Origin: Psilocybe azurescens
Taxonomy: Eukaryota; Basidiomycota; Agaricomycetes; Agaricales; Agrocybaceae
DNA: 64,000 bases
Reading direction: 5' to 3'
NCBI GenBank assembly: GCA_023853785.1
Contig: JAJIRX010000865.1
Location: 29,080-93,079, forward strand
A model generated the notes under the pieces. That model saw only the letters and a list, made by a program, of their open reading frames with translations. It had not been told where the DNA came from and made no database searches. A program made the position numbers and the translations under genes. This document shows, piece after piece, positions 1 through 64,000 of this stretch (the first letter of the stretch is position 1; each line of letters opens with the position of its first letter).

Positions 1-1391
1 GTTGAAGGCACCGATTTGAGCCAGATATGGTTTGACCTCAAATCAGATGAAATCATCTCGCTTATGGACCAGCTTGCGAAGGTTGAGTCTACTATGATGT
101 CCATATCTTTCCCTGCTGGCGGTAGCATCTACTACACCAGAGACCTGAAGGAGCTGTCTGGGAACGAGGGCATCCCGCTGGAGGAGAACGAGGGCATCCT
201 ACTCGACGAGCAGATCAAGGGCATCTCACTCAAGGAGGGGAACAAGGGCGGTCTATTCGAGGAGGGCGGTGAGAGCATCTCGCTTGAGAAGGAGCGATTC
301 TGTATAGGCCCTGATGTGTCGGTACCGCTGTGGTATGGACGAAGGGAACAACTGGATGTATTTCGAGGACCATGTACATCTCACTTCTCCTATCTCTTCC
401 ACCTCTTCTTAACTAATCGACGACCGTAGATGAGGATGCCGAATCGGTGCTGGTCACGGGAGCCAAGAAAGAGCTCGCTTATCTCAACCAGTTTGGCTCA
501 CCGAGGGCACCTTACCAACGCTTCCGAAGGGAGTACTATAACTACGAGAAGCAGCCACCGTCATATCACGCCAAGAATCTTCGTCGTTATCTCTGTCTCG
601 CACCGTCGCTCGTGCCAGCCGATGACTCCCTCAACGCTTTCTGCATTCGTCACCCCGACCTCACGGACAGCAATCTTAAGGTTTTGACAGATTCCAGGGG
701 ATTGCAGATACTTAGCGTGCTGGACTGGCAGCACACTGCTGTCCTACCCCTCTTCCTCCACGCCGGTATGCCCAACGTCATCCAGAATGAAGAGGACGAG
801 GTCTCTCGAAGGATGGCCAAGCCTAAGCTACCGGATGACTTCAACAAGCTATCGGAAGAAAAGAAAGAATGGGAGATGGAGCTCCTCCGCCGTCGTCTTG
901 TTCACTATCATTACAACCTGAGCACAGCGACGCACAACAGGATTCATCACAAGGGTCTGGTCTATCCATTGAATAATTTCCGTCGCCGCATCTTCAATCA
1001 TGCAACTGCTATGTGGGATGGTGAGACGATCAAATTGCTGTATGCACTGATAGATATGACGCTTGGCTGGCCAAGTTTTGCAAAGGACGGAATGCCATGT
1101 CCGGTCGTGTTCACGGAGGACGAGAAAGCTGCGGCGGAGACGCTGTATCAGGGACTGGTGAATGCTGAAACAGGTGAGAGGATGCTGAGGGACAATGCCG
1201 GCTACGGTGAGGAGACCTGGGTGCCCGTCGCTTATTACGAGCAAGCCAAGGCATTCGGTCAGGAGATGAAGCGGAGGACATTGGAGGCATGTGCAGAGGA
1301 TGAAGAGACAACGGAGGAGGCGTACGCTGTGATCGAGGAAAACTGGCCCTTGGACGATATGGACGAAGAGGAGTTAGAGGAGTACAAGTAA
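1..1391 (+). CDS. APH/choline-kinase-fold phosphotransferase (fungal), 5' truncated
   Basis: The gene runs in from before base 1 and ends with TAA at 1389-1391. There is one intron at 374-429 (GTACAT...CGTAG, with an ACTAAT branch-like site); splicing restores a continuous frame from ...VFRGP into YEDAESVL. The exon-2 product has the Brenner-type catalytic motif HPDLTDSN (H-x-D-x4-N) and, about 23 residues later, DWQHT, the metal-binding Asp. These mark the aminoglycoside-phosphotransferase/protein-kinase-like fold. Fungi have many such proteins, including mitochondrial AIM9-like ones; the real substrate is unknown. The acidic C-terminus (MDEEELEEYK) and an insert with repeated NEG and GIxLxE motifs (about residues 50-95) are family-variable. 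The N-terminal ATP-binding lobe lies mostly outside the window. It stands alone, with no operon-like context. Fold assignment is firm; function is not. Confidence 0.82.
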
Positions 1392-2202
1392 GGAATGGAC
1401 CTGTATTCCCGTTCTGCGATATCATCTACCTGCTGTTGAATTCATCATCACTCAGGCTCTTTCGTAAGGACTGTCAACGGAAACTTCTTTCCATCCATCC
1501 ATTGTCGTCATCTCGTTCAGTAATCGGACTAAGATATGCATATCCCTTGGGGTTTTCGCTCTCTTTCTTTTTCTTTTTAAGTGGAAATGATGTATTTCTT
1601 GTTATTCGGAGCGTCGAATTTCGAATTCCTGTAGTATCTATCATGATGGATCTTGAGTTGGAAGAAATTTCGGGGAGCCAAGTTTATGTTCGGGGAGGCC
1701 AGAAAATGCTCGCGCATAGTAAATTCTGGTCAATAATAGTTTTGGGGTTTAAGATTCTTGCAAGAGTGTTTCCGCGCAGTCAAATATATTTTCGGGTGAC
1801 GGGGACAAACACATGTTCGCGCACCTCGAACATGAGCGCGGGAACATCTCAAATACTTTAAGGGAGCTCAAAAAACATTCCGCGCACTAAATCTCCGCAG
1901 ACATTTAAAAACACATTTCTCTAGGGTGATACGCCTGCCACAAAGCTTTTCTTTATCATTCCACTAATTACAACTGGGGTACCATTCCCCGGACGCCACT
2001 AGGCTGGGGGTAGGGAGGGAGGGGGCAAGAGGCCAAAAGAACAGAGGCAAGCGCATCTTGGCCTTTGCCACACTGTCAATACCATGCCCGCGCGGCTCTC
2101 AAGGAGGTCTATCTCTATTAGGTATATCTTATCATGCAACTAGTACCGGTATACTCACAACCCAGCCGCCTATACCTCGGGACCACAATGTGCTTCTCCG
2201 TC
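1392..2202. other. Intergenic, no gene seen
   Basis: This is the 3' flank of the phosphotransferase gene. Open frames here (for example 1436-1861 on the plus strand) have no recognisable domain and biased, non-protein-like composition. Nothing else was seen. Confidence 0.5.
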
Positions 2203-2484
2203 TTAATCAACCAAATTAACCGAAGAGAAGGCGGTTATGTTCGCCAATATACGAAAATAATGTGATAGTAGGGCTATTGATGAGATCCATGGTGGATCGA
2301 GTGTCGCGACCGCGATGTCCATGACTGCCTCGACGACTTCGAGAGGTAGGACCAAAGCATCACTAATCTGTGGGGTATCCGCGATATCAGTCATCGTTGA
2401 ATAGTGCTTAAGAGGAGTCGCAACCCTGTAAAGTGGTGGTGTTGCAAATAAGGAACGATCATCGTTCGGAACAAGCCGCTGCAT
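2203..2484 (-). pseudogene. F-box-like N-terminal remnant
   Basis: A 93-codon frame on the minus strand. Its second half, LPLEVVEAVMDIA followed by SIALLSHYFRILANITAF, matches the usual opening of basidiomycete F-box-like proteins (LPxE-x-IL/IID..., then a short helix with a conserved hydrophobic pattern). Such proteins normally continue for 300-500 residues with leucine-rich repeats. Here the frame stops straight after the F-box and no continuing exon was found between 2203 and 1900. It is therefore probably a truncated copy, although a missed downstream exon is possible. F-box proteins recruit substrates to SCF ubiquitin ligases; a protein this short could not be a complete adaptor. Confidence 0.4.
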
Positions 2485-3439
2485 CTATGCTAGCGTACAG
2501 ATAAACCCACACAAGACCCCATCTTCATCTCCAACGAGTCATTTGAGCCATACAGCTTCAATTTGCTGAAACCTCCTATCGTTGTTTCTAACAAATCAGA
2601 TGCACTATACATTATTTTCAACGCACCGTACACCGCAAGATATCTGCTTCAAAGCCGTGTTGCGAGACAGATAGCAAGCGAACGCACTCTTAAACCCCAT
2701 CTCACCTCATCTTCATCATTATCATCGAGCTTCAAGCTTCAAGCTCAAGAACCAACGCCAACACCAACGCCACGAAGCCAAACTAAAAAGCACAAAACAC
2801 AAAACACAGAAAAGATCATGCTACTTACATAAACATACACCCGTACGTATCTCAAAATTCGAAGGGTAAAATTGTACAAGTCTGTGTATGTTGTAGTATC
2901 AGTATCAGTATCAGTATGCTATACATACATACATCGGTGCATGTCGTCAACGGCCGTGATAAAGCGAACAAAGTATAAGATACAGTATATACAGAAAGAA
3001 AACACAAAAAGCAGAAAAAGCTCTATGTACAGTAATCCGGCGCCGTCGTTATGCCTGTAATTGTATCATGTATGCACATAAAACGGGGATCTGGAAAAGG
3101 AAGAGGGTCGTAACAGTTTAAATGGAAAGAAAGAAGTCATGGTCATGGTCATGGTCGTAAATCATGCAAGAGTGAAGCAGAAGAAAGTTCGTAAAACATC
3201 GTAACATCGTGAACGGGAACAGGGACAGTACAAAACAAAGTGAAAACAAACAGAAAAATTGTCGGTTGATCATGATAATCAGGGGGTATCAAGGTTCAGA
3301 TTCAGCTATACGACAACCAACGCCAATCAAAGTCCCAAGGAGCCCCAAGAGCAAAAGTCGGTCAAAAGAGAAATAGAACACTAAAGCCATGAAGATGTTG
3401 ATCTTCATATGATTCCCCTTTCCTCCCTCCCTCGCATAC
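2485..3439. other. Intergenic with short simple repeats
   Basis: No gene seen. There is a short tandem AGTATC run near 2897-2920 and CATGGT repeats near 3139-3155. Confidence 0.5.
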
Positions 3440-5862
3440 TCACAACTCAACTCCCACCCCACGACAGTCCTCCAACACGACGCCCCGCTCCGCGCACCTC
3501 TCTAGGACACCCGCCCAGAAACGACGTATGTTTCTGCTGCGTGCGCGTGCAAGTTGCGATTCTTGTTGCAAATGCGAAGCGGACGGAGAGGGAGAGGTCT
3601 TGGAGACATGGACATTTTTCTTCGACGAGGACGATGATGAGGGAGGGAAAAAGCCACCGGGGTATAGAGGACGCCCCCACTGTCGCAGGCGAAGACGCTG
3701 TAGAAAACACAGACGAAGCCAAAGCCGAAGCCGACACATCCACCTGCACCCGCCCTGTCCGGCGCATAACATCGCTCTCCCAGCTCATATCCCGCACACG
3801 CGCCAGGGACGGGAACGCATATGCGCTCAGCAAGCTGCCGAACTGCTCCGCGAGCATAAAGTACGGGTCATCTTCGCCCTCGTCCGCGTTATCTTCGTCA
3901 GCACCCCCACCCCCACCCCTCGTCCCCTCCGCCTGCTCTCCGCGTCCTCCGCATCCCCGCGCACCCTGCACTCCAGATCCCGCACCCCGATGAACACGAC
4001 ACCCGGGTGCATAGGCAGGAGGACGTGCGGCGCGATCCAGTCCGGACGCTGCCAGTTCCAAGCGGCGTCCGCGCTACAGATGAACTCGCGCAGGTGCGGG
4101 CACCACGCTGCGAGCGGGATCGCGGTGCTAAATGGTGTGCTGCCCGGGCTTGCTGAAACAGCGGTCGTTGCAGTGGGGCTGCCAGTACGTAGGGGGAGAA
4201 GGAGGAGGCGGCGGCGGATGCGTCACCCACGCCTCCTCAATATCGCCACTCGAATGCCCAAGCTCCAACTGTCTAATCTTGCTCCCGTGCACCTCGAAAA
4301 ACCTTCGAAACCCCGCCCCGGCGTACCCAAAGTCCGCAGAGATGACAGAGAGGTGCGTGAGGCGCGGCATGTCCCACGAGGAGAGCACGCTGAACGTTGC
4401 GTTGTCCAGGGTCACTTTCAGGGAGCGCAGAGACGGGAGGACGAGCGTGTATGTGAACCCGTCGATGGAGGGCTCGATAGCGAGTGATGGAGATGTGGAA
4501 CAAGGCAGATCGCTGAGAGCGGCTGAGGAACGGTATGTCCTAGTAGTGGTGTACCGCGCCGTGAGCTCCGTGAGCTTCATCGCACTCATGCCACGCTCAG
4601 CGGAGTCCGCACGCTCAACGTCCCCCTCTTCTCTCTCTCCACTCCGTATCCTGCTGCCCTTCCTCACCCACCTCGCCTGCCGCACCGACACCCCACGCCT
4701 CCCCTCCCAGTCCCCGCCCCACCACCCATCCCATACACCCCGCGTCCACTAACAACCACCTCCAAAACTCGAGCCCCTCCCCAACGCCACCCTTCGCACT
4801 CAGCCGCGGGCCCACAACATCCTCATAAATCGCACACCCGCATCAAAGTCCGAGCCGTCGTATTCATAGTTCGTCCACGTGAGATGCTTGAGCGGGCGCG
4901 CGAGGAGCGTGTGCAGGAGCGCGTCGGGCGTGAGGATATCGGAGGTGGTGGTATGCTGGTGGGCGACAGCGGAGGTGCTGGAAGATGACGATCCGACCGA
5001 GAACGGAACGACGGGCGACAGACTCAGCACAAGCGGGTGCATCGGCCTCCTAACGCTCCGATAATCTACATACGCCTCCAACCTTGGGCAGTGCTGTAAT
5101 ATCAGCAGGAGATCATGCGGAGAGCATTTCTCCATGCTCGCGGTCTCGATGTGCAGCCGCCGTATAAAGCGGCCGACGTTTTTGTTGTTGATTGATGACG
5201 ATGAGGGAGCGGCTGATGATGCCGACGACGACGACGTTGTCGTCGATGGAGGAGCACCTGTCCGCCCTCTCACCGTCCCGAACCATCCGAACCCTCTCCT
5301 CCTCGCTGCATTCCCACCCATCGAACTCGCCACCACCGAACTGTGCACCCCTAACCCGGCCCTTGCACCCGCCCCCAGCACCCCCCGCATCCCCGCCCAA
5401 CCGCCCCGCCAACATCCGGCCCTCCCGCCCCCGCCCAATCCACACCTCCTCATAGAGCACCTCCTGCCCGACCGCGTTCCACACCCTGCACACGCGCGTG
5501 AGACTCGCCTTGTATCTCAGAAGCGCGTTGTACTGCGCGAGGCGGGCGGGGAGGTGCGCGTGCGCGTGCGAGTGCGAGAGGAACGACACCGCCGTTTTGG
5601 TTTTTATTTTCGTTTTCGTATCTGAGCTTGTTTCGTATTCGTATTCGCTGTCATTGTCGTCAGCGAGAGTGGGGTGCGCGAAGGATCCTGATGATGATGA
5701 TGACGCCGATGCCGCCGCAGGCCCAAACCCGAAAACCGCAACACTCGCGTATCGCAGAATGATTACCCACAGCTCATACGGCAGCGAGGGCGTGAACACC
5801 CCGGGGACACGGGGGCGGATGGCCATGTCCTGGATGCTCTCTGTGCTTGGTTTCCGACGCAC
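3440..5862 (-). CDS. F-box/leucine-rich-repeat protein (several frame changes)
   Basis: A fungal F-box protein of roughly 700 residues on the minus strand. The start at 5862 leads into an F-box (LPYELWVIILRYAS, then LTRVCRVWNAVGQEVLYEEV). LRR-like blocks follow: RRLHIETAS/LLLILQHCPRLEAYVD near 5160-5040, LKVTLDNATFSVLSSWDMP and LSVISADFGYAGAGF near 4420-4290, then ICSADAAWNWQRPDW near 4080-4030 and RVRDMSWESDVMRR near 3800. It ends at 3440 with FWAGVLERCAERGVVLED. The frame changes at about 5213-5273, where a consensus 61-nt intron fits (GTGAGA...CAG); near 4815; near 4530-4675, where a GTGAGG donor is present; near 4121-4181, where a 61-nt intron fits; in a G-rich run near 3903-3915; and near 3530. 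Not all of these can be introns, so the copy is either frameshifted or affected by sequence errors. The likely role is substrate recognition for an SCF ubiquitin ligase; the target is unknown. Confidence 0.7.
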
Positions 5863-7108
5863 GCTGACGCTGGGGGCGTGCTGCTGTGCTGGAGCTGATT
5901 TTGCGCGGGTCCACGTCGGGTTTTATGGCAGGATTCGGGGTCGCGTGCGAGTTCGAGTTCGAGTTCGAGTGTTGTGGCTCGTGACGACGATCGCGTTCGG
6001 GTCGCAGCTGCAAATGCGAGAAAGATTCCGCGACGGATCGTACAGTCCTATATCACGAAAACAAAAAAAGTAGAATCAGTATCAAAATCAGTATCAGAAT
6101 CAGTGTCAGTGTCAGTATAAGAATAGCAGGATCAGAAATCAGTGGCAGATCAGAATGGCGGGTGCGTTAGGTTTATAAAAAGAAAGAGAGAGAATGATCG
6201 GTGATGATGAGTACAGTAAAGGAGAAGAGAAGAAAAACATAGCAAAATGCAAACGCAAACCCCTAAACCAAAAGGCTACGCGTACGCGTACGACCAGAGC
6301 CACGTACGCTCCCGCTGCCACCGCACAGGTACAGCGAAACACCAGGACACCCTCTCTCACGCACCCCCTCAGCCTAAACTAAACAAACCCTACTGCAAAA
6401 AAAGCAAAAGATGACGAAAAAGAAAGATTGATTGCGCCCATGCGGGCGCGCAGGAGAATAGATCACATATCCATCCAAAAAGCAGAAGAAACTAGGAACG
6501 AGAAAAAGAAACAAAAGGGCTGAGAGAAAAGGAATAGAAAAGAAGTAAAAATCCCGAAATAATGCTACAGTATGACGCAATGCTCAGATGGGAATTATGA
6601 CATGACGACACGAGAGCAGAGCAGAGCCGTAAAGTGGAAAGAATGAAAAACGAAAAAAAGAAAGAAAGATATTTGAGAATGCGAATGCGAATGCGCGTTC
6701 GATCACAACCCATACAACGCAAGACGCGTAAGCGACGTGACCCAACCATGTACGCTGCCGCTGCACAGCGAAGCAAGGTTTATCCTGGTTAGCCCAAAAA
6801 AAGGAAGGAAAAAGGAAAAAGAAACAAAAAAGAAGAGAGATGATGAAATGACGGAATGATGAAATGAAGATACGCCCGTGCAGCGTACCCAGGTGCTCCA
6901 AAAATAGAGAGATCGACATGAGAAAATGAAAAACCGAAAACCGAACCAACCAACATAAAAAGGTTCAAGTCGAAGTAGAAATCAGATCATAGCATGTTGC
7001 ATTGGATCGATGACGCAATGCTCGAATGGGAACATGACATACTTTAAGAGCGTAAATGGTCGGATAAGATAAAACTTAAAGTAGAATGGAGATGAAGACG
7101 AAAATGAT
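5863..7108. other. A-rich non-coding stretch with degenerate duplications
   Basis: Strongly A/G-biased on the plus strand, with simple runs (GTTCGA near 5950-5970, CAGTAT/CAGTGT near 6074-6118). Two blocks look like old duplicates: ATGACGCAATGCTC near 6573 and again near 7010, and a TGTACGCTGCCGCTGCACAG-like block near 6748 resembling one near 6303. The small frames on both strands are composition artefacts. Confidence 0.5.
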
Positions 7109-7839
7109 TCACACGACACGACACGGAAAATAAATTAAACAAAATTCAGGGGCGGGAGAAGGTGAAGAGAAAGTCACCGGAACATAAAAACAAAATAAAA
7201 AAATTATCCCAGATAAGCAATAAACGTAAAACGGCGTAGCAGGAAGAACACGGGAGAAAAAAAATAAGAAAAAAAAAAAAAAAAAAGACAACATGATGCC
7301 GACGGACGATAAGCCGTGCGGGAAGAAACGGTGAAAGGGAGAACGAAGACACGAACGCCAACACCACCGACCGGATATAAACGGCAATTGGAATGGAAGA
7401 AGAAAAGAAGAGAAAACGGGATGTGCCAAGGGACGGAAACCATGACTCACATTTTCATACCCGGTACATCCCCCTCCCCCTCTCCCCCCTTGTTCTCCTT
7501 CTCCCTTCTCAGCACGGCTACGGATATCTACACGGGATAGACTACGGTGCTTTTCTAGGCTGCGGCGATGCACGGAAAGAAACCCGGGAGCGGGGACGGA
7601 GAGCATCCGGCGGCACATCTTCCGCTGCGCATGAGACTGTGGCGTTTTCGTTTCCGTCTGCGCTGCGGGTGCGGATGTATAGCCGATACGCGGCGTGGAA
7701 AGGATTGACGAACATAACTCTATGTGAGACCGAGACGGCGAGTGCTGCTGAGGTTGTGGGGCGTTGGAGGGCGCGACGGTATCTGCGTCCGAAGCAGCGC
7801 CACGATCTAGCGTACGGGAGTATAACAAAACATGTTTAG
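7109..7839. other. Overlapping anonymous ORFs, coding status unclear
   Basis: Both strands carry a long frame (minus 7109-7828, 239 codons; plus 7393-7839, 148 codons). The minus frame is polar and Ser/Arg-rich in its first half and then becomes Phe/Leu-rich because it crosses a T-rich stretch that includes an 18-base A run at 7269-7286 on the plus strand. No domain, signal peptide or splice-supported structure was recognised. A 5' exon or UTR is possible, but nothing here is convincing. Confidence 0.25.
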
Positions 7840-9980
7840 ATCAAAGGAACGAAATGTAAGGAGCCCTCACTCGCCTGTTGTAAGAATGTCGAGACCTGGC
7901 GTGTGTGCGGGTATCATTATAGGCGTTGGCGAGGAGAGCGACATTAGGGTGCTTAAAAGACAGACAGATAGCAGTGTCGATGTTGATGGTGAAGGAAATG
8001 CGATGCAATGCGATGTGAGTCACCCCAAATCGTTGTATGCGTGCGCAAATACACGTTTTAGGCGGTCGTTGCCTATTCCTATCCTTGTGTGGTGCTCGTT
8101 CGTCGTTCGTCGTGGGTTACGCCGTTCGCCGTTTACTGAAGACGTATGCAGCCTTGTAACAACTAGAGCGGGGGTATCAACCACGATCTCGTTGAGAGGA
8201 GAGAAGGAAGGAAAGCAAGACAACGGGCAGAACGATGAAATGGAACGGGCAACGAAGTGGAATGGAATGGAGAAGCGACTCACAGAATGAACGGTGGGTA
8301 CACACAATCACAATCACGCCTAACGCCTACCGTAACATTAACCTTAACCCTATCGCGCACGCCAAGTCCAACCTTGCCTTCGAATTCTCTTCCAGTCAGC
8401 CAACAGTGAGCTAGAGGCTAGTGACTTTTCACAAGCTCGACATTCCGGGACAGTTATTTCCGCTCGAACATCCAGAACACGTTCATGTTGTCCAAATGAT
8501 CATGCGACATTTCGGCGACATTAACTCCGAAGCACTCGCAAAGCACTCAAACAGCGCGCGGATTCCAGCCAAGGTGCTAGCACACCCACGGAAAGAACGG
8601 GCTAAGAGCGAGTTCAGCTCACGCTCAGCCACTGGAATTGCAATTCACTCGAATACAAGGGAAGCTTTACTTTACAGCAAGATGTGCATGCTTACACGCT
8701 GCACGCCCGGCGGCCGGCCTTCTTTCTTTTCTTAACTTCTTCCTTCGAACACCTTTCAGATTTCTAGATTGAGTATTTTTGTACCAGCGCAACGGACATA
8801 AAACGTCCGTCATAACTCGTTACACACTCACGCACTCGCAGGGCGCCTACAAACCACCCTGCTTCTAGAGTAGATGCGGAAGGAAAAATGACATATCCCA
8901 GTGTAATTGAACCATACGGGATTCGAGGGGCTTTTATGCTCCGCGTGGATCGGTGGTGGAGTGGTTCTTGTAAGTCTATATACTCTACGAAGATCGATAT
9001 CGATCATCAATTTTGTTGGTTACACAAATAGTGCGCACCAAATTGCCCCCTCCTCCATCATCAAATACCAAATATGCGTCGCGTTCGAATCCCGAATCCC
9101 GAGTGCTGCCCGCCTGTGAACCCGAAGCTTCAGTGAAGGCCCCCACACTGACTGCATAAATGTTTACGTCCGGCCAATTAATTGCACACGTCATCAAACA
9201 AGCTAGTAGCACCACAACACACAGTCTTCAACCTACTTCTAAGCCAATTTAACTTCGACTTCGACATGCTATTAATTAAAAGCAGCCGCCAGGTCGGCGG
9301 CCACCTCTCATCGGTTCGACGTGTCGTATGTACGTGCGGTCTCAGCAGGCGTTCACGTCCGTGCTTTGTACCGTTCTTATACGCGTGCTTCAATCCACAA
9401 CGTCCGAGTGTCTGAGTATCATAATCAGGCAGTCAAGGCAGTCATTCAAGCGCGCAGCCAGTATCGGAAATAAACTCGTGCGGTGCTCTGCGGCAATGCA
9501 ATACGATACAGCGTTAAATAAAAGCTATACGCCTGCCGGGAGTCAGTGTCCGGCTCAATTGCAGCTCAATTCATTTCCGAAATACATAATACTATACAGC
9601 ATTAACAATATTCTTTCTTGTCTGCACGATTGGAATTCCTTCAAGGCGTGCTGCGTCAGGTATTAGTAACTCCCCGGCCGGGAGACAGGCGATAATACTG
9701 ACCGCTTGCTCATTCATCTGAGTCGGAAATTTTAACAATAATGCCCATAGCCATCGCACACACCACTCGCAGTGCCTCTGTCCCCGAATAAGCACAACAT
9801 GCCGTGCCACCTTATATATTACGAGTATCACAAGCGCTCACGCCACCACGGCTGGTCGATTATCAGCGGCCACTGACCAGCTGAGCTGGTAAAGGTGCGG
9901 CGATTTGCAGCGGAAATCTCACGCTTGCAGCTCCGCTGCCACTGCCACTGCTACTGCCACACAACTTTGTACTTTACTAA
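7840..9980. other. Intergenic, no gene seen
   Basis: Short frames only, with no recognisable domain and no repeated structure that could be verified by eye. Confidence 0.45.
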
Positions 9981-9982
9981 TA

Positions 9983-10006
9983 CAGTTGACTCCCTCGTAA
10001 CCCATA
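9983..10006 (+). repeat. Left terminal inverted repeat of the pogo-like element
   Basis: It pairs with 10701-10724 in inverted orientation with two mismatches and abuts a TA dinucleotide. Confidence 0.75.
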
Positions 10007-10251
10007 GCCCAGATAACCCATACTCCCTAATACCCCATACATTTTTCGGACCACCGAGTTGGTTCGCAGGGAAATGCAAACCATAACCCATACAACCGCA
10101 ATAACCCATAACCCATACCCCTCCTGGAGCAAAACCCATAGGTATGGGTGCTAGATTATTGTTGACCCTGAGCTACATAGCGATCTAAATTAATCGAGTG
10201 GGCACAGATCACAGTGATGTGACCATGTGCGGCTAGTGGCCGCTCAGGATA

Positions 10252-10551
10252 TTGAAAATGAACCATTTATTACATTTTACTGTGAACCAACAAACTTTTA
10301 CCACGGCTCCAAAACCTCTTGATATTCTTAAAACAGGTCTCAACAAATTTTTGAACAAAATCAAGACTCAGAAAGATGCATTAACCTCAAAACTGTCATG
10401 CAGAGAAAGTATTTCATCTGCCAATGAGAGTTGGTTGGACCATGAAGCAAACACTGTCAAGGAGGAATATATTTTGCATGGCCTCAAAAAGCCTCAGGCT
10501 ATGAAAGGGAGCTCGAAAGGCCTAAAAAAAAAAATGAAAAGGCAATTATGA
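10252..10551 (+). pseudogene. Pogo-type transposase C-terminal remnant
   Basis: A 99-codon frame inside the pogo-like element. The stretch SANESWLDHEANTVKEEYIL resembles the charged tail of fungal DDE-superfamily (pogo/jerky-like) transposases, where a helix ending in WLD/E-x-EA precedes a basic C-terminus; here the tail is KGLKKKMKRQL. The DDE catalytic core and the HTH DNA-binding domains are missing, so it cannot be an active enzyme. The match is to the family pattern only; no alignment could be run. Confidence 0.45.
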
Positions 10552-10700
10552 AAAAGCTAAGGGAATGGGCAGGAGACTTAATGAAGGTTCTAAATATGGT
10601 ACATAGTCTATATTTTTTGAAAATTTTGAATAATATTTTCGTCCCCTCCTCAAAGCCCATACTCCCTGATAACCCATACTCTGGGCAGTCCACCGAGAGG

Positions 10701-10724
10701 TATGGGTTATGAGGGAGTCGACTG
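10701..10724 (-). repeat. Right terminal inverted repeat of the pogo-like element
   Basis: Inverted partner of 9983-10006, followed by the TA target duplication. Confidence 0.75.
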
Positions 10725-10726
10725 TA

Positions 10727-11245
10727 AATAAAGGTTGCAAAAGAGTCGTTTAAAATCCAATGTTGCTGATGCATGCATGCATGTAATAAACCATCTTTGA
10801 CTGCGAGGGGAATGACATCGGTCCTTTGCTATGTCCCCTTTATACACGGCCGGCCGCGGCGTACGATCTCATTATCCTATATATTTTAAGTATTCAATAG
10901 AACGCAGTTTGAAAGACAACCACGCCGGTCTTTGGAGAGTCAAGTCATTGAAAATCTTTGTTATCTACATAAAGAAGACCTGAGGGGCGACAAAGGCGTG
11001 TTACTATATCTCTTTATTTCACTGTTATTTCCTTCGCAATAGAAATTTGGTGGATTATCTCAGTCTCAATGGATGATTTACATGCGATTTATCTATCGCT
11101 TCTTTTTCCTCTCTGTTTGTCGGCTGGACTCTCTGTATGTCGAATCAAGGGAAGAAAAGCTTGAAGGAGAACGTATAAACGGTGTCGCCAACCACCGCCA
11201 GTTTCCCCCTCCAATTCAACTTCAAGCTTCATACTTTATATCGCA
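10727..11245. other. Intergenic, no gene seen
   Basis: A short ATGCATGCATGCATG run lies near 10770-10784. Otherwise AT-rich and unremarkable. Confidence 0.4.
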
Positions 11246-11508
11246 ATGAACAAAGGTGAGCCGCTAATACTGCAACGTAGACATCCACTAGTTAACATCG
11301 CCTCTCACATCTCCAGATATATCATTCTTCATCGACCCCGTAATCGTCACCCTCGCCCATGGCTGCCTAGCATCAAACCTCGCATCCCAACTTTCCAGAA
11401 GATTTACGCCAATTACGGCTTGTGAGTCTACCTACATATTTTTCTACCAACCATCCATTTCATGCTAACAAAATTACGGATCTGATGTGCACAGTGCCGG
11501 CACTATAA
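11246..11508 (+). CDS. Possible 42-residue three-exon micro-gene
   Basis: The proposed exons are 11246-11255, 11317-11421 and 11495-11508. Both introns have consensus ends (GTGAGC...CTCCAG; GTGAGT...GCACAG), and the second has a perfect CTAAC branch site at 11465-11469. The joined frame is 129 nt, divisible by three: MNKDISFFIDPVIV, then a Ser/Ala/Leu-rich middle, ending in PITALPAL. The splice signals are good for such a short product, but nothing identifies it and it has no signal peptide or CAAX box. It may be the 5' end of a decayed larger gene. Confidence 0.3.
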
Positions 11509-12702
11509 CATGGGTTTGCATCGGCTCTCCTCGCTTTTCTGGAACTTGACTAGGGAACATAAGAGGATCTACCCTCACTATTTATCTTTTGTCCTTGCTA
11601 GACAACCAGACGCAGGTCTCAGCGGCAGCACACCAGGCTGACTCCAGCCCCGGTCAGTAATACGGAGACAACTCACTCGGCCACCCGTGGAGCAGCAGGA
11701 TGGCTGTGGTGTTACACTGCTAATCTATCGGGGACCAAGTACATGTCAATGATTAACTATCCCAATTACCGATTCGAATGGCTACTCGGCATACCTATGT
11801 TGTGGGGATCTTAGAGCGTTCGAAGGCAATGGCATTGCACTGTCCTTTCCTGCCCGTCACCAGCGTGCCTGTATGGATCCCCATAACATCTCCGAGTCGT
11901 ACCACGAGCATGAACATGCTCTATAGCTCGTCCAATCAGCCGGTCGTAGGGGACACACTGGGATAACAACGCGCAGGCCACCCCGGTCAAAAGCCCAGGA
12001 CTGTCGTAAAAGGAGAGAGCATTCTTCGAGTCTGGCAAAGAGGCTTATTGAAGAACCGGACGTGCCAGCGGACGGCGAAGTCACGGAGTGGTTGTGATTT
12101 TTAGTGGCCCCTTTGGAGGATGAACCCACCGATCGCTCTGCGTTGAGACAAAAAACAAATATCACATCGGACTAGTGGACTGCAGAGGGTTCTCAGAGAA
12201 GAACTACTACAGATATACCCGACGCTGAATGGAGGTTCGTCCGCTGTGTGAGACAGCCATTTGCAAGTTTCCCAACGGCGCTTTATGACACTCTGTCCCC
12301 GAACCCATGGATTCACAGGCAAACCCGAGCCCTCCTATTCTGAAGTTGGGCCGAGATGTTATTATGAACATGGTGCCTCTTAATACCGATGACTATGGCT
12401 AGAGGAATCAAGATGGCCACCAACCGGAATCAAGAACCAAGATCAAACAACTGCAATCCTTCCTTTACTGTACAGAGAGAGAAATAAAGGTCTCTTATTG
12501 TTATATGGCTAGTTTACAGAGTAGTATAAACTTGAATTAATGACCTTGGAACAACAATCGATATTATGCCAACTGGAGAATAAAGGTACCTTGTACGGTT
12601 GGCGGTAGCCCCACGGCAGGATTTGCATTTTGACGTTTGAACTTTCGAACTTCGAACCGTGCATTTCGCACGGTCATCCGTAGTCATACCATTTGGAGTT
12701 GT
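11509..12702. other. Intergenic, no gene seen
   Basis: No convincing exon or repeat was found. Confidence 0.4.
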
Positions 12703-14254
12703 TCATTTCCAGAGTATAAAGGTCGCAAAGGAGCTTATGCAATGCCGGTATGCGAGTCCGGTGGGTTTTGACCCACAAGCTCGTAATATTTGAAGCGGAT
12801 AGACCAATCTCTCACTGAAAATTTGTGATTTCCACCTCCAACATTCCATGACACCATTACTTTCAACGAAGAGATATCCACGGACAGTCTCTGACCCCAA
12901 GTTCATATTGGTATAAAATTTGAAGAAAATATCATGCGCAGCCATACGTCCCTCGGCTTGAGGATAACTTTCATTGTATATATATGATATACGATTCGCT
13001 GAAGATCTTAAGAAGCAAGAATATATGCCTGTCATGACATTCAAACCGGCAGTGACAGCCCTCCGAGTGCGTCCCTGAAAGCAGCTTGTTAGACAATTTA
13101 CTCAATGACGATTTACCTACATTGTAACACCCTCCACAGACTATAAACTCGAATCTTTACTCCGAGACGATAATCATCACTTCTTTCTACAGTAAGAAGT
13201 TCGGGAAAGCATCTTCATTCCCTGGATTAACGGTTTGCGTGGAACTCGAAGGCGACAATCTTCATTCTATTTCTTGTCTTGATAATGAGCGCATGAACAG
13301 CACGAAGCAAATTCGAATGAAGGAGTGAAAATTTACTGTAATCCACCATTAAAAACGAAAGAGCTCTAGACCTTAGTGTATTAAATGCAGCTGTAGACTC
13401 GGAGGAGCTCTCATCTATAGTGGCTCCAAGAAGAACGCAATAAAGAACATTCGTTTAGCATAAATTAAGCAGAACCTTTGAGATGTAGCACCCTCAGAAT
13501 GTCCTACAGCCGCTGCTACTAATTCAATGGACTGATCACCAGACGACAAAGGCTGCTGGATTTTAAACAATGGCCCTGTCAAATATGAACGAAGCTAGAA
13601 GATAACGATAGTAAACAGTTGTTGAGTAGCAAAATAATATCGAGCATGATGTATGGGCCCTAGTCCAGCTCAAGAGCCTCAATGTCCCCCCGATGTCTTC
13701 CTTCCTCCCCAAAGTGACATACTCCGCTGCATTCAATGAAGCCTGCACTTACTTCTCCTAGAGGACCTGGCGGAGATACTAGTGAGCGTCTTTCAATATG
13801 ACGTTTTGATAATCTGAGACGAAGATAGCCATTCTTTGATGAATAGTGTTGAAGTCTAGTGATGTGTAAAGTGCAGACTCGCATATATCGAGGTCGGTGC
13901 TGGTTGCAATGGTATCAGCTATGATTCGGCCAGTGGACTCAAAGCCGTATTTAAAACTGTGTAACAGATCTCTTTCTCGACGGTATTATCTCCTTCTTCA
14001 GGGGCTGAAGTCCCGCTTAGACGGAGTTATCTAGAATCTTTTAATCAGTAACTTGTTCGAAATATGAATGATTTACGCAACAACATACATCTTGCGAGTC
14101 AACATTAGCAAGTTCGCGGACAGGGCTAGGGTTGGTATTGTTGCAGACATTGGTATCTGCCAAGAGATAGGCAATCATGAATCAGTTTTAAAATGAGGAA
14201 GGGATAAGTCGAGTACTTACTAGACAATGTCTGGCCCTCAGTTTTTGGTTCCAT
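12703..14254 (-). CDS. Unrecognised multi-exon gene
   Basis: Several protein-like exons with consensus introns follow each other on the minus strand. A start at 14254 gives MEPKTEGQTLS, an intron (GTAAGT...GGCAG), then NTNVCNNTNPSPVREL and a GTATGT donor. Next come a frame with FESTGRIIADTIAT and FVSDYQNVILKDAH (13940-13790), a segment ending at a GTAAGT donor (PPGPLGE), QQPLSSGDQSIELVAAAVG (about 13560-13470), a 60-codon frame with RSRALSFLMVDYSKF and LLRAVHALIIKTRNRMK (about 13420-13230), then FIVCGGCYN, an intron (GTAGGT...TTTCAG) and a final 112-codon exon (MTGIYSCFLRS, GSETVRGYLFVESNG). The exon 3 boundary is unresolved because frames change there. No known domain was recognised. Coding is likely; function and exact exons are unknown. 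Confidence 0.42.
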
Positions 14255-15517
14255 TCCTGAATTTAAGGCAAGGAACTTTGCGGAGATAGAGGAGGAAGAA
14301 CACGAAGCTAGATGGACATGCGTTTTAATCTTCGGCGATACTTAGTTGGGCCGTAGTCTTTTTCGGCCCACAATGGCGCATAACATTGTAACGACAAAAC
14401 ATAGTTACGGGCCCGCGGTCTCGGAAACCTCTGAAAATATGACTCAAAAAGAACCACCTCCTCATTGTTCCCACATGTGGGAGGTGTACTAAATGTGTGG
14501 CGATGATCATTTTATTCAAGAACAATTCACCCCATTAAGACCGAATCGAATTTTGAATGCGTTTTCCAATGGTGCGATACATGGCCTGTTGCAGAACCTG
14601 GGTCCTGGACCTTTCAGCGGTGCCTTTGGTTGACTCTGAGACACAAGACAACTTTGCTGCTCATGCAGTAGTACCAGGCCAAGAGTACTTAGATAGTAAC
14701 TTGTTCAAGAATTATCGGTTATTTCCCCGCTCTGTTGCATTTTACGATGTGTCCTACATAACGCGAATCTAGACAAATTTCTAAGGCAGTGTGGTTCAAT
14801 ATCCGGTAAATCGTGTTAAATTGGGCCCTTTCAAACGACAAAATATGGATAACAGTGAAAATCGTACCCTCATAGAGGGGATCACAGGGAGCAATGTATT
14901 ACAGGATTAGTTGACAAGCCATACTCGATAGAGCCTAGTGCGAGAAAAAGGACCTTGAAACTGTCTCGTAGGACCAACACAGGGTCTGATCCCCACATCA
15001 AACAAATCTCACAAAAGCGGTGAATATATATAAGAAATTGCCCATCGGCGCTGTGTCGGCCAAATTATGGAAGACAGAGGAACCTATTGCCTCGGACTTT
15101 GGTCCCGATTAGGCACTGGTGATTGTGCTGAAGATAATGGTCGGGTCGTGGGAATTTATTGTCACCCCCACGTGCAGTTGAACAAACGCGTCGATGGCAC
15201 TGCCAAGCTCTTTTGCAAAACTATATAAGATGTTCTGATATCTGCAACTTTCTTCACCTCTAAGATCTGCAATGGCAGACAAGAACGATCCATCCAGGTA
15301 ATGAAATTCATTTGTCATCATGTCTACTATATCTGATCTTCCTTCATCTCAGTGGCAGCGTCCCATCCCCCCAGCTCCCATGTATGCCCATTCTCTGATG
15401 TTTCTTTCGTGTTCTCGTACTGACAGCATTTCTCAGTCAATCGGCTACACCTCGCATACAACGAACCAACGCCGACAATAGCACAATTCCGGCCGTACGC
15501 CCCAGATTGCACACGAA
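14255..15517. other. Flank between divergent genes; possible short 5' exons of the kinase
   Basis: Mostly non-coding. From 15273 there is an ATG-initiated small exon (MADKNDPS) with a GTAATG donor and a CTCAG acceptor, which could be the kinase 5' end. The frame leading into 15518 has an in-frame TAG at about 15480, so the true start is unresolved. Confidence 0.3.
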
Positions 15518-18288
15518 ATGGAACGAGAGTTCGTACTCTGTGACCTTGACACCTTCATGACAGAGTATCTTCCATTTGTACCTGATGATGTATGTATCCG
15601 AGAATGTGTCTCTGGAAAGCTGAGGTCACGCAAGCTGGTTTCCGGAACTTTCACTTCTACCCTCCGCTTCACCAAGTACCCATTCCCCCTGACAACGTCG
15701 GTCTCGGAGATGGAGACATACGCAGACTTGAAGAAGATCAGTGACGCTATTGGCGAATACGCGTATCCTGGTCGCTGTCGTAACATCTTCCATTATCAAA
15801 ATACCCCACACAGCGCCATTGATTCGGATATTGATGGATCTACTCACAAAGTTGATGCTTGTTTCACGTCAGATCCTGCGCCTCCTACGCGCTCATCCAC
15901 CAAACTGCGTCTCAATACCACATCAATGGCTGTCCCGATGGAGCATAAACTAACTGTTCAACAAGTATATGATGTCAGTGACTTCAAATTACATGTTACA
16001 ACGTGCAAACTTTTCACTCACGCATGTGTGTTAATGCAGAACAACAAGCAGATCGTATCCGCTAACGTTCAAATTATGAACGACGACGTTCGCCGTATGT
16101 TTACCTTTGGGGTAGGTGGATATTTTTGTAATAGATGCTACTTTCTGATCTTGTACGTCGACAGATCACCATCGAATGCGATCAAGTGACGCTATGGTTT
16201 CATTCCCGGTCCCATTCGGCCATCTCCACGTCTTTCAGTTTTGTCGAGGTATGGCCCTGAACATCTCGCATCCAGTTACATGACTCATAATCTCTTAGGA
16301 GCCTAAATTGCTGATCAAAGTTTTCATGTCGATTCTATTCGCTACAGAAGTGGAACTCGGGTATGACCCCAATGTGACTAGGGGCGAGGACTCCAGATAC
16401 ACATTCAAAATACCCCAAGAGGATGGGCCTGATCGCTTCTTCCGCACCATTAAACCCATAGCAGAATATCGTTCCAACAATATCACCGGCCGCATGACGC
16501 GCATCTTCAAAGTTATCGAGGTCAATACCAGTCGTCCCAAGAAGAAATATGTTTTGAAGGACGTATGGATCGAAGCAGATGCCCAAACTGAAGGTCAAAT
16601 ACAGAAGGCCCTTTTCGAGAATATCGAAGAGTTCTGGAGCAAGACGACGCCAGACGACAAGAAAGATCTGGAGTATCTGAAGGCCAAGCACGCTAAACTT
16701 GTCGACAAAGAAGTATAAGGACTTCTTTCTGGCAATTGAAACCGACTGGGAGGGCCAGATTTCAAAGAAGTCCCCTCTGACGCCATTTCGCACAGGGATG
16801 TGTTCAATGCACCTACCCTTACTTCCGACTTTCGAAAAAGTGTATCGCTTGCCTCGCGGAAGTCTCGCGGTACACCGCGTCCAGTTTTAAACGCACAACA
16901 GCCTGCTCCCCACGTGAATACGCCAAAAGAAGCAATACCGCGTGGTCTTTAAAGAGATCTGCACATCCGTAGGGGAGCTCAAGACTCTCGGGAAAGTGAC
17001 TGACATCCTTCATCAAGTTCTCACTCGTAGGTCTTTCGTCTCTTTTCTGATTTCCAGTACTGATGTTGCATCTCGCTGTCGTGTAGCCCTTCAACTCATG
17101 TTCTGTGCTGGCTGGGTTCACCGAGATATTAGCTCCGGTAACATATTAGCCCACAAGCATAAAAACGAATGGAAGGTTAAATTGTCCGATCTCGAGTATG
17201 CGAAGAAATTTCCGCCTCCACGTGATTACATACCTGCTACTGACCCCAAAACGGTATGTATTTAGCTATTCAACTCATACCATCTGTTTGGAACTCATAT
17301 TCTCCCAGGGAACTCCTTATTTTATGCCGCATGAGATCTTGGCCAACAGACATATCTATATTGCTGCGGTTGACGGGGATGGTGATCTATTGCAAGATGA
17401 CAACGAATTCAGTCATGTTACCGACAAGGTTGCCGAAGCACAGTCCGCAGACGATTCCGATTCCGACGACGATTCCGACGATTCCGACGATTCCGATGAT
17501 GATTCCGAAGACGATGACGATGGCGATAAAGATGACTCCGACGACTCCGACAGCGAGGAGGACTCTGAAAAGCAGATTCAACTACCGAATCTGTCGACCA
17601 TAGCGCGGACAACCACGCAGAACATAAGGATCCCTTTTCTACTGATCGGATCCAAGTCGTCATCCATAACTTCCAACACGACTTGGAGTCTGTTTGGTGG
17701 CTCCTGCTTTGGACTCTCGCGGCTCGCATCAAGCACGACATTTCCAATGACTGGGCCAAGATGATCTTCCAGAACACCCTCCACCTCAGCATTGCCAGAG
17801 ATCGATGCTTCTGTGAGTCCATTCATCCGAAGCTGCACGATATTCTCGCAACGTCTGCGAAAGGTTTTTCAAAGCCTATGGATGATTTGAGGCAGATTAT
17901 GGTTAAAGCCTACCATAATCGTGAGAAAGATGGCAACATCCGCAACGCAGGAACCTACGTGCATGTTCACAGCCAATTTGAAGGGTTGTTTGCAGTAATT
18001 GAGCGCCAAAGGGTTGGCGGAAAGCTCGCAAAACAAAGTTGATCGTCGACCGTCCACATCGCAAGAAGACCGGTGTCCGAAAGGCTGCGACACAGGACCC
18101 TCCAGAAGGCGTACCATCAGAACCATCGGTTCCCGTTAAAAACTCCACTTTGCGAACTCGTGCGATCCAGCCGCAGCCTACTTCTCGTAAACCCCGCGTG
18201 CACCAGCCAGCTCGAGTCAAACGAGAACTTTCAGATGACGAACGGGCCCCCTCTCCGCCCCGGCCCATCTAAACGCTCGAAACGATAG
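15518..18288 (+). CDS. FunK1-type fungal protein kinase, with frame breaks
   Basis: A member of the kinase family expanded in Agaricomycetes (Pkinase_fungal/FunK1). Clear introns are 16112-16164, 16249-16298, 17027-17086 and 17254-17308. The family pattern is present in order: LWFHSRSHSAISTSFSFVEE around the second intron, LFATEVELGYDP, FKEICTSVGELKTLG, the catalytic loop HRDISSGNIL, SDLEYAKKF in place of DFG, GTPYFMPHEIL, then NFQHDLESVWWLLLWT and a basic end (SKRSKR). An Asp/Ser-rich run of about 50 residues (17446-17570) sits between the activation segment and the C-lobe. Single-base frame breaks occur near 16715, 16765, 16925, 17570, 18030 and 18260. Either this copy is a pseudogene or bases were lost in short runs. 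The start could lie upstream (about 15273). Confidence 0.78.
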
Positions 18289-19060
18289 CAGTAGCCTGCC
18301 CCATACGTTTCTTCAATTCTCTTTACCACCATTTCGACGACTTTTTGATGATGTATTATGTGGTGACCCCAACTCGGTTTATTTTAATCAAAATTTTACT
18401 ATCGCTACTCTTCACTACTACTCGTAAATGCTGAAACCTTACATTTCTGATCCTTTTAAGTCATCTCAAACTCTCGGCGTAGAGGCTCAACACCCAACCG
18501 CTAAATAAGTAGAGATCCTACTATTATGCATGATGGGGAGCATGTTGTAATTTCTCCGCAGATCTTTCACAGAGCGAAAGAAAAGGTTGATCAGAAGTCC
18601 TACATACGTACATACTTAATTGAAATACCGAAGAACTGGACGCGAGTTGGAGGTTGAGTTGCACTCCTCAAGTTTTGGCCGCATTGCCGTTTGTTTTACC
18701 CAGCCGTTTCTGACGAAACTCTAGCGGAGCTTGAAAGTCAAAATGACCTCGGAAACGGACGTCAAGTCGTGGAACTTGGTCTCACCATGTCTCCTTTGAT
18801 CACTATGTACAGCGCAGCCGATTTCTCAGGACCAAAGATAGGTCTATTCAGAATGCCTCAAATTGCTCGTTATAAGATGTGATCTTGTGAATTTTACTAT
18901 CCGTGTTCTACGATGTACCGGAACAGTTCCTCTACCTCCTCCTCGTATCTTTCCTTTGGCTCCCTCGGGAACAACCAGCCCACTCTGATACCCGGTGGTC
19001 GCTCGATACTATTCCACGTTATTTCTTCGCAAACATGGACTGCCCAGAAACCTCATCACC
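18289..19060. other. Intergenic, no gene seen
   Basis: Flank between the kinase and the GDT1 gene. A 62-codon frame at 18691 has no recognisable feature. Confidence 0.4.
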
Positions 19061-20001
19061 ATGTCCCCCACGACCTCACCCAATTCCATGTCCCCAACCG
19101 ACGTGCCCTCGCTGCAAGCCCTCGTTCAATCTTTCAGCATGATAATTGTCTCCGAAATTGGTGATAAGACCTTCCTTATTGCTGCCATACTCGCCATGCG
19201 GCACCCTCGACTGACCGTCTTTCTGGGGGCTTTCCTCTCGATGATCCTAATGTCCTTCCTCTCTGCCGCTCTGGGACACCTCCTACCAACGCTGATACCC
19301 CAGGCGTGGACCCAGTGGTGTGCGGCGGCCTTGTTTCTGATATTCGGGATGCGGATGTGGGGTGAGGCGAGTAGGATGCAGGATGGGAATGGGAAGCTGC
19401 AGGAGGAGATGCAGGAAGCGGAGGAGGAGATTGAGGATGATGAACGGGTGCAACCATCATGGGCAGAAGGCGTTCGAAATTTCTGCAGCCTCTTACTTGG
19501 CCCTGTGCTTGTGCAAGCGTTTGTCCTTACCTTCCTAGGCGAATGGGGCGACAGAAGTCAAATTGCTACTATTGCTCTAGGTGCCGCACATGTGAGTCCC
19601 ATTTGTCTTTCCATCCTCCATACTTTCCCTCTAATCCCTTTTAAATGCAGAACGTGTATCTTGTCACATTTGGTACCGTCCTCGGGCACCTTTGCTGCAC
19701 TGCACTGGCCGTCATTGGTGGGCGGTACATATCCAAAAAATATCCGTCAAACATGGTGCGTGTGTATCTTTCTCTGTAGTTCTCTCTTCCTCTTTCTCTC
19801 CATCTCCAATCCCATCTCTCTCTCTCCACACTTCTCTTATACTCGCGTAAACCCCTAGGCTAACTCGGCATCCTAGTAACGTATGGCGGCTCAGCCCTCT
19901 TTCTCTTATTCGGTCTCATATACCTCAACAAGGGCTTTGTCACCTCAGCCTCCGACAATATCAACCTTATGAACATGGCCATTCCTGTTCCTGTTAATTA
20001 G
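19061..20001 (+). CDS. GDT1: GDT1/TMEM165-family (UPF0016) cation/H+ exchanger
   Basis: The exons are 19061-19591, 19651-19755 and 19877-20001, giving about 253 residues. GDT1 proteins are six-helix Golgi or vacuolar exchangers moving Ca2+ or Mn2+ against protons. Both signature motifs are present: SEIGDKTFLIAA in the first half (E-x-G-D-K-T) and GEWGDRSQIATIA in the second (E-x-G-D-R-S). They are separated by an acidic loop (EEEIEDDE), the standard two-repeat layout. Introns are GTGAGT...TGCAG (19592-19650) and GTGCGT...CCTAG (19756-19876). Exon 2 needs one more base in the A6 run at 19735-19740 to read GGRYIS-K-KISVKHV like the paralogue at 38 kb and to join exon 3 in frame; as given the join hits a stop. 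This is the best GDT1 copy here and the likely ancestor-type sequence for the fragments downstream. Confidence 0.85.
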
Positions 20002-20089
20002 ATGACGCCAGTACGCCGTGATATTTTTCACAATTTCACAATTCGTCTTAATCAAGTAGAGCACGCTGTATTTATTCTTAAACGGGTTG

Positions 20090-20325
20090 TTAGATGGGCT
20101 TGATATATGAACCATCATGGAGAATCCAAAGACACCTAAGTGAGTTAAAAGCCTGGTCGATTGACACTGCGACCGGTTTGATATCAGTTCCGGAACGGCT
20201 AATACGACGCCCAGGTGTAAAGTCAGGAGTCAATTGAAAGACCTGCATCGTAGTGCTTCATCTCATCCCGGAGAGTGGAATATACTCACGGTCGTGGGTA
20301 GTGGTACATTGACATGACTTGTCAT
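20090..20325 (-). CDS. Small two-exon gene, convergent with GDT1
   Basis: Exons complement(20290-20325) and complement(20090-20242) flank a 47-nt intron with a GTGAGT donor and GCAG acceptor. The product is 62 residues: MTSHVNVPLPTT, then FTPGRRISRSGTDIKPVAV and FNSL. From about 20110 a second frame stays open toward 20000 (VFGFSMMVHISSPSNNPF) and looks more protein-like than the 62-residue ending, so a one-base frame break may hide a longer C-terminus that overlaps the GDT1 3' end. No family was recognised. Confidence 0.35.
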
Positions 20326-21545
20326 TGTAAAGGCACTGGGATAAGCAATCCTAGGGAAGAGAAGTCTAAGGCTTGAACCGTGTCAATGGCGCCCAGATTG
20401 TGCGCATGGGGTTTTGACGGTCAAGATCCGGAAGCCAGTAGGCGATTAAAAACGTCCACTATTACAAAAATTTATTCGCACTGATTTCAATGCTGGCTCC
20501 GAGCTACTCTTGAATGCTGCGGCTTGAGGAATCTACTGGAACACTATCTGAGTGGGATAATCTACAGACATTTCACGCACACGAGGTGCATCGACTCTAC
20601 TAAGCATATTTCAGCTTTGTCTTTTTTGCTGTGGGTGTCAAATGTGCATCCCAAAAGCCCCTGTTGCTTCCCATGCCCTCCTTGCTCTTAAGCACATGAT
20701 ATATATATTAGATTCTTAGTATTGCTATATGCCCCGCCGTAATCAATGGCCTCCGATTTTGTGCGTTCAATCGTAAGCTCATTCCCTTGTTAATCTCGAT
20801 TACCATATGGTGTACAGTACGTGCACCGACTGTCGTTATAGTCTCTTCTCAGCGGACAACGAGCGGTGGTGGAGCAGACGTTGAGCATGTAGTCCATAAT
20901 GAAATAAAAGAGTTAAAATTTAGGGGAACGGAATTGAACATACCCCTTGGCACATCACCATTTCAAATAAATCTCATGAACGTAGCAGGTGGGAATTAGA
21001 TCCAGGCAATATGGAAATGGTTGGCTGGGTCATCAAAAATTGCATGATTGTCCACCGTGTCTGCTTATGTCTTGAACTCTGGTAGAACACGGGCTCGTGT
21101 GTTGCCCACTGCACGACAGACATCTTACCTTCTCTGTGCTACTCCGTTGTGTGGATGAGGCACGACAAGTTACATCAAAAACTGTAATGCGCAGCTCAAA
21201 ATACAGATACTAGGACATCATCGAAATGTTGCAACGATACTTTCTAATTGTCCATCGATAGAGTATGAGAAGGTGGAGCAGCCAAAACATCAGCCGAGTT
21301 ATGTTTATATTGGATTCTTCTCAGTAGAATGTACAGTGAAAATGTAATAGAAATTAAATCATTCCCTTCAAGACGGCTATTGAAAGAATGGAGGTTGAGA
21401 TGCACACAGCAGCCAGCTCGCCTTTTTGAGCTATCAAGAGGTCCAAAAGAGGCTCGGGTGGGGCGCGAGAGTTAAATCAGAGACTGTTCTACTGTATTAA
21501 TCAAACTATACTACTAACCCCACATATACAGATGAACATTTGACA
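20326..21545. other. Intergenic, no gene seen
   Basis: AT-rich with scattered short frames. No domain or clear repeat. Confidence 0.4.
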
Positions 21546-22860
21546 TTAATCTGCGCCATCGAAATGTTCAAGTGGTGTTTTCTGACTGCTGGGTGTCAGA
21601 GCATGGGAGAGGTGGGCAGCCAAAACATTGGCAGAGGTCCCATCCTGGGCCATGCCATTTCGTTCCCAGGACATGTTCAGAAGATATGAATAAACATTCG
21701 CCAGATGTGCAATTCGACAAATGGAAGCGTGAAATTTGAGGTATCTCGGGTCGGGTAGTGGGATATCAGTGGTCGTGTTGAAAGTGAAGACTTGAGGCTT
21801 CGGGGTGTCCTTCACCACGCTGCAGTGGCGGAGCGTCTGAACTGTATATGTGTTTGGCACTTCCTGAAGTTGTGGGAGGGGAAAGGAAAGTGGAAGTAAG
21901 CTATAATTTGTGATCATTTTCAGCGACAATGACTCACCGGGATTTCCTCGAACCACAAGTAAAAGATGTTAAAAATTCTCGGGCGATGATTGACAATGTC
22001 AGTCCATTCGATGTCCGATAGGCCTTGTCGTCACTGAGCTCGGTAGCGACATCTATCCCGCCAAAGCCTTTACAATGCTTCCCAGACTCTTGGAATATTT
22101 GGTCTGTACATCAGATCGATGAGCTTTCAGGTTTTCGTTTTTAGGGGGATCATAATGACGAACTGTGGTGTATCTGTACTGCCCCGGATTCAGATGCCAG
22201 TTGACTGAAGGGGGTATGACGTTGCAGAGCTTTGTGTGAGTTATGCAAGAAGATCGACCGCCTAAGAACGCGAGTCTTTGGTCAATTGTCATCTTGACGA
22301 AGCATTCGTAATCTAGTTTGCCAGATATCATGCACGAGAATCCATCACGATACAGAACCTTCCAAAAATTAGTGCATACGCCATAGTATACATTATTTGT
22401 GGGACATAATCTTACCGATCTCCTTGCTGTGATCTCGTCTATTGGTTTCTATGTGATGCTCAATTTCATTGTTGACGAACTCGTTCGTTGGTCGGCTGAC
22501 TGGGAATTAAGAAACGCAGTCAGGTTGTACGTGAAGGACGGCGCAAGATGCAGTAAGATCACGACTCCCGAATAAATAGTTAACATAGAACTCAGCCAGT
22601 AGATTTGCATCCACTTCCTTGACAATGCACTCAGTAATTTCAAGGGCAATGAAGGTCCATCCGCTGCTGGAAGGTGCTTCGAGGATCATGTATCCAAGTA
22701 CACAAGAGTACATCAGCAGCTTCGTCCTCTCCCGCCTCAGCCTCCATCTGACGGCAGTACTCGTACGCCCTGTGCCACAATGTGCTGTCGTCCCCATCAA
22801 AGGTCGTGGGAGGAAGGGGGACATCCTCGGGAACAGGCTGAAAGATTGGTGAGTTTTTGT
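21546..22860 (-). pseudogene. HNH-nuclease-domain protein (Agaricomycete type), probably decayed
   Basis: On the minus strand the order of conserved blocks matches the HNH-domain proteins abundant in mushroom genomes. An N-terminal helical part comes first (LWHRAYEYCRQME; CVLGYMILEAPSSSGW; LLAEFYVNYLF). The HNH-like core follows (YRDGFSCMISGKLDYEC ... CNVIPPSVN), then YSKSLGSIVKALAG, then the C-terminal block TDIPLPDPRYLKFHASICRIAHL ending near 21546 (given here in shortened form: PLPDPRYLKFHASIC). Usual homologues have C-x-x-S-G and AHIIP-S/T-N; here the His of AHI is replaced (CNVIP), so nuclease chemistry is doubtful. There are stops between about 22055 and 21960 and a frame change near 22720. 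The 2.2-kb transposon inserted at 22871 lies immediately upstream and may have removed the 5' exon. Confidence 0.55.
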
Positions 22861-22870
22861 TCTGCCCTGT

Positions 22871-25077
22871 CTCCAGGGGCCCCAGGAGGTCAGAAATTCC
22901 ACCTTCCAGAAAGGCTGATTTTCTGACTCATTAAAGAGACAATTCCGCCACTGAGAGACGGAAAGACAGGGCGGAATGAGGTCAGAAATACATCCACGAA
23001 ATTGAACATTTCATGCCCTTCCTTTTGGGACTGACTGTTGTAAGAAGTGAAAATTCCGAGCTTTAGAGATAAAAAATCGAAAGCAAAGGTCTGATTATAT
23101 GATATAAAAAGTCAAAAAATCACAACTCTATCGAAGGAAAGATAGACAGATTTTACCAATTTTATCGCACTTAAAATATAGAAAATCATGATCCAACATG
23201 TACAGAAATCATATTCATTAATGACATAATGACTATGAGATCTGGTCTTCACAGATCATTGAGATACATATCAGGATCAAATGGTACCACAAATTAAACA
23301 CCCTAAGAAAAACTGCATCAACTGGAAGACAGATGAACTTGCAAAGCAAAGGTGAATAGAAGGAAAGCAAGATAGCACAATGGCTTACATTTAATCTATT
23401 GCATGTCAGCTGCACAGGTATAATGGGTGTGGATCTGCTTCGTTGCTGCACTCCTTTTAGTGGGATGGGGTTGAAGGTTGGAGGAGGTAGCAGGTGTGGA
23501 CATGGTACACATTGGCATATCCTCCAGCAGTTGAGCTCAAGTTTGCATTACATGGGTGGGTGTGTGTACTGCATGAGTGTCAGAGGGATGGCATGGAGGT
23601 TCTGTTTTGAGGGTGTTTGCTGGGGTGACCCCTCATTCTGCCACTGTAATGGGATGTGCACACCACACAAGACAACAATGACAATGACGACTTGTCAGTC
23701 GAGGAAGGGCACAACAGGCACAACACCACAACAAAGGCAAAGTCAAAGCCACCACGTGATGCCGACAGTATATACCCTTTGAGGACAAGGACATGGATGT
23801 TCTGTGCCCAGGCCTCCTGCTGCTGCAGCTGCACGCAAAGGCACTGTCATCATTCAACCAACTGGGCATGCCATTCCTGTGCTCATCACCAAGGACGTTG
23901 CCACTGCACTTGCCCATGGGGTTGCAGGAGGGGCTAGCAGGTGTGCATGCATATGTGCTGCAGTCGCAGTATTAGCTAGCCGCACCTGCACCCACACCCA
24001 CCCACACCCACATCCATCACCCAAATGTGATTGCAAGACCGCAATACAAACATGCACAGGCCCATGCACACAGCATGCTGCGGGGCAGGGGCGGGGGGCA
24101 AGGAGAGCAGGAACAAGATGGAGACAGAGATGGAGGGCAAGGGGAGCAGGACAGGCAGGTTTGGAGGCAGGGAGTGGGGGAGTGGGGCAGATGGGGAGTG
24201 TTGGGCAGATGGGGGAGTGTTGGGAAGAGTGCAAGTGTGGATGCAGGGGCACCTGGTGGGAGTGCAGCAGCAGAAGGTGGGGCAATGGGGGCTACCTGTT
24301 CCCGAAGGTTGCTGCTCCTGTGTGGAGGAGCCAGTCGAGTGCAGGGGAAGAGGTGGCAATGGCGAGGACAGCAGAGGGCCAGCAGCATGCATTGCTGCTG
24401 GGCTGGGAACCCATTGAGTGCAGCAGAGGGAGCGAGGATGCCACAGGCCCAGCAGCATCACATGCTGCTGGAAACTGAAATCATCGAGTTGGGGGGGAGA
24501 CAATGGCACCAGTGAAGACAATAAAGGCCCAGCAGCATGCAATACTGCTGGGCTGGGAGCCATTGAGTTGAGGGACAGCAGGGACAACAAACACCCAGCA
24601 GCACACAATGTTGCTGGGCTAGGAACCATTGAGTAGGGAGGGAGATGATGGTGCTGGTGAGGACAACAAAGGCCCTGTGGAAAATAGGCTATTATTGATG
24701 GTAGTGGAGCTTTTGCACAAGCAGACATTGTGTAACAAATAAAGAATTTGCAAAAATACAGAAATGTTGTGGAAAGGTACAGATGAAATATAGACTTTTT
24801 CAGGCATAATCACAGCAGAATATTTTTTGGACATAAATTTAACATGTGTACAAAATTTCCACTGTTTTTAGTAAGAATATGATGGCGAATTTTTCATCTG
24901 AAATGCAACCTTTCTCCTGAGCCATATTTTGTACCTTAAATGTACATTTTTGACATTTGGAATTTCAGCATTCAATTCATCTGTTTTTAGATTCAGGACT
25001 TTAGGGACAGAAATATCCGTTTCAGACATTTAAGGGTGGTTAAAAATGGAATTTCCAGCCCGATCGGGCTCATAGTG
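22871..25077. mobile_element. Non-autonomous TIR transposon, copy 1 (4-bp TSD)
   Basis: A 2207-bp element flanked by CTGT at 22867-22870 and 25078-25081. The left end CTCCAGGGGCCCCAGG... and the reversed right end CACTATGAGCCCGATC... are imperfect inverted repeats that both run into GAAATTCC about 30 bp in. The right terminus ends in TAGTG, as in CACTA-type elements, but the target duplication appears to be 4 bp. A second copy with the same ends lies at 44652-46477. The interior has no recognisable transposase. It holds GC-rich low-complexity frames and a cluster of palindromes at 24374-24620, so the element must be moved in trans. Confidence 0.65.
24374..24620. repeat. Four repeated CCAGCAGCAT...TGCTGCTGG palindromes
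   Basis: Four degenerate 60-80-bp units, each with an inverted pair CCAGCAGCAT/TGCTGCTGG followed by GAACCATTGAG-like sequence. Similar units occur in copy 2 (45935-46030). They may form stem-loops or bind the transposase; this is inferred from symmetry only. Confidence 0.5.
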
Positions 25078-25277
25078 CTGTCATTAGGTGCATTGTTGCT
25101 ATCCAGCGTATGCTGCATAGAGTGTAATGACATTAGACAGTCAGAACAATTACAGCGTGAGCGCTTCTTTGCAGGATTAACACTGGTAAATATGTGGGAG
25201 AATTGAACATGACATTCAATTTTAATTAGTCCCCTTTTAAATCCTTCAGTCATAATTTATGACTATTTGTGCACAGG

Positions 25278-25430
25278 TTACCGAATCAAGTAGACCCAAG
25301 CCAGTACTGGCCATCTCGCCTTCCAGACAAGTTATCAGAGCACATGTCTGAACTGGAGTCACTGGAAGACCCGGGAAGCTCCACCAAAGCTCATCCACTT
25401 TTTGCTGATTTGAGGACCCAACTGGGATAA
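25278..25430 (+). CDS. Isolated exon-like frame, function unknown
   Basis: It follows a TTTGTGCACAG acceptor-like site and reads LPNQVDPSQYWPSRLPDKLS, then a Ser/Glu-rich stretch to a TAA at 25428-25430. Just upstream, 25082-25190 is also open on the plus strand (ALLLSSVCCIECND) and ends at a GTAAAT donor, but the two do not join in frame. The composition looks coding, yet no family is recognised. It lies at the right edge of the TIR element insertion and may be a remnant of the gene that was hit. Confidence 0.25.
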   Translation, partial: LPNQVDPSQYWPSRLPDKLSEHMSELESLEDPGSSTKAHPLFADLRTQLG

Positions 25431-25479
25431 CCGCCATGAATTGTGTGTGTCACTCCTTGGCTTGCATCTATCATGAACA

Positions 25480-25680
25480 GAGTTTTACACTCCATATAAG
25501 AAACAGATAAAGCGTAAGACTCAGAGACCAATAGGTTCAACTGAATATATTGTATAGTACCTATAAGAAACAGATAAAGTGTAAGACTACGATACTGTAA
25601 GTATAGGCATAATAAACAATGGTAAAATAAGTAAGCTCACCTCAGAGACCAATGGGTTCAACTGAGGGAGGGAAATAAAC
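25480..25680. repeat. Interleaved short duplications
   Basis: AGAAACAGATAAAG(C/T)GTAAGACT occurs at about 25499 and 25565, and CTCAGAGACCAAT(A/G)GGTTCA at about 25519 and 25641. This is a local duplication with later change and has no coding content. Confidence 0.5.
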
Positions 25681-26209
25681 GAAGCGTACTGTTATACAAG
25701 ATATGCTGAGTGTCTGTTCGTATGCTACTTGATACAAAAGAATGAAAGAATAAAAGATGGAATAAAACCATATGGGTGCGCCGACCTATATGTCACACAC
25801 CACATTGCACAAACTCTTGGTAGTCTAGCTATCTAAATGCAACCGGTACGCCATGCACACCTTGATAATCCAACACTCCATGTGTGCTCTTCTTAATATG
25901 ATATGAATATCCCAATCCCCAGGTCCAAGTATGCCCACAGTTTTACTTCTTCATCATCCAAACAGATCTGTATATTTATTGCTCACGTTAAAGCAGAAAT
26001 TAACACCCTAACTTAGCGGAAATGACTCGAATTTCTGCATTTGAATTTCCCTTTACGGCAACACAGAATGAATAATCATGACATGGCACCAGGTGGGGGC
26101 TATCGGAAACCGAAGATTTCATTGTCGGTGATGAGCACCACAGCTCTCTGGCCCCGGAATTTGTGATTTTTACAGCTTCAAAATACTCTGCACTTCTGAT
26201 GACATATCC

Positions 26210-27260
26210 AGCAGCTTCCACAGGCTTTGCACATTTCCCCTTAGCTTCGCACCTGTTTCCTTGACTCCGCACCTCTTTGGACCTTATTCCACCTTATTCC
26301 CTTACCTTCTATATTTGTTCTCAGCAGTTTACAAGGCTTTTGCACCTATTTCCGACATTCCGAACCTCTGATCATCCCCTCCTTCAGTATACATTGTTCC
26401 GACAGCTTCACACCTTGCAGAACCTCATCGAACCTCGCCAAACCTCTTCGCACCTCATCATTATTGATCATCCAGCCAGTTCTATGCCTCAGAATATCGG
26501 TTTTCACTTTGCGCACCTCGTACCTATTTGGGTTCACTGCGGATCATCTTCCTTGGTCACATGCCAATCTCTCAGTTTCCAAGTTTGTACAACGTCTGGA
26601 TCAGCTGCAAGGCTATGCTATACATATCCTACACTCCGTTGACACTCAAGATAGGAATCTGCAACTCATTCAAGCATTTAGCATGTTTGCGAGGGAAGGT
26701 CCGGGAGTATCAGCAAGGCTTTTCTATAGGTTCTATCATGTTCTTTACCTTTTTCATTCATCATCTTCGCATTTTCAGAGTACCTTGTGATATTGTCTAT
26801 GGTTTGCAGACATTTATTCATCTTCATTCTTAGTTTCTTTTGTTTCATGATCACCACTGCTTTTGATTCTTTATGCAGATGTTTATATTTTTCATTCAGT
26901 TCTTTGTGCGTCACTATAGCACCTCCTTATTTGTAGCAGACTATGCCTTTATTTAGTATTCAATATTCATAGTATAAAAGCTTGTATTGTATCTACATTA
27001 AAAGGGGGAAGCTTTTCCAACCCTCAGATATTGTTCTCACACCTTCGCAACTTGTTCTCGCACCTCTGCACCTTGTTTATACAGCTTTGCACCTTGTTCT
27101 CAAATGTTGCACCTCATTTTCAGAGCTTCGCACCTTGTCATACATCACTGCACCTCACCGCACCTAGTCAGTTCCATCTGGTATAGCTCCTAGAACCCAG
27201 TCTCGCACCCTCAGAGCCTCAAGACGACTTCCCTCTGCATTCCACACCTTCGAGTCTTAG
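26210..27260. repeat. Degenerate GCACCT-rich region
   Basis: The phrase TTCGCACCT(C/T)TT or CTTTGCACCTTGTTC recurs irregularly, most densely at 26215-26290, 26400-26460 and 27030-27180, with spacing of about 12-30 bp. Plus-strand frames (26277-26642, 26464-26833) follow the repeat and have no domain. It looks like an old, diverged minisatellite. Confidence 0.4.
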
Positions 27261-27789
27261 GTCCCCCATCGTTCTTCAGTTTATTATAGGTTTTTGTTTT
27301 TGTTTTGTGCACGGCAGAGCAGTCATCTGGTGTCATCATCGGCCGTTCGAAACAGATCTAATTCCTTGATCTTGATTCCTTTTCTCAAGTGTACACACAA
27401 GTAGAAGATTTGATCCATTTGTTATCTTTCCTATTCTGAATATTTCTTCCCCATTGATGGTATGGATGTCAATTCTGTTATATATCTGTGGGTAGTGCTG
27501 CGATTAGTCGACGATTGAGGCGAATTCTACCACGGTTTTTCTTAGCAGAATTATTAAGGAACACCAAATAGGAAGATTGGTCCGTGCCTCTTTGAATACC
27601 CAGACCCTATGCCAGACTTGTACCATGACGGTTATCTGAGAATATATAAACTGCACTCTTAGCCCACCGAAGACAAACAATCCCTCCATTTTTGGAGAAC
27701 TTCCCTCAATTATTTTCCGCAGAAATATCTTCTTAGATTTTGGAGCAGATACACAACAATAGAAAGTCTCTCGACAATATCATGTCTAC

Positions 27790-28645
27790 CATGCACCTTT
27801 CACCTGCCGGATGATAGTCTTCATTCAATATGCACGGCCCCTTGATCGGCCTAACCCATTCGACACTGTAAATGTATCTATATGCCATGATGCATTAATC
27901 CTTGCACCCAGTAAAGATGGCCAAATAAAACTCGGCGACTCAATCCTTAGGCCCTTCTCATATAACTCTCGGAAGGAATTAGCAAAGTTCTACATAGACC
28001 ACCTTTTCCGAATCTGTGAGCAACTTTGTCCTGTCAGTAGTAACACTCACCCAAGCTTTTACAGTTAAGCAGAGCAAGGTTCGTACTCCTAGTTCTTTTA
28101 CACATCCAACTAAATTGTCATTTGGTGACAGAGATGGCTTATTGGCAACGATTATGAAAGAACTCACGTCAAACCATGATACTGCAAAGAGATCTGCAAG
28201 TTTTTACGCTATTCGCTGGCTTTCCACATACTGGGACTGTAAAAGGCCCCATTGAGCAATGATTTTAGGTGTATGGTCTCGAAGAAAGTCTATGAGTTTA
28301 CAAACATCAGAACTCCATATGAAATGCAAGTAAAATTATGGAATGCCGACAAACAATGCGTGGTTACTGTCCCAACCAACTACTGCCACATATTTTCTAG
28401 CTCCACAAATACGAACCTCAAGAATCGGAACAACAATTGCGAGGTTAATTTGAGCACCATCTCGGCGAGACTTCAGCTATAATATTGATATCTTATCACA
28501 TATCTCATACAGCTCCAACGTCTGGCACATTATAGAGAAATACACCGGCATCCATTGCGATCCAGAACTCAACGGAAGCAAGATTCACCGCTTAAGCAAC
28601 GGCCTAACGCTTAACGCCACACACGTTGTGATGCGCTTATAATGT
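27790..28645 (+). pseudogene. Second HNH-nuclease-like gene, C-terminally truncated
   Basis: Plus-strand exons follow the same order as the HNH-like gene at 21.5-22.9 kb. The N-terminal part reads LRPFSYNSRKELAKFYIDHLF. An HNH-like core follows (FRCMVSKKVYEFTNIRTPYE, then CHIFSSSTNTNL in the AHIIP-STN position, keeping the His). After an intron ending TCATACAG at about 28512 comes SNVWHIIEKYTGI and LNGSKIHRLSNGLTLNATHV. The frame stops at about 28641 before the family's usual LPLPSPRYLxIHAACA block, which was not found downstream. A frame change lies near 28245. Members are variable fungal proteins of unknown role, and this copy is probably inactive. Confidence 0.55.
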
Positions 28646-29061
28646 GATTTGAAGAAATTCTGGTTAGTTATTGCTTACCATGTCCGTCGTAAATCATAAA
28701 ACTCATGAGGAATATCTAATAAAACTAGAGGATTCATGCATCTCACGCTAGTCGCACATTTATGTTGTCCAGCAGACACCAGACACCAGACACCGGATTT
28801 TACAATATCTAGATGTGCTCGGTGGCATGGCTTTAAAGGCTGAAATCGACTTGAAATCGACTCGGTATTTGATTCGAGATTCTCATTTGTCCATTCAGTG
28901 TTTCTTCGGACATACTTCCTCTTTGAATGATTCATCATCATGGTCCAGAAAACAATTGATATTCTACATTCTGCATTTTTTGAATACAGGGGACATCGAT
29001 GCTGCAATACTTAGTACGACGACAGCACAAATATATTCTTCACTAGAACAAGGTCCAAGGC

Positions 29062-30334
29062 TCACAAGCATTGACTGTACTGTAGGCCACGTAAGTTTCA
29101 TATTCTTCGGCGCAGAAAATGCATCAGTGTAAAATGTCTCCAGACTTACAAAGGGGTTAGCCACCATGCATGTGTATGGCGCAGCGCAAACTGCAGGTCC
29201 TGTGAATCCGATGCCGCCACATTGAGCCCAGTGAGCAGCGGTTGCCCCAGTTGGTGCTGGCGCCACGGTGCTAGTAACAGGTGGGGCAGTGGTCGTGACC
29301 GGGGGTACGGTGGATGTGACGGGAGGCACGCTCGACTCTGAGGTGGAAGTGACTGGTGGAACCCCTCCTGTCGTCGTGACTGGTTGAGGACCAGGCTTGA
29401 GTGCGGTGAGACCGAACCAATCAAGGGTGTCGGTCTCGTGCTCGGGAACGGTGTGGCCAACGCCTTGGGCGAGTATGGCTTGCACGTTGGGTCCGAAGGA
29501 TGAGCGCGAGTAGCCTGCTTGTGGGTTCGAGCTAAGGTTGGACGTGGGCGTCTGGCTGACCCCGAAGATGTTTGTCCATTGTTTTATCTCCTCCCAGAAG
29601 TTTTGTGGGTAGAGCGTGGTATCACTGAGAAGTAAACAACAATGTTAAAAGCTTTCGTGTATGAAATAGAAGTAATATCACGTACACGGTTCCGTGCCAG
29701 AACTGGACTTTTGGACGAGTCCCAGTGAAGCCTGGGAACCCATTTCGGACCTCATCACCCCACTGCTGTGGAGTCTGGATGAGCTGTCCATTCGCACACT
29801 GGTTGCTCCATGCACTAGCACCCGCAAAGCACCCATACGGGACACCCGAATAAAGAGATCCCGCTGCGAAGAGGTCAGGGTACGCGCCCATCAGCACGTT
29901 CGTCATCATCGCGCCAGAAGATGTACCCGTCGCAAAGACACGCGTGGCATCGACACCCCAGTTCGCGATGGCGTAGCGCACCATGTTAGCAATGCCGAGC
30001 GAGTCGCCACCGCCGTTGTGCGTGAGTGTGCCCGTGCTGTGAACGTCCCAGCACCCGCCGGCTGTGGGTGCGTTCGGGTAGACGACGATGAAGCCGTGCT
30101 GGTCCGCAAGTTGAGCGAGGGAGGTTCCAGAGAAGTATGCTTGGGCAGTTCCGGTGCAGTAGTGCATGGCAATGATGAGGGGGTGGGGGTGGCAAGCGAG
30201 GTAGGCTTATACACGAACATTTGGACGTTGGTGGGGTTGGAGCCAAAGTTCACGTTGACGGGCTGGAGAGAGCTGGAGAGTGCACGTACATAGCTGATAG
30301 CCACAGTAACGAGAAGAGATTTGAATGCGAACAT
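29062..30334 (-). CDS. Secreted CE1-family esterase with C-terminal CBM1
   Basis: Exons complement(29686-30334), (29150-29624) and (29062-29079) give about 380 residues. The start at 30334 begins a signal peptide ([18 protein letters not shown]). The catalytic domain follows the PHB-depolymerase/acetyl-xylan-esterase or feruloyl-esterase type: [19 protein letters not shown], the nucleophile motif [10 protein letters not shown] (G-x-S-x-G), a YSGVPYGCF block and [10 protein letters not shown] with the likely catalytic His. A linker of repeated PPVT(S/T)T leads to a fungal cellulose-binding module ([12 protein letters not shown] ... NPFYSQCL), whose last residues need the final 18-nt exon. Introns are GTACGT...CTCAG (61 nt) and GTAAGT...CTACAG (70 nt). 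One base is missing in the G5 run at 30179-30183 (a C run in the gene); six would keep the frame. Likely role: removing ester groups from cell-wall xylan, outside the cell. Acetyl versus feruloyl specificity cannot be told. Confidence 0.85.
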
Positions 30335-31731
30335 TGTTAGTCGATTGAGGTTTCTAAGGTTCTCCTTCACTTCTTATAACAATGAATGTCATTGTTATCG
30401 GCTGACTGGACCTTCCTGGCATCGTGTTCCTGTGCTAAGGCATCTATCTACCGGGGTGGAGAAGAAAGGAATGACTTCGAATGCAGTCAATACAGTTAAG
30501 ATCTCCGAGTTTTTGACGCGTCGACCTCCAAAGAGCGGGAGCTACTGTTGTTGTGATAAATATAGATTGAACATTCGGATGGTAATCGGATTCGTACCTG
30601 TCTACGTCGGTCGCGTGGCTCTGGCCATACATCATGGGATCCAGCAGGGTGTTTTCCGAGAGACCGTCTTTTGAGTGTTTTGACACTTTAAAGATTTCGA
30701 TTGTTGATTCAGAAGCATTCATGATGTCAAGGCTTTTGCCAAGGGCGCGGTACCCTTCTCTCGGTATGAGGTCCGACGGATTTCTGTCTGCGGGGTTTCG
30801 GAGTCTACCATCCGCTTTGTTAGCATGTCAACCGCGTGGCACATCGTATAAAAGATAACCCACTCTAGATGACGAACTTTCCCCGAATTCAGTCGCTAAC
30901 ATCCGTTGTTTGTTGATTATAGTGATAGGTGGCCGTAGGGCGGCAATTCCACGACGGTGACAATGCACATATGCGCATGAATGCAGAGTAGAAGATTTCC
31001 TGGGTGAGTCCATCCATGTATGAAGTTCTTCGACGGTGAATGTAAAAATCAAATACTGTCGACAGTCAAACGAGCTACACAGTGAGCCGCTCGTGTCAAG
31101 CAGCAACAAACAAAATAAACGAGCATCAAGAGGTCCATGCGCAAAATGCTAAGTTTACCGAGTCTGCCATCGAACCTTGTAAGTTGTTCTCTTTCATCAA
31201 GCCATAATTAACTACATATAGACAAACAGGAGACAAAGCGACAATTATAACCGACTAATATCAGGCGCAGAGCAGCTGATTCAATCCAAATTCAAGAAGA
31301 ATTAAGGGCAGTCCGGACAGTAGAGTATAGTGCGCCGATGTTTTGCCAGGTACCACGTCCAAATTGTCCGACAATCGAATAAAGAAATTTAAATTGCGAA
31401 ATATACTCAACATAATTTGAAAGAAGCTACGTGTAATGTCAGTTTATTATACTCAAAGCAAGGAAAGCTAGACCTATTCGAACTTTTCCCGCCTCGTTCC
31501 AGCCCTCGAGTTAGACAGTTGAACTGATCCCGAACTTGCCGGCCTTCCTTAAACGCAAGTTACAGCCCCTTGATATCTCATTGCTTCACTATTAAACATG
31601 TGTCCGACTCGGAGGTTATATGCCACTATGCTACGTTCTTTCCGTCTCCAACTTCAATGTCCATTGACGGGAAGCTCGCATGTACTGAGGGCTGATTGAA
31701 AATGACGTGTTAATAGATTTGCAACAAAACG
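30335..31731. other. Upstream flank of the esterase, no gene seen
   Basis: Contains the esterase promoter region. No second gene could be supported. Confidence 0.4.
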
Positions 31732-32502
31732 TCAATACAATATCCATAGGCATAGATACTCACACGAACTTCGAGCGACGCAGACGGCTCTATATGCCGA
31801 TTCGAATTTATTTATATGTTGGATCAGATATGAGGACCCGGAAACATATAATATAACACAAATATACGCACCCGCACACGCAAATGGTAGATCCATTGTA
31901 ATCAGAACCACCACCTATGCATTAATGTAAACGATATATTAAGCATACGGAGGTCAACATGACTTACATTGGCTGTCGAGTGGTATGACTGCGAGTGGAG
32001 CAGTTGGAGTACAATGGCTGAAATCTGATTCAAACACAAAATGAAAGACAAGTCGTCAAGAGTCAAGAATGATGGCGTGTGTTTTCATACATGGATTATT
32101 GTATGCGCAAGCTATTCTATATGACCTTCAACTCCATCATTTGTTAAAGCAAATAGAATGTTAGATGCGCACCCATCGGCGCAGACGGTGGCACCGGTAT
32201 AGCCAATTCCACCGCCTAATAATTGAAGGACTCAGATGTCGTAAAATGGAACCTGATACCCTAAAATTAGGTGACAACCTACATTGACCATATGGCTGCA
32301 CTAATCCGCTAGGTAAAGAGCATGGATCTATCGGCGCAGTAAGGGTAGGGGTCGGGCTTTCTACAAATATGCTAGTCTAAAATGTGTCCACAGGAAGCCC
32401 AGGCCATAGTAAAAACTTACCTTGAGCTTTGTTATCAAAAACGCGACCATTGACTGACGTAAAGAATACAGATAAAAAGGTAACAAAACTTTTAATGTGC
32501 AT
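31732..32502 (-). CDS. Small secreted protein with two CBM1-like motifs (six exons)
   Basis: Not visible as one ORF. Exons complement(32421-32502), (32283-32360), (32173-32215), (31968-32017), (31872-31914) and (31732-31789) sum to 354 nt, in frame, for 117 residues. Every intron is GT-AG with GTAAGT, GTAGGT or GTGCGY donors. The product starts with a signal peptide (MHIKSFVTFLSVFFTSVNG), then a Thr/Pro linker and QCGGIGYTGATVCADGHC. A second Thr/Pro linker is followed by QCGGSDYNGSTICVCG and a Cys-rich end. These copy the QCGG-x-x-Y-x-G-x-T-x-C opening of fungal CBM1 but lack the usual N-x-x-Y-x-Q-C ending. The exons carrying the two motifs are both exactly 43 nt, which suggests an exon-level duplication. 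A strong alternative donor (GTGAGTAT) in the last exon makes the C-terminus uncertain. Likely extracellular and polysaccharide-binding, beside a CBM1 esterase. Confidence 0.5.
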
Positions 32503-33329
32503 GTCGCCTTCGGATAGATGTATTCGAACTTGAACTTCGAAGGTTGACTACTTTATAGGAGCATGGAAAGTCAACCCGCAAGATCATCGGAGCATAAGAA
32601 CGGTAAAATACATCTGACATGATTTCAATCAAAATTACAGTGTTGACCGAAGCATCGTACTTCATACTTAAGTAGGGTCACCTTTTCCGGCCAGGTGGGC
32701 TTCAAGACAGCGGGAATCATGAGTGATGTTCATTATTATCCAACACATAATCACAGGACTTGACTAACTGTTGAAGACGACTAAAATTTATAGAAATCGT
32801 ACAATCCCAGCTCTAAAATCACGATGCTCATATGCCGACGGATAAATATGTAGATGCTCTCAATTCTCGGAATATGTACTAGAATAGATGCTGATGACAT
32901 TCAGTAAACATTGTGCTACCGGCTCAACTCACCTGGTGCCCTGATGGTTGGGTTATCAATTTGACAGTTTCTAACTGAATATTGAGTGTATTGAGGCTTT
33001 CGCTGGTGGCCTTCAGAGCCGATTAGATTATAGATAAGTGGTGCAGATCCATCAGCGGCTGTACAGACCTCGCACACAGGCCAGTTGGTTAAAGTCCAAT
33101 CGGACGCCTTGAGTCTTAAAGCTTAAACGTTCGAACCCTTGAGCCCAATTTATTTATTTGGGCCGTTACATGATCAGATTTTTATAAGAAACAGCGTGCT
33201 CTGCAACAGCGGCGCATGGGATAAAGTAGAAGAGTTGTTTTAAGTAGCCGTGATGCCTGATAGAGAACCAGACAGGAGCATCGATATGATCGGACTGCTG
33301 AAGTGTGTAAGTGACTTTCCTTTCGTATA
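32503..33329. other. Intergenic; contains a tRNA-like/SINE-like stretch near 33072
   Basis: At 33072-33150, GGCCAGTTGGTTAA (A-box-like) is followed about 45 nt later by GTTCGAACCC (B-box-like). No acceptor stem forms, so this is not an intact tRNA gene. A tRNA pseudogene or SINE head is the better reading. The rest is unremarkable. Confidence 0.3.
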
Positions 33330-33440
33330 TTAAACCCATGATATGCCAGTGCAGAATACAATAAAAATGAAAGGTGACCCCAAAGGTCCGTTTCGAATCG
33401 AACTTGGGAATTTTGTCTCTGCCAAAATATCAACTCAAGA
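33330..33440 (-). pseudogene. Fragment of the duplicated membrane-protein gene
   Basis: About 110 bp closely match the segment at 36255-36345 (and 50180-50270) that encodes the LIFCQRRKSQFRFGT region and first membrane span. The flanks differ, so only this piece was copied. Confidence 0.6.
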
Positions 33441-33523
33441 CATCAGGAAAACAGAAAGAATCACATCAGACATTATGAACTCCGAAATCCCTTATAGACG
33501 ATCATCTGTGCCATAATCCGGTC

Positions 33524-33775
33524 ACCATAGTATAGGCTGACTCACAATGCAATTTATAGAAAGACATTGCTAGGTCCAAAAATATTTGAAAATTGATATT
33601 ATGAATTTGTCATAATAATATGGGTTATTAGTAGATGGTTATCTGCGTTATAATTGTCATCATAATATATGCTGATTCACAATGTAATTTATAGCAAGAT
33701 ATTGCTAGGTCCAAAAAATTTGAAAAGTGATATTATGAGTTTATCGTGGTGATACAGTTTATTATGGAATTGATA
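33524..33775. repeat. Tandem duplication of about 140 bp, AT-rich
   Basis: The block TGACTCACAATGCAATTTAT...TTGCTAGGTCCAAAAA occurs at about 33539 and, with a few changes, at about 33672. No coding content. Confidence 0.55.
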
Positions 33776-35279
33776 CTGTCCCTATGCATGACGATAGGGC
33801 AGCTGTGATATTATTATCAATATCAACAAAGTATCTAATTCTAGGATACTTGCGATACGGTAATAGTTAGTTAGGTCTGCATGGGGCCTTGCCCCAATAG
33901 ACATAAATCAACAAGAAAAAAAAAATGATGTGATGCGGATTGAAAAGCCCGTCAGACTTGGAATCAAGCACAGCCACACAACAATTAATTAAGAGAATGA
34001 CAGAATAGAAAAGAGCAGAAAATGGAGAACGATTTATGACACATTATTATAAGATAACGACTTCTCAGTACATAGTCAGTAATACAAAATGATCTGGCAG
34101 TAGCACTCAGTGCGCAGTGCACATTCACTCAGAACTGGTCTGGTACTGGTATTGAGTATCAAGCAACCAAGCAACCCCACCTAGCTACAAACTCCCTATG
34201 GCCGCCTTCAGTTGACGCTTGATCTGTCTAGTGTGCATACGGTGATAGAGAGTGAATATGCATATTCTATATTTAAAAATCACAGAGTACTGGGATCATC
34301 TACATCTAGTACACTAAAACATAAGCATAAGCTTAAGGAAAAAATGGCAGAAGAGAGGTCACCGGCTTTGATCCCTCAGTTATATGGGGAATAGGACGGA
34401 GAAAATCACAAGCTCGTTTATCTTTATATTGAGTCTCGAGTATTAGGAGCATCAAGACAGTTCGTTATAGTACAGTATACTACTATATACTATGAGTATC
34501 GACGTTCAATTTACGGATTTTGAATGGATGGTTGGTCAGCCGTCAATTGTGCATCAACAACCAGTTATTGTGTTGTGCTGTGTTGTGTAAAGAGGAATCA
34601 CGAAGCATTTTACGGAATTGTGGCCCCCTGCGCTGCTCAACATGGTAATCTAAAGAATACGTTGCTTGCTTGTTCTCGCAAAGGGGCATTGTAGGTACTA
34701 CATACATGCATAAGCACGCACCTACGCACGAATTCGATCCGATAATAGTAGGATCAGATGTACTTTCAGAGTGGCGTGGTGGTGGTGATGGACTCAGGTT
34801 CAGGATTGGCGGGTTCCCTGGTGGGTCACAACCCACGACTGCATCCTTGCAAGTTCCCAGCTGCTTCAAGTTAATCTTATATGGACATATGGGCAGTGGG
34901 GAGTCTGGTCTCGTAATAGGCTAATGCTTACCGACCACAGTACAATCACCAGTGGCATCCGTTACTTGGTCGTACATGAAAGGTTTTAACCCAACCGGTG
35001 GATTGTTTGAGATGGCTCGTCCGAGATGTCAACATCAACGAAAATAATTTCCTCTACAGATGACAGTATATACTCAAAGATCGATTGCATTATAGTTGAT
35101 TTAGAGGTGTGTAGGAAGCTCGGACTTACAGCACTACTTTCTACCATTATTAATCTCTTCATCCTGATCTTTTACGTTGTCGACACACCTCTTTAATAAG
35201 AGCATGGCAGGCAATGTTTGTTTAGTTTAAGTACATCAGACCAACTACTTCGACCGAACAGAAATATAAATAGGCTACC
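33776..35279. other. Mostly intergenic; right end is duplicated 3' flank of the membrane gene
   Basis: No gene seen between 33.8 and 35.0 kb. From about 35030 the sequence matches, inverted, 47470-47270 and in part 49075-49200, so it belongs to the repeated unit (unit A). It includes CACCTCTTTAATAA and GTACATCAGA segments. Confidence 0.5.
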
Positions 35280-36560
35280 ATCACGACTTGACATGGGACA
35301 TCAAACAGAAAAAAATAGAACACAGAATAGCTGATTACAGAAAAAATGGGGAATTGAAGGTAATCTCAGAATACACGTAATAATATCAGGATCTTTGCAT
35401 CTCCAGAATGCGCTTGCAAAGCGGTACACCTGTGCAACTTGGCCAACAGTTAGAATAGCCAGAAATATGATGCTCGATATGTTCCATGCTTTTACTCGCT
35501 CCCGATTGAACTCGATTTCGTTCGTGGGATTTACGCACATTGCGATGGTGAGTAAAGTCACAATACAGAAGAACATCGCCCTATTAATATCGTATCATTG
35601 TAAGTATCTGATAGTACTTGAGTACGTCTAGTCAAGGGACAAAACCCACCAGAAAAATAGAGAAGCTGGGAGGCATAAGCACATCCAGAATTCAACCGCA
35701 TCTCGGTTGTTGAGACTACGGGAGGCCTTGATGGTAGTTTGAAAGTAAGACAACGTTGGAAAGTGATGATATGCTTCACTGACCTTCAACCATTCTTTAA
35801 TAAAACTCTCCGATTTGAATTTATCCTTCATCTGAAGGTAGAACCCAGCAATCATGAGACCAATAGCGGCGTATATCAGCATAGATAACACTGCTGTGCC
35901 CATATATGTTTGCATTGATACCTGGGATTTGAAAGAAACTGAGTGGAAATCTATGTCAGATAATAAATCAGTCTCCTAGTGTTATGGTTTGAGTTTACAA
36001 CTCTTACGGAAGGAGAATAATGCAACCAGTGCAAGTGATTGACCATGCCTTGACCAACCAAATCATGGTTGCGTCCCACTGCTCGCGAGATTGGTTCTCT
36101 GAGGTATGTGCCACGAAGTTGGCTTCACCGTCTTGATGAGGACGGGGACTAATTCCATCGAGCTCGATCCGGGAAATTTCTCCGAGAGGTGACTCAGCAT
36201 AAGCCATGTATCTATAGAGTAGAAGGTGGAGGCCGAAAGTATGCACCACCACCAGTGCAGCATACAATGAAAATGAAAGGCGACCCCAAAAGGACCGTTC
36301 CGAATCGAAATTGTGATTTTCGTCTCTGGCAAAATATCAACTCAAGAGGTAATGTGTAGATGATCAGGAATGCGCTGCTGACCTTGATTCTAATGCTATC
36401 GTGAGTTCACCATCACTGCTTAGGGAAGCTGTGTGACTCATGAACTGGGAATGAATATTGAAGGTGAGAGTATAATAGAGGAGATTTCTCTTGGTTCTAC
36501 GAAAGAGGACAAAAGAGACTGGATTATGAAGCTGACAAGACTGTAACACATCGCTATTTA
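35280..36560 (-). CDS. Multi-pass membrane protein, family member A (function unknown)
   Basis: Read on the minus strand from about 36549: MLQSCQLHNPVSFVLFRRTK, a polar part (SLSSDGELTIALESR), then hydrophobic spans around FLIIYTLPLELIF, FIFIVCCTGGGAYF, ITCTGCIILLP, MLIYAAIGLMIAGFYL, LCLPASLFFWWVL, MFFCIVTLLTIAMCV and IIFLAILTVGQVAQVY. Several short introns separate these blocks; at least one joins across 36000-35920 and another across about 35800-35770. Seven or so spans suggest an integral membrane protein of about 330 residues. No known transporter or receptor signature was recognised. Two further copies (44.1-47.3 kb plus strand; 49.2-53.6 kb minus strand) are interrupted by transposons, and a 110-bp fragment lies at 33.3 kb. 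This is the least damaged copy, with at least one frame change near 36385. Confidence 0.5.
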
Positions 36561-36580
36561 ACTGCAGAACATCCGGTCGC

Positions 36581-36706
36581 CCGATCTACTTCCGGCCCCT
36601 ATTATGTAACTGGACCCGCAGCCACAACAGGCGCCTATACTTTCCGATCTACTTCCGGCCCCTATTATGTAACTGGACCCGAAGCCACAACAGGCGCCTA
36701 TACTTT
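36581..36706. repeat. 63-bp tandem duplication, near identical
   Basis: CCGATCTACTTCCGGCCCC... starts at 36581 and again at 36644. The two units differ at about one position (CCCGCAGCC versus CCCGAAGCC). It lies between the membrane gene and core1 of unit A. Confidence 0.85.
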
Positions 36707-36819
36707 CTTAAGCACCATTTAAAGTCCTGACATGTTATTTTTGACTGTACAGAACCGATGCTAACGGAATATGACCAACCCTTCGGTAAATCCCTATCAT
36801 CCCCATCATTTTTTCGCAT

Positions 36820-37979
36820 TCCCATTAGTGATTGCTGATTGGCTGGTGATATCTACAGCACTTAATGACATTAATTTCCGTCGAAAATTCGAAGCAGTTG
36901 CAGTTGCTTTGGACGCTGTGGTTGTGGTGGTGGTGGCTGGTCAATTCAGGATCGGGAAAATGCAAATGCACACGCAAACCAAAGCCCGAACCCAAACCCA
37001 AACCCAAACGCTGTGGCGGGGTGGTGGTCGAATTCGAATCGGTGTGTAGCGAGGGTACAAATACGAATACGGATACGGATAATTGAATCCCAATATTATT
37101 CCATTTGGAGGTACTTATTATTAATAACTTTCTACTACTCTGCTACAAGCGCAGCTCGGCTCGGCTACTGCCATAACTGGAACTGAAGTCTGAAACAATT
37201 GACAAGCAGCGTGGGTATGAACGTAAGTTTGTGCACGAAGAACAAGAACGCGTGTTCATAGTACATGGGAGCTAAGAATGATTCACACCCTTGATCCCCT
37301 GATTCGAATTGAAGCTACTATGCTCACGACTTTGAAGCTAATTAAAAGTGCGTGATCTAGTGGATTGATCCAATGATGTATGCATATTCATACCGAATGA
37401 GGCTCTGTCTTCTGACTTCATTTCCTATTCACTATTGATGCACTAGCTCTCTTATTCTAAATCTATATATGACAACTTTGTAGCTAATTAAAAAGTGCGT
37501 GTTCCAGTGGATTGATTTAACGATGCATGCATATTCATACCGAATGAGGCTCTGTCTTCTATCTACATTTCCTATTCACTAGCCATCTTTATCTTTCCTA
37601 CTATCTGCGTTTCCTATTCACTATCTCTTCTATCTACTTATTCCAATTACCATCTACACTGCACTGCGGCGGCTCATAATTCGTTCCTCTTTGCATGTGT
37701 GTGCGTAGGTCAAAATCTAGATCGATTCTCCAGCGGGCATCCCGGGGCGATTACGGTACATTGCGAGCCAATCCAATCACCCTCGGTGAGTTAAGGTACT
37801 CAACTTGAACTACCGTCGCTGGTGGAGAGCAAAGAACTGGGTACGCAGTCTCTCTCTCTCGTCTCTCTTTTGAGTCCCAGAATAAACTAGCAGCGAGAGT
37901 GAGAGTGAGAGAGCCAGAATACGTATGCTCGAGCCATCTAACGGCCATTAAGTAACCACTTGCAATAAATATATTTTAA
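36820..37979 (+). repeat. Dispersed repeat blocks core1 and core2, copy A
   Basis: Core1 (about 36820-37330) begins at GATTGCTGATTGGCTG and includes GAAGCAGTTGCAGTTGCT and GCTCGGCTCGGCTACT. Core2 (about 37700-37979) includes GAGCCAATCCAATC, TGAACTACCGTCG and ATCTAACGGCCATTAAGTAA. Matching blocks lie in inverted order at 43600-42440 (copy B) and in the same order at 53935-55020 (copy C), with extra pieces at 55200-55330 and 55815-56340. It ends at the 3' end of the GDT1-like pseudogene. No ORF. Confidence 0.65.
37327..37600. repeat. Tandem duplication of about 145 bp
   Basis: GAAGCTAATTAAAAGTGCGTG...ATGAGGCTCTGTCTTCT starts near 37335 and again near 37481, with small differences. It is inserted between core1 and core2 of copy A. 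Confidence 0.6.
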
Positions 37980-39297
37980 TCATGGCGTACTCTCCTCATC
38001 CTCATCTCTAACGAATCTCCGCGCCCCAACACCAACATCATCAATATCAACATCAACCGAGATAGGAATACCCATGCCCACATTGAGCGACTCAGAGGCG
38101 GAGGTGACGAACCCCTCGTAGAGGTATATGAGGCCGAAGAGGAGGAAGAGCGCGGAGCCGCCGTATGTTACTATTTGTGTCTTTGTATTGGAATTAGCTC
38201 TGTTTTCTATTTTTTTGAAAAGAGAGGGAAAGGGAGTGGGAGTGGGTGGGTGGTCGAGTCAGGGAGGGAGGGAGGAGGCGAGAAGGAGGGAGGAGGCGAG
38301 AAGGGAGGGAGGAGGCGAGAAGGGAGGAGGAGGCGAGAAGGGAGGAGGAGGCGAGAAGGGAGGGAGGAGGCGAGAAGGGAGGGAGGAGGCGAGAAGGGAG
38401 GGAGGAGGCGAGAAGGGGGAAGGAGTAGGGGAAAGGGAAAGGGAGAAAGAGACAAACACACCATGCTCGACCGATATTTTGGTCGACACGTACCTGCCGC
38501 CCACGACCGCGAGCGCGGTGCAGCACGCATGCCCAAGGACGGTGCTGAGTGTGACGAGGTATACGTTCTGCGGTGGCGATAGATAGATAGTGTTAGTACA
38601 CTTGGGAGGGGAAGAGGGAAGAAAGAAAGATGGACGTACGTGGGTGGCGCCGAGGGCGGTGGTGGCGATCTGGGAGCGGTCCCCCCACTCGCTGAGGAAG
38701 GTGAACTCAAAGGCCTGCACAAACACGGGCCCGAGGAACAGGCTGCAGAAGTTACGTGCGCCGTCTGTCCATGACGGTTTGGGTTTTAGTTTCTTTGGCG
38801 ATGATGTAGAGTCGCTGTCAATGTCGATGGCGATGTGGCTGTCGGTGTCGTTGCGTTTGCGGCCCTCCTCCATGCTGTATAGGGGGATTGCGTTCCCGTA
38901 GCCGAGGAGGGCGCGATGTCCGTGCTGAGCAGCCCGCCTTCGTGCACCTGCTCTTCATCCTCGATCTCATCCTCCGCCTCCCGAATCTCGTCCATCTTTC
39001 CTTCCCGCCCTCCGCCATGCCCTGCGCCTCGCCCAGCATCCTGACTCCAAACACCAAGAACAGGGCCGCAGCGTATCACTGGGTCCAGCGGCGCGGGATA
39101 AGGGTGGGGAAGACATGACCAAGGGAGGCGGAGTGGAAGGACATGAGGAGGAGCGAGAGGAATGCGCCGAGGAAGACGGTGAGCCGCGGGTGGCGTATGG
39201 CGAGGATGGCGGCGATGAGGATGGTCTTGCCACTGAGCTCGGAGATGATGATGATGAGGAAGAACCGGAAGAGGGCTTTGCGGGGAGAGGCATCCAT
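37980..39297 (-). pseudogene. GDT1-family paralogue, broken
   Basis: A full-length but damaged GDT1 gene on the minus strand. The start at 39297 gives MDASPRKALFRFFLIIII. The first signature reads SELSGKT instead of SE-x-GDKT, so the Gly-Asp pair needed for ion exchange is lost. At about 39076 the conserved Trp of RWTQW is TGA. A frame change follows before MDEIREAEDEIEDEEQ (acidic loop). The second signature, SEWGDRSQIATTA, is intact. It then has an intron, NVYLVTLSTVLGHACC, GGRYVSTKISVEH, a long intron filled by a G-rich minisatellite, and a last exon TYGGSALFLLFGLIYLYEGF ending near 37980. The tail ESLNVGMGIPI differs from the 19-kb copy, so this is a diverged paralogue. Its 3' part was copied to 40.9-42.3 kb and 55.0-55.8 kb. 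Confidence 0.8.
38256..38420 (+). repeat. Minisatellite GGGAGGGAGGAGGCGAGAA in a pseudogene intron
   Basis: About nine units of 18-21 bp built from GGGAGG(A/G)GGAGGCGAGAA. It lies in the last intron of the GDT1-like pseudogene, where it appears on the coding strand as a long pyrimidine tract. The G-runs could fold as G-quadruplexes. The equivalent intron near 55.7 kb has only short purine runs. Confidence 0.75.
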
Positions 39298-40914
39298 AGT
39301 TGTGCACTGTGCAGTGGAGTGGAGATGAGATGAGATGAGATGAGATGAGAAGACGTAAGACGTGTGGGTTGGCGGGGAGCGTTTGCCCTGGCAGCCTGCA
39401 CTGGATTAGGTTGAGTTGTTAAAATAAGACAGGCAGAATCGGAGCTGCATTTAGACGGAGTGTAAGGTTGTCAATGGACGTGGAGATCACGCTCGTTCGT
39501 TCGCTCACAAGAGGAAACGATCATGACCTGACGCGGGCCAAAAGCCTTCGCAACACGTGCCGCGGGAAAGTCCGATCACTTTCCTCATCGGGACACATTG
39601 GTTGTGGAACTGAGTCGTTCAATTGTTCAATCGTTTTGCGAGGTGTACAAGACAATTTATGCAGTATCGAAACACTCTAATGAAAAATCCCAGTAGAATA
39701 CAGTAGCCATACACTACAAATATCTATTTAAAAGGAAATGTACCCTGCTATTTGTAACTGAAGTCCAATAAATTTTCCCAAAATCAGATAATCAATTCAA
39801 TCCATCTCGTCAAGAAGTTGGTACCTCATGGTGTTTTCCCTCTTTCTCCTTTCTGTCTTAGATATTACATTTCACCCATGTTGTATCTGTTTTGTAGACA
39901 TCCCTTAGTTCTGTAATGTCTACCACAAAGGTAAGCTATCATTTCCTAGTCCTTGGTCAACCACAGATTTCAGCCAAATTGGCTTACTGATTGGTACTTG
40001 TGCACAAAAAGAAGTGAACTCCTCCCACACACACACACATTATTCAGTATATTCTCTCGATACATTTCTAACTAGAAACATAAGCTCAATTTAGCACGAG
40101 TAATTAATGATTTATTGAATACTCACTTCATCTTCATCGCCACTTCCATACTCAACAGATGAAGATGAGCAAGGAGTTTAATGCACTCCTGCATATCCAC
40201 ATTGTTAATTTCAAGCGGAAGAGATGATCTCAGCATGAGATCTATTATGATGATGTTTGGCATTAGTGGACTCTTTCTTTGAGGTTTGTGTTGACGGCAG
40301 CTGTTCTGTGAGCAGTTATACATAAACCAGAAAGAGGGTGTATTTTTATGCTTGAAGACACTGTGATATCTAATCAGATAATATCAGATAGCTTTGGATT
40401 TTTACAAACAGGAAGATGTAAAATATTTCTCACATAAATTGGTAGTTTAAGCACTCCCAAATTAACTTGACCGCCTTGTCTGCACATGATCCTGGGTTGC
40501 CATTGGAATGTTGAAGTGAAGATATATTCACTAGGACAGTAAAGGTGTGGGTATCCTCTGCTTCCAAAATCAAATTCAGAAGGGTTTACAAATCTACTTC
40601 AGTGATCTGGGATGCATCTTCATCCTCTTCCTCTCCGCCATCGTAAATTACTGAAATTTCCTTGTTAGTATTTTTCTTTGTGCTGACGAGTTTGAAACTT
40701 GCTTCAAGCATTCAAGGCATGCAGTTGTGAATCCATTGTTTTTTTTTAAAAAAAAATGTTTACATTCAACGGCTTTCATTGGCTCTACAAGGCTACCATA
40801 GTTCACAGTCACATTTATTTACAACAGGTTTACAGCACTTATATATAATTTGGACTCATTCAAAATTATTATACAGACGTATACCCCGTAACACTTGGCA
40901 CTTTACTCAGGCAC
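39298..40914. other. Intergenic, no clear gene
   Basis: A GATGAGATGAGATGAGATGAGA run lies just 5' of the GDT1-like start (39325-39349), and CACACACACAC at about 40028. A minus-strand frame at 40123-40323 (LPLEINNVDMQECIKLLAH) looks faintly protein-like but is unassigned. Confidence 0.4.
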
Positions 40915-40919
40915 TCATG

Positions 40920-41327
40920 CTGCACCACGCTCACGGTCATGGGCGGCCGGTACGTGTTGACCAAGATATCGGTCAAGCACGGTGCGTCTGTCTCCTTCTC
41001 CTCTTCCCCCTTTCCCCCGCTGTCTCCTTCTCCACCCTTACCCCTCTCCTTTTTCCTTCCCTTCTCCCCGACTCAACCACATAACCCCTCCCACAACCCC
41101 CTCCACCCTCAAGTTTCCTCTTTTTCAAAAAAAATCAAAAACTCGCTGCTAATTCCAATATAAACAAACAAATAGTAACATACGGCGGCTCCACGCTCTC
41201 CCCTTCTTCGGGCTCATATACCTCTACGAGGGGTTCGTCACCTTCACCTCCGAGTCGCTCAACATGGGCATGGGTATTCCTATCCCGGTTGATGTTGATG
41301 TTATTGATGTTGGTGTTGATATAGGGG
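40920..41327 (+). pseudogene. GDT1 3' fragment in copy B (penultimate and last exons)
   Basis: The penultimate-exon piece reads GGRYVLTKISVKH at about 40942-40980 and is followed by a GTGCGT donor and a pyrimidine-rich intron. After ATAG at about 41177 comes TYGGSTLSPFFGLIYLYEGF and SLNMGMGIPIPVDVDV. Relative to the 38-kb paralogue it is truncated upstream, so only the intron and the last quarter of the gene were copied. Confidence 0.7.
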
Positions 41328-41938
41328 TGTAAGGGTGCGTATCTTCGTACCCTTGGAAATGCGAACATCGGGATTCATGGAACCATCGGATGCAAGCGCC
41401 GCAACATTTGAAATCAACAAATATCACGTACCACAATGATCAGGGACTATCGCAGTTAAATTTCCAACAAATCATTTGTGTATCCAATAGCGAAAGGCAC
41501 AGTGTCAGGTCTACAATCACAAGCCTGGAGCTGTAACGATGGACGCCAGACTCGCCAAGGCCAACCGCAATGGTAAATTGTGCGCCGCACAACTTGGCGC
41601 GAGGCAAATTCCAGCCACCAATCGTAATCCGTACATATTATCTTTGCATCCCTTGGGCATGCAAATTGGGCAGGCGTGTCGGCCTTGGAAATTCACATGG
41701 TACGCAGTAATAGATAGAAATTTGATATTAATTCTGTACATATAAATAGAGGGAAGCTCTAAGAGTTTCCCAGTTGAATATACGCATTCCCTTCATCTCA
41801 GTTTCTTTCCGGCAGTCCTGACGTCCTTCCACACAAATTCTCAAGATTTATTTCTATTTCTACAACCTTCAGAACGAAGTAGATTAGATCTACTTCGCCC
41901 TCACCTCAACCGAACTCAGAGAGTTTTCTCTCACTTCA
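41328..41938. mobile_element. Solo LTR, 611 bp
   Basis: It starts TGTAAGGGTG and ends CTCACTTCA (TG...CA), and is flanked by GGGG at 41324-41327 and 41939-41942. It splits a GDT1/core2 sequence that is uninterrupted in unit A near 38023 (GTTGGTGTTGGGGCGCGG). A TATA-box-like TATAAATAGA is at about 41740, followed by a pyrimidine-rich leader, as in LTR promoters. No internal retrotransposon sequence is present, so it is a recombined solo LTR. The superfamily is undetermined. Confidence 0.55.
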
Positions 41939-42164
41939 GGGGCGCGGTGATTTGTTAGCGATGAAGAGAGATTACAGAGAGAGAAGGGAGCGGAGAGAAG
42001 AGGAGACACGGCAAAATGTATTTATTGTTGATGGCCGTTAGATGGTCTGCATATATTCACTCATGCATTCTCTCACTATCACTATTGCTGCTAGTGTAAC
42101 TCGCCGAGGCTGACTGTCCCGCAATGGCGATACTATACACATATACATACTCCCACTATCACCT

Positions 42165-42327
42165 GGACCGGCACGAAGCTATACCTCCACGGAGGGTTCG
42201 TTATGTTCGCCTCTGCCTCTGCCCCTGATTTGCTCATTCGCAATGTGGGGATAGGTATGGGTATTCCTGTTGTGGCTGACTCAGATGATGTTGATGTCGG
42301 GGTTGGGGTTGGGGTTGGTGTGCGGTG
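42165..42327 (+). pseudogene. Second GDT1 last-exon fragment in copy B
   Basis: Encodes a diverged version of the GDT1 C-terminus: LYLHGGFVMFASAS, then GIGMGIPVVADSDDVDVGVG and a stop. Compare LIYLYEGFVTSASES...GMGIPIPVDVD in the other copies. Only the last 50 or so codons are recognisable. Confidence 0.6.
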
Positions 42328-43706
42328 ATTTGTTAGAGTTAGAGTTAGCAACGGAGATGCGGATGGAGATGTGGATGAGGGTGCGAATGAAGATGCGGAG
42401 CGTACACTGTGATTACAGAGAGGGAAGGGAAGGGAGACAAGATATGTTTATCGCAAGTAGTTACTTAATGGCCGTTAGATGGCCTGAGTATGACCACTCT
42501 CTCACTATCACTACTAGTGAGTACATACACATTCTGGGATGAGAGAGAGAGACTACGCACCCGTGACTCAGCTCGCTCTACCGACGACGGTAGTTCAAGT
42601 TGCATAACTGTAAGTCGCCGAGGTCGATTGGCTCGCGATGGCGATATTACATAATATACTACCATTATCATTATACGGCGGGCAGCTAACCTCTGAACCG
42701 GGACACCCACTCGAGACAGAGAATTGATCTAGATTCTAAACCTACGCATAGAACTCTATGCCCGCGTATGCAACCATGGCGGGAAAAATCAAGATCGGCG
42801 AATCTGTATGAAGAGGTACTTATGACTATCTACCGGTTTGAACTTCATCAGCTCTCGCTCTGGGGGTAGTGATGACAGCTGCAGAGTAATAGCAGAGAGG
42901 AGCCGCGGTAAGCCCTATTCCGTATGAATGTTTAATGTTGAATACATATATCGTTGAATCGACCTACAGTGCACGAACTTTTAATTAGCTACACAGCCGT
43001 GGTATTTATACTAGCATACTAGCACCACTTCAATTCAGGGATGAGCGGGACGAATTATTCCTTAGCTCCATGTTATGAGATATATCATGAAGATGGTTCT
43101 GGTTCACGCACATGCACATGCCCACGCTGCTTGTTGCTTGTTGCAGTTCCGCCATGCCAACAGCTGCGGCGCAGTTGTCAAAAAGTCCCCCTGTCAAATA
43201 AGATCAGACTCCAAGTATCTTCATATTCGTATTCGTATTCCCCGCTCGTAAGCCGTGAGTCGTAGCCGTAAGTCATGCGCGACCTACCAGGGACCAGGAA
43301 ATCAGCGGTCTTGAGTCGATCACCACCACCAACACAGCAGCAGCAGCAGCAGAATGATTTGCATTGCAGTTACATAGAATTAGAGTTTGCGTTTGCATTG
43401 TCATTTTCGTTTGTGTTTGTGTTTGAGTTAGAGCATTTGTGTGTGCGTTTGCGTTCGTCACGCTGACCTGGACATCAGCAACTGCAACTGCAGCTATGCT
43501 AGACTTCTACCCCGCCTCTACCCTTGTAGAGTCTTCGCATTTGTGAGGGAAAAAAATGTTATGAAGGTTTTTTGCCATCATCAGCCAATCTGTAATCGCA
43601 AAACAAAGGGCGAAGAATGGATGGAGGATAGTACGGATATTCTTCGTGGTTTATTCCGTGAGTGTCGGTCCGTCACTGTCAAATCTAGACTGCACCTGAC
43701 CTAAAA

Positions 43707-44040
43707 AACTGGATACGAGCGTCTAAGTGCCCCTTGTATATTTAGACAGCACCTATTCAATTGTAGAAACTGGATACGAGCGTCTAAAATGCTTCTTGTG
43801 TCATTTAGACAGCATCTGACCCAAAAAAACTGGATACGAGCGTCTAAGTGCCACTTGTATATTTAGACAGCACCTATTCAATTGTAGAAACTGGATACGA
43901 GCGTCTAAAATGCCTCTTGTGTCATTTAGACAGCATCTGACCCCAAAAACTGGATACGAGCGTCTAAGTGCCCCTTGTATATTTAGACAGCACCTAGCCA
44001 ATTGTAGAAACTGGGTACCAGCCCCTGACAGAGGCATCTT
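43707..44040. repeat. Alternating 60-bp tandem repeat (121-bp higher-order period)
   Basis: AACTGGATACGAGCGTCTAA begins at 43707, 43768, 43828, 43889 and 43948, with a diverged copy at 44009. Units alternate between two types (GTGCCCCTTGTATATTTAGACAGCACC... and AATGCNTCTTGTGTCATTTAGACAGCATC...), giving a 121-bp super-repeat. It lies between core1 and the membrane gene in copy B. Confidence 0.85.
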
Positions 44041-44124
44041 GTGTTATTTGAAACTCACATACATATTCTCCTTAAGCAGCAGTGCAGTGTTATATTTGTG
44101 TCGGGATTGTTCCTATATGTTCTG

Positions 44125-47100
44125 CAGTTAAATAGCGATGTGTTCTTTTGGGTTAACGTCTCGTCAGCTTTATATCCCGGTGCTTGTTGCCCTCTTTCAT
44201 AGAACCAAGACAAGTATTCTCTCATTCCCAGTTCATGAGTAACATAGCTTCCCTGAGCAGTGATGGAGGACTTCCCGGGGCAGCATTAGAACCAAGGTCA
44301 GTAGTGCATTCCTGCTCATGTACACAGTAGCTCTTGAGTCGATATTTTGCCAGAGAGGACAATCCCAATTCCGGTTCAGATCGAACATTTTGGGGCCATC
44401 TTTCATTTTCATTGTATACTGCACTGTCCGTGGTGCATACTTTTGGCCTCCACCTTCTGCTCCATAAGTACATGGCTTATGCTGGGTCGCCTGTCGGAGG
44501 AATGTTCCCGATCGAGCTCAATGAAATTAGCCCCGTCCTCGTCAAGACGGTGAAGCCAACTTCGTGGCATATAACCCGGAGAACCAATCTCGAGAGCAGT
44601 GGGATGAGACCATGATTTGGTTGATCAAGGCATGGTCAATCACCTGTACTGCTCTAGGGGCCCCAGGAGGTCAGAAATTCCGCCTTCCAAAAAGGCAGAT
44701 TTTCTGACTCATTAAGGTGACAATTCCGCCACTGAGAGGCAGAAAGAAAGGGCGGAATGAGGTCGGAAATACATCCACGAAATTGAACGTTTCATACCCT
44801 TCCTTTTGGGACTGACCGTTGTAAGGAGTGAAATTTCCGAGCTTTAGAGATAAAAAAGCTAAAGCAAATGTCTTATTATATGATGTAAAAAGTCAAAAAT
44901 CACAACTCTATCGAAGGAAAGATAGACAGATTTTACCAATTTTATCGCACTTAAAGTACAGAAATTTATGATCCAACATGTATGGAAATCATATTTATTA
45001 ATGATATAATGACTATGAGATCTGGTCTTCACAGATCATCGAGATACATATCAGGATCAAATGGTACTACAAATTAAACACCCAAAGAAAAACTGCAACA
45101 ACCGGAAGCCAGAAGAACTTGCAAAGCAAAGGTGAGTAGAAGGAAAGCAAGATAGCACAATGACTTACATTTAATCTGTTGCATGTCAGCATTCCCCCGT
45201 CAGCGCCCTCGTATGGCTGCCCAGGCCACCGCTGCTTGTATTCACACATCACCATCCCTCCTCCAGCTTCTTCCACTTCCCCATCGGCATCATTTACATC
45301 GACTTCGGGCGCCCGTTTGAGAGTTTACCACGGAGGCGGAGTGTGAGTGCGAAGTGCTGGTGCGGGCTCAATGATACATGGGAATGTGAATGGGAGTGTG
45401 AAAGGCACTGACAAGGACAAAGAGAATGACAAAGACATAGAGAGAGACAAAGAGAGACAACTTACACCGCGCAAGACAATGTTCCAGCTCAGCAGGGATG
45501 ACGACAACAATGACAATGACGACTTCGTCTGTTGAGGAAGGGTGCCACGGGCACAACACCACGACGAAGGCAAAGTCAAAGCCGCTGCGTGACACTGACA
45601 GTATATTCTTCCGAGGACGAGGACGTGGACATCCTGCGCCTGGGCCTCCTGCCGCTGCTGCTTCACGCAAAGGCACCGTCGTTGTTTGACCAGCTGGGCG
45701 TGCCGTTCCCTCGCTTGTCACTGAGGGCAAGGCAGGAGGGCAAGGGGGTGGGACGGGCAGGTGGGGGAGTGTTGGGCGGAGTGCAAGTGCAGGTGCAGGG
45801 GGGCGCCCGGGTGGGAGAGCAGCAGGAGGTGGTGGGGCAACAGGAGGCTACCTGTTCCTGAAGGTTGCTGCTCCTGTGAGGAGGAGCTAGTCAAGTGCAG
45901 GGGGAGGAGGTGGCGACAGCAAGGACAGCAGAGGGCCAGCAGCATGCATTGCTGCTGGGCTGAGAACCGTTGAGTGCAGCAGAGGCAGCAAGAACGGCAC
46001 AGGCCCAGCAGCATCACATGCTGCTGGAAACTGAAACTGTTGAGTAGGGAGGGAGACGATGGTGCTGGTGAGAACGACGAAGGCCCTGTGGAAAATGGGC
46101 TATTATTGACGTGGAGCTTTTGCAGAGTTTGTGTAATAAATAAAGGATTTGCAAGAATGCAGAAATGTTGCGGAAAGGTACAGATAGAATATAGACTTTT
46201 TAGGCAGAATCACAACAGAATATCTTTTTGGACATAAATTTAACATGTATACAAAATTTCCACTGTTTTTAGTTAGAATATGATGGCGAATTTTTCATCC
46301 GAAATGCAACCTTTCTCCTGAGCCATATTTTGTACCTTAAACGTACATTTTGACATTCGGAATTTCAGCATTCAATTCATCCATTTTTAGATTCAGGACT
46401 TTAGGGGTGGAAATATCCGTTTCAGACATTTAAGGGTGGTTAAAAATGGAATTTCCGGCCCGATGGGGCTCATAGTGACTGGTTGCATTATTCTCCTTCC
46501 GTAAGAGTTGTAAATTCAATTCCTAACACTAGGAGACTGACTTATTATCTGACATAGATTTCCACTCAGTTTCTTTCAAATCCCAGGTATCAATGCAAAC
46601 ATATATGCGCGCACAGCAGTTCTATCTATGCTGATATGCTCAGCCATTGGTCTCATGATTGCTGGGTTCTACCTTCAGATGAAGCATAAATTCAAATCGG
46701 AAGGTTTTAACAAAGAATGGTTGAATGTCTGTGAAGCATACATATCATCACTTTCCAACGTCATCTTACTGTTAAACTACCATCAAGGCTTCCCGTGGTC
46801 TCAACAATCGAAATGCAATTGATTTCTGGATGTGCTTATGCCTCCCAGCTTCTCTACTTGCTTGGTAGGTTTTGTCCTTTGACTGGGGGTACTCAAGTAC
46901 TATCAGATGCTTACAACAATACGATATTAATAGGGCAATGTTCTTCTGTACTGTGGCTGTACTCACCATCGCAATGTGCAAAAATCCCACAAACGTAAAC
47001 GGAGTTCAATCCGAAGCGGGTACAAGCATGGCACATATCCAGCGTCATATTTCTGGTTATTCTGACTATCAGCCAAGTCGTGCAGGTATACCGCTTTGGA

Positions 47101-47270
47101 AAGCGCATTTTGAAGGCATAAACATCCTGATATTATTTTGTGTATTCCTAGATTACACTCAATTTCCCGATTCTTTCTGTAATCAGCTATTCTGGGGTGA
47201 ATGTTTTCCCATTGATGTCCCATGTCAAGTTCTGATGGTAGCCTATTTATATTTCCATTCGCTCAAGTAG
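44125..47270 (+). pseudogene. Membrane protein family member B, split by a transposon
   Basis: Plus-strand homologue of the gene at 35.3-36.6 kb. The 5' part (44125-44651) reads through RYFAREDNPNSGSDRTFWGHL and HKYMAYAGSPVGG. The transposon 44652-46477 then interrupts the codon stretch for ITCTG-CIILLP, and the remainder (46478-47270) continues with MLICSAIGLMIAGFYLQMK, LGRFCPLTGGT and MFFCTVAVLTIAMC. Further frame changes exist in both parts. Target duplication ACTG at both junctions. Confidence 0.65.
44652..46477. mobile_element. Non-autonomous TIR transposon, copy 2 (4-bp TSD)
   Basis: 1826 bp, flanked by ACTG at 44648-44651 and 46478-46481. Its ends are CTCTAGGGGCCCCAGGAGG and CCCGATGGGGCTCATAGTG. 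It shares long stretches with copy 1 (for example ATACATCCACGAAATTGAAC near 44770, and the last 400 bp) but differs in its middle (45190-45500). The empty site can be read from the intact membrane gene at about 36025-36040, confirming insertion into an exon. No transposase recognised. Confidence 0.75.
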
Positions 47271-47479
47271 TTGGTCTGACGTACCTAAACTAAACAAACA
47301 TTGCCTCCATTTCTCTCATTAAAGAGGTGTGTCAACAACGCAAAAGATCAGGACAAAGAGATTATAATGGTAGAAAGTAGTGGTGCAAGTCCAAGCTTTC
47401 TACACACCTCCAAAGCACCAATAATGCAATCAATCTTTGAGTATATATTTTCGTCGATGTTGACATCTCAGATGAGGGC

Positions 47480-49080
47480 AAAGGGAAAAAGCCGTGGCAG
47501 GGGCGTGTGGGGTGTGCTGGGGCGTGCAAGATGGGGCGTGCAAGATGGGGGCGTGCAGGCGTGCATATTCTGGTCGACGTATATCATGTACAGGTACATT
47601 TAATAGTCGTTAGGTGGTGTATACATGACTCCTTAGTCATAATTATCTCACTAGGAATGTGTGTGCGTCCAGCAAGTGTCTTTTAATAAAGTCGGTTGTA
47701 TGGTGTGACAGAGTAACATGTGACTTTTGCCTTGTAAATGTGTTTGACCCATATTCAACATACTTGGCTTGATGACCATTGCTTTGCATGGCGTAACGAG
47801 TCCTTTTGTGGGACTCATTTGAACCATCCTTGCTTACTTATGCTTATACTTTTAGCATCAAAAATTTATAATTACATATACTGAACAATTCATTATGCAC
47901 AATACCAAAAAATTGAGCAAAAGGAGCCATTTTACTATGTGGGGGCCAGATTTTTACCATCCTTCCTCACACTTTATGACCTCAAAAATTATAAGCTATA
48001 TAATGAATGACCTGCTATGCACAATGCAAAAACTGGAGAAAAGGGAGCTATTTTGTGCTGTCAGAGCCTGATTTTGCACTTTTTGGCACATTCATTACAA
48101 TATTTTGGCCCTTACATTGAACATAAAAATATAAAAATTCAGATTAATGTTCATATGAGCTGTCTAAATGAGAGTGCTAAAAATTAGATTTAACAAAGCT
48201 GCAGTTGCAAAGTTATAAATGAAAAGCATCAATTTACAAACACTGGTGATAGTACAATCAAAATGCTGGATGACAAATGCAATAGAATTCAGAATTCATG
48301 TCATGTTATCAAAGCGATGGAAGGAGTTGAGACTTGAGTGTGGTTCCACTTGCCCATCAAGTGTGGGAGATTGTGCCAAGTAAAACCAGGGCTTTGTAAG
48401 GCAAATAAAGCAAGAAAACTTAGGCAAAAATCATGTGCAGATTGCAATGAGTTTCCTTGATGAAGGACATGTGAGTACACCCAAATTTTTCTTCCTCAAA
48501 CCACCTCCTCAGGAGGAATCCATAAAATTGCACCCACTCACCTCCCGGTTATATTAGAATTTTCCTAATACTTTCAGTGTGTGTCTGTGTGTAGATACTT
48601 AAAGGTCTCCTTCTAGCCTCTTACTAGTGAGTCAACTACACTACAACACATGCTCAAGGTGACTATATAGGCTAACCACAACATAACACGTCTGGCTTCT
48701 TGTCTCAACTTCAAGTGGCGTAGAATCACGTGACCTGAACCCCTATGTAGTCACTTTCACCCAACCACACGGAATCACGAGATTCTGCCTCCTCAAATCA
48801 TCTGACTTGCTTGAAAGCTCTAGACTTGCTGATTACAAAGTGCATCATTCAGCAAAAATAACTCAGGAGAAGCCAGTTTTACAAAAGCAATTCACGTTCA
48901 CATCACGTTATTAAAGACAAAATAGGAAATATATTTGCACAAAGATAGATTCTTGACATTGCACCCTCGCTGGGTCCCTGTGTAAAAGAACAAGTTTTTA
49001 CTTATGTAAAGGACTCATAACATCAAATGCAAGAAGGTGGCCGGCGAATGCAATGGTGACCCAACTTTGAACCACCCTAT
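47480..49080. other. Spacer at the centre of a large inverted repeat
   Basis: Separates arm B (ending about 47475) from arm C (starting about 49080). AT-rich. It holds a G-rich GGGGCGTGCAAGATGG duplication at about 47517-47560 and a rough 120-bp duplication near 47880-48080. No gene found. Confidence 0.45.
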
Positions 49081-50396
49081 TAATCTCTTTGTGCTGATCT
49101 TTTGCATTGTCGACTAACCTCTTTAATAAAATGTTAGCAGGCAATGTTTTTAGTTTAAGTACATCAGAAAAACTACAAACAAACAGAAATATAAATAGGC
49201 TACCATCAGGACTTGACATGGGACATCAATGGGAAAAAATTAAACACAGAATAGTTGATTACAGAAAGAAATGGGAATTTGAGTGTGATCTCAGAATACA
49301 CGAAATAATATCAGGATCTTTATGCCTCCAGAATGCGCTTTCCAAAGCGGTATACCTGAGTAACTTGGCCAACAGTCATAATAGCCGGAAATATGACGCT
49401 CGATATTTGCCATGCTTGTACTCGTTTCTGATTGAACTCCATTTTGTTCGTGGGATTTACGCACATTGCGATGGTGAGCAAAGTCACAATACAGAAGAAC
49501 ATCGCCCTATTCATATTGTATCGTTGTAAGCATCCGATAGTGCTTGAGTATGCCCAGTCACGGGGCAAAACTCACCAGGCAAATAGAGAAGCTGGGAGGC
49601 ATAGACATGTCCAGAATTCAACTGCATCTCGATTGTTGAGACCGCGGGAAGCCTTAATGGTAGTTTAAAAGTAAGATGATGTTTGAAAGTGACGATATAC
49701 TTCACTGACCCTCAACCATTCTTTAATGAAACACTCCGATTTGAATTTATGCTTCATCTGAAGGTAGAACCCAGCAATCATGAGACCAATAGCGGCGCAT
49801 ATCAGCACAGATAGAACTGCTGTGCGCGCATATATGTTTGCATTGATACCTAGGATTTGAAAGAAACTGAGTGGAAATCTATGTCAGATAATAAATTAAT
49901 TTTCTAGTGTTAGGGTCTGAATTTACAGCTCTTACAGAAGGAGAATAATGCAACCAGTGCAGGTGATTGACCATGCCTTGATCAACGAAATCATGGTCTC
50001 ATCCCACTTCTCGCAAGATCGGTTCTCTGAGTTGTGTGCTGCGAAGTTGGCTTCACAGTCTTGACGAGGATGACAGTTAATTTCATTGAGCCCAATCGGG
50101 AAATTTCTCCGATAGGCGACTTGCCATAAGCCATATATCTATGGAGTAGAATGTGGAGGCCAAAGTATGCACCACTGCCAGTGCAGCATACAACGAAAAT
50201 GAAAGATGACCCCAAAGGTCCGTTCTGACTCGAAATTGAGATTTTCGTTTCTAGTAAAATATCAACTCAAGAGGTACTGTGTAGTTGATCAGGAATGCGC
50301 TGCTGACCTCGATTCTCGTGTTGCCCTGGGTTCTTCATCACTGCTCAGGGAAGCTGTGGAACTCATAAACTGGGAGTGAATGAGGTCTTTACACGG

Positions 50397-50690
50397 CCCC
50401 CATTTTTGGTCGGACTCCGGTCGGACTCCGTTGGACTTTCTATATTCAGAATGACAATTTTTCTGGCCTAGGACTGCTGAAATTTTCTGGTGAGATTCCG
50501 GTGAGATTCCGGTGAAAGTCCGACTGGACTACAAGTCCAACGGACTGTCCGGGCGGACTGTCCACTGGAAATGACCGGACAGGACCAACGGAAGTCCAAT
50601 GGAAGTCCATCGGAATCCCACCGGACATGACCATTGGAATTCCAGCGGACAAGTCCAACAGAATTCCAATGGAAGTCCAACGGATGTCCT
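50397..50690. repeat. Left subterminal TCCRAYGGA array of the 3-kb element
   Basis: Many copies of GTCCAACGGAAGTCC-like strings (TCCAACGGA, TCCAATGGA, TCCATCGGA, TCCACTGGA), mostly self-complementary cores spaced by 10-20 bp. A matching array lies at 53095-53415. Such arrays often bind a transposase; that is inferred here. Confidence 0.65.
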
Positions 50691-50721
50691 TTTATTATAA
50701 TTTATACTAGTATAGAAAAAA

Positions 50722-50800
50722 AAGACACTAACGAGAATTGAACTCGGGCATTGGAGAATGCCGAACGCAAGCAGGATAAACCAACTGAGCCACAAAGGCT
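50722..50800 (-). other. tRNA-like sequence, probably a pseudogene or SINE head
   Basis: On the minus strand GGCTCAGTTGGTTTA (A-box-like) is followed by a T-arm-like CGAG-TTCAATT-CTCG. The outer ends do not pair as an acceptor stem and the anticodon loop lacks U33, so an intact tRNA is not supported. Confidence 0.3.
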
Positions 50801-50998
50801 TATGAAAAATAATAAAATTAGTTAAATAGATAGTGATGCGGCCGAAATTCTCGGCACTGCTCAGCACGGGACAAACAACAATGCAGCGTGTGACATGTTG
50901 ATGCCACGTCGGTCCATTGTTGATTCCGACCCCAACCCTTTTTCCTTCCACCACCACCACCGCCTCGTTGGTCGGAGCCAGGCGAGAGCCAACCCGAC

Positions 50999-52260
50999 AT
51001 GACAGAGGACGAGAACGACCACGATGGCCACACCGGCGAGGACGAGGACCACGACGAGGACCGCGAGGGGCGAGGGGCGAGGGCGAGGGCGAGGACCGCG
51101 AGGACCACAGCTAGGACCACAGCTAGGACCACGACCATGACGGTGAGGACCAAGACACCGGCGTGGACCAGGACAAGGGCGAGGACAGCGGCGAGAGCAA
51201 GGACAGCAGCGAGGACGAGGACAGCGGCGAGGGCGAGGATGACGGCGAAGGCAGTACAGCGGCGGGGACGAGGGCGAGGGCAAGGGCAAGTATGGCAGCG
51301 AGGACGAGGACAGCGGCGAGGGCAAGTACAGCGGCGGGGACGAGGACAACGGCAAGGGCAAGTACAGCGGCGAGGGCAAGTTCAGCGGCGAGGGCAAGTA
51401 CAGCGGCAAGAGCAAGTACAGCGGCAAGAGCAAGTACAGCGGCAAGGGCAAGTACAGCGGCAAGAGCAAGTACAGCGGCAAGAGCAAGTACAGCGGCAAG
51501 GGCAAGTACAGCGGCAAGAGCAAGTACAGCGGCAAGAGCAAGTACAGCGGCAAGAGCAAGTACAGCGGCAAGAGCAAGTACAGCGGCAAGAGCAAGTACA
51601 GCGGCAAGAGCAAGTACAGCGGCAAGAGCAAGTACAGCGGCGGGGGGGCGAGAGACGACGGCGAGGGCAAGTACAGCAGCGAGGACGAGGACGGCAGCGA
51701 GGACAAGTACGGCAGCGAGGACGAGAACGACGGCGAGGGCGAGTACGGCGGCGGGGACGAGGACGACGGCGAGGGCAAGTCACGGCAGCAAGGACGAGGA
51801 CGGCAGCAAGGGCAAGTACAGCGGCGGGGACGAGGATGACGGCGAGGGCAAGTATCGGCGGCGAGGGCAAGTACAGCAGCGAGGGCAAGTACAGCAGCGA
51901 GGGCAAGTACAGCAGCGAGGGCAAGTACAGCAGCGAGGGCAAGTACAGCAGCGAGGGCAAGTACAGCAGCGAGGGCAAGTACAGCAGCGAGGGCAAGTAC
52001 AGCAGCGAGGGGCGAGTACAGCAGCGAGGACGAGGACAGCGGCGAGGGCAAGTACGGCAGCGGGGACAAGGATGACGGCGAGGGCAAGTACGGGCGGCAG
52101 GGAGAGGACGACGGCAAGGGCGAGTACAGCGGCGGGGACAAGGACGAGGGGCGAGGGTGAGTACAGCAGCAAGGACGTGGATGGCGAGGACAAGGACGTG
52201 GACGTGGACAGCGAGGACAGCGAGGGCGAGGACAAGGACAACCCGCGACGATGGCACCGA
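50999..52260 (+). CDS. Low-complexity repeat ORF in the 3-kb element (frame uncertain)
   Basis: All three plus frames stay open for long stretches because the DNA is an 18-bp-type repeat. The most protein-like reading is acidic and Gly/Ser/Lys/Tyr-rich: MTEDENDHDGHTGEDEDHDE at the start, GEDSGESKDSSEDEDSGEGE near 51180, and repeated GKYSGKS or GKYSSE units in the arrays. Reading it through requires frame changes near 51090 and 51255. The alternatives are RASTAA or QVQRQE repeats. Whether it is translated is unknown. Confidence 0.3.
51394..51640 (+). repeat. 18-bp tandem repeat, AGTACAGCGGCAAGAGCA type
   Basis: About 14 near-perfect copies of CAAGTACAGCGGCAAGAG, some with GGGC instead of GAGC. 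Repeats in multiples of three bases keep all frames open. Confidence 0.9.
51864..52010 (+). repeat. 18-bp tandem repeat, GAGGGCAAGTACAGCAGC type
   Basis: Eight near-perfect copies of the same 18-bp family in a slightly different variant, about 220 bp downstream of the first array. Confidence 0.9.
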
Positions 52261-53025
52261 CAGATACCACCACGGCGACGACAACACGCTGACGATGACA
52301 CCGACACAACGACAACACCGACACATACCACAACAGGTACAGACTGCGACGACCCGCGACAAAGGGACCGACGGGTGCCAGGAGAGGCACAGTGGACGAC
52401 GACACCGACCACGTACCACAACGGGTACGGACTGTGACGACGTGTACCACCACGGCGACAGCAAGGACGACAGGGACGACCACAACACGCCGACGACAGC
52501 AGCAACACATACCACAACACGTACAGACAACAGCGACACGTACCACAACACGTACAGACGACACCGACGATGATACTGACGCGTACCATGGCAGGTACGG
52601 CTGACGACAACACCCGACGGCAACACCGACGCATATAACAACGGGTATGGCTGACCACGACATCAATAACGCAGATGACGACACCACCAATATACCCTAC
52701 GCCCCCCTTTTTCCGTTCTTTCTTTCTGTTTTTCTTTTTTGTTTCTTTTTTATTATGTTTTTATTTTATTTTTACCTGTATATAATCATGTAGTATATAG
52801 TTTTTAATATATTATATTACATTGTCACATAAATTTAAGCTAAGATTAAAGTATTCCAGTTGGAATCCAATTGGATTCCATTCCATGTGAATTTAAAGTT
52901 GGACTTAGTGAAATTCACAAAGTCAGATAATAATGTAGTATATAGTTTACAATATATTATATTACATTGTTACATGAATTAAAGATAAGATTGAAGTATT
53001 ATTCTAGTGACCTAGCTTCCTTAAT

Positions 53026-53178
53026 ATGGCTCCCAAAGCTTCCAAGAACACTGCTACTGTCCCTAACTCCCCTCCCAAGTTTGCAATTGAACCAGCGACA
53101 GTCCACTGGACATCCACTGGACATCCACTGGACTCCACTGGACAGAGCACTCTTGGATCTGGTCTAATTAAGTGCTGA
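53026..53178 (+). CDS. Short ORF with a transposon-protein-like start
   Basis: ATG at 53026 reads MAPKASKNTATVPNSPPKF and then runs into the repeat array (HWTSTGHPLDST). Basic Pro/Lys/Ser starts like this are common in fungal transposon-encoded Myb/SANT-like proteins, but no domain follows. It could be an orphan first exon of the element's lost gene. Confidence 0.25.
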   Translation: MAPKASKNTATVPNSPPKFAIEPATVHWTSTGHPLDSTGQSTLGSGLIKC

Positions 53179-53415
53179 GAGTCCAGTGGAAGTCCAGTGG
53201 AAGTCCAACGGAAGTCCAACGGACTGGACAGTCCGGCCAGTCCACCTGTTTTCTGTCTTGAAGTGACTTGACCGGACTTTGACCGGAATTTGGCCGGACT
53301 CTGACTGGACTGGTACCGAATTTTGTCAAGTCCAATGGAATCCGTTGGACATCCAATGGACTGTCCATTGGAATTGGCTGGGTCCGGTGAAAGTCCGTTG
53401 GAGTCCAACGGAATA
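53095..53415. repeat. Right subterminal TCCRAYGGA array of the 3-kb element
   Basis: Same short strings as at 50397-50690 (TCCACTGGA, TCCAACGGA, TCCAATGGA), ending at the right terminal inverted repeat. Confidence 0.65.
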
Positions 53416-53929
53416 TGGGGGCACTGTAAAGTACATGAGTGAATGAGAGCGTAACTGGAGGAGGTTTGTGTTAGTTCTACGAAAGAGGGCAAAGAGAGTG
53501 GGATATGAAACTGACAAGACGTTAGCCCAGCAGAAGACATCGCTATTTAACTGCAGATCATCTGGGGACATTACTGAAAATAGAAACCGTACCACGAGTT
53601 AATACCAATATATTAAGCTTGGACATTACACAACCTTAACAGAATTACAACCAAGGCATTCTCCGAATCTCTACTAAACATTTAGAAACCTCGCTATGCC
53701 GGTACCTGGCATGCTCTATAATGAGCAATGCTCGGCGCTTTCAAAGTTCTCAAGGAGTGACATCAAAAAACCAGCGGATTACGTGGGCTTAGACATTTTG
53801 CCATCCGCATTAGAGAGGCCCAAGGGAGCAAGCTCCCCAATAACACACAGTCCATAATCGAAGACACGACCGAGTTGAACCCCACGAAGAGTCTCCATGC
53901 TATCCCCTATCCGTTCTCTGCCCTCTGTT

Positions 53930-55330
53930 GGTGATTCCTGATTGGCTGATAATGGCAAAAGACCTTTATATGACATAGTTTTCCGTCATAAATTCGATGA
54001 CTCTATATGGGCAACGACGGGGAAGACGTCTAGCGCAGTCTAAGCCACAGTTTGCTAATAGCGGTTTCAGGACTTGGTGAACGCAAACGCACACACAAAC
54101 TCTAACTGAAATACAAAGGTAAACGAAATGGACAACGCAAACGCAAACTCCGACTCTATGTAACTGCAACGCAAATGCTGTGGGGATCGACTCAAGATCG
54201 CTGATTTCCTGGTCCCTGGTGGGTCACGCACGACGCACGACTCTAGAGCGGAGAAAATGCATACGAATACGAAGGATACTTGGAGACTGATCTTGTTCGA
54301 CTGAGGACTTTAACTTCTGCGGTACTACTCTACCGGCTATTGGCATGCCAGTGGTGGTCAGCTAAGAACAGAGCATCTGTTGAACGCTTTGCCCTGATGA
54401 TTCCCTGAATTGAAGTGGTGCTACTATGCTGATATATATATACCACGGCTGTGTAATTAAAAAAACGAACTCACCGCAGTCGTTTGATAGTAAACTAATA
54501 CAGCGATGTGTGCATTCGACATTCATGCAGCATGGCGCTTGCCTCTTCCGCCTGCTATCCCACTGCGGCTGTCATCCGAACTATGTACCCCGAAAGCGAG
54601 AGCTGACGAAGTTTGAACCGGTAGATAATCATAAGTACCTCCTCACCGATGGTTACATACACGTGTATGGGCTTCTGCGCGTTGGTTTAGAATCTAGATT
54701 GATTCTCGGTCCGGAGCGGGCGTCCTGGTCCAGGGCTGGCTGCCCGCTGAGTGTTAATGATAATGGTAATGGTAATATACTATATAGTATAGTATCGCCA
54801 TCGCGAGCCAATCGACCAAGGGGAGTTAGAGTTGTGCAACTTGAATTACCGTCGCCGGTGGAGCGAGCTGAGTCACGGGTGCGTAGTCTCTCTCTATCGT
54901 CCCAGAATGCGTATGTATGTATTAGCAGTGATAGTAGCAGAGTGCACATACTCAGGCCGTCTAACGGCCATTGAGTAACTACTTGCGATAAATATATCTG
55001 GTCATATCTCCCTTGTCTCTCTGTAATCGTAATTACGGTGGGCGCACTCTCCTCTCATCATCCTCATCTCTAACAATCGCTAACAAAGACAAAATAAAAC
55101 ACTGCACCTCAATGCCAGCACTAGCATCATCTACATCAATTGGAATAGGAATACCTACCCATAGCCATCCCCACGTTGAGAGTGAAACTACAATCGCCGG
55201 TGGAGAGCTGAGTCACGAGTGCGTAGTCAATCTCGAATCTCGAGTCCCAGAAAGCACTAGTAGTGATAGCGATAGACACATCACATATACAAGCCATCTA
55301 ACGTTCATCTAACGGCCATCAACAATAAAT
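53930..55330 (+). repeat. Dispersed repeat unit copy C (core1, core2, GDT1 piece, core2)
   Basis: Core1 starts at about 53940 (GATTGGCTGATAATGG) and runs past ATGCTGATATATATATACCACGG (about 54427). Core2 is about 54680-55020 (CGCGAGCCAATCGACC, TCTAACGGCCATTGAGTAA). A short GDT1 tail remnant follows (about 55030-55200), then another core2 piece to 55330. It matches copy B inverted. Confidence 0.6.
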
Positions 55331-55790
55331 ATATTTTGTCGTGTCTCCTCTCCTCTCCTCTCCTCTCGCTGTAATCATAATCATGTATCACGGTGTACCC
55401 TCCTCTCCTCATCGTTAACAATAACAAATCACCGCGCCGAGCACCAACACCAACCCCAACACCACCATCATCTACATCCACCGGGATAGGAATACCCATC
55501 CCCACGTTGAGCGACTCAGAGGCGGAGGTGACGAACCCCTCGTAGAGGTATATGAGGCCGAAGAGGAGGAAGAGCGCGGAGCCGCCGTATGTCACTGGTT
55601 GTTCATATTGGAATTAGCTCTATTTTCGATTTCTTTTTTGAAAGAGAGGGAGAGGGAGTGTGTGTGTGTGTGAGGGATTGAGTCGGAGAGAGAGGAGGGG
55701 AGTAGAGGTAGAGGAAGGGGAAAGGAAGGAGGGAGAAGGAGGAAACGCACCATGCTTGACCGATATCTTCGTCGACACGTACCGGCCCCT
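55305..55790 (-). pseudogene. GDT1 3' fragment in copy C
   Basis: The minus strand encodes part of the penultimate exon (YVSTKISVKH, about 55760-55788), an intron with GTGCGT donor and AG acceptor, then TYGGSALFLLFGLIYLYEGF, SASESLNVGMGIPIPVDVDD and a long read-through tail ending at 55305. The first 3/4 of the gene is absent: upstream the sequence switches to core1 at about 55800. Same breakpoint type as in copy B. Confidence 0.72.
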
Positions 55791-55814
55791 GACATCCGTT
55801 CTTCTTCGCCCTTC

Positions 55815-56340
55815 TTTTGTGATTGATGATTCGCTGATGATATCCAAAGAACTTCATGACATTATTATCCGTCAAAAATACGAAGCAGTTGCAGTTGCTG
55901 TGGCCGCAGTGGCGGTGGTGGTGGTGGCTGGTCAGTTCAGAATCGGGCAAATGCGAATGCACACGCAAATGCAAACGCAGACGCTGTTGCTATGGTGGGG
56001 TGGTGGTCGAATCCGAGTCGGTGTTTAGCGAGGAGCACGACTACGGATACGGATATGGATACTTGGAGTCTAATATTATTCTATTTCATCCAGGGACCTT
56101 TTAATAACTGCCGAATACTGTATCTACTACAAGTGCGGCTCGGCTCGGCTACTAGGATACTGTAATAAGTAACAAGTAACATGAGCATGAGCATGAACAT
56201 GAGCATTTGCAAAAACAGTGACAAGAAACGGAGTTCATACCACATTTGAGCTAGGAATGATTCATCCCGCTGATCACTTGAAGTGAAATGGTGCTAGTAC
56301 GCTAGTATAATTACCATGGCTGTGCAGGGAATACGCGAAT
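55815..56340 (+). repeat. Extra core1 block after copy C
   Basis: Matches 36820-37330: GATTGATGATTCGCTGATG, GAAGCAGTTGCAGTTGCTG and GCTCGGCTCGGCTACT occur in the same order. It directly follows the GDT1 fragment, so units are partly in tandem. Confidence 0.65.
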
Positions 56341-56679
56341 ACAAAGTACCTGTTGATTCAACTCGAATCACCTAAGGGTCCCACACTACCCCGATACTTA
56401 TCAGGCATGACCGGATCGGTATCCGCCGGTTAATTTACAATGAAACCTTTCATTTCTCTTACCCTCCAGCAATTTGTTCAATACCTCTGGACTCCATTGA
56501 AGATATCGAACATCCGGCTACTTCAAAACTAGTCCCGGCATCGGTCCCGGCATCGCAGACCTGGCGGCTGTTCCCAAGGCCTGTATAGTTGACACCACGC
56601 CTCCTAGCCACTGTGGCTGTTTCCGCAAACTGCACAGCCGTTGTTCCCTTGTCACACCTCGTCCCGCCGCTGCCCTCCC

Positions 56680-57440
56680 GTTGCCATCCCGCTGTTGCCA
56701 TCCCGCTGTTGCCCTCGCTGCCCACCCGCCGCTGCCCTCCCGCTGCCCTCCCTCCGCTGCCCTCTCGCTGCCCTCTCTCCGCTACCTCTCGCTGCCCTCC
56801 CGCCGCTGCCCTACCGTTGCCATCCCGCCGTTGCCCTCGCTGCCCACCCGCCGCTGCCCTCTCGCTGCCCTCCCTCCGCTGCCCTCTCGCTGCCCTCCCT
56901 CCGCTGCCCTCTCGCTGCCCTCCCTCCGCTGCCCTCTCGCTGCCCTCCCTCCGCTGCCATCCCGCTTGCCCTCGCTGCCATCCCGCCGTTGCCCTCGCTG
57001 CCATCCCACCGTTGCCCTCGCTGCCCACCCGCCGCTGCCCTCCCGCTACCCTCCCTCCGCTACCCTCTCGCTGCCCTCCCTCCGCTTACCCTCTCGCTGC
57101 CCTCCCTCCGCTACCCTCTCGCTGCCCTCCCGCCGCTGCCCTCCCGTTGCCATCCCGCTGTTGCCATCCCGCCGTTGCCCTCGCTGCCCACCCGCCGCTG
57201 CCCTCTCGCTGCCCACCCGCCGCTGCCCTCTCGCTGCCCTCTCGCTGCCCTCCCGCTGCTGCCCTCCCGTTGCCATCCCACTGTTGCCATCCCGCCGTTG
57301 CCCTCGCTGCCCACCCGCCGCTGCCCTCTCGCTGCCCTCTCGCTGCCCTCCTCCGCTGCCCTCTCGCTGCCCTCCCTCCGCTGCCCTCCCGCTGCTGCCC
57401 TCCCGCTGCTGCCCTCCCGCTGCTGCCCTCCCGCCCCCGC
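56680..57440. repeat. GC-rich pyrimidine repeat (CTGCCCTCCCG/CTGCCCTCTCG)
   Basis: About 760 bp of diverged short repeats built from GCTGCCCTC(C/T)CGCTGCC and CGTTGCCATCCCG. All plus frames and two minus frames stay open for 75-370 codons (for example Pro/Ser/Cys-rich plus; Gly/Gln/Arg/Glu-rich minus), which is a composition effect. The surrounding sequence (56600-56680, 57440-57700) has the same bias and no domain. Confidence 0.75.
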
Positions 57441-58220
57441 CCTGCCCTTCCGCTGCACCACCTTCAGGGCCCTCCTGCTACCGTCCCACTGCTACCGCCC
57501 CCGTTGCTGCCCTTCCGCCCTCCGCCCTGTCCCTTCTGCTGCGCCATCTTCAGTGCGCCTTGTCGCTACTCTGATTTCCTCACCCTGTCTACCGTCCCTT
57601 ACCCTGACGGACTTGTTCTTGCGGCTGCCCAGACAGCTTCCGCCCTTGCCTCAACACTACTTGGTCGCTTAACATCTCATAGGTATTTCTTGACTGTAAA
57701 CAACAGTTAACCTAGCTAATATTACTATAGAATACCGCTCTCGACCCCTTATTCCATAAATGGCCCTCACGGTCTGCGGGTTCTAGCTCTAGTTCTTCCT
57801 TTCCCCAACGCAGTTCCCTGAGTTCCCTCTTGCACACCCTCATTTCTACACAATATGCCCAAGGCGCTCGACTCTCAAATGGCTTACACACGTTCTTGTA
57901 AGTGTTCCTTTCTTTGCGAAGTTTCATGCTTACTGTCACCTCAGCAAGCGCTTTGATTTGAGAACGCGCATCACAATCGAGTACAAAAGGATAGACATGG
58001 ACTCTTCAAGTCATACCATTCTCATGTAAGTTTCTGCCGTCGATTTCCTGTTTCGTTCTCTAACCATAACTTTGACCAGATTTTGGCTCTTGTACCTTCG
58101 ACTATATTGATGACGTTTCCTACACCAACGTGTCTCTAGTTTGTCACGAATATCTGGATGCCTCAGAACTTTATATATATGACTGCATGTGCCCAAGTGA
58201 ATTGACATTAGAACTACTTA
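57441..58220. other. Flank, no supported gene
   Basis: A 75-codon minus frame at 57712-57939 (WAYCVEMRVCKRELREL) looks mildly protein-like but is unassigned and short. Confidence 0.35.
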
Positions 58221-59720
58221 TTAAGCACTATCATCTGCTGCCTCGTCAATGAATTCAGAGCTCTTGGGAAGGTGCGCATTGCCATCTATCTTGTCTCCGT
58301 CCTCGTCCTCACTCTCATCCCCATCTGAGTCTGCTCCACCTACGGTGTGCATATTTTGCCCTTGTCCTCTTGACACCAGCATCACTCCTGCGCTTACGTT
58401 TGCGAGGTTCGATCTCGCCTGAGGTCAACTTTAAATTGTAGGCATCTTGTCGTTTCTTCCTTTCTTGGGCAGAAAGTTTCACAAATTTGCAGGTTCCGTT
58501 CTCCAGTGCATCGAGAAGACCTTTCAGAGGGAGAATGGAGGTGCTCAACAGACTAGGGTTGACAAGCTTCTCATATGTATAGCCGACGAGGTCGATTCCA
58601 TAACGGAGAACGATGTCTTCTTCGAAACGCACATAGTGCATAACTGCATTTGGATTACCGGTGATCTCCACTAGTAATAAGATGTGAACATTACTGAACA
58701 TCTTAACATGACAGATACGTACCAAGGTTGGATTCAAACCTGTGACGAATCTGAGACTTCAGATAGTCAGCCTTCTGCTTCGAGGTGTTAAGAAGATCTG
58801 GACATTGTAAGTAAAATTGATAAGATGGCCGTAAATGTGATCTACTCACTGACTGGGTCGCAGCCTGCAATTGCGAAAGCTTCTATCTTGATACCCACAT
58901 CATGAGCATCCCATTTTTTGCGTACAGCGATTTTCATGTAGTCTGCCAATGCCTCAGTGGTGAAATACCATTGAGGCTGAATGGAATAATCAGGAGTATT
59001 TCGTACAATACAGAAAAATCCTTCAATCCCCACACGCGCTTTTAGGCCAGTCAGCTTTGGAGTGACAGAATAGTGAGTAAAAGAGGTGTGTTTTAAATTT
59101 GGTTAGAAGTGTACCAGATATATCATATTCCGTTTGATATTGGCAATGTCTTGAATGCGACCACGAGGTAATGGACGGCGCCAATTTCTTGTTGGAATCC
59201 AGATTTTCTTTATATTCACGAACGAGTTCTTCACGTTCCTCGTCTGCAAGAGCATTGTATTCTTCCTTGTAATCACGTTGGATGTTGAGCATAGACATGA
59301 CATGTCCGTCTAAAAGAGCAATCAATATGGGGTGGGATAGTGTAGACATACGACATACCATCTCGGAGCTCCTGTGACTTCATACTGAGAAATGCACTAT
59401 GGGGATTGACCTTTTCGCGAGTGTTAACCATACGAGCACCGCCATGGAAAAAATATCAAGGAAATAATGTGGCTTCTTGTTGAACCGCTCTGCAAGTTCA
59501 TTAGCCTTTGCCATGGTATTGTTGAACCATTCATTAACAGCTTCGTCAACCTCTTGCTGGGTTTTTCACGTTCTATGGCCTTTTCTTTTCGTTGATGTAC
59601 AGTCAGAGAGGATGCCTTCCCAGTAGTATTGCGGATACGTGCAGTACTGCCAGACTGGACAGTCAATGAGGTTAAGGAGGATGGCATTCGGAACTTGGGT
59701 GTAGGCATTTGAAAGGGCAC
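58221..59720 (-). CDS. Agaricomycete expanded-family protein of unknown function
   Basis: A minus-strand gene of a family very common in mushroom genomes, often near transposons. Blocks in order: a basic N-terminal part (TVHQRKEKAIEREK), EVDEAVNEWFNNTMAKANEL, RFNKKPHYFLDIFF, GGARMVNTREKVNPHSAF, an intron (GTATGT...TTTTAG at about 59300), NALADEEREELVREYKEN, GIEGFFCIVRNT, IKIEAFAIAGCDPVS, a second intron, NPNAVMHYVRFEEDIV, ENGTCKFVKLSAQERKK, RKRKRRSDAGVKR and an acidic end (SDGDESEDEDGDKIDG) with TAA at 58221-58223. One base is missing in the A6 run at 59448-59453, one in the T5 run at 59562-59566, and one near 58360; correcting these would give a continuous reading. No catalytic motif is known. 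The start is approximate. Confidence 0.6.
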
Positions 59721-59730
59721 AAAATTGAGT

Positions 59731-60035
59731 AATATATATTTTCTGTTCTACTGGAGAATGGCCAAAATTTTTAACAGAGACCATCCCACACGATGAAAGG
59801 AGATGAAGGACATTTTAGCCAAGAGCAGATGTAGAGATCTAACTAGTTATTCATATCCAAAGTAGTCGCTTTAGGAGCAGACTATCAAGTAATATATATT
59901 TTCTGTTCTATTGGAGATTGGCCAAATTTTTTAACAGAGACCGTCCTACATGATGAAAGGAGATGAAGGATATTTTAGCCAAGGCCAGACATTGAAATCT
60001 AACTAGTTGTTCATATCCAAAGTAGTCGCTTTAGC
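59731..60035. repeat. 157-bp tandem duplication over the 3' end of a gene
   Basis: The block starting GTAATATATATTTTCTGTTCTA at 59731 and again at 59889 is about 90% identical between copies by eye. The second copy contains the last codons and stop of the minus-strand gene at 60003-61618; the first copy carries the same codons as an orphan tail. Confidence 0.8.
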
Positions 60036-61618
60036 TAAATTGGCTGCTACATTAACCGGTATGCCCAATTTGGCAAACTCGTCCACATACTCCCTGGGGA
60101 TGCTAAGCGCACAATGGCCAAAATAGCACTGTAGTCAGACTGTAGGCCGTAATTCTCAATTAGTAAATCAAGCGTGGACTGAGATGCTTCCTCGCTTTCA
60201 GGATCGGCACCATCATCTACCTGCTGAAGCTGTGACAGCAACAATCTTCCCTGAGAGGAGATTCCCGAGAGGAGATTCCCGAGAGGTGTGCACATGAGGG
60301 AGTAGTTGTGTGAGAGGTGGTCACAAGATTACTTGTGCAAGTGGGAGTTAATGGTGAGGCATGAGATGGATGAATAACAGGCATACGACGGGCAGGACTA
60401 GATGGAGACTTTGCACTGGAGTGGGACAAATTATGAGCATGAATTCAACAATTCAACAAATTCCACAAACTGGTAATTCTTTGCTAGTTGGGGTTGTATG
60501 GCGAACGGTGGTCTGGAAGCGCCGTGAAGGAGTTTGATCCCCTGGACTACCAGGGGCCGCAGCAAAGATGCGAAGCTGGCTCTCAAGATGGTAACACTTG
60601 ACCGTAAGGTTGCAACTTCGTCGGTCAGGGATGAGTTCTCCTCCTGAAGGGTGTGAATAATCTCTTGCAAATTTAAATTTTCATCCCTTCGACACTTTGA
60701 AATCGTTGCTGCTGTCGTAAGAGTAGCTTGAAGATGGGATTGAGGAAGGAGAGGCGGCACCGGCTGTCGGTATAGTTGTAGGCTGACCGAGGAACTTGTA
60801 GTAAGACGAATTGAGTTCTGGTTCGGGAAAAGAAGTCATCGGCTGATTGGCTTGCGCGTAGCCAGGCTGGGTCAGTCTATATCCGAAAGAAACTTGAGCA
60901 CGGCGTGGCCAGTCTCTCGCAGTCTTGAGGGCTATAGTTTCGATAAAAGTTGGACGAGCCCCATAATTGGCTCACGAAGCTGCGGGTTATGATCCACGAA
61001 GGCTGGGGGCAGATAGACATGGGCTTTGAGGAATTCGGTCGAAGAGGAGCACCAGGTACTGTGGTTCCCGTACAGTGTAGGATCATGGTGGTACCTCCAA
61101 GAGCGCGGTCCCACAACGTGGCCTATCAGCACATTAGTAAATGGAACATCTGAGAAAGATTGTAAACGTACCATGTCAAATGAGGTCCTGAACACGTTGA
61201 AGCAATTCCTTCCGTTCCAGACGCGATACACTTGTGTCCTTCGTATCTTTCTGAAGGGCCTCCGCCCAACGACATGGAAGCTCTGGGGTCGTGGTGGTGG
61301 TTCCCGTCCTTATGCATGCCAGCAGCAAACCATGCTAAGTCTGCTGCATCGAATCGGGCGCGATTTGCCTCATAAAAATTCGGAAGGCGTGGAAATGTGC
61401 CCTGGTGAAGACGGAGATTGTACAGGCCAATGGGATTGAACTTAAGATGGGTCCAAGCAATGCGAGTACGATCCCCATTGTGAGGAACGTGAAGGATGGA
61501 GGAGCTGTGCATGCACGAGTTAAGGTGGGTAACAGAGCAATGTGGGTGGTTTCATTAGCGAGGTAAAGAGGTGAACGAACTTATACAAGCTCACCAGTAC
61601 GGGGCTATTCCCAGCCAT
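60003..61618 (-). CDS. Unknown-function basidiomycete protein with coiled coil
   Basis: Read from about 61618 (MAGNSPVL, GTGAGC donor, then CACAG at about 61505): HNGDRTRIAWTHLKF, IGLYNLRLHQGTFPRLPNFY, FDAADLAWFAAGMHKDGN, SLGGGPSERYEGHK, YRVWNGRNCFNVFRTSFDMV, FTNVLIGHVVGPRSW, EFLKAHVYLPPAFVDHNPQL and TARDWPRRAQVSFGY. A Ser/Pro/Tyr linker follows, then a coiled-coil-like stretch (LQEIIHTLQEENSSLTDEVA), a second Ser/Thr/Pro linker, STLDLLIENYGLQSDYSAI and EYVDEFAKLGIPVNVAANLA with TAG at 60003. Single-base frame breaks occur near 61240, 60975, 60665, 60235 and 60085. The family is unrecognised; the His-rich DGNHHHD could bind metal, but that is a guess. Confidence 0.5.
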
Positions 61619-62567
61619 CTTGAAGTGACTTCTCAACATTGTAGTGGCGGGAAAAGACAAGAACTTGCATCGGCAAGATTAAATACCAAATGTGGTAAAA
61701 CGTAAGCAATGACGTCTGAATTCAAGTGTTTGAGCTCATCGTCTGCAACAATGAGCTTGTTAGTATCGCTGTTTCTGCACTCCCTCCCCAGTTATTTTTT
61801 AATATCGTGTACAAGTGACACTAATGACACTAAATACATTTAAAAGGTGCTCAAATACATGAAATTAAGCTCTTAGCATGCAGATATGTTCATGTAGATC
61901 CGGTCATAGAAAACTACCGGATACTCTTCACAAGAATCGATATATAGCCTATCTAAAACTTGATTCACATACCTTGGGATATATTTGACTACATTCAAAG
62001 ACCCTGGAAGTCTCTGGGCAGCGTGAGGGTGCCAGATTTCGGTGCCAGAGGACGTGCTTCTTAAATGAGAAATTCAAGCCCTACTTTCTTTTCTTCTCAG
62101 TAGACAATCACCAAAGCGCCCGAAAGGTGGTAGAAGCTATTGAAAACAAATGCAAAAAGAATTGAGAAAATCGAGTAATTTTGCAAGTCAGGACATTAAA
62201 ATTACTTTGTAAACGTGAGATTTGAGGACATCATTCAAACAAACGCGAACACAACCTACCTTTTGACACTTTGGAACCTCCCCATTTCCGCGTTTACTCA
62301 TTTTTTGTAATTCTTTTGTATCGAATTCTGTGTATCTCTTGCTACTTTTCTGCGGTATCATAAGATTTTTATTCCAGTCAAAAATGGTGTAATAGGCATT
62401 TCTTATCACACAGACGCTTTTTCTGTGGTATCATAAGATTTTTTATTCCAGTCAAAAATGGTGTAATAGGCATTTCTTATCACACAGACGCTTTCCGCAA
62501 CCAAAGGAAAGGTAGGATGTAAAGCAAATGAGGCATTAAAGGATTATCTACATTTACATCCACAACA
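61619..62567. other. Intergenic; contains a 75-bp tandem duplication
   Basis: No gene seen. The tandem duplication at 62346-62494 is listed separately. Confidence 0.4.
62346..62494. repeat. 75-bp tandem duplication
   Basis: TTTTCTG(C/T)GGTATCATAAGA... ending ...CACACAGACGCT occurs at 62346 and again at 62421, nearly identical (a C/T change and one extra T). Recent. Confidence 0.9.
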
Positions 62568-64000
62568 CTAAGAACTATCAGAAGTACTAATACGTTCTAA
62601 TAGCTCGACGATTGTGTCCGTACCAACTCCCAGTTCCCGAGGAACTTCGTCTTCATCATCACTGCCAGCTTCCTGACCTAAGCTATCTGTGTCCTGCATG
62701 ATCTTCCTGTCACAAAGTCTGGCGTCCTCCAGTAAGACAAACCAGGTAGGGTTGGGAATGTTAGTCCTGAGTCTTGTATCACGGCCAATACGTGACCCAA
62801 TTGAGAGTGTGCCTGTGAACCCCATTAACTTGCTGGTCTGCACGAGCTTCTGTACAATCTTCTCATGAATACGATTCAAATATTGCCACTCCATCGAGAG
62901 ACAATGGCCAAGAGATGGATCTTGTACCACTTTCACCTGAATCGCACGGTAGTAGTCAACATGACTATCAAACATGAACGTTAGCAGGCGCGTTATTTCA
63001 ACGTTGAGCCGTACGATCTCCTCTTTGGCACGTTTAATACCAAAATAATACTTGATAGCGTCGCGACGAGATGGCTCTGTCCAAGGGAGCAAACGGATAT
63101 CAGTGCGTGTATCACGAAGAAGGTCAAAATCTGCAACAGTCGCTGCATTGAGCACGTTGCTCCATGAGAGTTGGGGCCGAGGAGGAATTAATCGAGCGGC
63201 AGCTTCATTGTATTGACGCAGAGCCGTTTTGATAGCTTCCGAACGTGTTTTCAAGGCCTTACTGATCTTCTCTGTAGCTTATAACCTGTAAAACTGTGAG
63301 GTTTATGTCATAGTATGAGAAGGTGTTACGAACCAACACCATTCATCCCTAGTTTTGTAAGTTCAAAGAGACGTTGAACGACAAGTCGTTCAAGGTGGTC
63401 GATAGCGCGTCGGTAAGCACGTTCCACCAGCAGCTTTTGAGCTTCTTTATATGCCGTAGAATCAGGCAGCCAGCGAGTGTCAATCCCATGCTCTTCCTCG
63501 TAACGGGTCAACTGTTCCTCCTGGAGTTGGTAACGTGAATGTTGTCCGATAACGAGTACGAACGGCCTGGATTTCTTTTTCTGGTAGCCATTATTGATGA
63601 TGTTGTAGTCGAGTTTCTTATGCTCGTCAGCAGCCTGATCAGATTCCTGCCTGTAGAACTCGATAAGCATAAACGAAAATAAAATTGATGAAACAACACC
63701 ACTTACTTAGATTCCTTGGTTTTCGTAAGAATCTCCAGATAATCCACGGCCTTCTGAACAGTCTCTGGTTCCGATTTCAGTGACTTTAGATGGTCACGTT
63801 CAGCTTGAAGGTAGGCTTCATAATCGGCTTCATTTGTCTTCAATTTTGCAGAGGGCCGCAAGCTGCGTGTCACTTGCGATCCTGTCAAGTGCCTGGCGAT
63901 AGTTCTGGAAGATAAAATTGCCTGAAGGGAATAAGATTGAGAAGAACATTGATTATAGAAGTAACATACCCGATGCTGCATGCTTATCCTGGTCATGAAA
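62568..64000 (-). CDS. KDZ-type transposase, C-terminal part (5' cut by window end)
   Basis: Exons of the Kyakuja-Dileera-Zisupton transposase family, widespread in mushrooms. From the window end: LKTNEADYEAYLQAERDHL, an intron 63671-63703 region (GTAAGT donor; acceptor CTACAG near 63656), QESDQAADEHKKLDYN, IDTRWLPDSTAYKEAQK, an intron (about 63326-63276), GYKLQ, then the typical C-terminal block with ALRQYNEAAARLIPPRPQLS, FDLLRDTRTDIRLLPW and REEIxRLN-like AKEEIVRLNVEITRLLTF, ending at 62568 with an acidic Ser-rich tail. A base is missing in GYKLQ-RKISKAL (about 63265; an A run). The CxC zinc-binding N-terminus and most catalytic acidic residues lie outside the window. KDZ enzymes move large DNA elements; the matching ends cannot be seen here. 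Confidence 0.78.

What the first reader, a model, noticed from the sequence alone, without database searches (positions are those of the whole stretch)
40900..56350. Large inverted repeat around 48.2 kb with a third direct copy at 35-39 kb
The order membrane gene - core1 - core2 - GDT1 3' piece is present at 35.0-39.3 kb (unit A), inverted at 47.5-40.9 kb (unit B) and direct at 49.0-56.3 kb (unit C). B and C face each other across a 1.6-kb spacer, an arm length of several kb. Such a palindrome-like structure is a known source of instability, and the unit has no recognised transposon ends of its own.
Basis: seen in the sequence. Interest (0 to 1): 0.75.

Follow-up and report, generated by a model that had tools for sequence, protein, structure and literature searches.

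The report
Flipped unit in mushroom gene array
In a Psilocybe-like mushroom, a membrane-protein gene and a decayed metal-transporter gene are repeated side by side several times, and one repeat has been turned around, so that two old, imperfect copies face each other across an inserted mobile element; it is mostly an ordinary gene array.

Summary
Three diverged copies of one unit are present: A (33.94-39.55 kb), B (inverted, 40.88-47.47 kb) and C (49.08-55.79 kb), with the membrane gene (MEM) 86-87% identical between them. This is best read as one flipped member of a tandem array of MEM plus a GDT1 cation-antiporter gene, not as a palindrome or a mobile unit.

The apparent other haplotype (contig C123) carries 7 MEM copies in one orientation and C510 carries 3 in one orientation. 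B is the only flipped one of these 13 array copies. B and C are not sister copies, which argues against a recent inverted duplication and against an assembly fold-back.

The left junction lies within 40865-40876. The 1.6-kb spacer is almost all dispersed repeat. Transposon-like inserts break both arms, and a KDZ transposon begins at 56368 and runs off the contig; C509 carries its other side.

None of 11 readable array GDT1 copies is intact; the gene at 19 kb is. MEM shows purifying selection in 6 open copies but is broken in all three window units. Instability is plausible but should be weak at this divergence and spacing. No reads were available.

The parts
18995..19858 (+). GDT1 gene (first long open frame) in the array's left flank; looks intact
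   Evidence: PF01169 120.5 bits; both ExGD motifs in frame here and in the C123 counterpart, 94% protein identity
33344..33440 (-). Short remnant of the MEM gene just outside the array
   Evidence: 88.5% to 36252-36347, 84.5% to 50176-50272
33943..39546 (+). Unit A, a complete array unit (MEM 3' flank, MEM, spacer, GDT1); its genes are on the minus strand
   Evidence: Unit-unit joins on C510 at 14469/14511 and 24141/24139; end at 39546 from C123 and C510 matches
35395..36441 (-). MEM gene of unit A, five exons, frame broken in exon 3 (start read by eye, end approximate)
   Evidence: Splice-site columns shared in an alignment of 20 rows
38000..39297 (-). GDT1 gene of unit A, decayed: motif-1 aspartate lost and a stop inside (limits approximate)
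   Evidence: PF01169 53.8 bits on a piece; SELSGKT; 1 TGA inside
40865..40876 (.). Left inversion junction: to the left collinear with C123, to the right inverted unit B
   Evidence: Match to C123 44866-44784 ends at window 40864; B homology starts at 40877
40877..47469 (-). Unit B, inverted and truncated (GDT1 3' piece, spacer, MEM with an insert)
40877..41326 (+). GDT1 3' piece of unit B
44652..46477 (+). Dispersed transposon-like insert in the MEM gene of B; ACTG on both sides (4-5 bp duplication)
   Evidence: Near-complete copies on C480, C19 and C1, and pieces elsewhere (40 of 59 candidates scored); ends
47475..49021 (+). Dispersed repeat filling the spacer between B and C
   Evidence: 18 other near-complete copies of its core at 91-95%, the longer form on C569 (40 of 162 candidates scored)
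49078..55793 (+). Unit C (MEM, insert, spacer, GDT1 3' piece)
50384..53436 (+). High-copy DNA-transposon-like insert in C, ends good to a few bases; GAGTGAATGA on both sides (8-10 bp duplication)
   Evidence: Copies with the same ends (40 of 812 candidates scored); ends
55794..56367 (+). Start of a further unit (D), spacer only, cut by the KDZ element
   Evidence: 55802-56367 is 93.5% to C123 29907-29342; C509 continues from 8598
56368..64000 (-). Left 7.6 kb of an 11.4-11.6 kb KDZ transposon with about 1.4-kb inverted end repeats; the contig ends inside it

Best explanation
The window holds the left end of a tandem array in a Psilocybe-like mushroom. The array unit is about 5.6 kb in its simplest form and consists of an orphan multi-pass membrane gene (MEM) and a GDT1 antiporter gene. 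Unequal exchange between units changes the number of copies. One unit (B) was inverted in the haplotype seen here: its left junction falls in 40865-40876, its right end abuts a dispersed repeat, and its GDT1 lost its 5' part at the junction. Transposons settled in the decaying units. Shown by the sequence: the units, their orientation, the left junction, the inserts, the order on C123 and C510, and GDT1 decay. Inferred: that C123 is the other nucleus's haplotype, that unequal exchange made the copies, that B was flipped in place by break repair rather than by recombination between inverted repeats, and the time order of flip and inserts.
For: A DNA search found MEM in arrays: 7 copies of at least 1 kb on C123, all on one strand; 3 on C510, all on one strand; 3 in the window; 6 and a part on C92 (counts are lower bounds). 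C510 14.6-50 kb lines up with C123 36-3.6 kb in blocks at 91-98%. Window 18.7-33.4 kb lines up with C123 90-77 kb at 89.5-95.7%, and window 1-9000 with C123 100.5-109.2 kb at 95-99%. Units abut head to tail on C510. The 13 array copies form an open star in which B and C are not sisters. Left junction resolved to 12 bases. Inserts and spacer are dispersed repeats. C744 and C509 flank one KDZ insertion whose empty site is in C123.
Against: No reads were available, so the junctions rest on one assembly. The haplotype reading is not proven: an RNA-polymerase family check hit 5 contigs, which fits neither one nor two full haplotypes cleanly, and A is only 90.7% identical to its best C123 match while two C123/C510 pairs are about 98 and 99.8% by branch length. 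No inverted repeat pair was found at the two ends of the inversion at E<=1e-5, so its mechanism is not shown. The C92 array also changes strand (3 against 4 copies), so flips are not unique to this haplotype.
Confidence: 0.85

Rival explanations
1. A recent inverted duplication: B was copied from C, or C from B, giving a true palindrome with a spacer.
For: B and C face each other and share the unit order.
Against: B/C identity in MEM is 86.2%, lower than that of B to 8 of the 11 other array copies and of C to all 11 (best B to C123_64k 87.4%, best C to C510_28k 89.3%); B and C are not sisters in the tree, though the star is unresolved.
Confidence: 0.05
2. Assembly artefact: a fold-back join or chimeric contig made the inverted order.
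For: No reads; the contig ends 16 kb further on inside a repeat that is up to 99% identical elsewhere.
Against: A fold-back would give near-identical arms, but these are about 86% identical and carry different inserts. At the left junction the sequence passes from C123-like flank into B within 12 bases.
Confidence: 0.06
3. The MEM-GDT1 unit is itself a mobile element that inserts in either direction.
For: Many copies on several contigs; MEM copies on C92 in both orientations.
Against: The 26 matched places lie on 4 contigs in clusters, not dispersed. C92 copies share MEM and short flanks, not spacer or GDT1. No transposase domain was found in the MEM and GDT1 frames scanned. Short terminal repeats at the unit ends were not searched beyond the self-BLAST.
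Confidence: 0.04

Closest known systems
Tandem multigene arrays changed by unequal crossing-over (general knowledge, recalled)
   Same: Head-to-tail units, copy-number difference between contigs read as haplotypes, broken copies among open ones
   Different: Unit pairs an orphan membrane gene with a decaying GDT1; one unit is inverted and several carry transposons
Inverted repeats tested for fragility in yeast (PMC10164571; abstract and results section 19 read)
   Same: 86% identity and a spacer near 1.5 kb are among the values tested there
   Different: Those were Alu copies. In wild type, 86% identity cut rearrangements about 58-fold (12-bp spacer) and a 1.5-kb spacer about 31-fold; here the arms are also interrupted by inserts.
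KDZ (Kyakuja-Dileera-Zisupton) transposons, PF18758
   Same: The element at the right end of the window has KDZ domain pieces in its C128 copy
   Different: It interrupts the array; it does not explain the inverted units
GDT1 divalent cation/proton antiporters, PF01169
   Same: Array copies and the flank gene match PF01169
   Different: Array copies read here have lost motif residues or frames; the flank gene has not

Membership tests
Tandem gene array | Several homologous units head-to-tail at one locus | tested here: met
   C510 units join at 14469/14511 and 24141/24139; C123 has 7 MEM copies on one strand
Tandem gene array | Copy number differs between haplotypes | tested here: inconclusive
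   C123 has 7 MEM copies, C744 plus C510 have 6; the stretch between C509 and C510 is not closed and haplotype status is inferred
Palindrome / long inverted repeat | Continuous, near-identical arms | tested here: not met
   About 86% at best over the long blocks, longest exact B/C match 56 bases, inserts in both arms
Palindrome / long inverted repeat | Arms are each other's closest relatives | tested here: not met
   Identity table and tree of 19 copies; star unresolved
Mobile element (the unit itself) | Dispersed single copies with target duplications | tested here: not met
   26 places on 4 contigs, clustered (lower bound); unit limits lie at unit-unit joins on C510. Target duplications were not searched for.
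Mobile element (the unit itself) | Short terminal inverted repeats at the unit ends | not tested
   Only the self-BLAST at E<=1e-5
GDT1 family (flank gene) | PF01169 domain and two ExGD-K/R-T/S motifs in an open frame (motif recalled) | tested here: met
   120.5 bits; SEIGDKT and GEWGDRS
GDT1 family (array copies, as working genes) | Both motifs complete in one open frame | tested here: not met
   0 of 11 readable array copies; motif-1 aspartate lost in 8 of 11, and in the C509 copy, not counted there. Exons were not modelled in full.
Known membrane-protein family for MEM | A convincing Pfam or PDB sequence match | tested here: not met
   Best Pfam E-value among 6 members 0.003 (DUF2298, 1 of 6); best PDB E-value 0.32
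KDZ transposon (right-end element) | KDZ transposase domain | tested here: met
   PF18758 in 4 of 5 pieces of the C128 copy, 3 over the cut-off, best 102.4 bits; that part lies outside the window
KDZ transposon (right-end element) | Terminal inverted repeats and target duplication | tested here: met
   Inverted end repeats on C128, C38 and C169; CTCGAA at both joins and once in C123. Whether 6 bp is usual for KDZ was not checked.

The most novel reading that the evidence does not exclude
MEM is an orphan membrane-protein family, found in these searches only in Psilocybe cyanescens and this genome, that is kept in fast-changing arrays because diversity and copy number between nuclei matter, for example in recognition between nuclei or strains; GDT1 is a hitch-hiker, and inversion locks some units out of exchange.
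Probability: 0.08. Interest if true: 0.6.

Novelty: new member of a known kind. Interest (0 to 1): 0.3.

Why it matters
It shows how one locus in a mushroom can change between haplotypes: an orphan membrane gene amplifies, a neighbouring ion-transporter gene is copied along and decays, one unit flips, and transposons fill the gaps. It corrects a tempting reading of a palindrome and shows where the assembly breaks and how it continues. The array gives a test of whether inverted units stop exchanging with their neighbours.

Tried and rejected
Inverted duplication (disfavoured by identities and tree). Fold-back assembly artefact (disfavoured by divergence and by the junction). A mobile unit (copies clustered). 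A known RNA at the repeated right end: no Rfam family reached its cut-off in 33000-64000; no tRNA in the window. A known family for MEM: weak Pfam matches only, no protein outside P. cyanescens at E<=0.001 in two searches that need shared short words, no credible PDB match. A structure model of P0002 was too poor to use (mean pLDDT 50), so no fold search was run. An apparent swapped order in C was explained by a further unit starting at 55794. Literature: P. cyanescens genome haplotypes (2 listed), arrays in dikaryons (4 listed), GDT1 with tandem and basidiomycete (0 papers) gave no listing on this locus.

Not settled: the superfamily of the inserts in B and C, the exact ends of the spacer repeat, and which inserts came before the flip.
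Full report
What was checked. Self-comparison of the window confirms three copies of one unit: A in direct order, B inverted and C direct. Over the MEM gene the three are 86.2-87.3% identical; smaller blocks of spacer and GDT1 are 69-88% identical. B against C covers 3097 of 6610 bases at E<=1e-5; in 20 of 20 two-base-block shuffles nothing matched, and nothing matched in the wrong orientation. It needs corrections: A starts at 33943, both arms are interrupted, A's spacer is shorter and only weakly like those of B and C, and C ends at 55793.

Where it lies. The window is part of contig C744 (93,079 bases) of a 70.4-Mb assembly in 937 contigs, and its right end is the contig end. A MEM protein matched five proteins at E<=0.001, all P. 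cyanescens (the same five with a profile). The search finds only relatives that share short words. The organism is taken to be Psilocybe, close to P. cyanescens (inference).

The unit. An alignment of 20 rows (19 genomic copies and B) supports a five-exon gene with splice sites in common columns. Under this model 6 of 20 rows stay open (L004, L007, L012, L014, L016, L019; four of these run on past the modelled stop); the other 14, with all three window copies, do not. In the 15 pairs among the 6 open copies dN/dS is 0.24-0.41, so MEM has been under purifying selection there. A hydropathy scan of the 6 gives 5 hydrophobic segments in 5 of them and 6 in one. The best Pfam E-value among 6 members of an alignment is 0.003 (DUF2298, 1 of 6), the best PDB E-value 0.32, and a structure model was too poor to use (mean pLDDT 50). 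Distant relatives (28-42% identity in short stretches) lie on other contigs, several in clusters, such as C171, C299, C453 and C138.

The arrays. A DNA search with the MEM region finds 26 places on four contigs, a lower bound. C123 has 7 copies of at least 1 kb and two fragments, all on one strand; C510 has 3 and one fragment, all on one strand; the window has A, C, B in two pieces and one fragment; C92 has 6 copies of at least 1 kb, 1 partial and 1 fragment, with 3 of the 7 larger ones on one strand and 4 on the other. On C510 whole units abut head to tail (matches under 150 bases dropped). C510 14.6-50 kb lines up with C123 36-3.6 kb in blocks at 91-98%, with unmatched stretches between them, and window 18.7-33.4 kb lines up with C123 90-77 kb at 89.5-95.7% (matches under 250 bases or up to 88% identity dropped). 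Window 1-9000 has one long counterpart, C123 100.5-109.2 kb (9.0-18.7 kb was not tested). The simplest reading is that C744 and C510 belong to one haplotype and C123 to the other. A check with an RNA-polymerase family hit 5 contigs and does not settle this. The C92 copies share MEM and short flanks with unit A, without spacer or GDT1, so MEM is the common core.

The inverted unit. In a maximum-likelihood tree of 19 copies (the partial C92 copy L020 left out), the 13 array copies form a star that is mostly unresolved. B and C are not sisters; B is closest in identity to C123_64k (87.4%) and C to C510_28k (89.3%), while B to C is 86.2%. Two pairs, C123_31k/C510_18k and C123_15k/C510_28k, have full support and look allelic. 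The sequence left of B stays collinear with C123, with a gap of about 0.23 kb on the C123 side, up to window 40864; B homology starts at 40877 inside GDT1, so the left junction is within 12 bases. On the right, B homology ends near 47469, a dispersed repeat fills 47475-49021 (18 other near-complete copies of its core at 91-95% among 40 of 162 candidates scored), and C starts at 49078. No pair of inverted repeats was seen at the two ends at E<=1e-5, so recombination between such repeats is not supported; break repair is inferred. In C123 a GDT1 5' piece of about 0.64 kb is also inverted in place (53870-54506). Its breakpoint corresponds to A 38630, C's truncation to A 38498 and B's to about A 38570 (estimated through C123). 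The area may be break-prone, but three cases prove nothing.

The inserts. In B, 44652-46477 is a dispersed element with near-complete copies on C480 (96%), C19 (93%) and C1 (93%) and pieces in many other places (40 of 59 candidates scored); ACTG flanks it on both sides. Related copies at 22871-25077 in the window and at C123 82560-84381 sit at different sites in the two contigs. In C, about 50384-53436 is a high-copy element (40 of 812 candidates scored) with short inverted ends and GAGTGAATGA on both sides. Neither was assigned to a superfamily.

The right end. The stretch 56368-64000 is the left part of an 11.4-11.6 kb element with inverted end repeats of about 1.4 kb, seen from end to end on C128, C38 and C169. 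The inside is 99% identical in most other copies (96-97% in parts of C429 and C508), the end repeats 86-93%. Five pieces of the part outside the window (C128 copy) were scanned apart: 4 of 5 match the KDZ transposase family, 3 over the cut-off, the best at 102.4 bits. Window 55802-56367 matches C123 29907-29342, and C509 from 8598 matches C123 from 29348; CTCGAA stands at both joins and once in C123. C744's last 5 kb also matches C509's first 5,024 bases at 99%. C509 is therefore read as the continuation of C744, and 55794-56367 begins a further unit D.

GDT1. The genome search finds PF01169 matches on C744, C123, C510 and C509 only. The flank gene at 19 kb and its C123 counterpart have both ExGD motifs in frame. 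Among 11 array copies in which motif 1 can be read (alleles counted apart), 8 have lost its aspartate, and none of the 11 has both complete motifs in one open frame. The C509 copy, not among the 11, is array-like, has lost it too and is broken; B, C and the copy at C123 74.5 kb lack a readable motif 1. So GDT1 in the array looks like a decaying passenger; full exon models for each copy were not made.

Instability. In wild-type yeast, inverted Alu repeats at 86% identity gave about 58-fold fewer rearrangements than identical ones, and a 1.5-kb spacer about 31-fold fewer than a 12-base one; both matter far less in long single-stranded DNA (PMC10164571, abstract and results section 19 read). Here the arms are in addition interrupted. 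Instability of B/C as a palindrome is therefore expected to be low, while exchange between same-direction units is the likelier driver of change (inference).

Verdict. The finding is real and one junction is mapped to 12 bases. It is an ordinary kind of structure, a flipped unit in a gene array, with an orphan membrane gene as its most interesting part. Of the other papers I saw search listings with starts of abstracts and passages of PMC8220353; none of what I saw bears on this locus.

Noticed in passing
56368-64000: Left part of an 11.4-11.6 kb KDZ transposon, 99% identical inside to most other copies; the contig ends inside it and C509 carries the other side.
   Followed up: yes
22871-25077: Related copy of the insert found in B; C123 lacks it here and has a copy at a different site (C123 82560-84381).
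   Followed up: partly
L020 (C92:110619-111301): A partial MEM piece in the C92 array is closer to unit A (82-83%) than its C92 neighbours are (76-78%), suggesting exchange between the two arrays.
   Followed up: no
38265-38425: G-rich 19-base repeat (AGGGAGGGAGGAGGCGAGA) in GDT1 of unit A, near the places where GDT1 is broken in B, C and C123.
   Followed up: no
28964-30167: Open frames with a fungal cellulose-binding domain (PF00734) and an esterase domain (PF10503) in the left flank, perhaps one secreted esterase gene.
   Followed up: no
L043, L044, L045: Distant relatives of MEM (35-42%) on C626, C171 and C299; C171 and C299 hold several, so the orphan family is larger than the two arrays.
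   Followed up: partly
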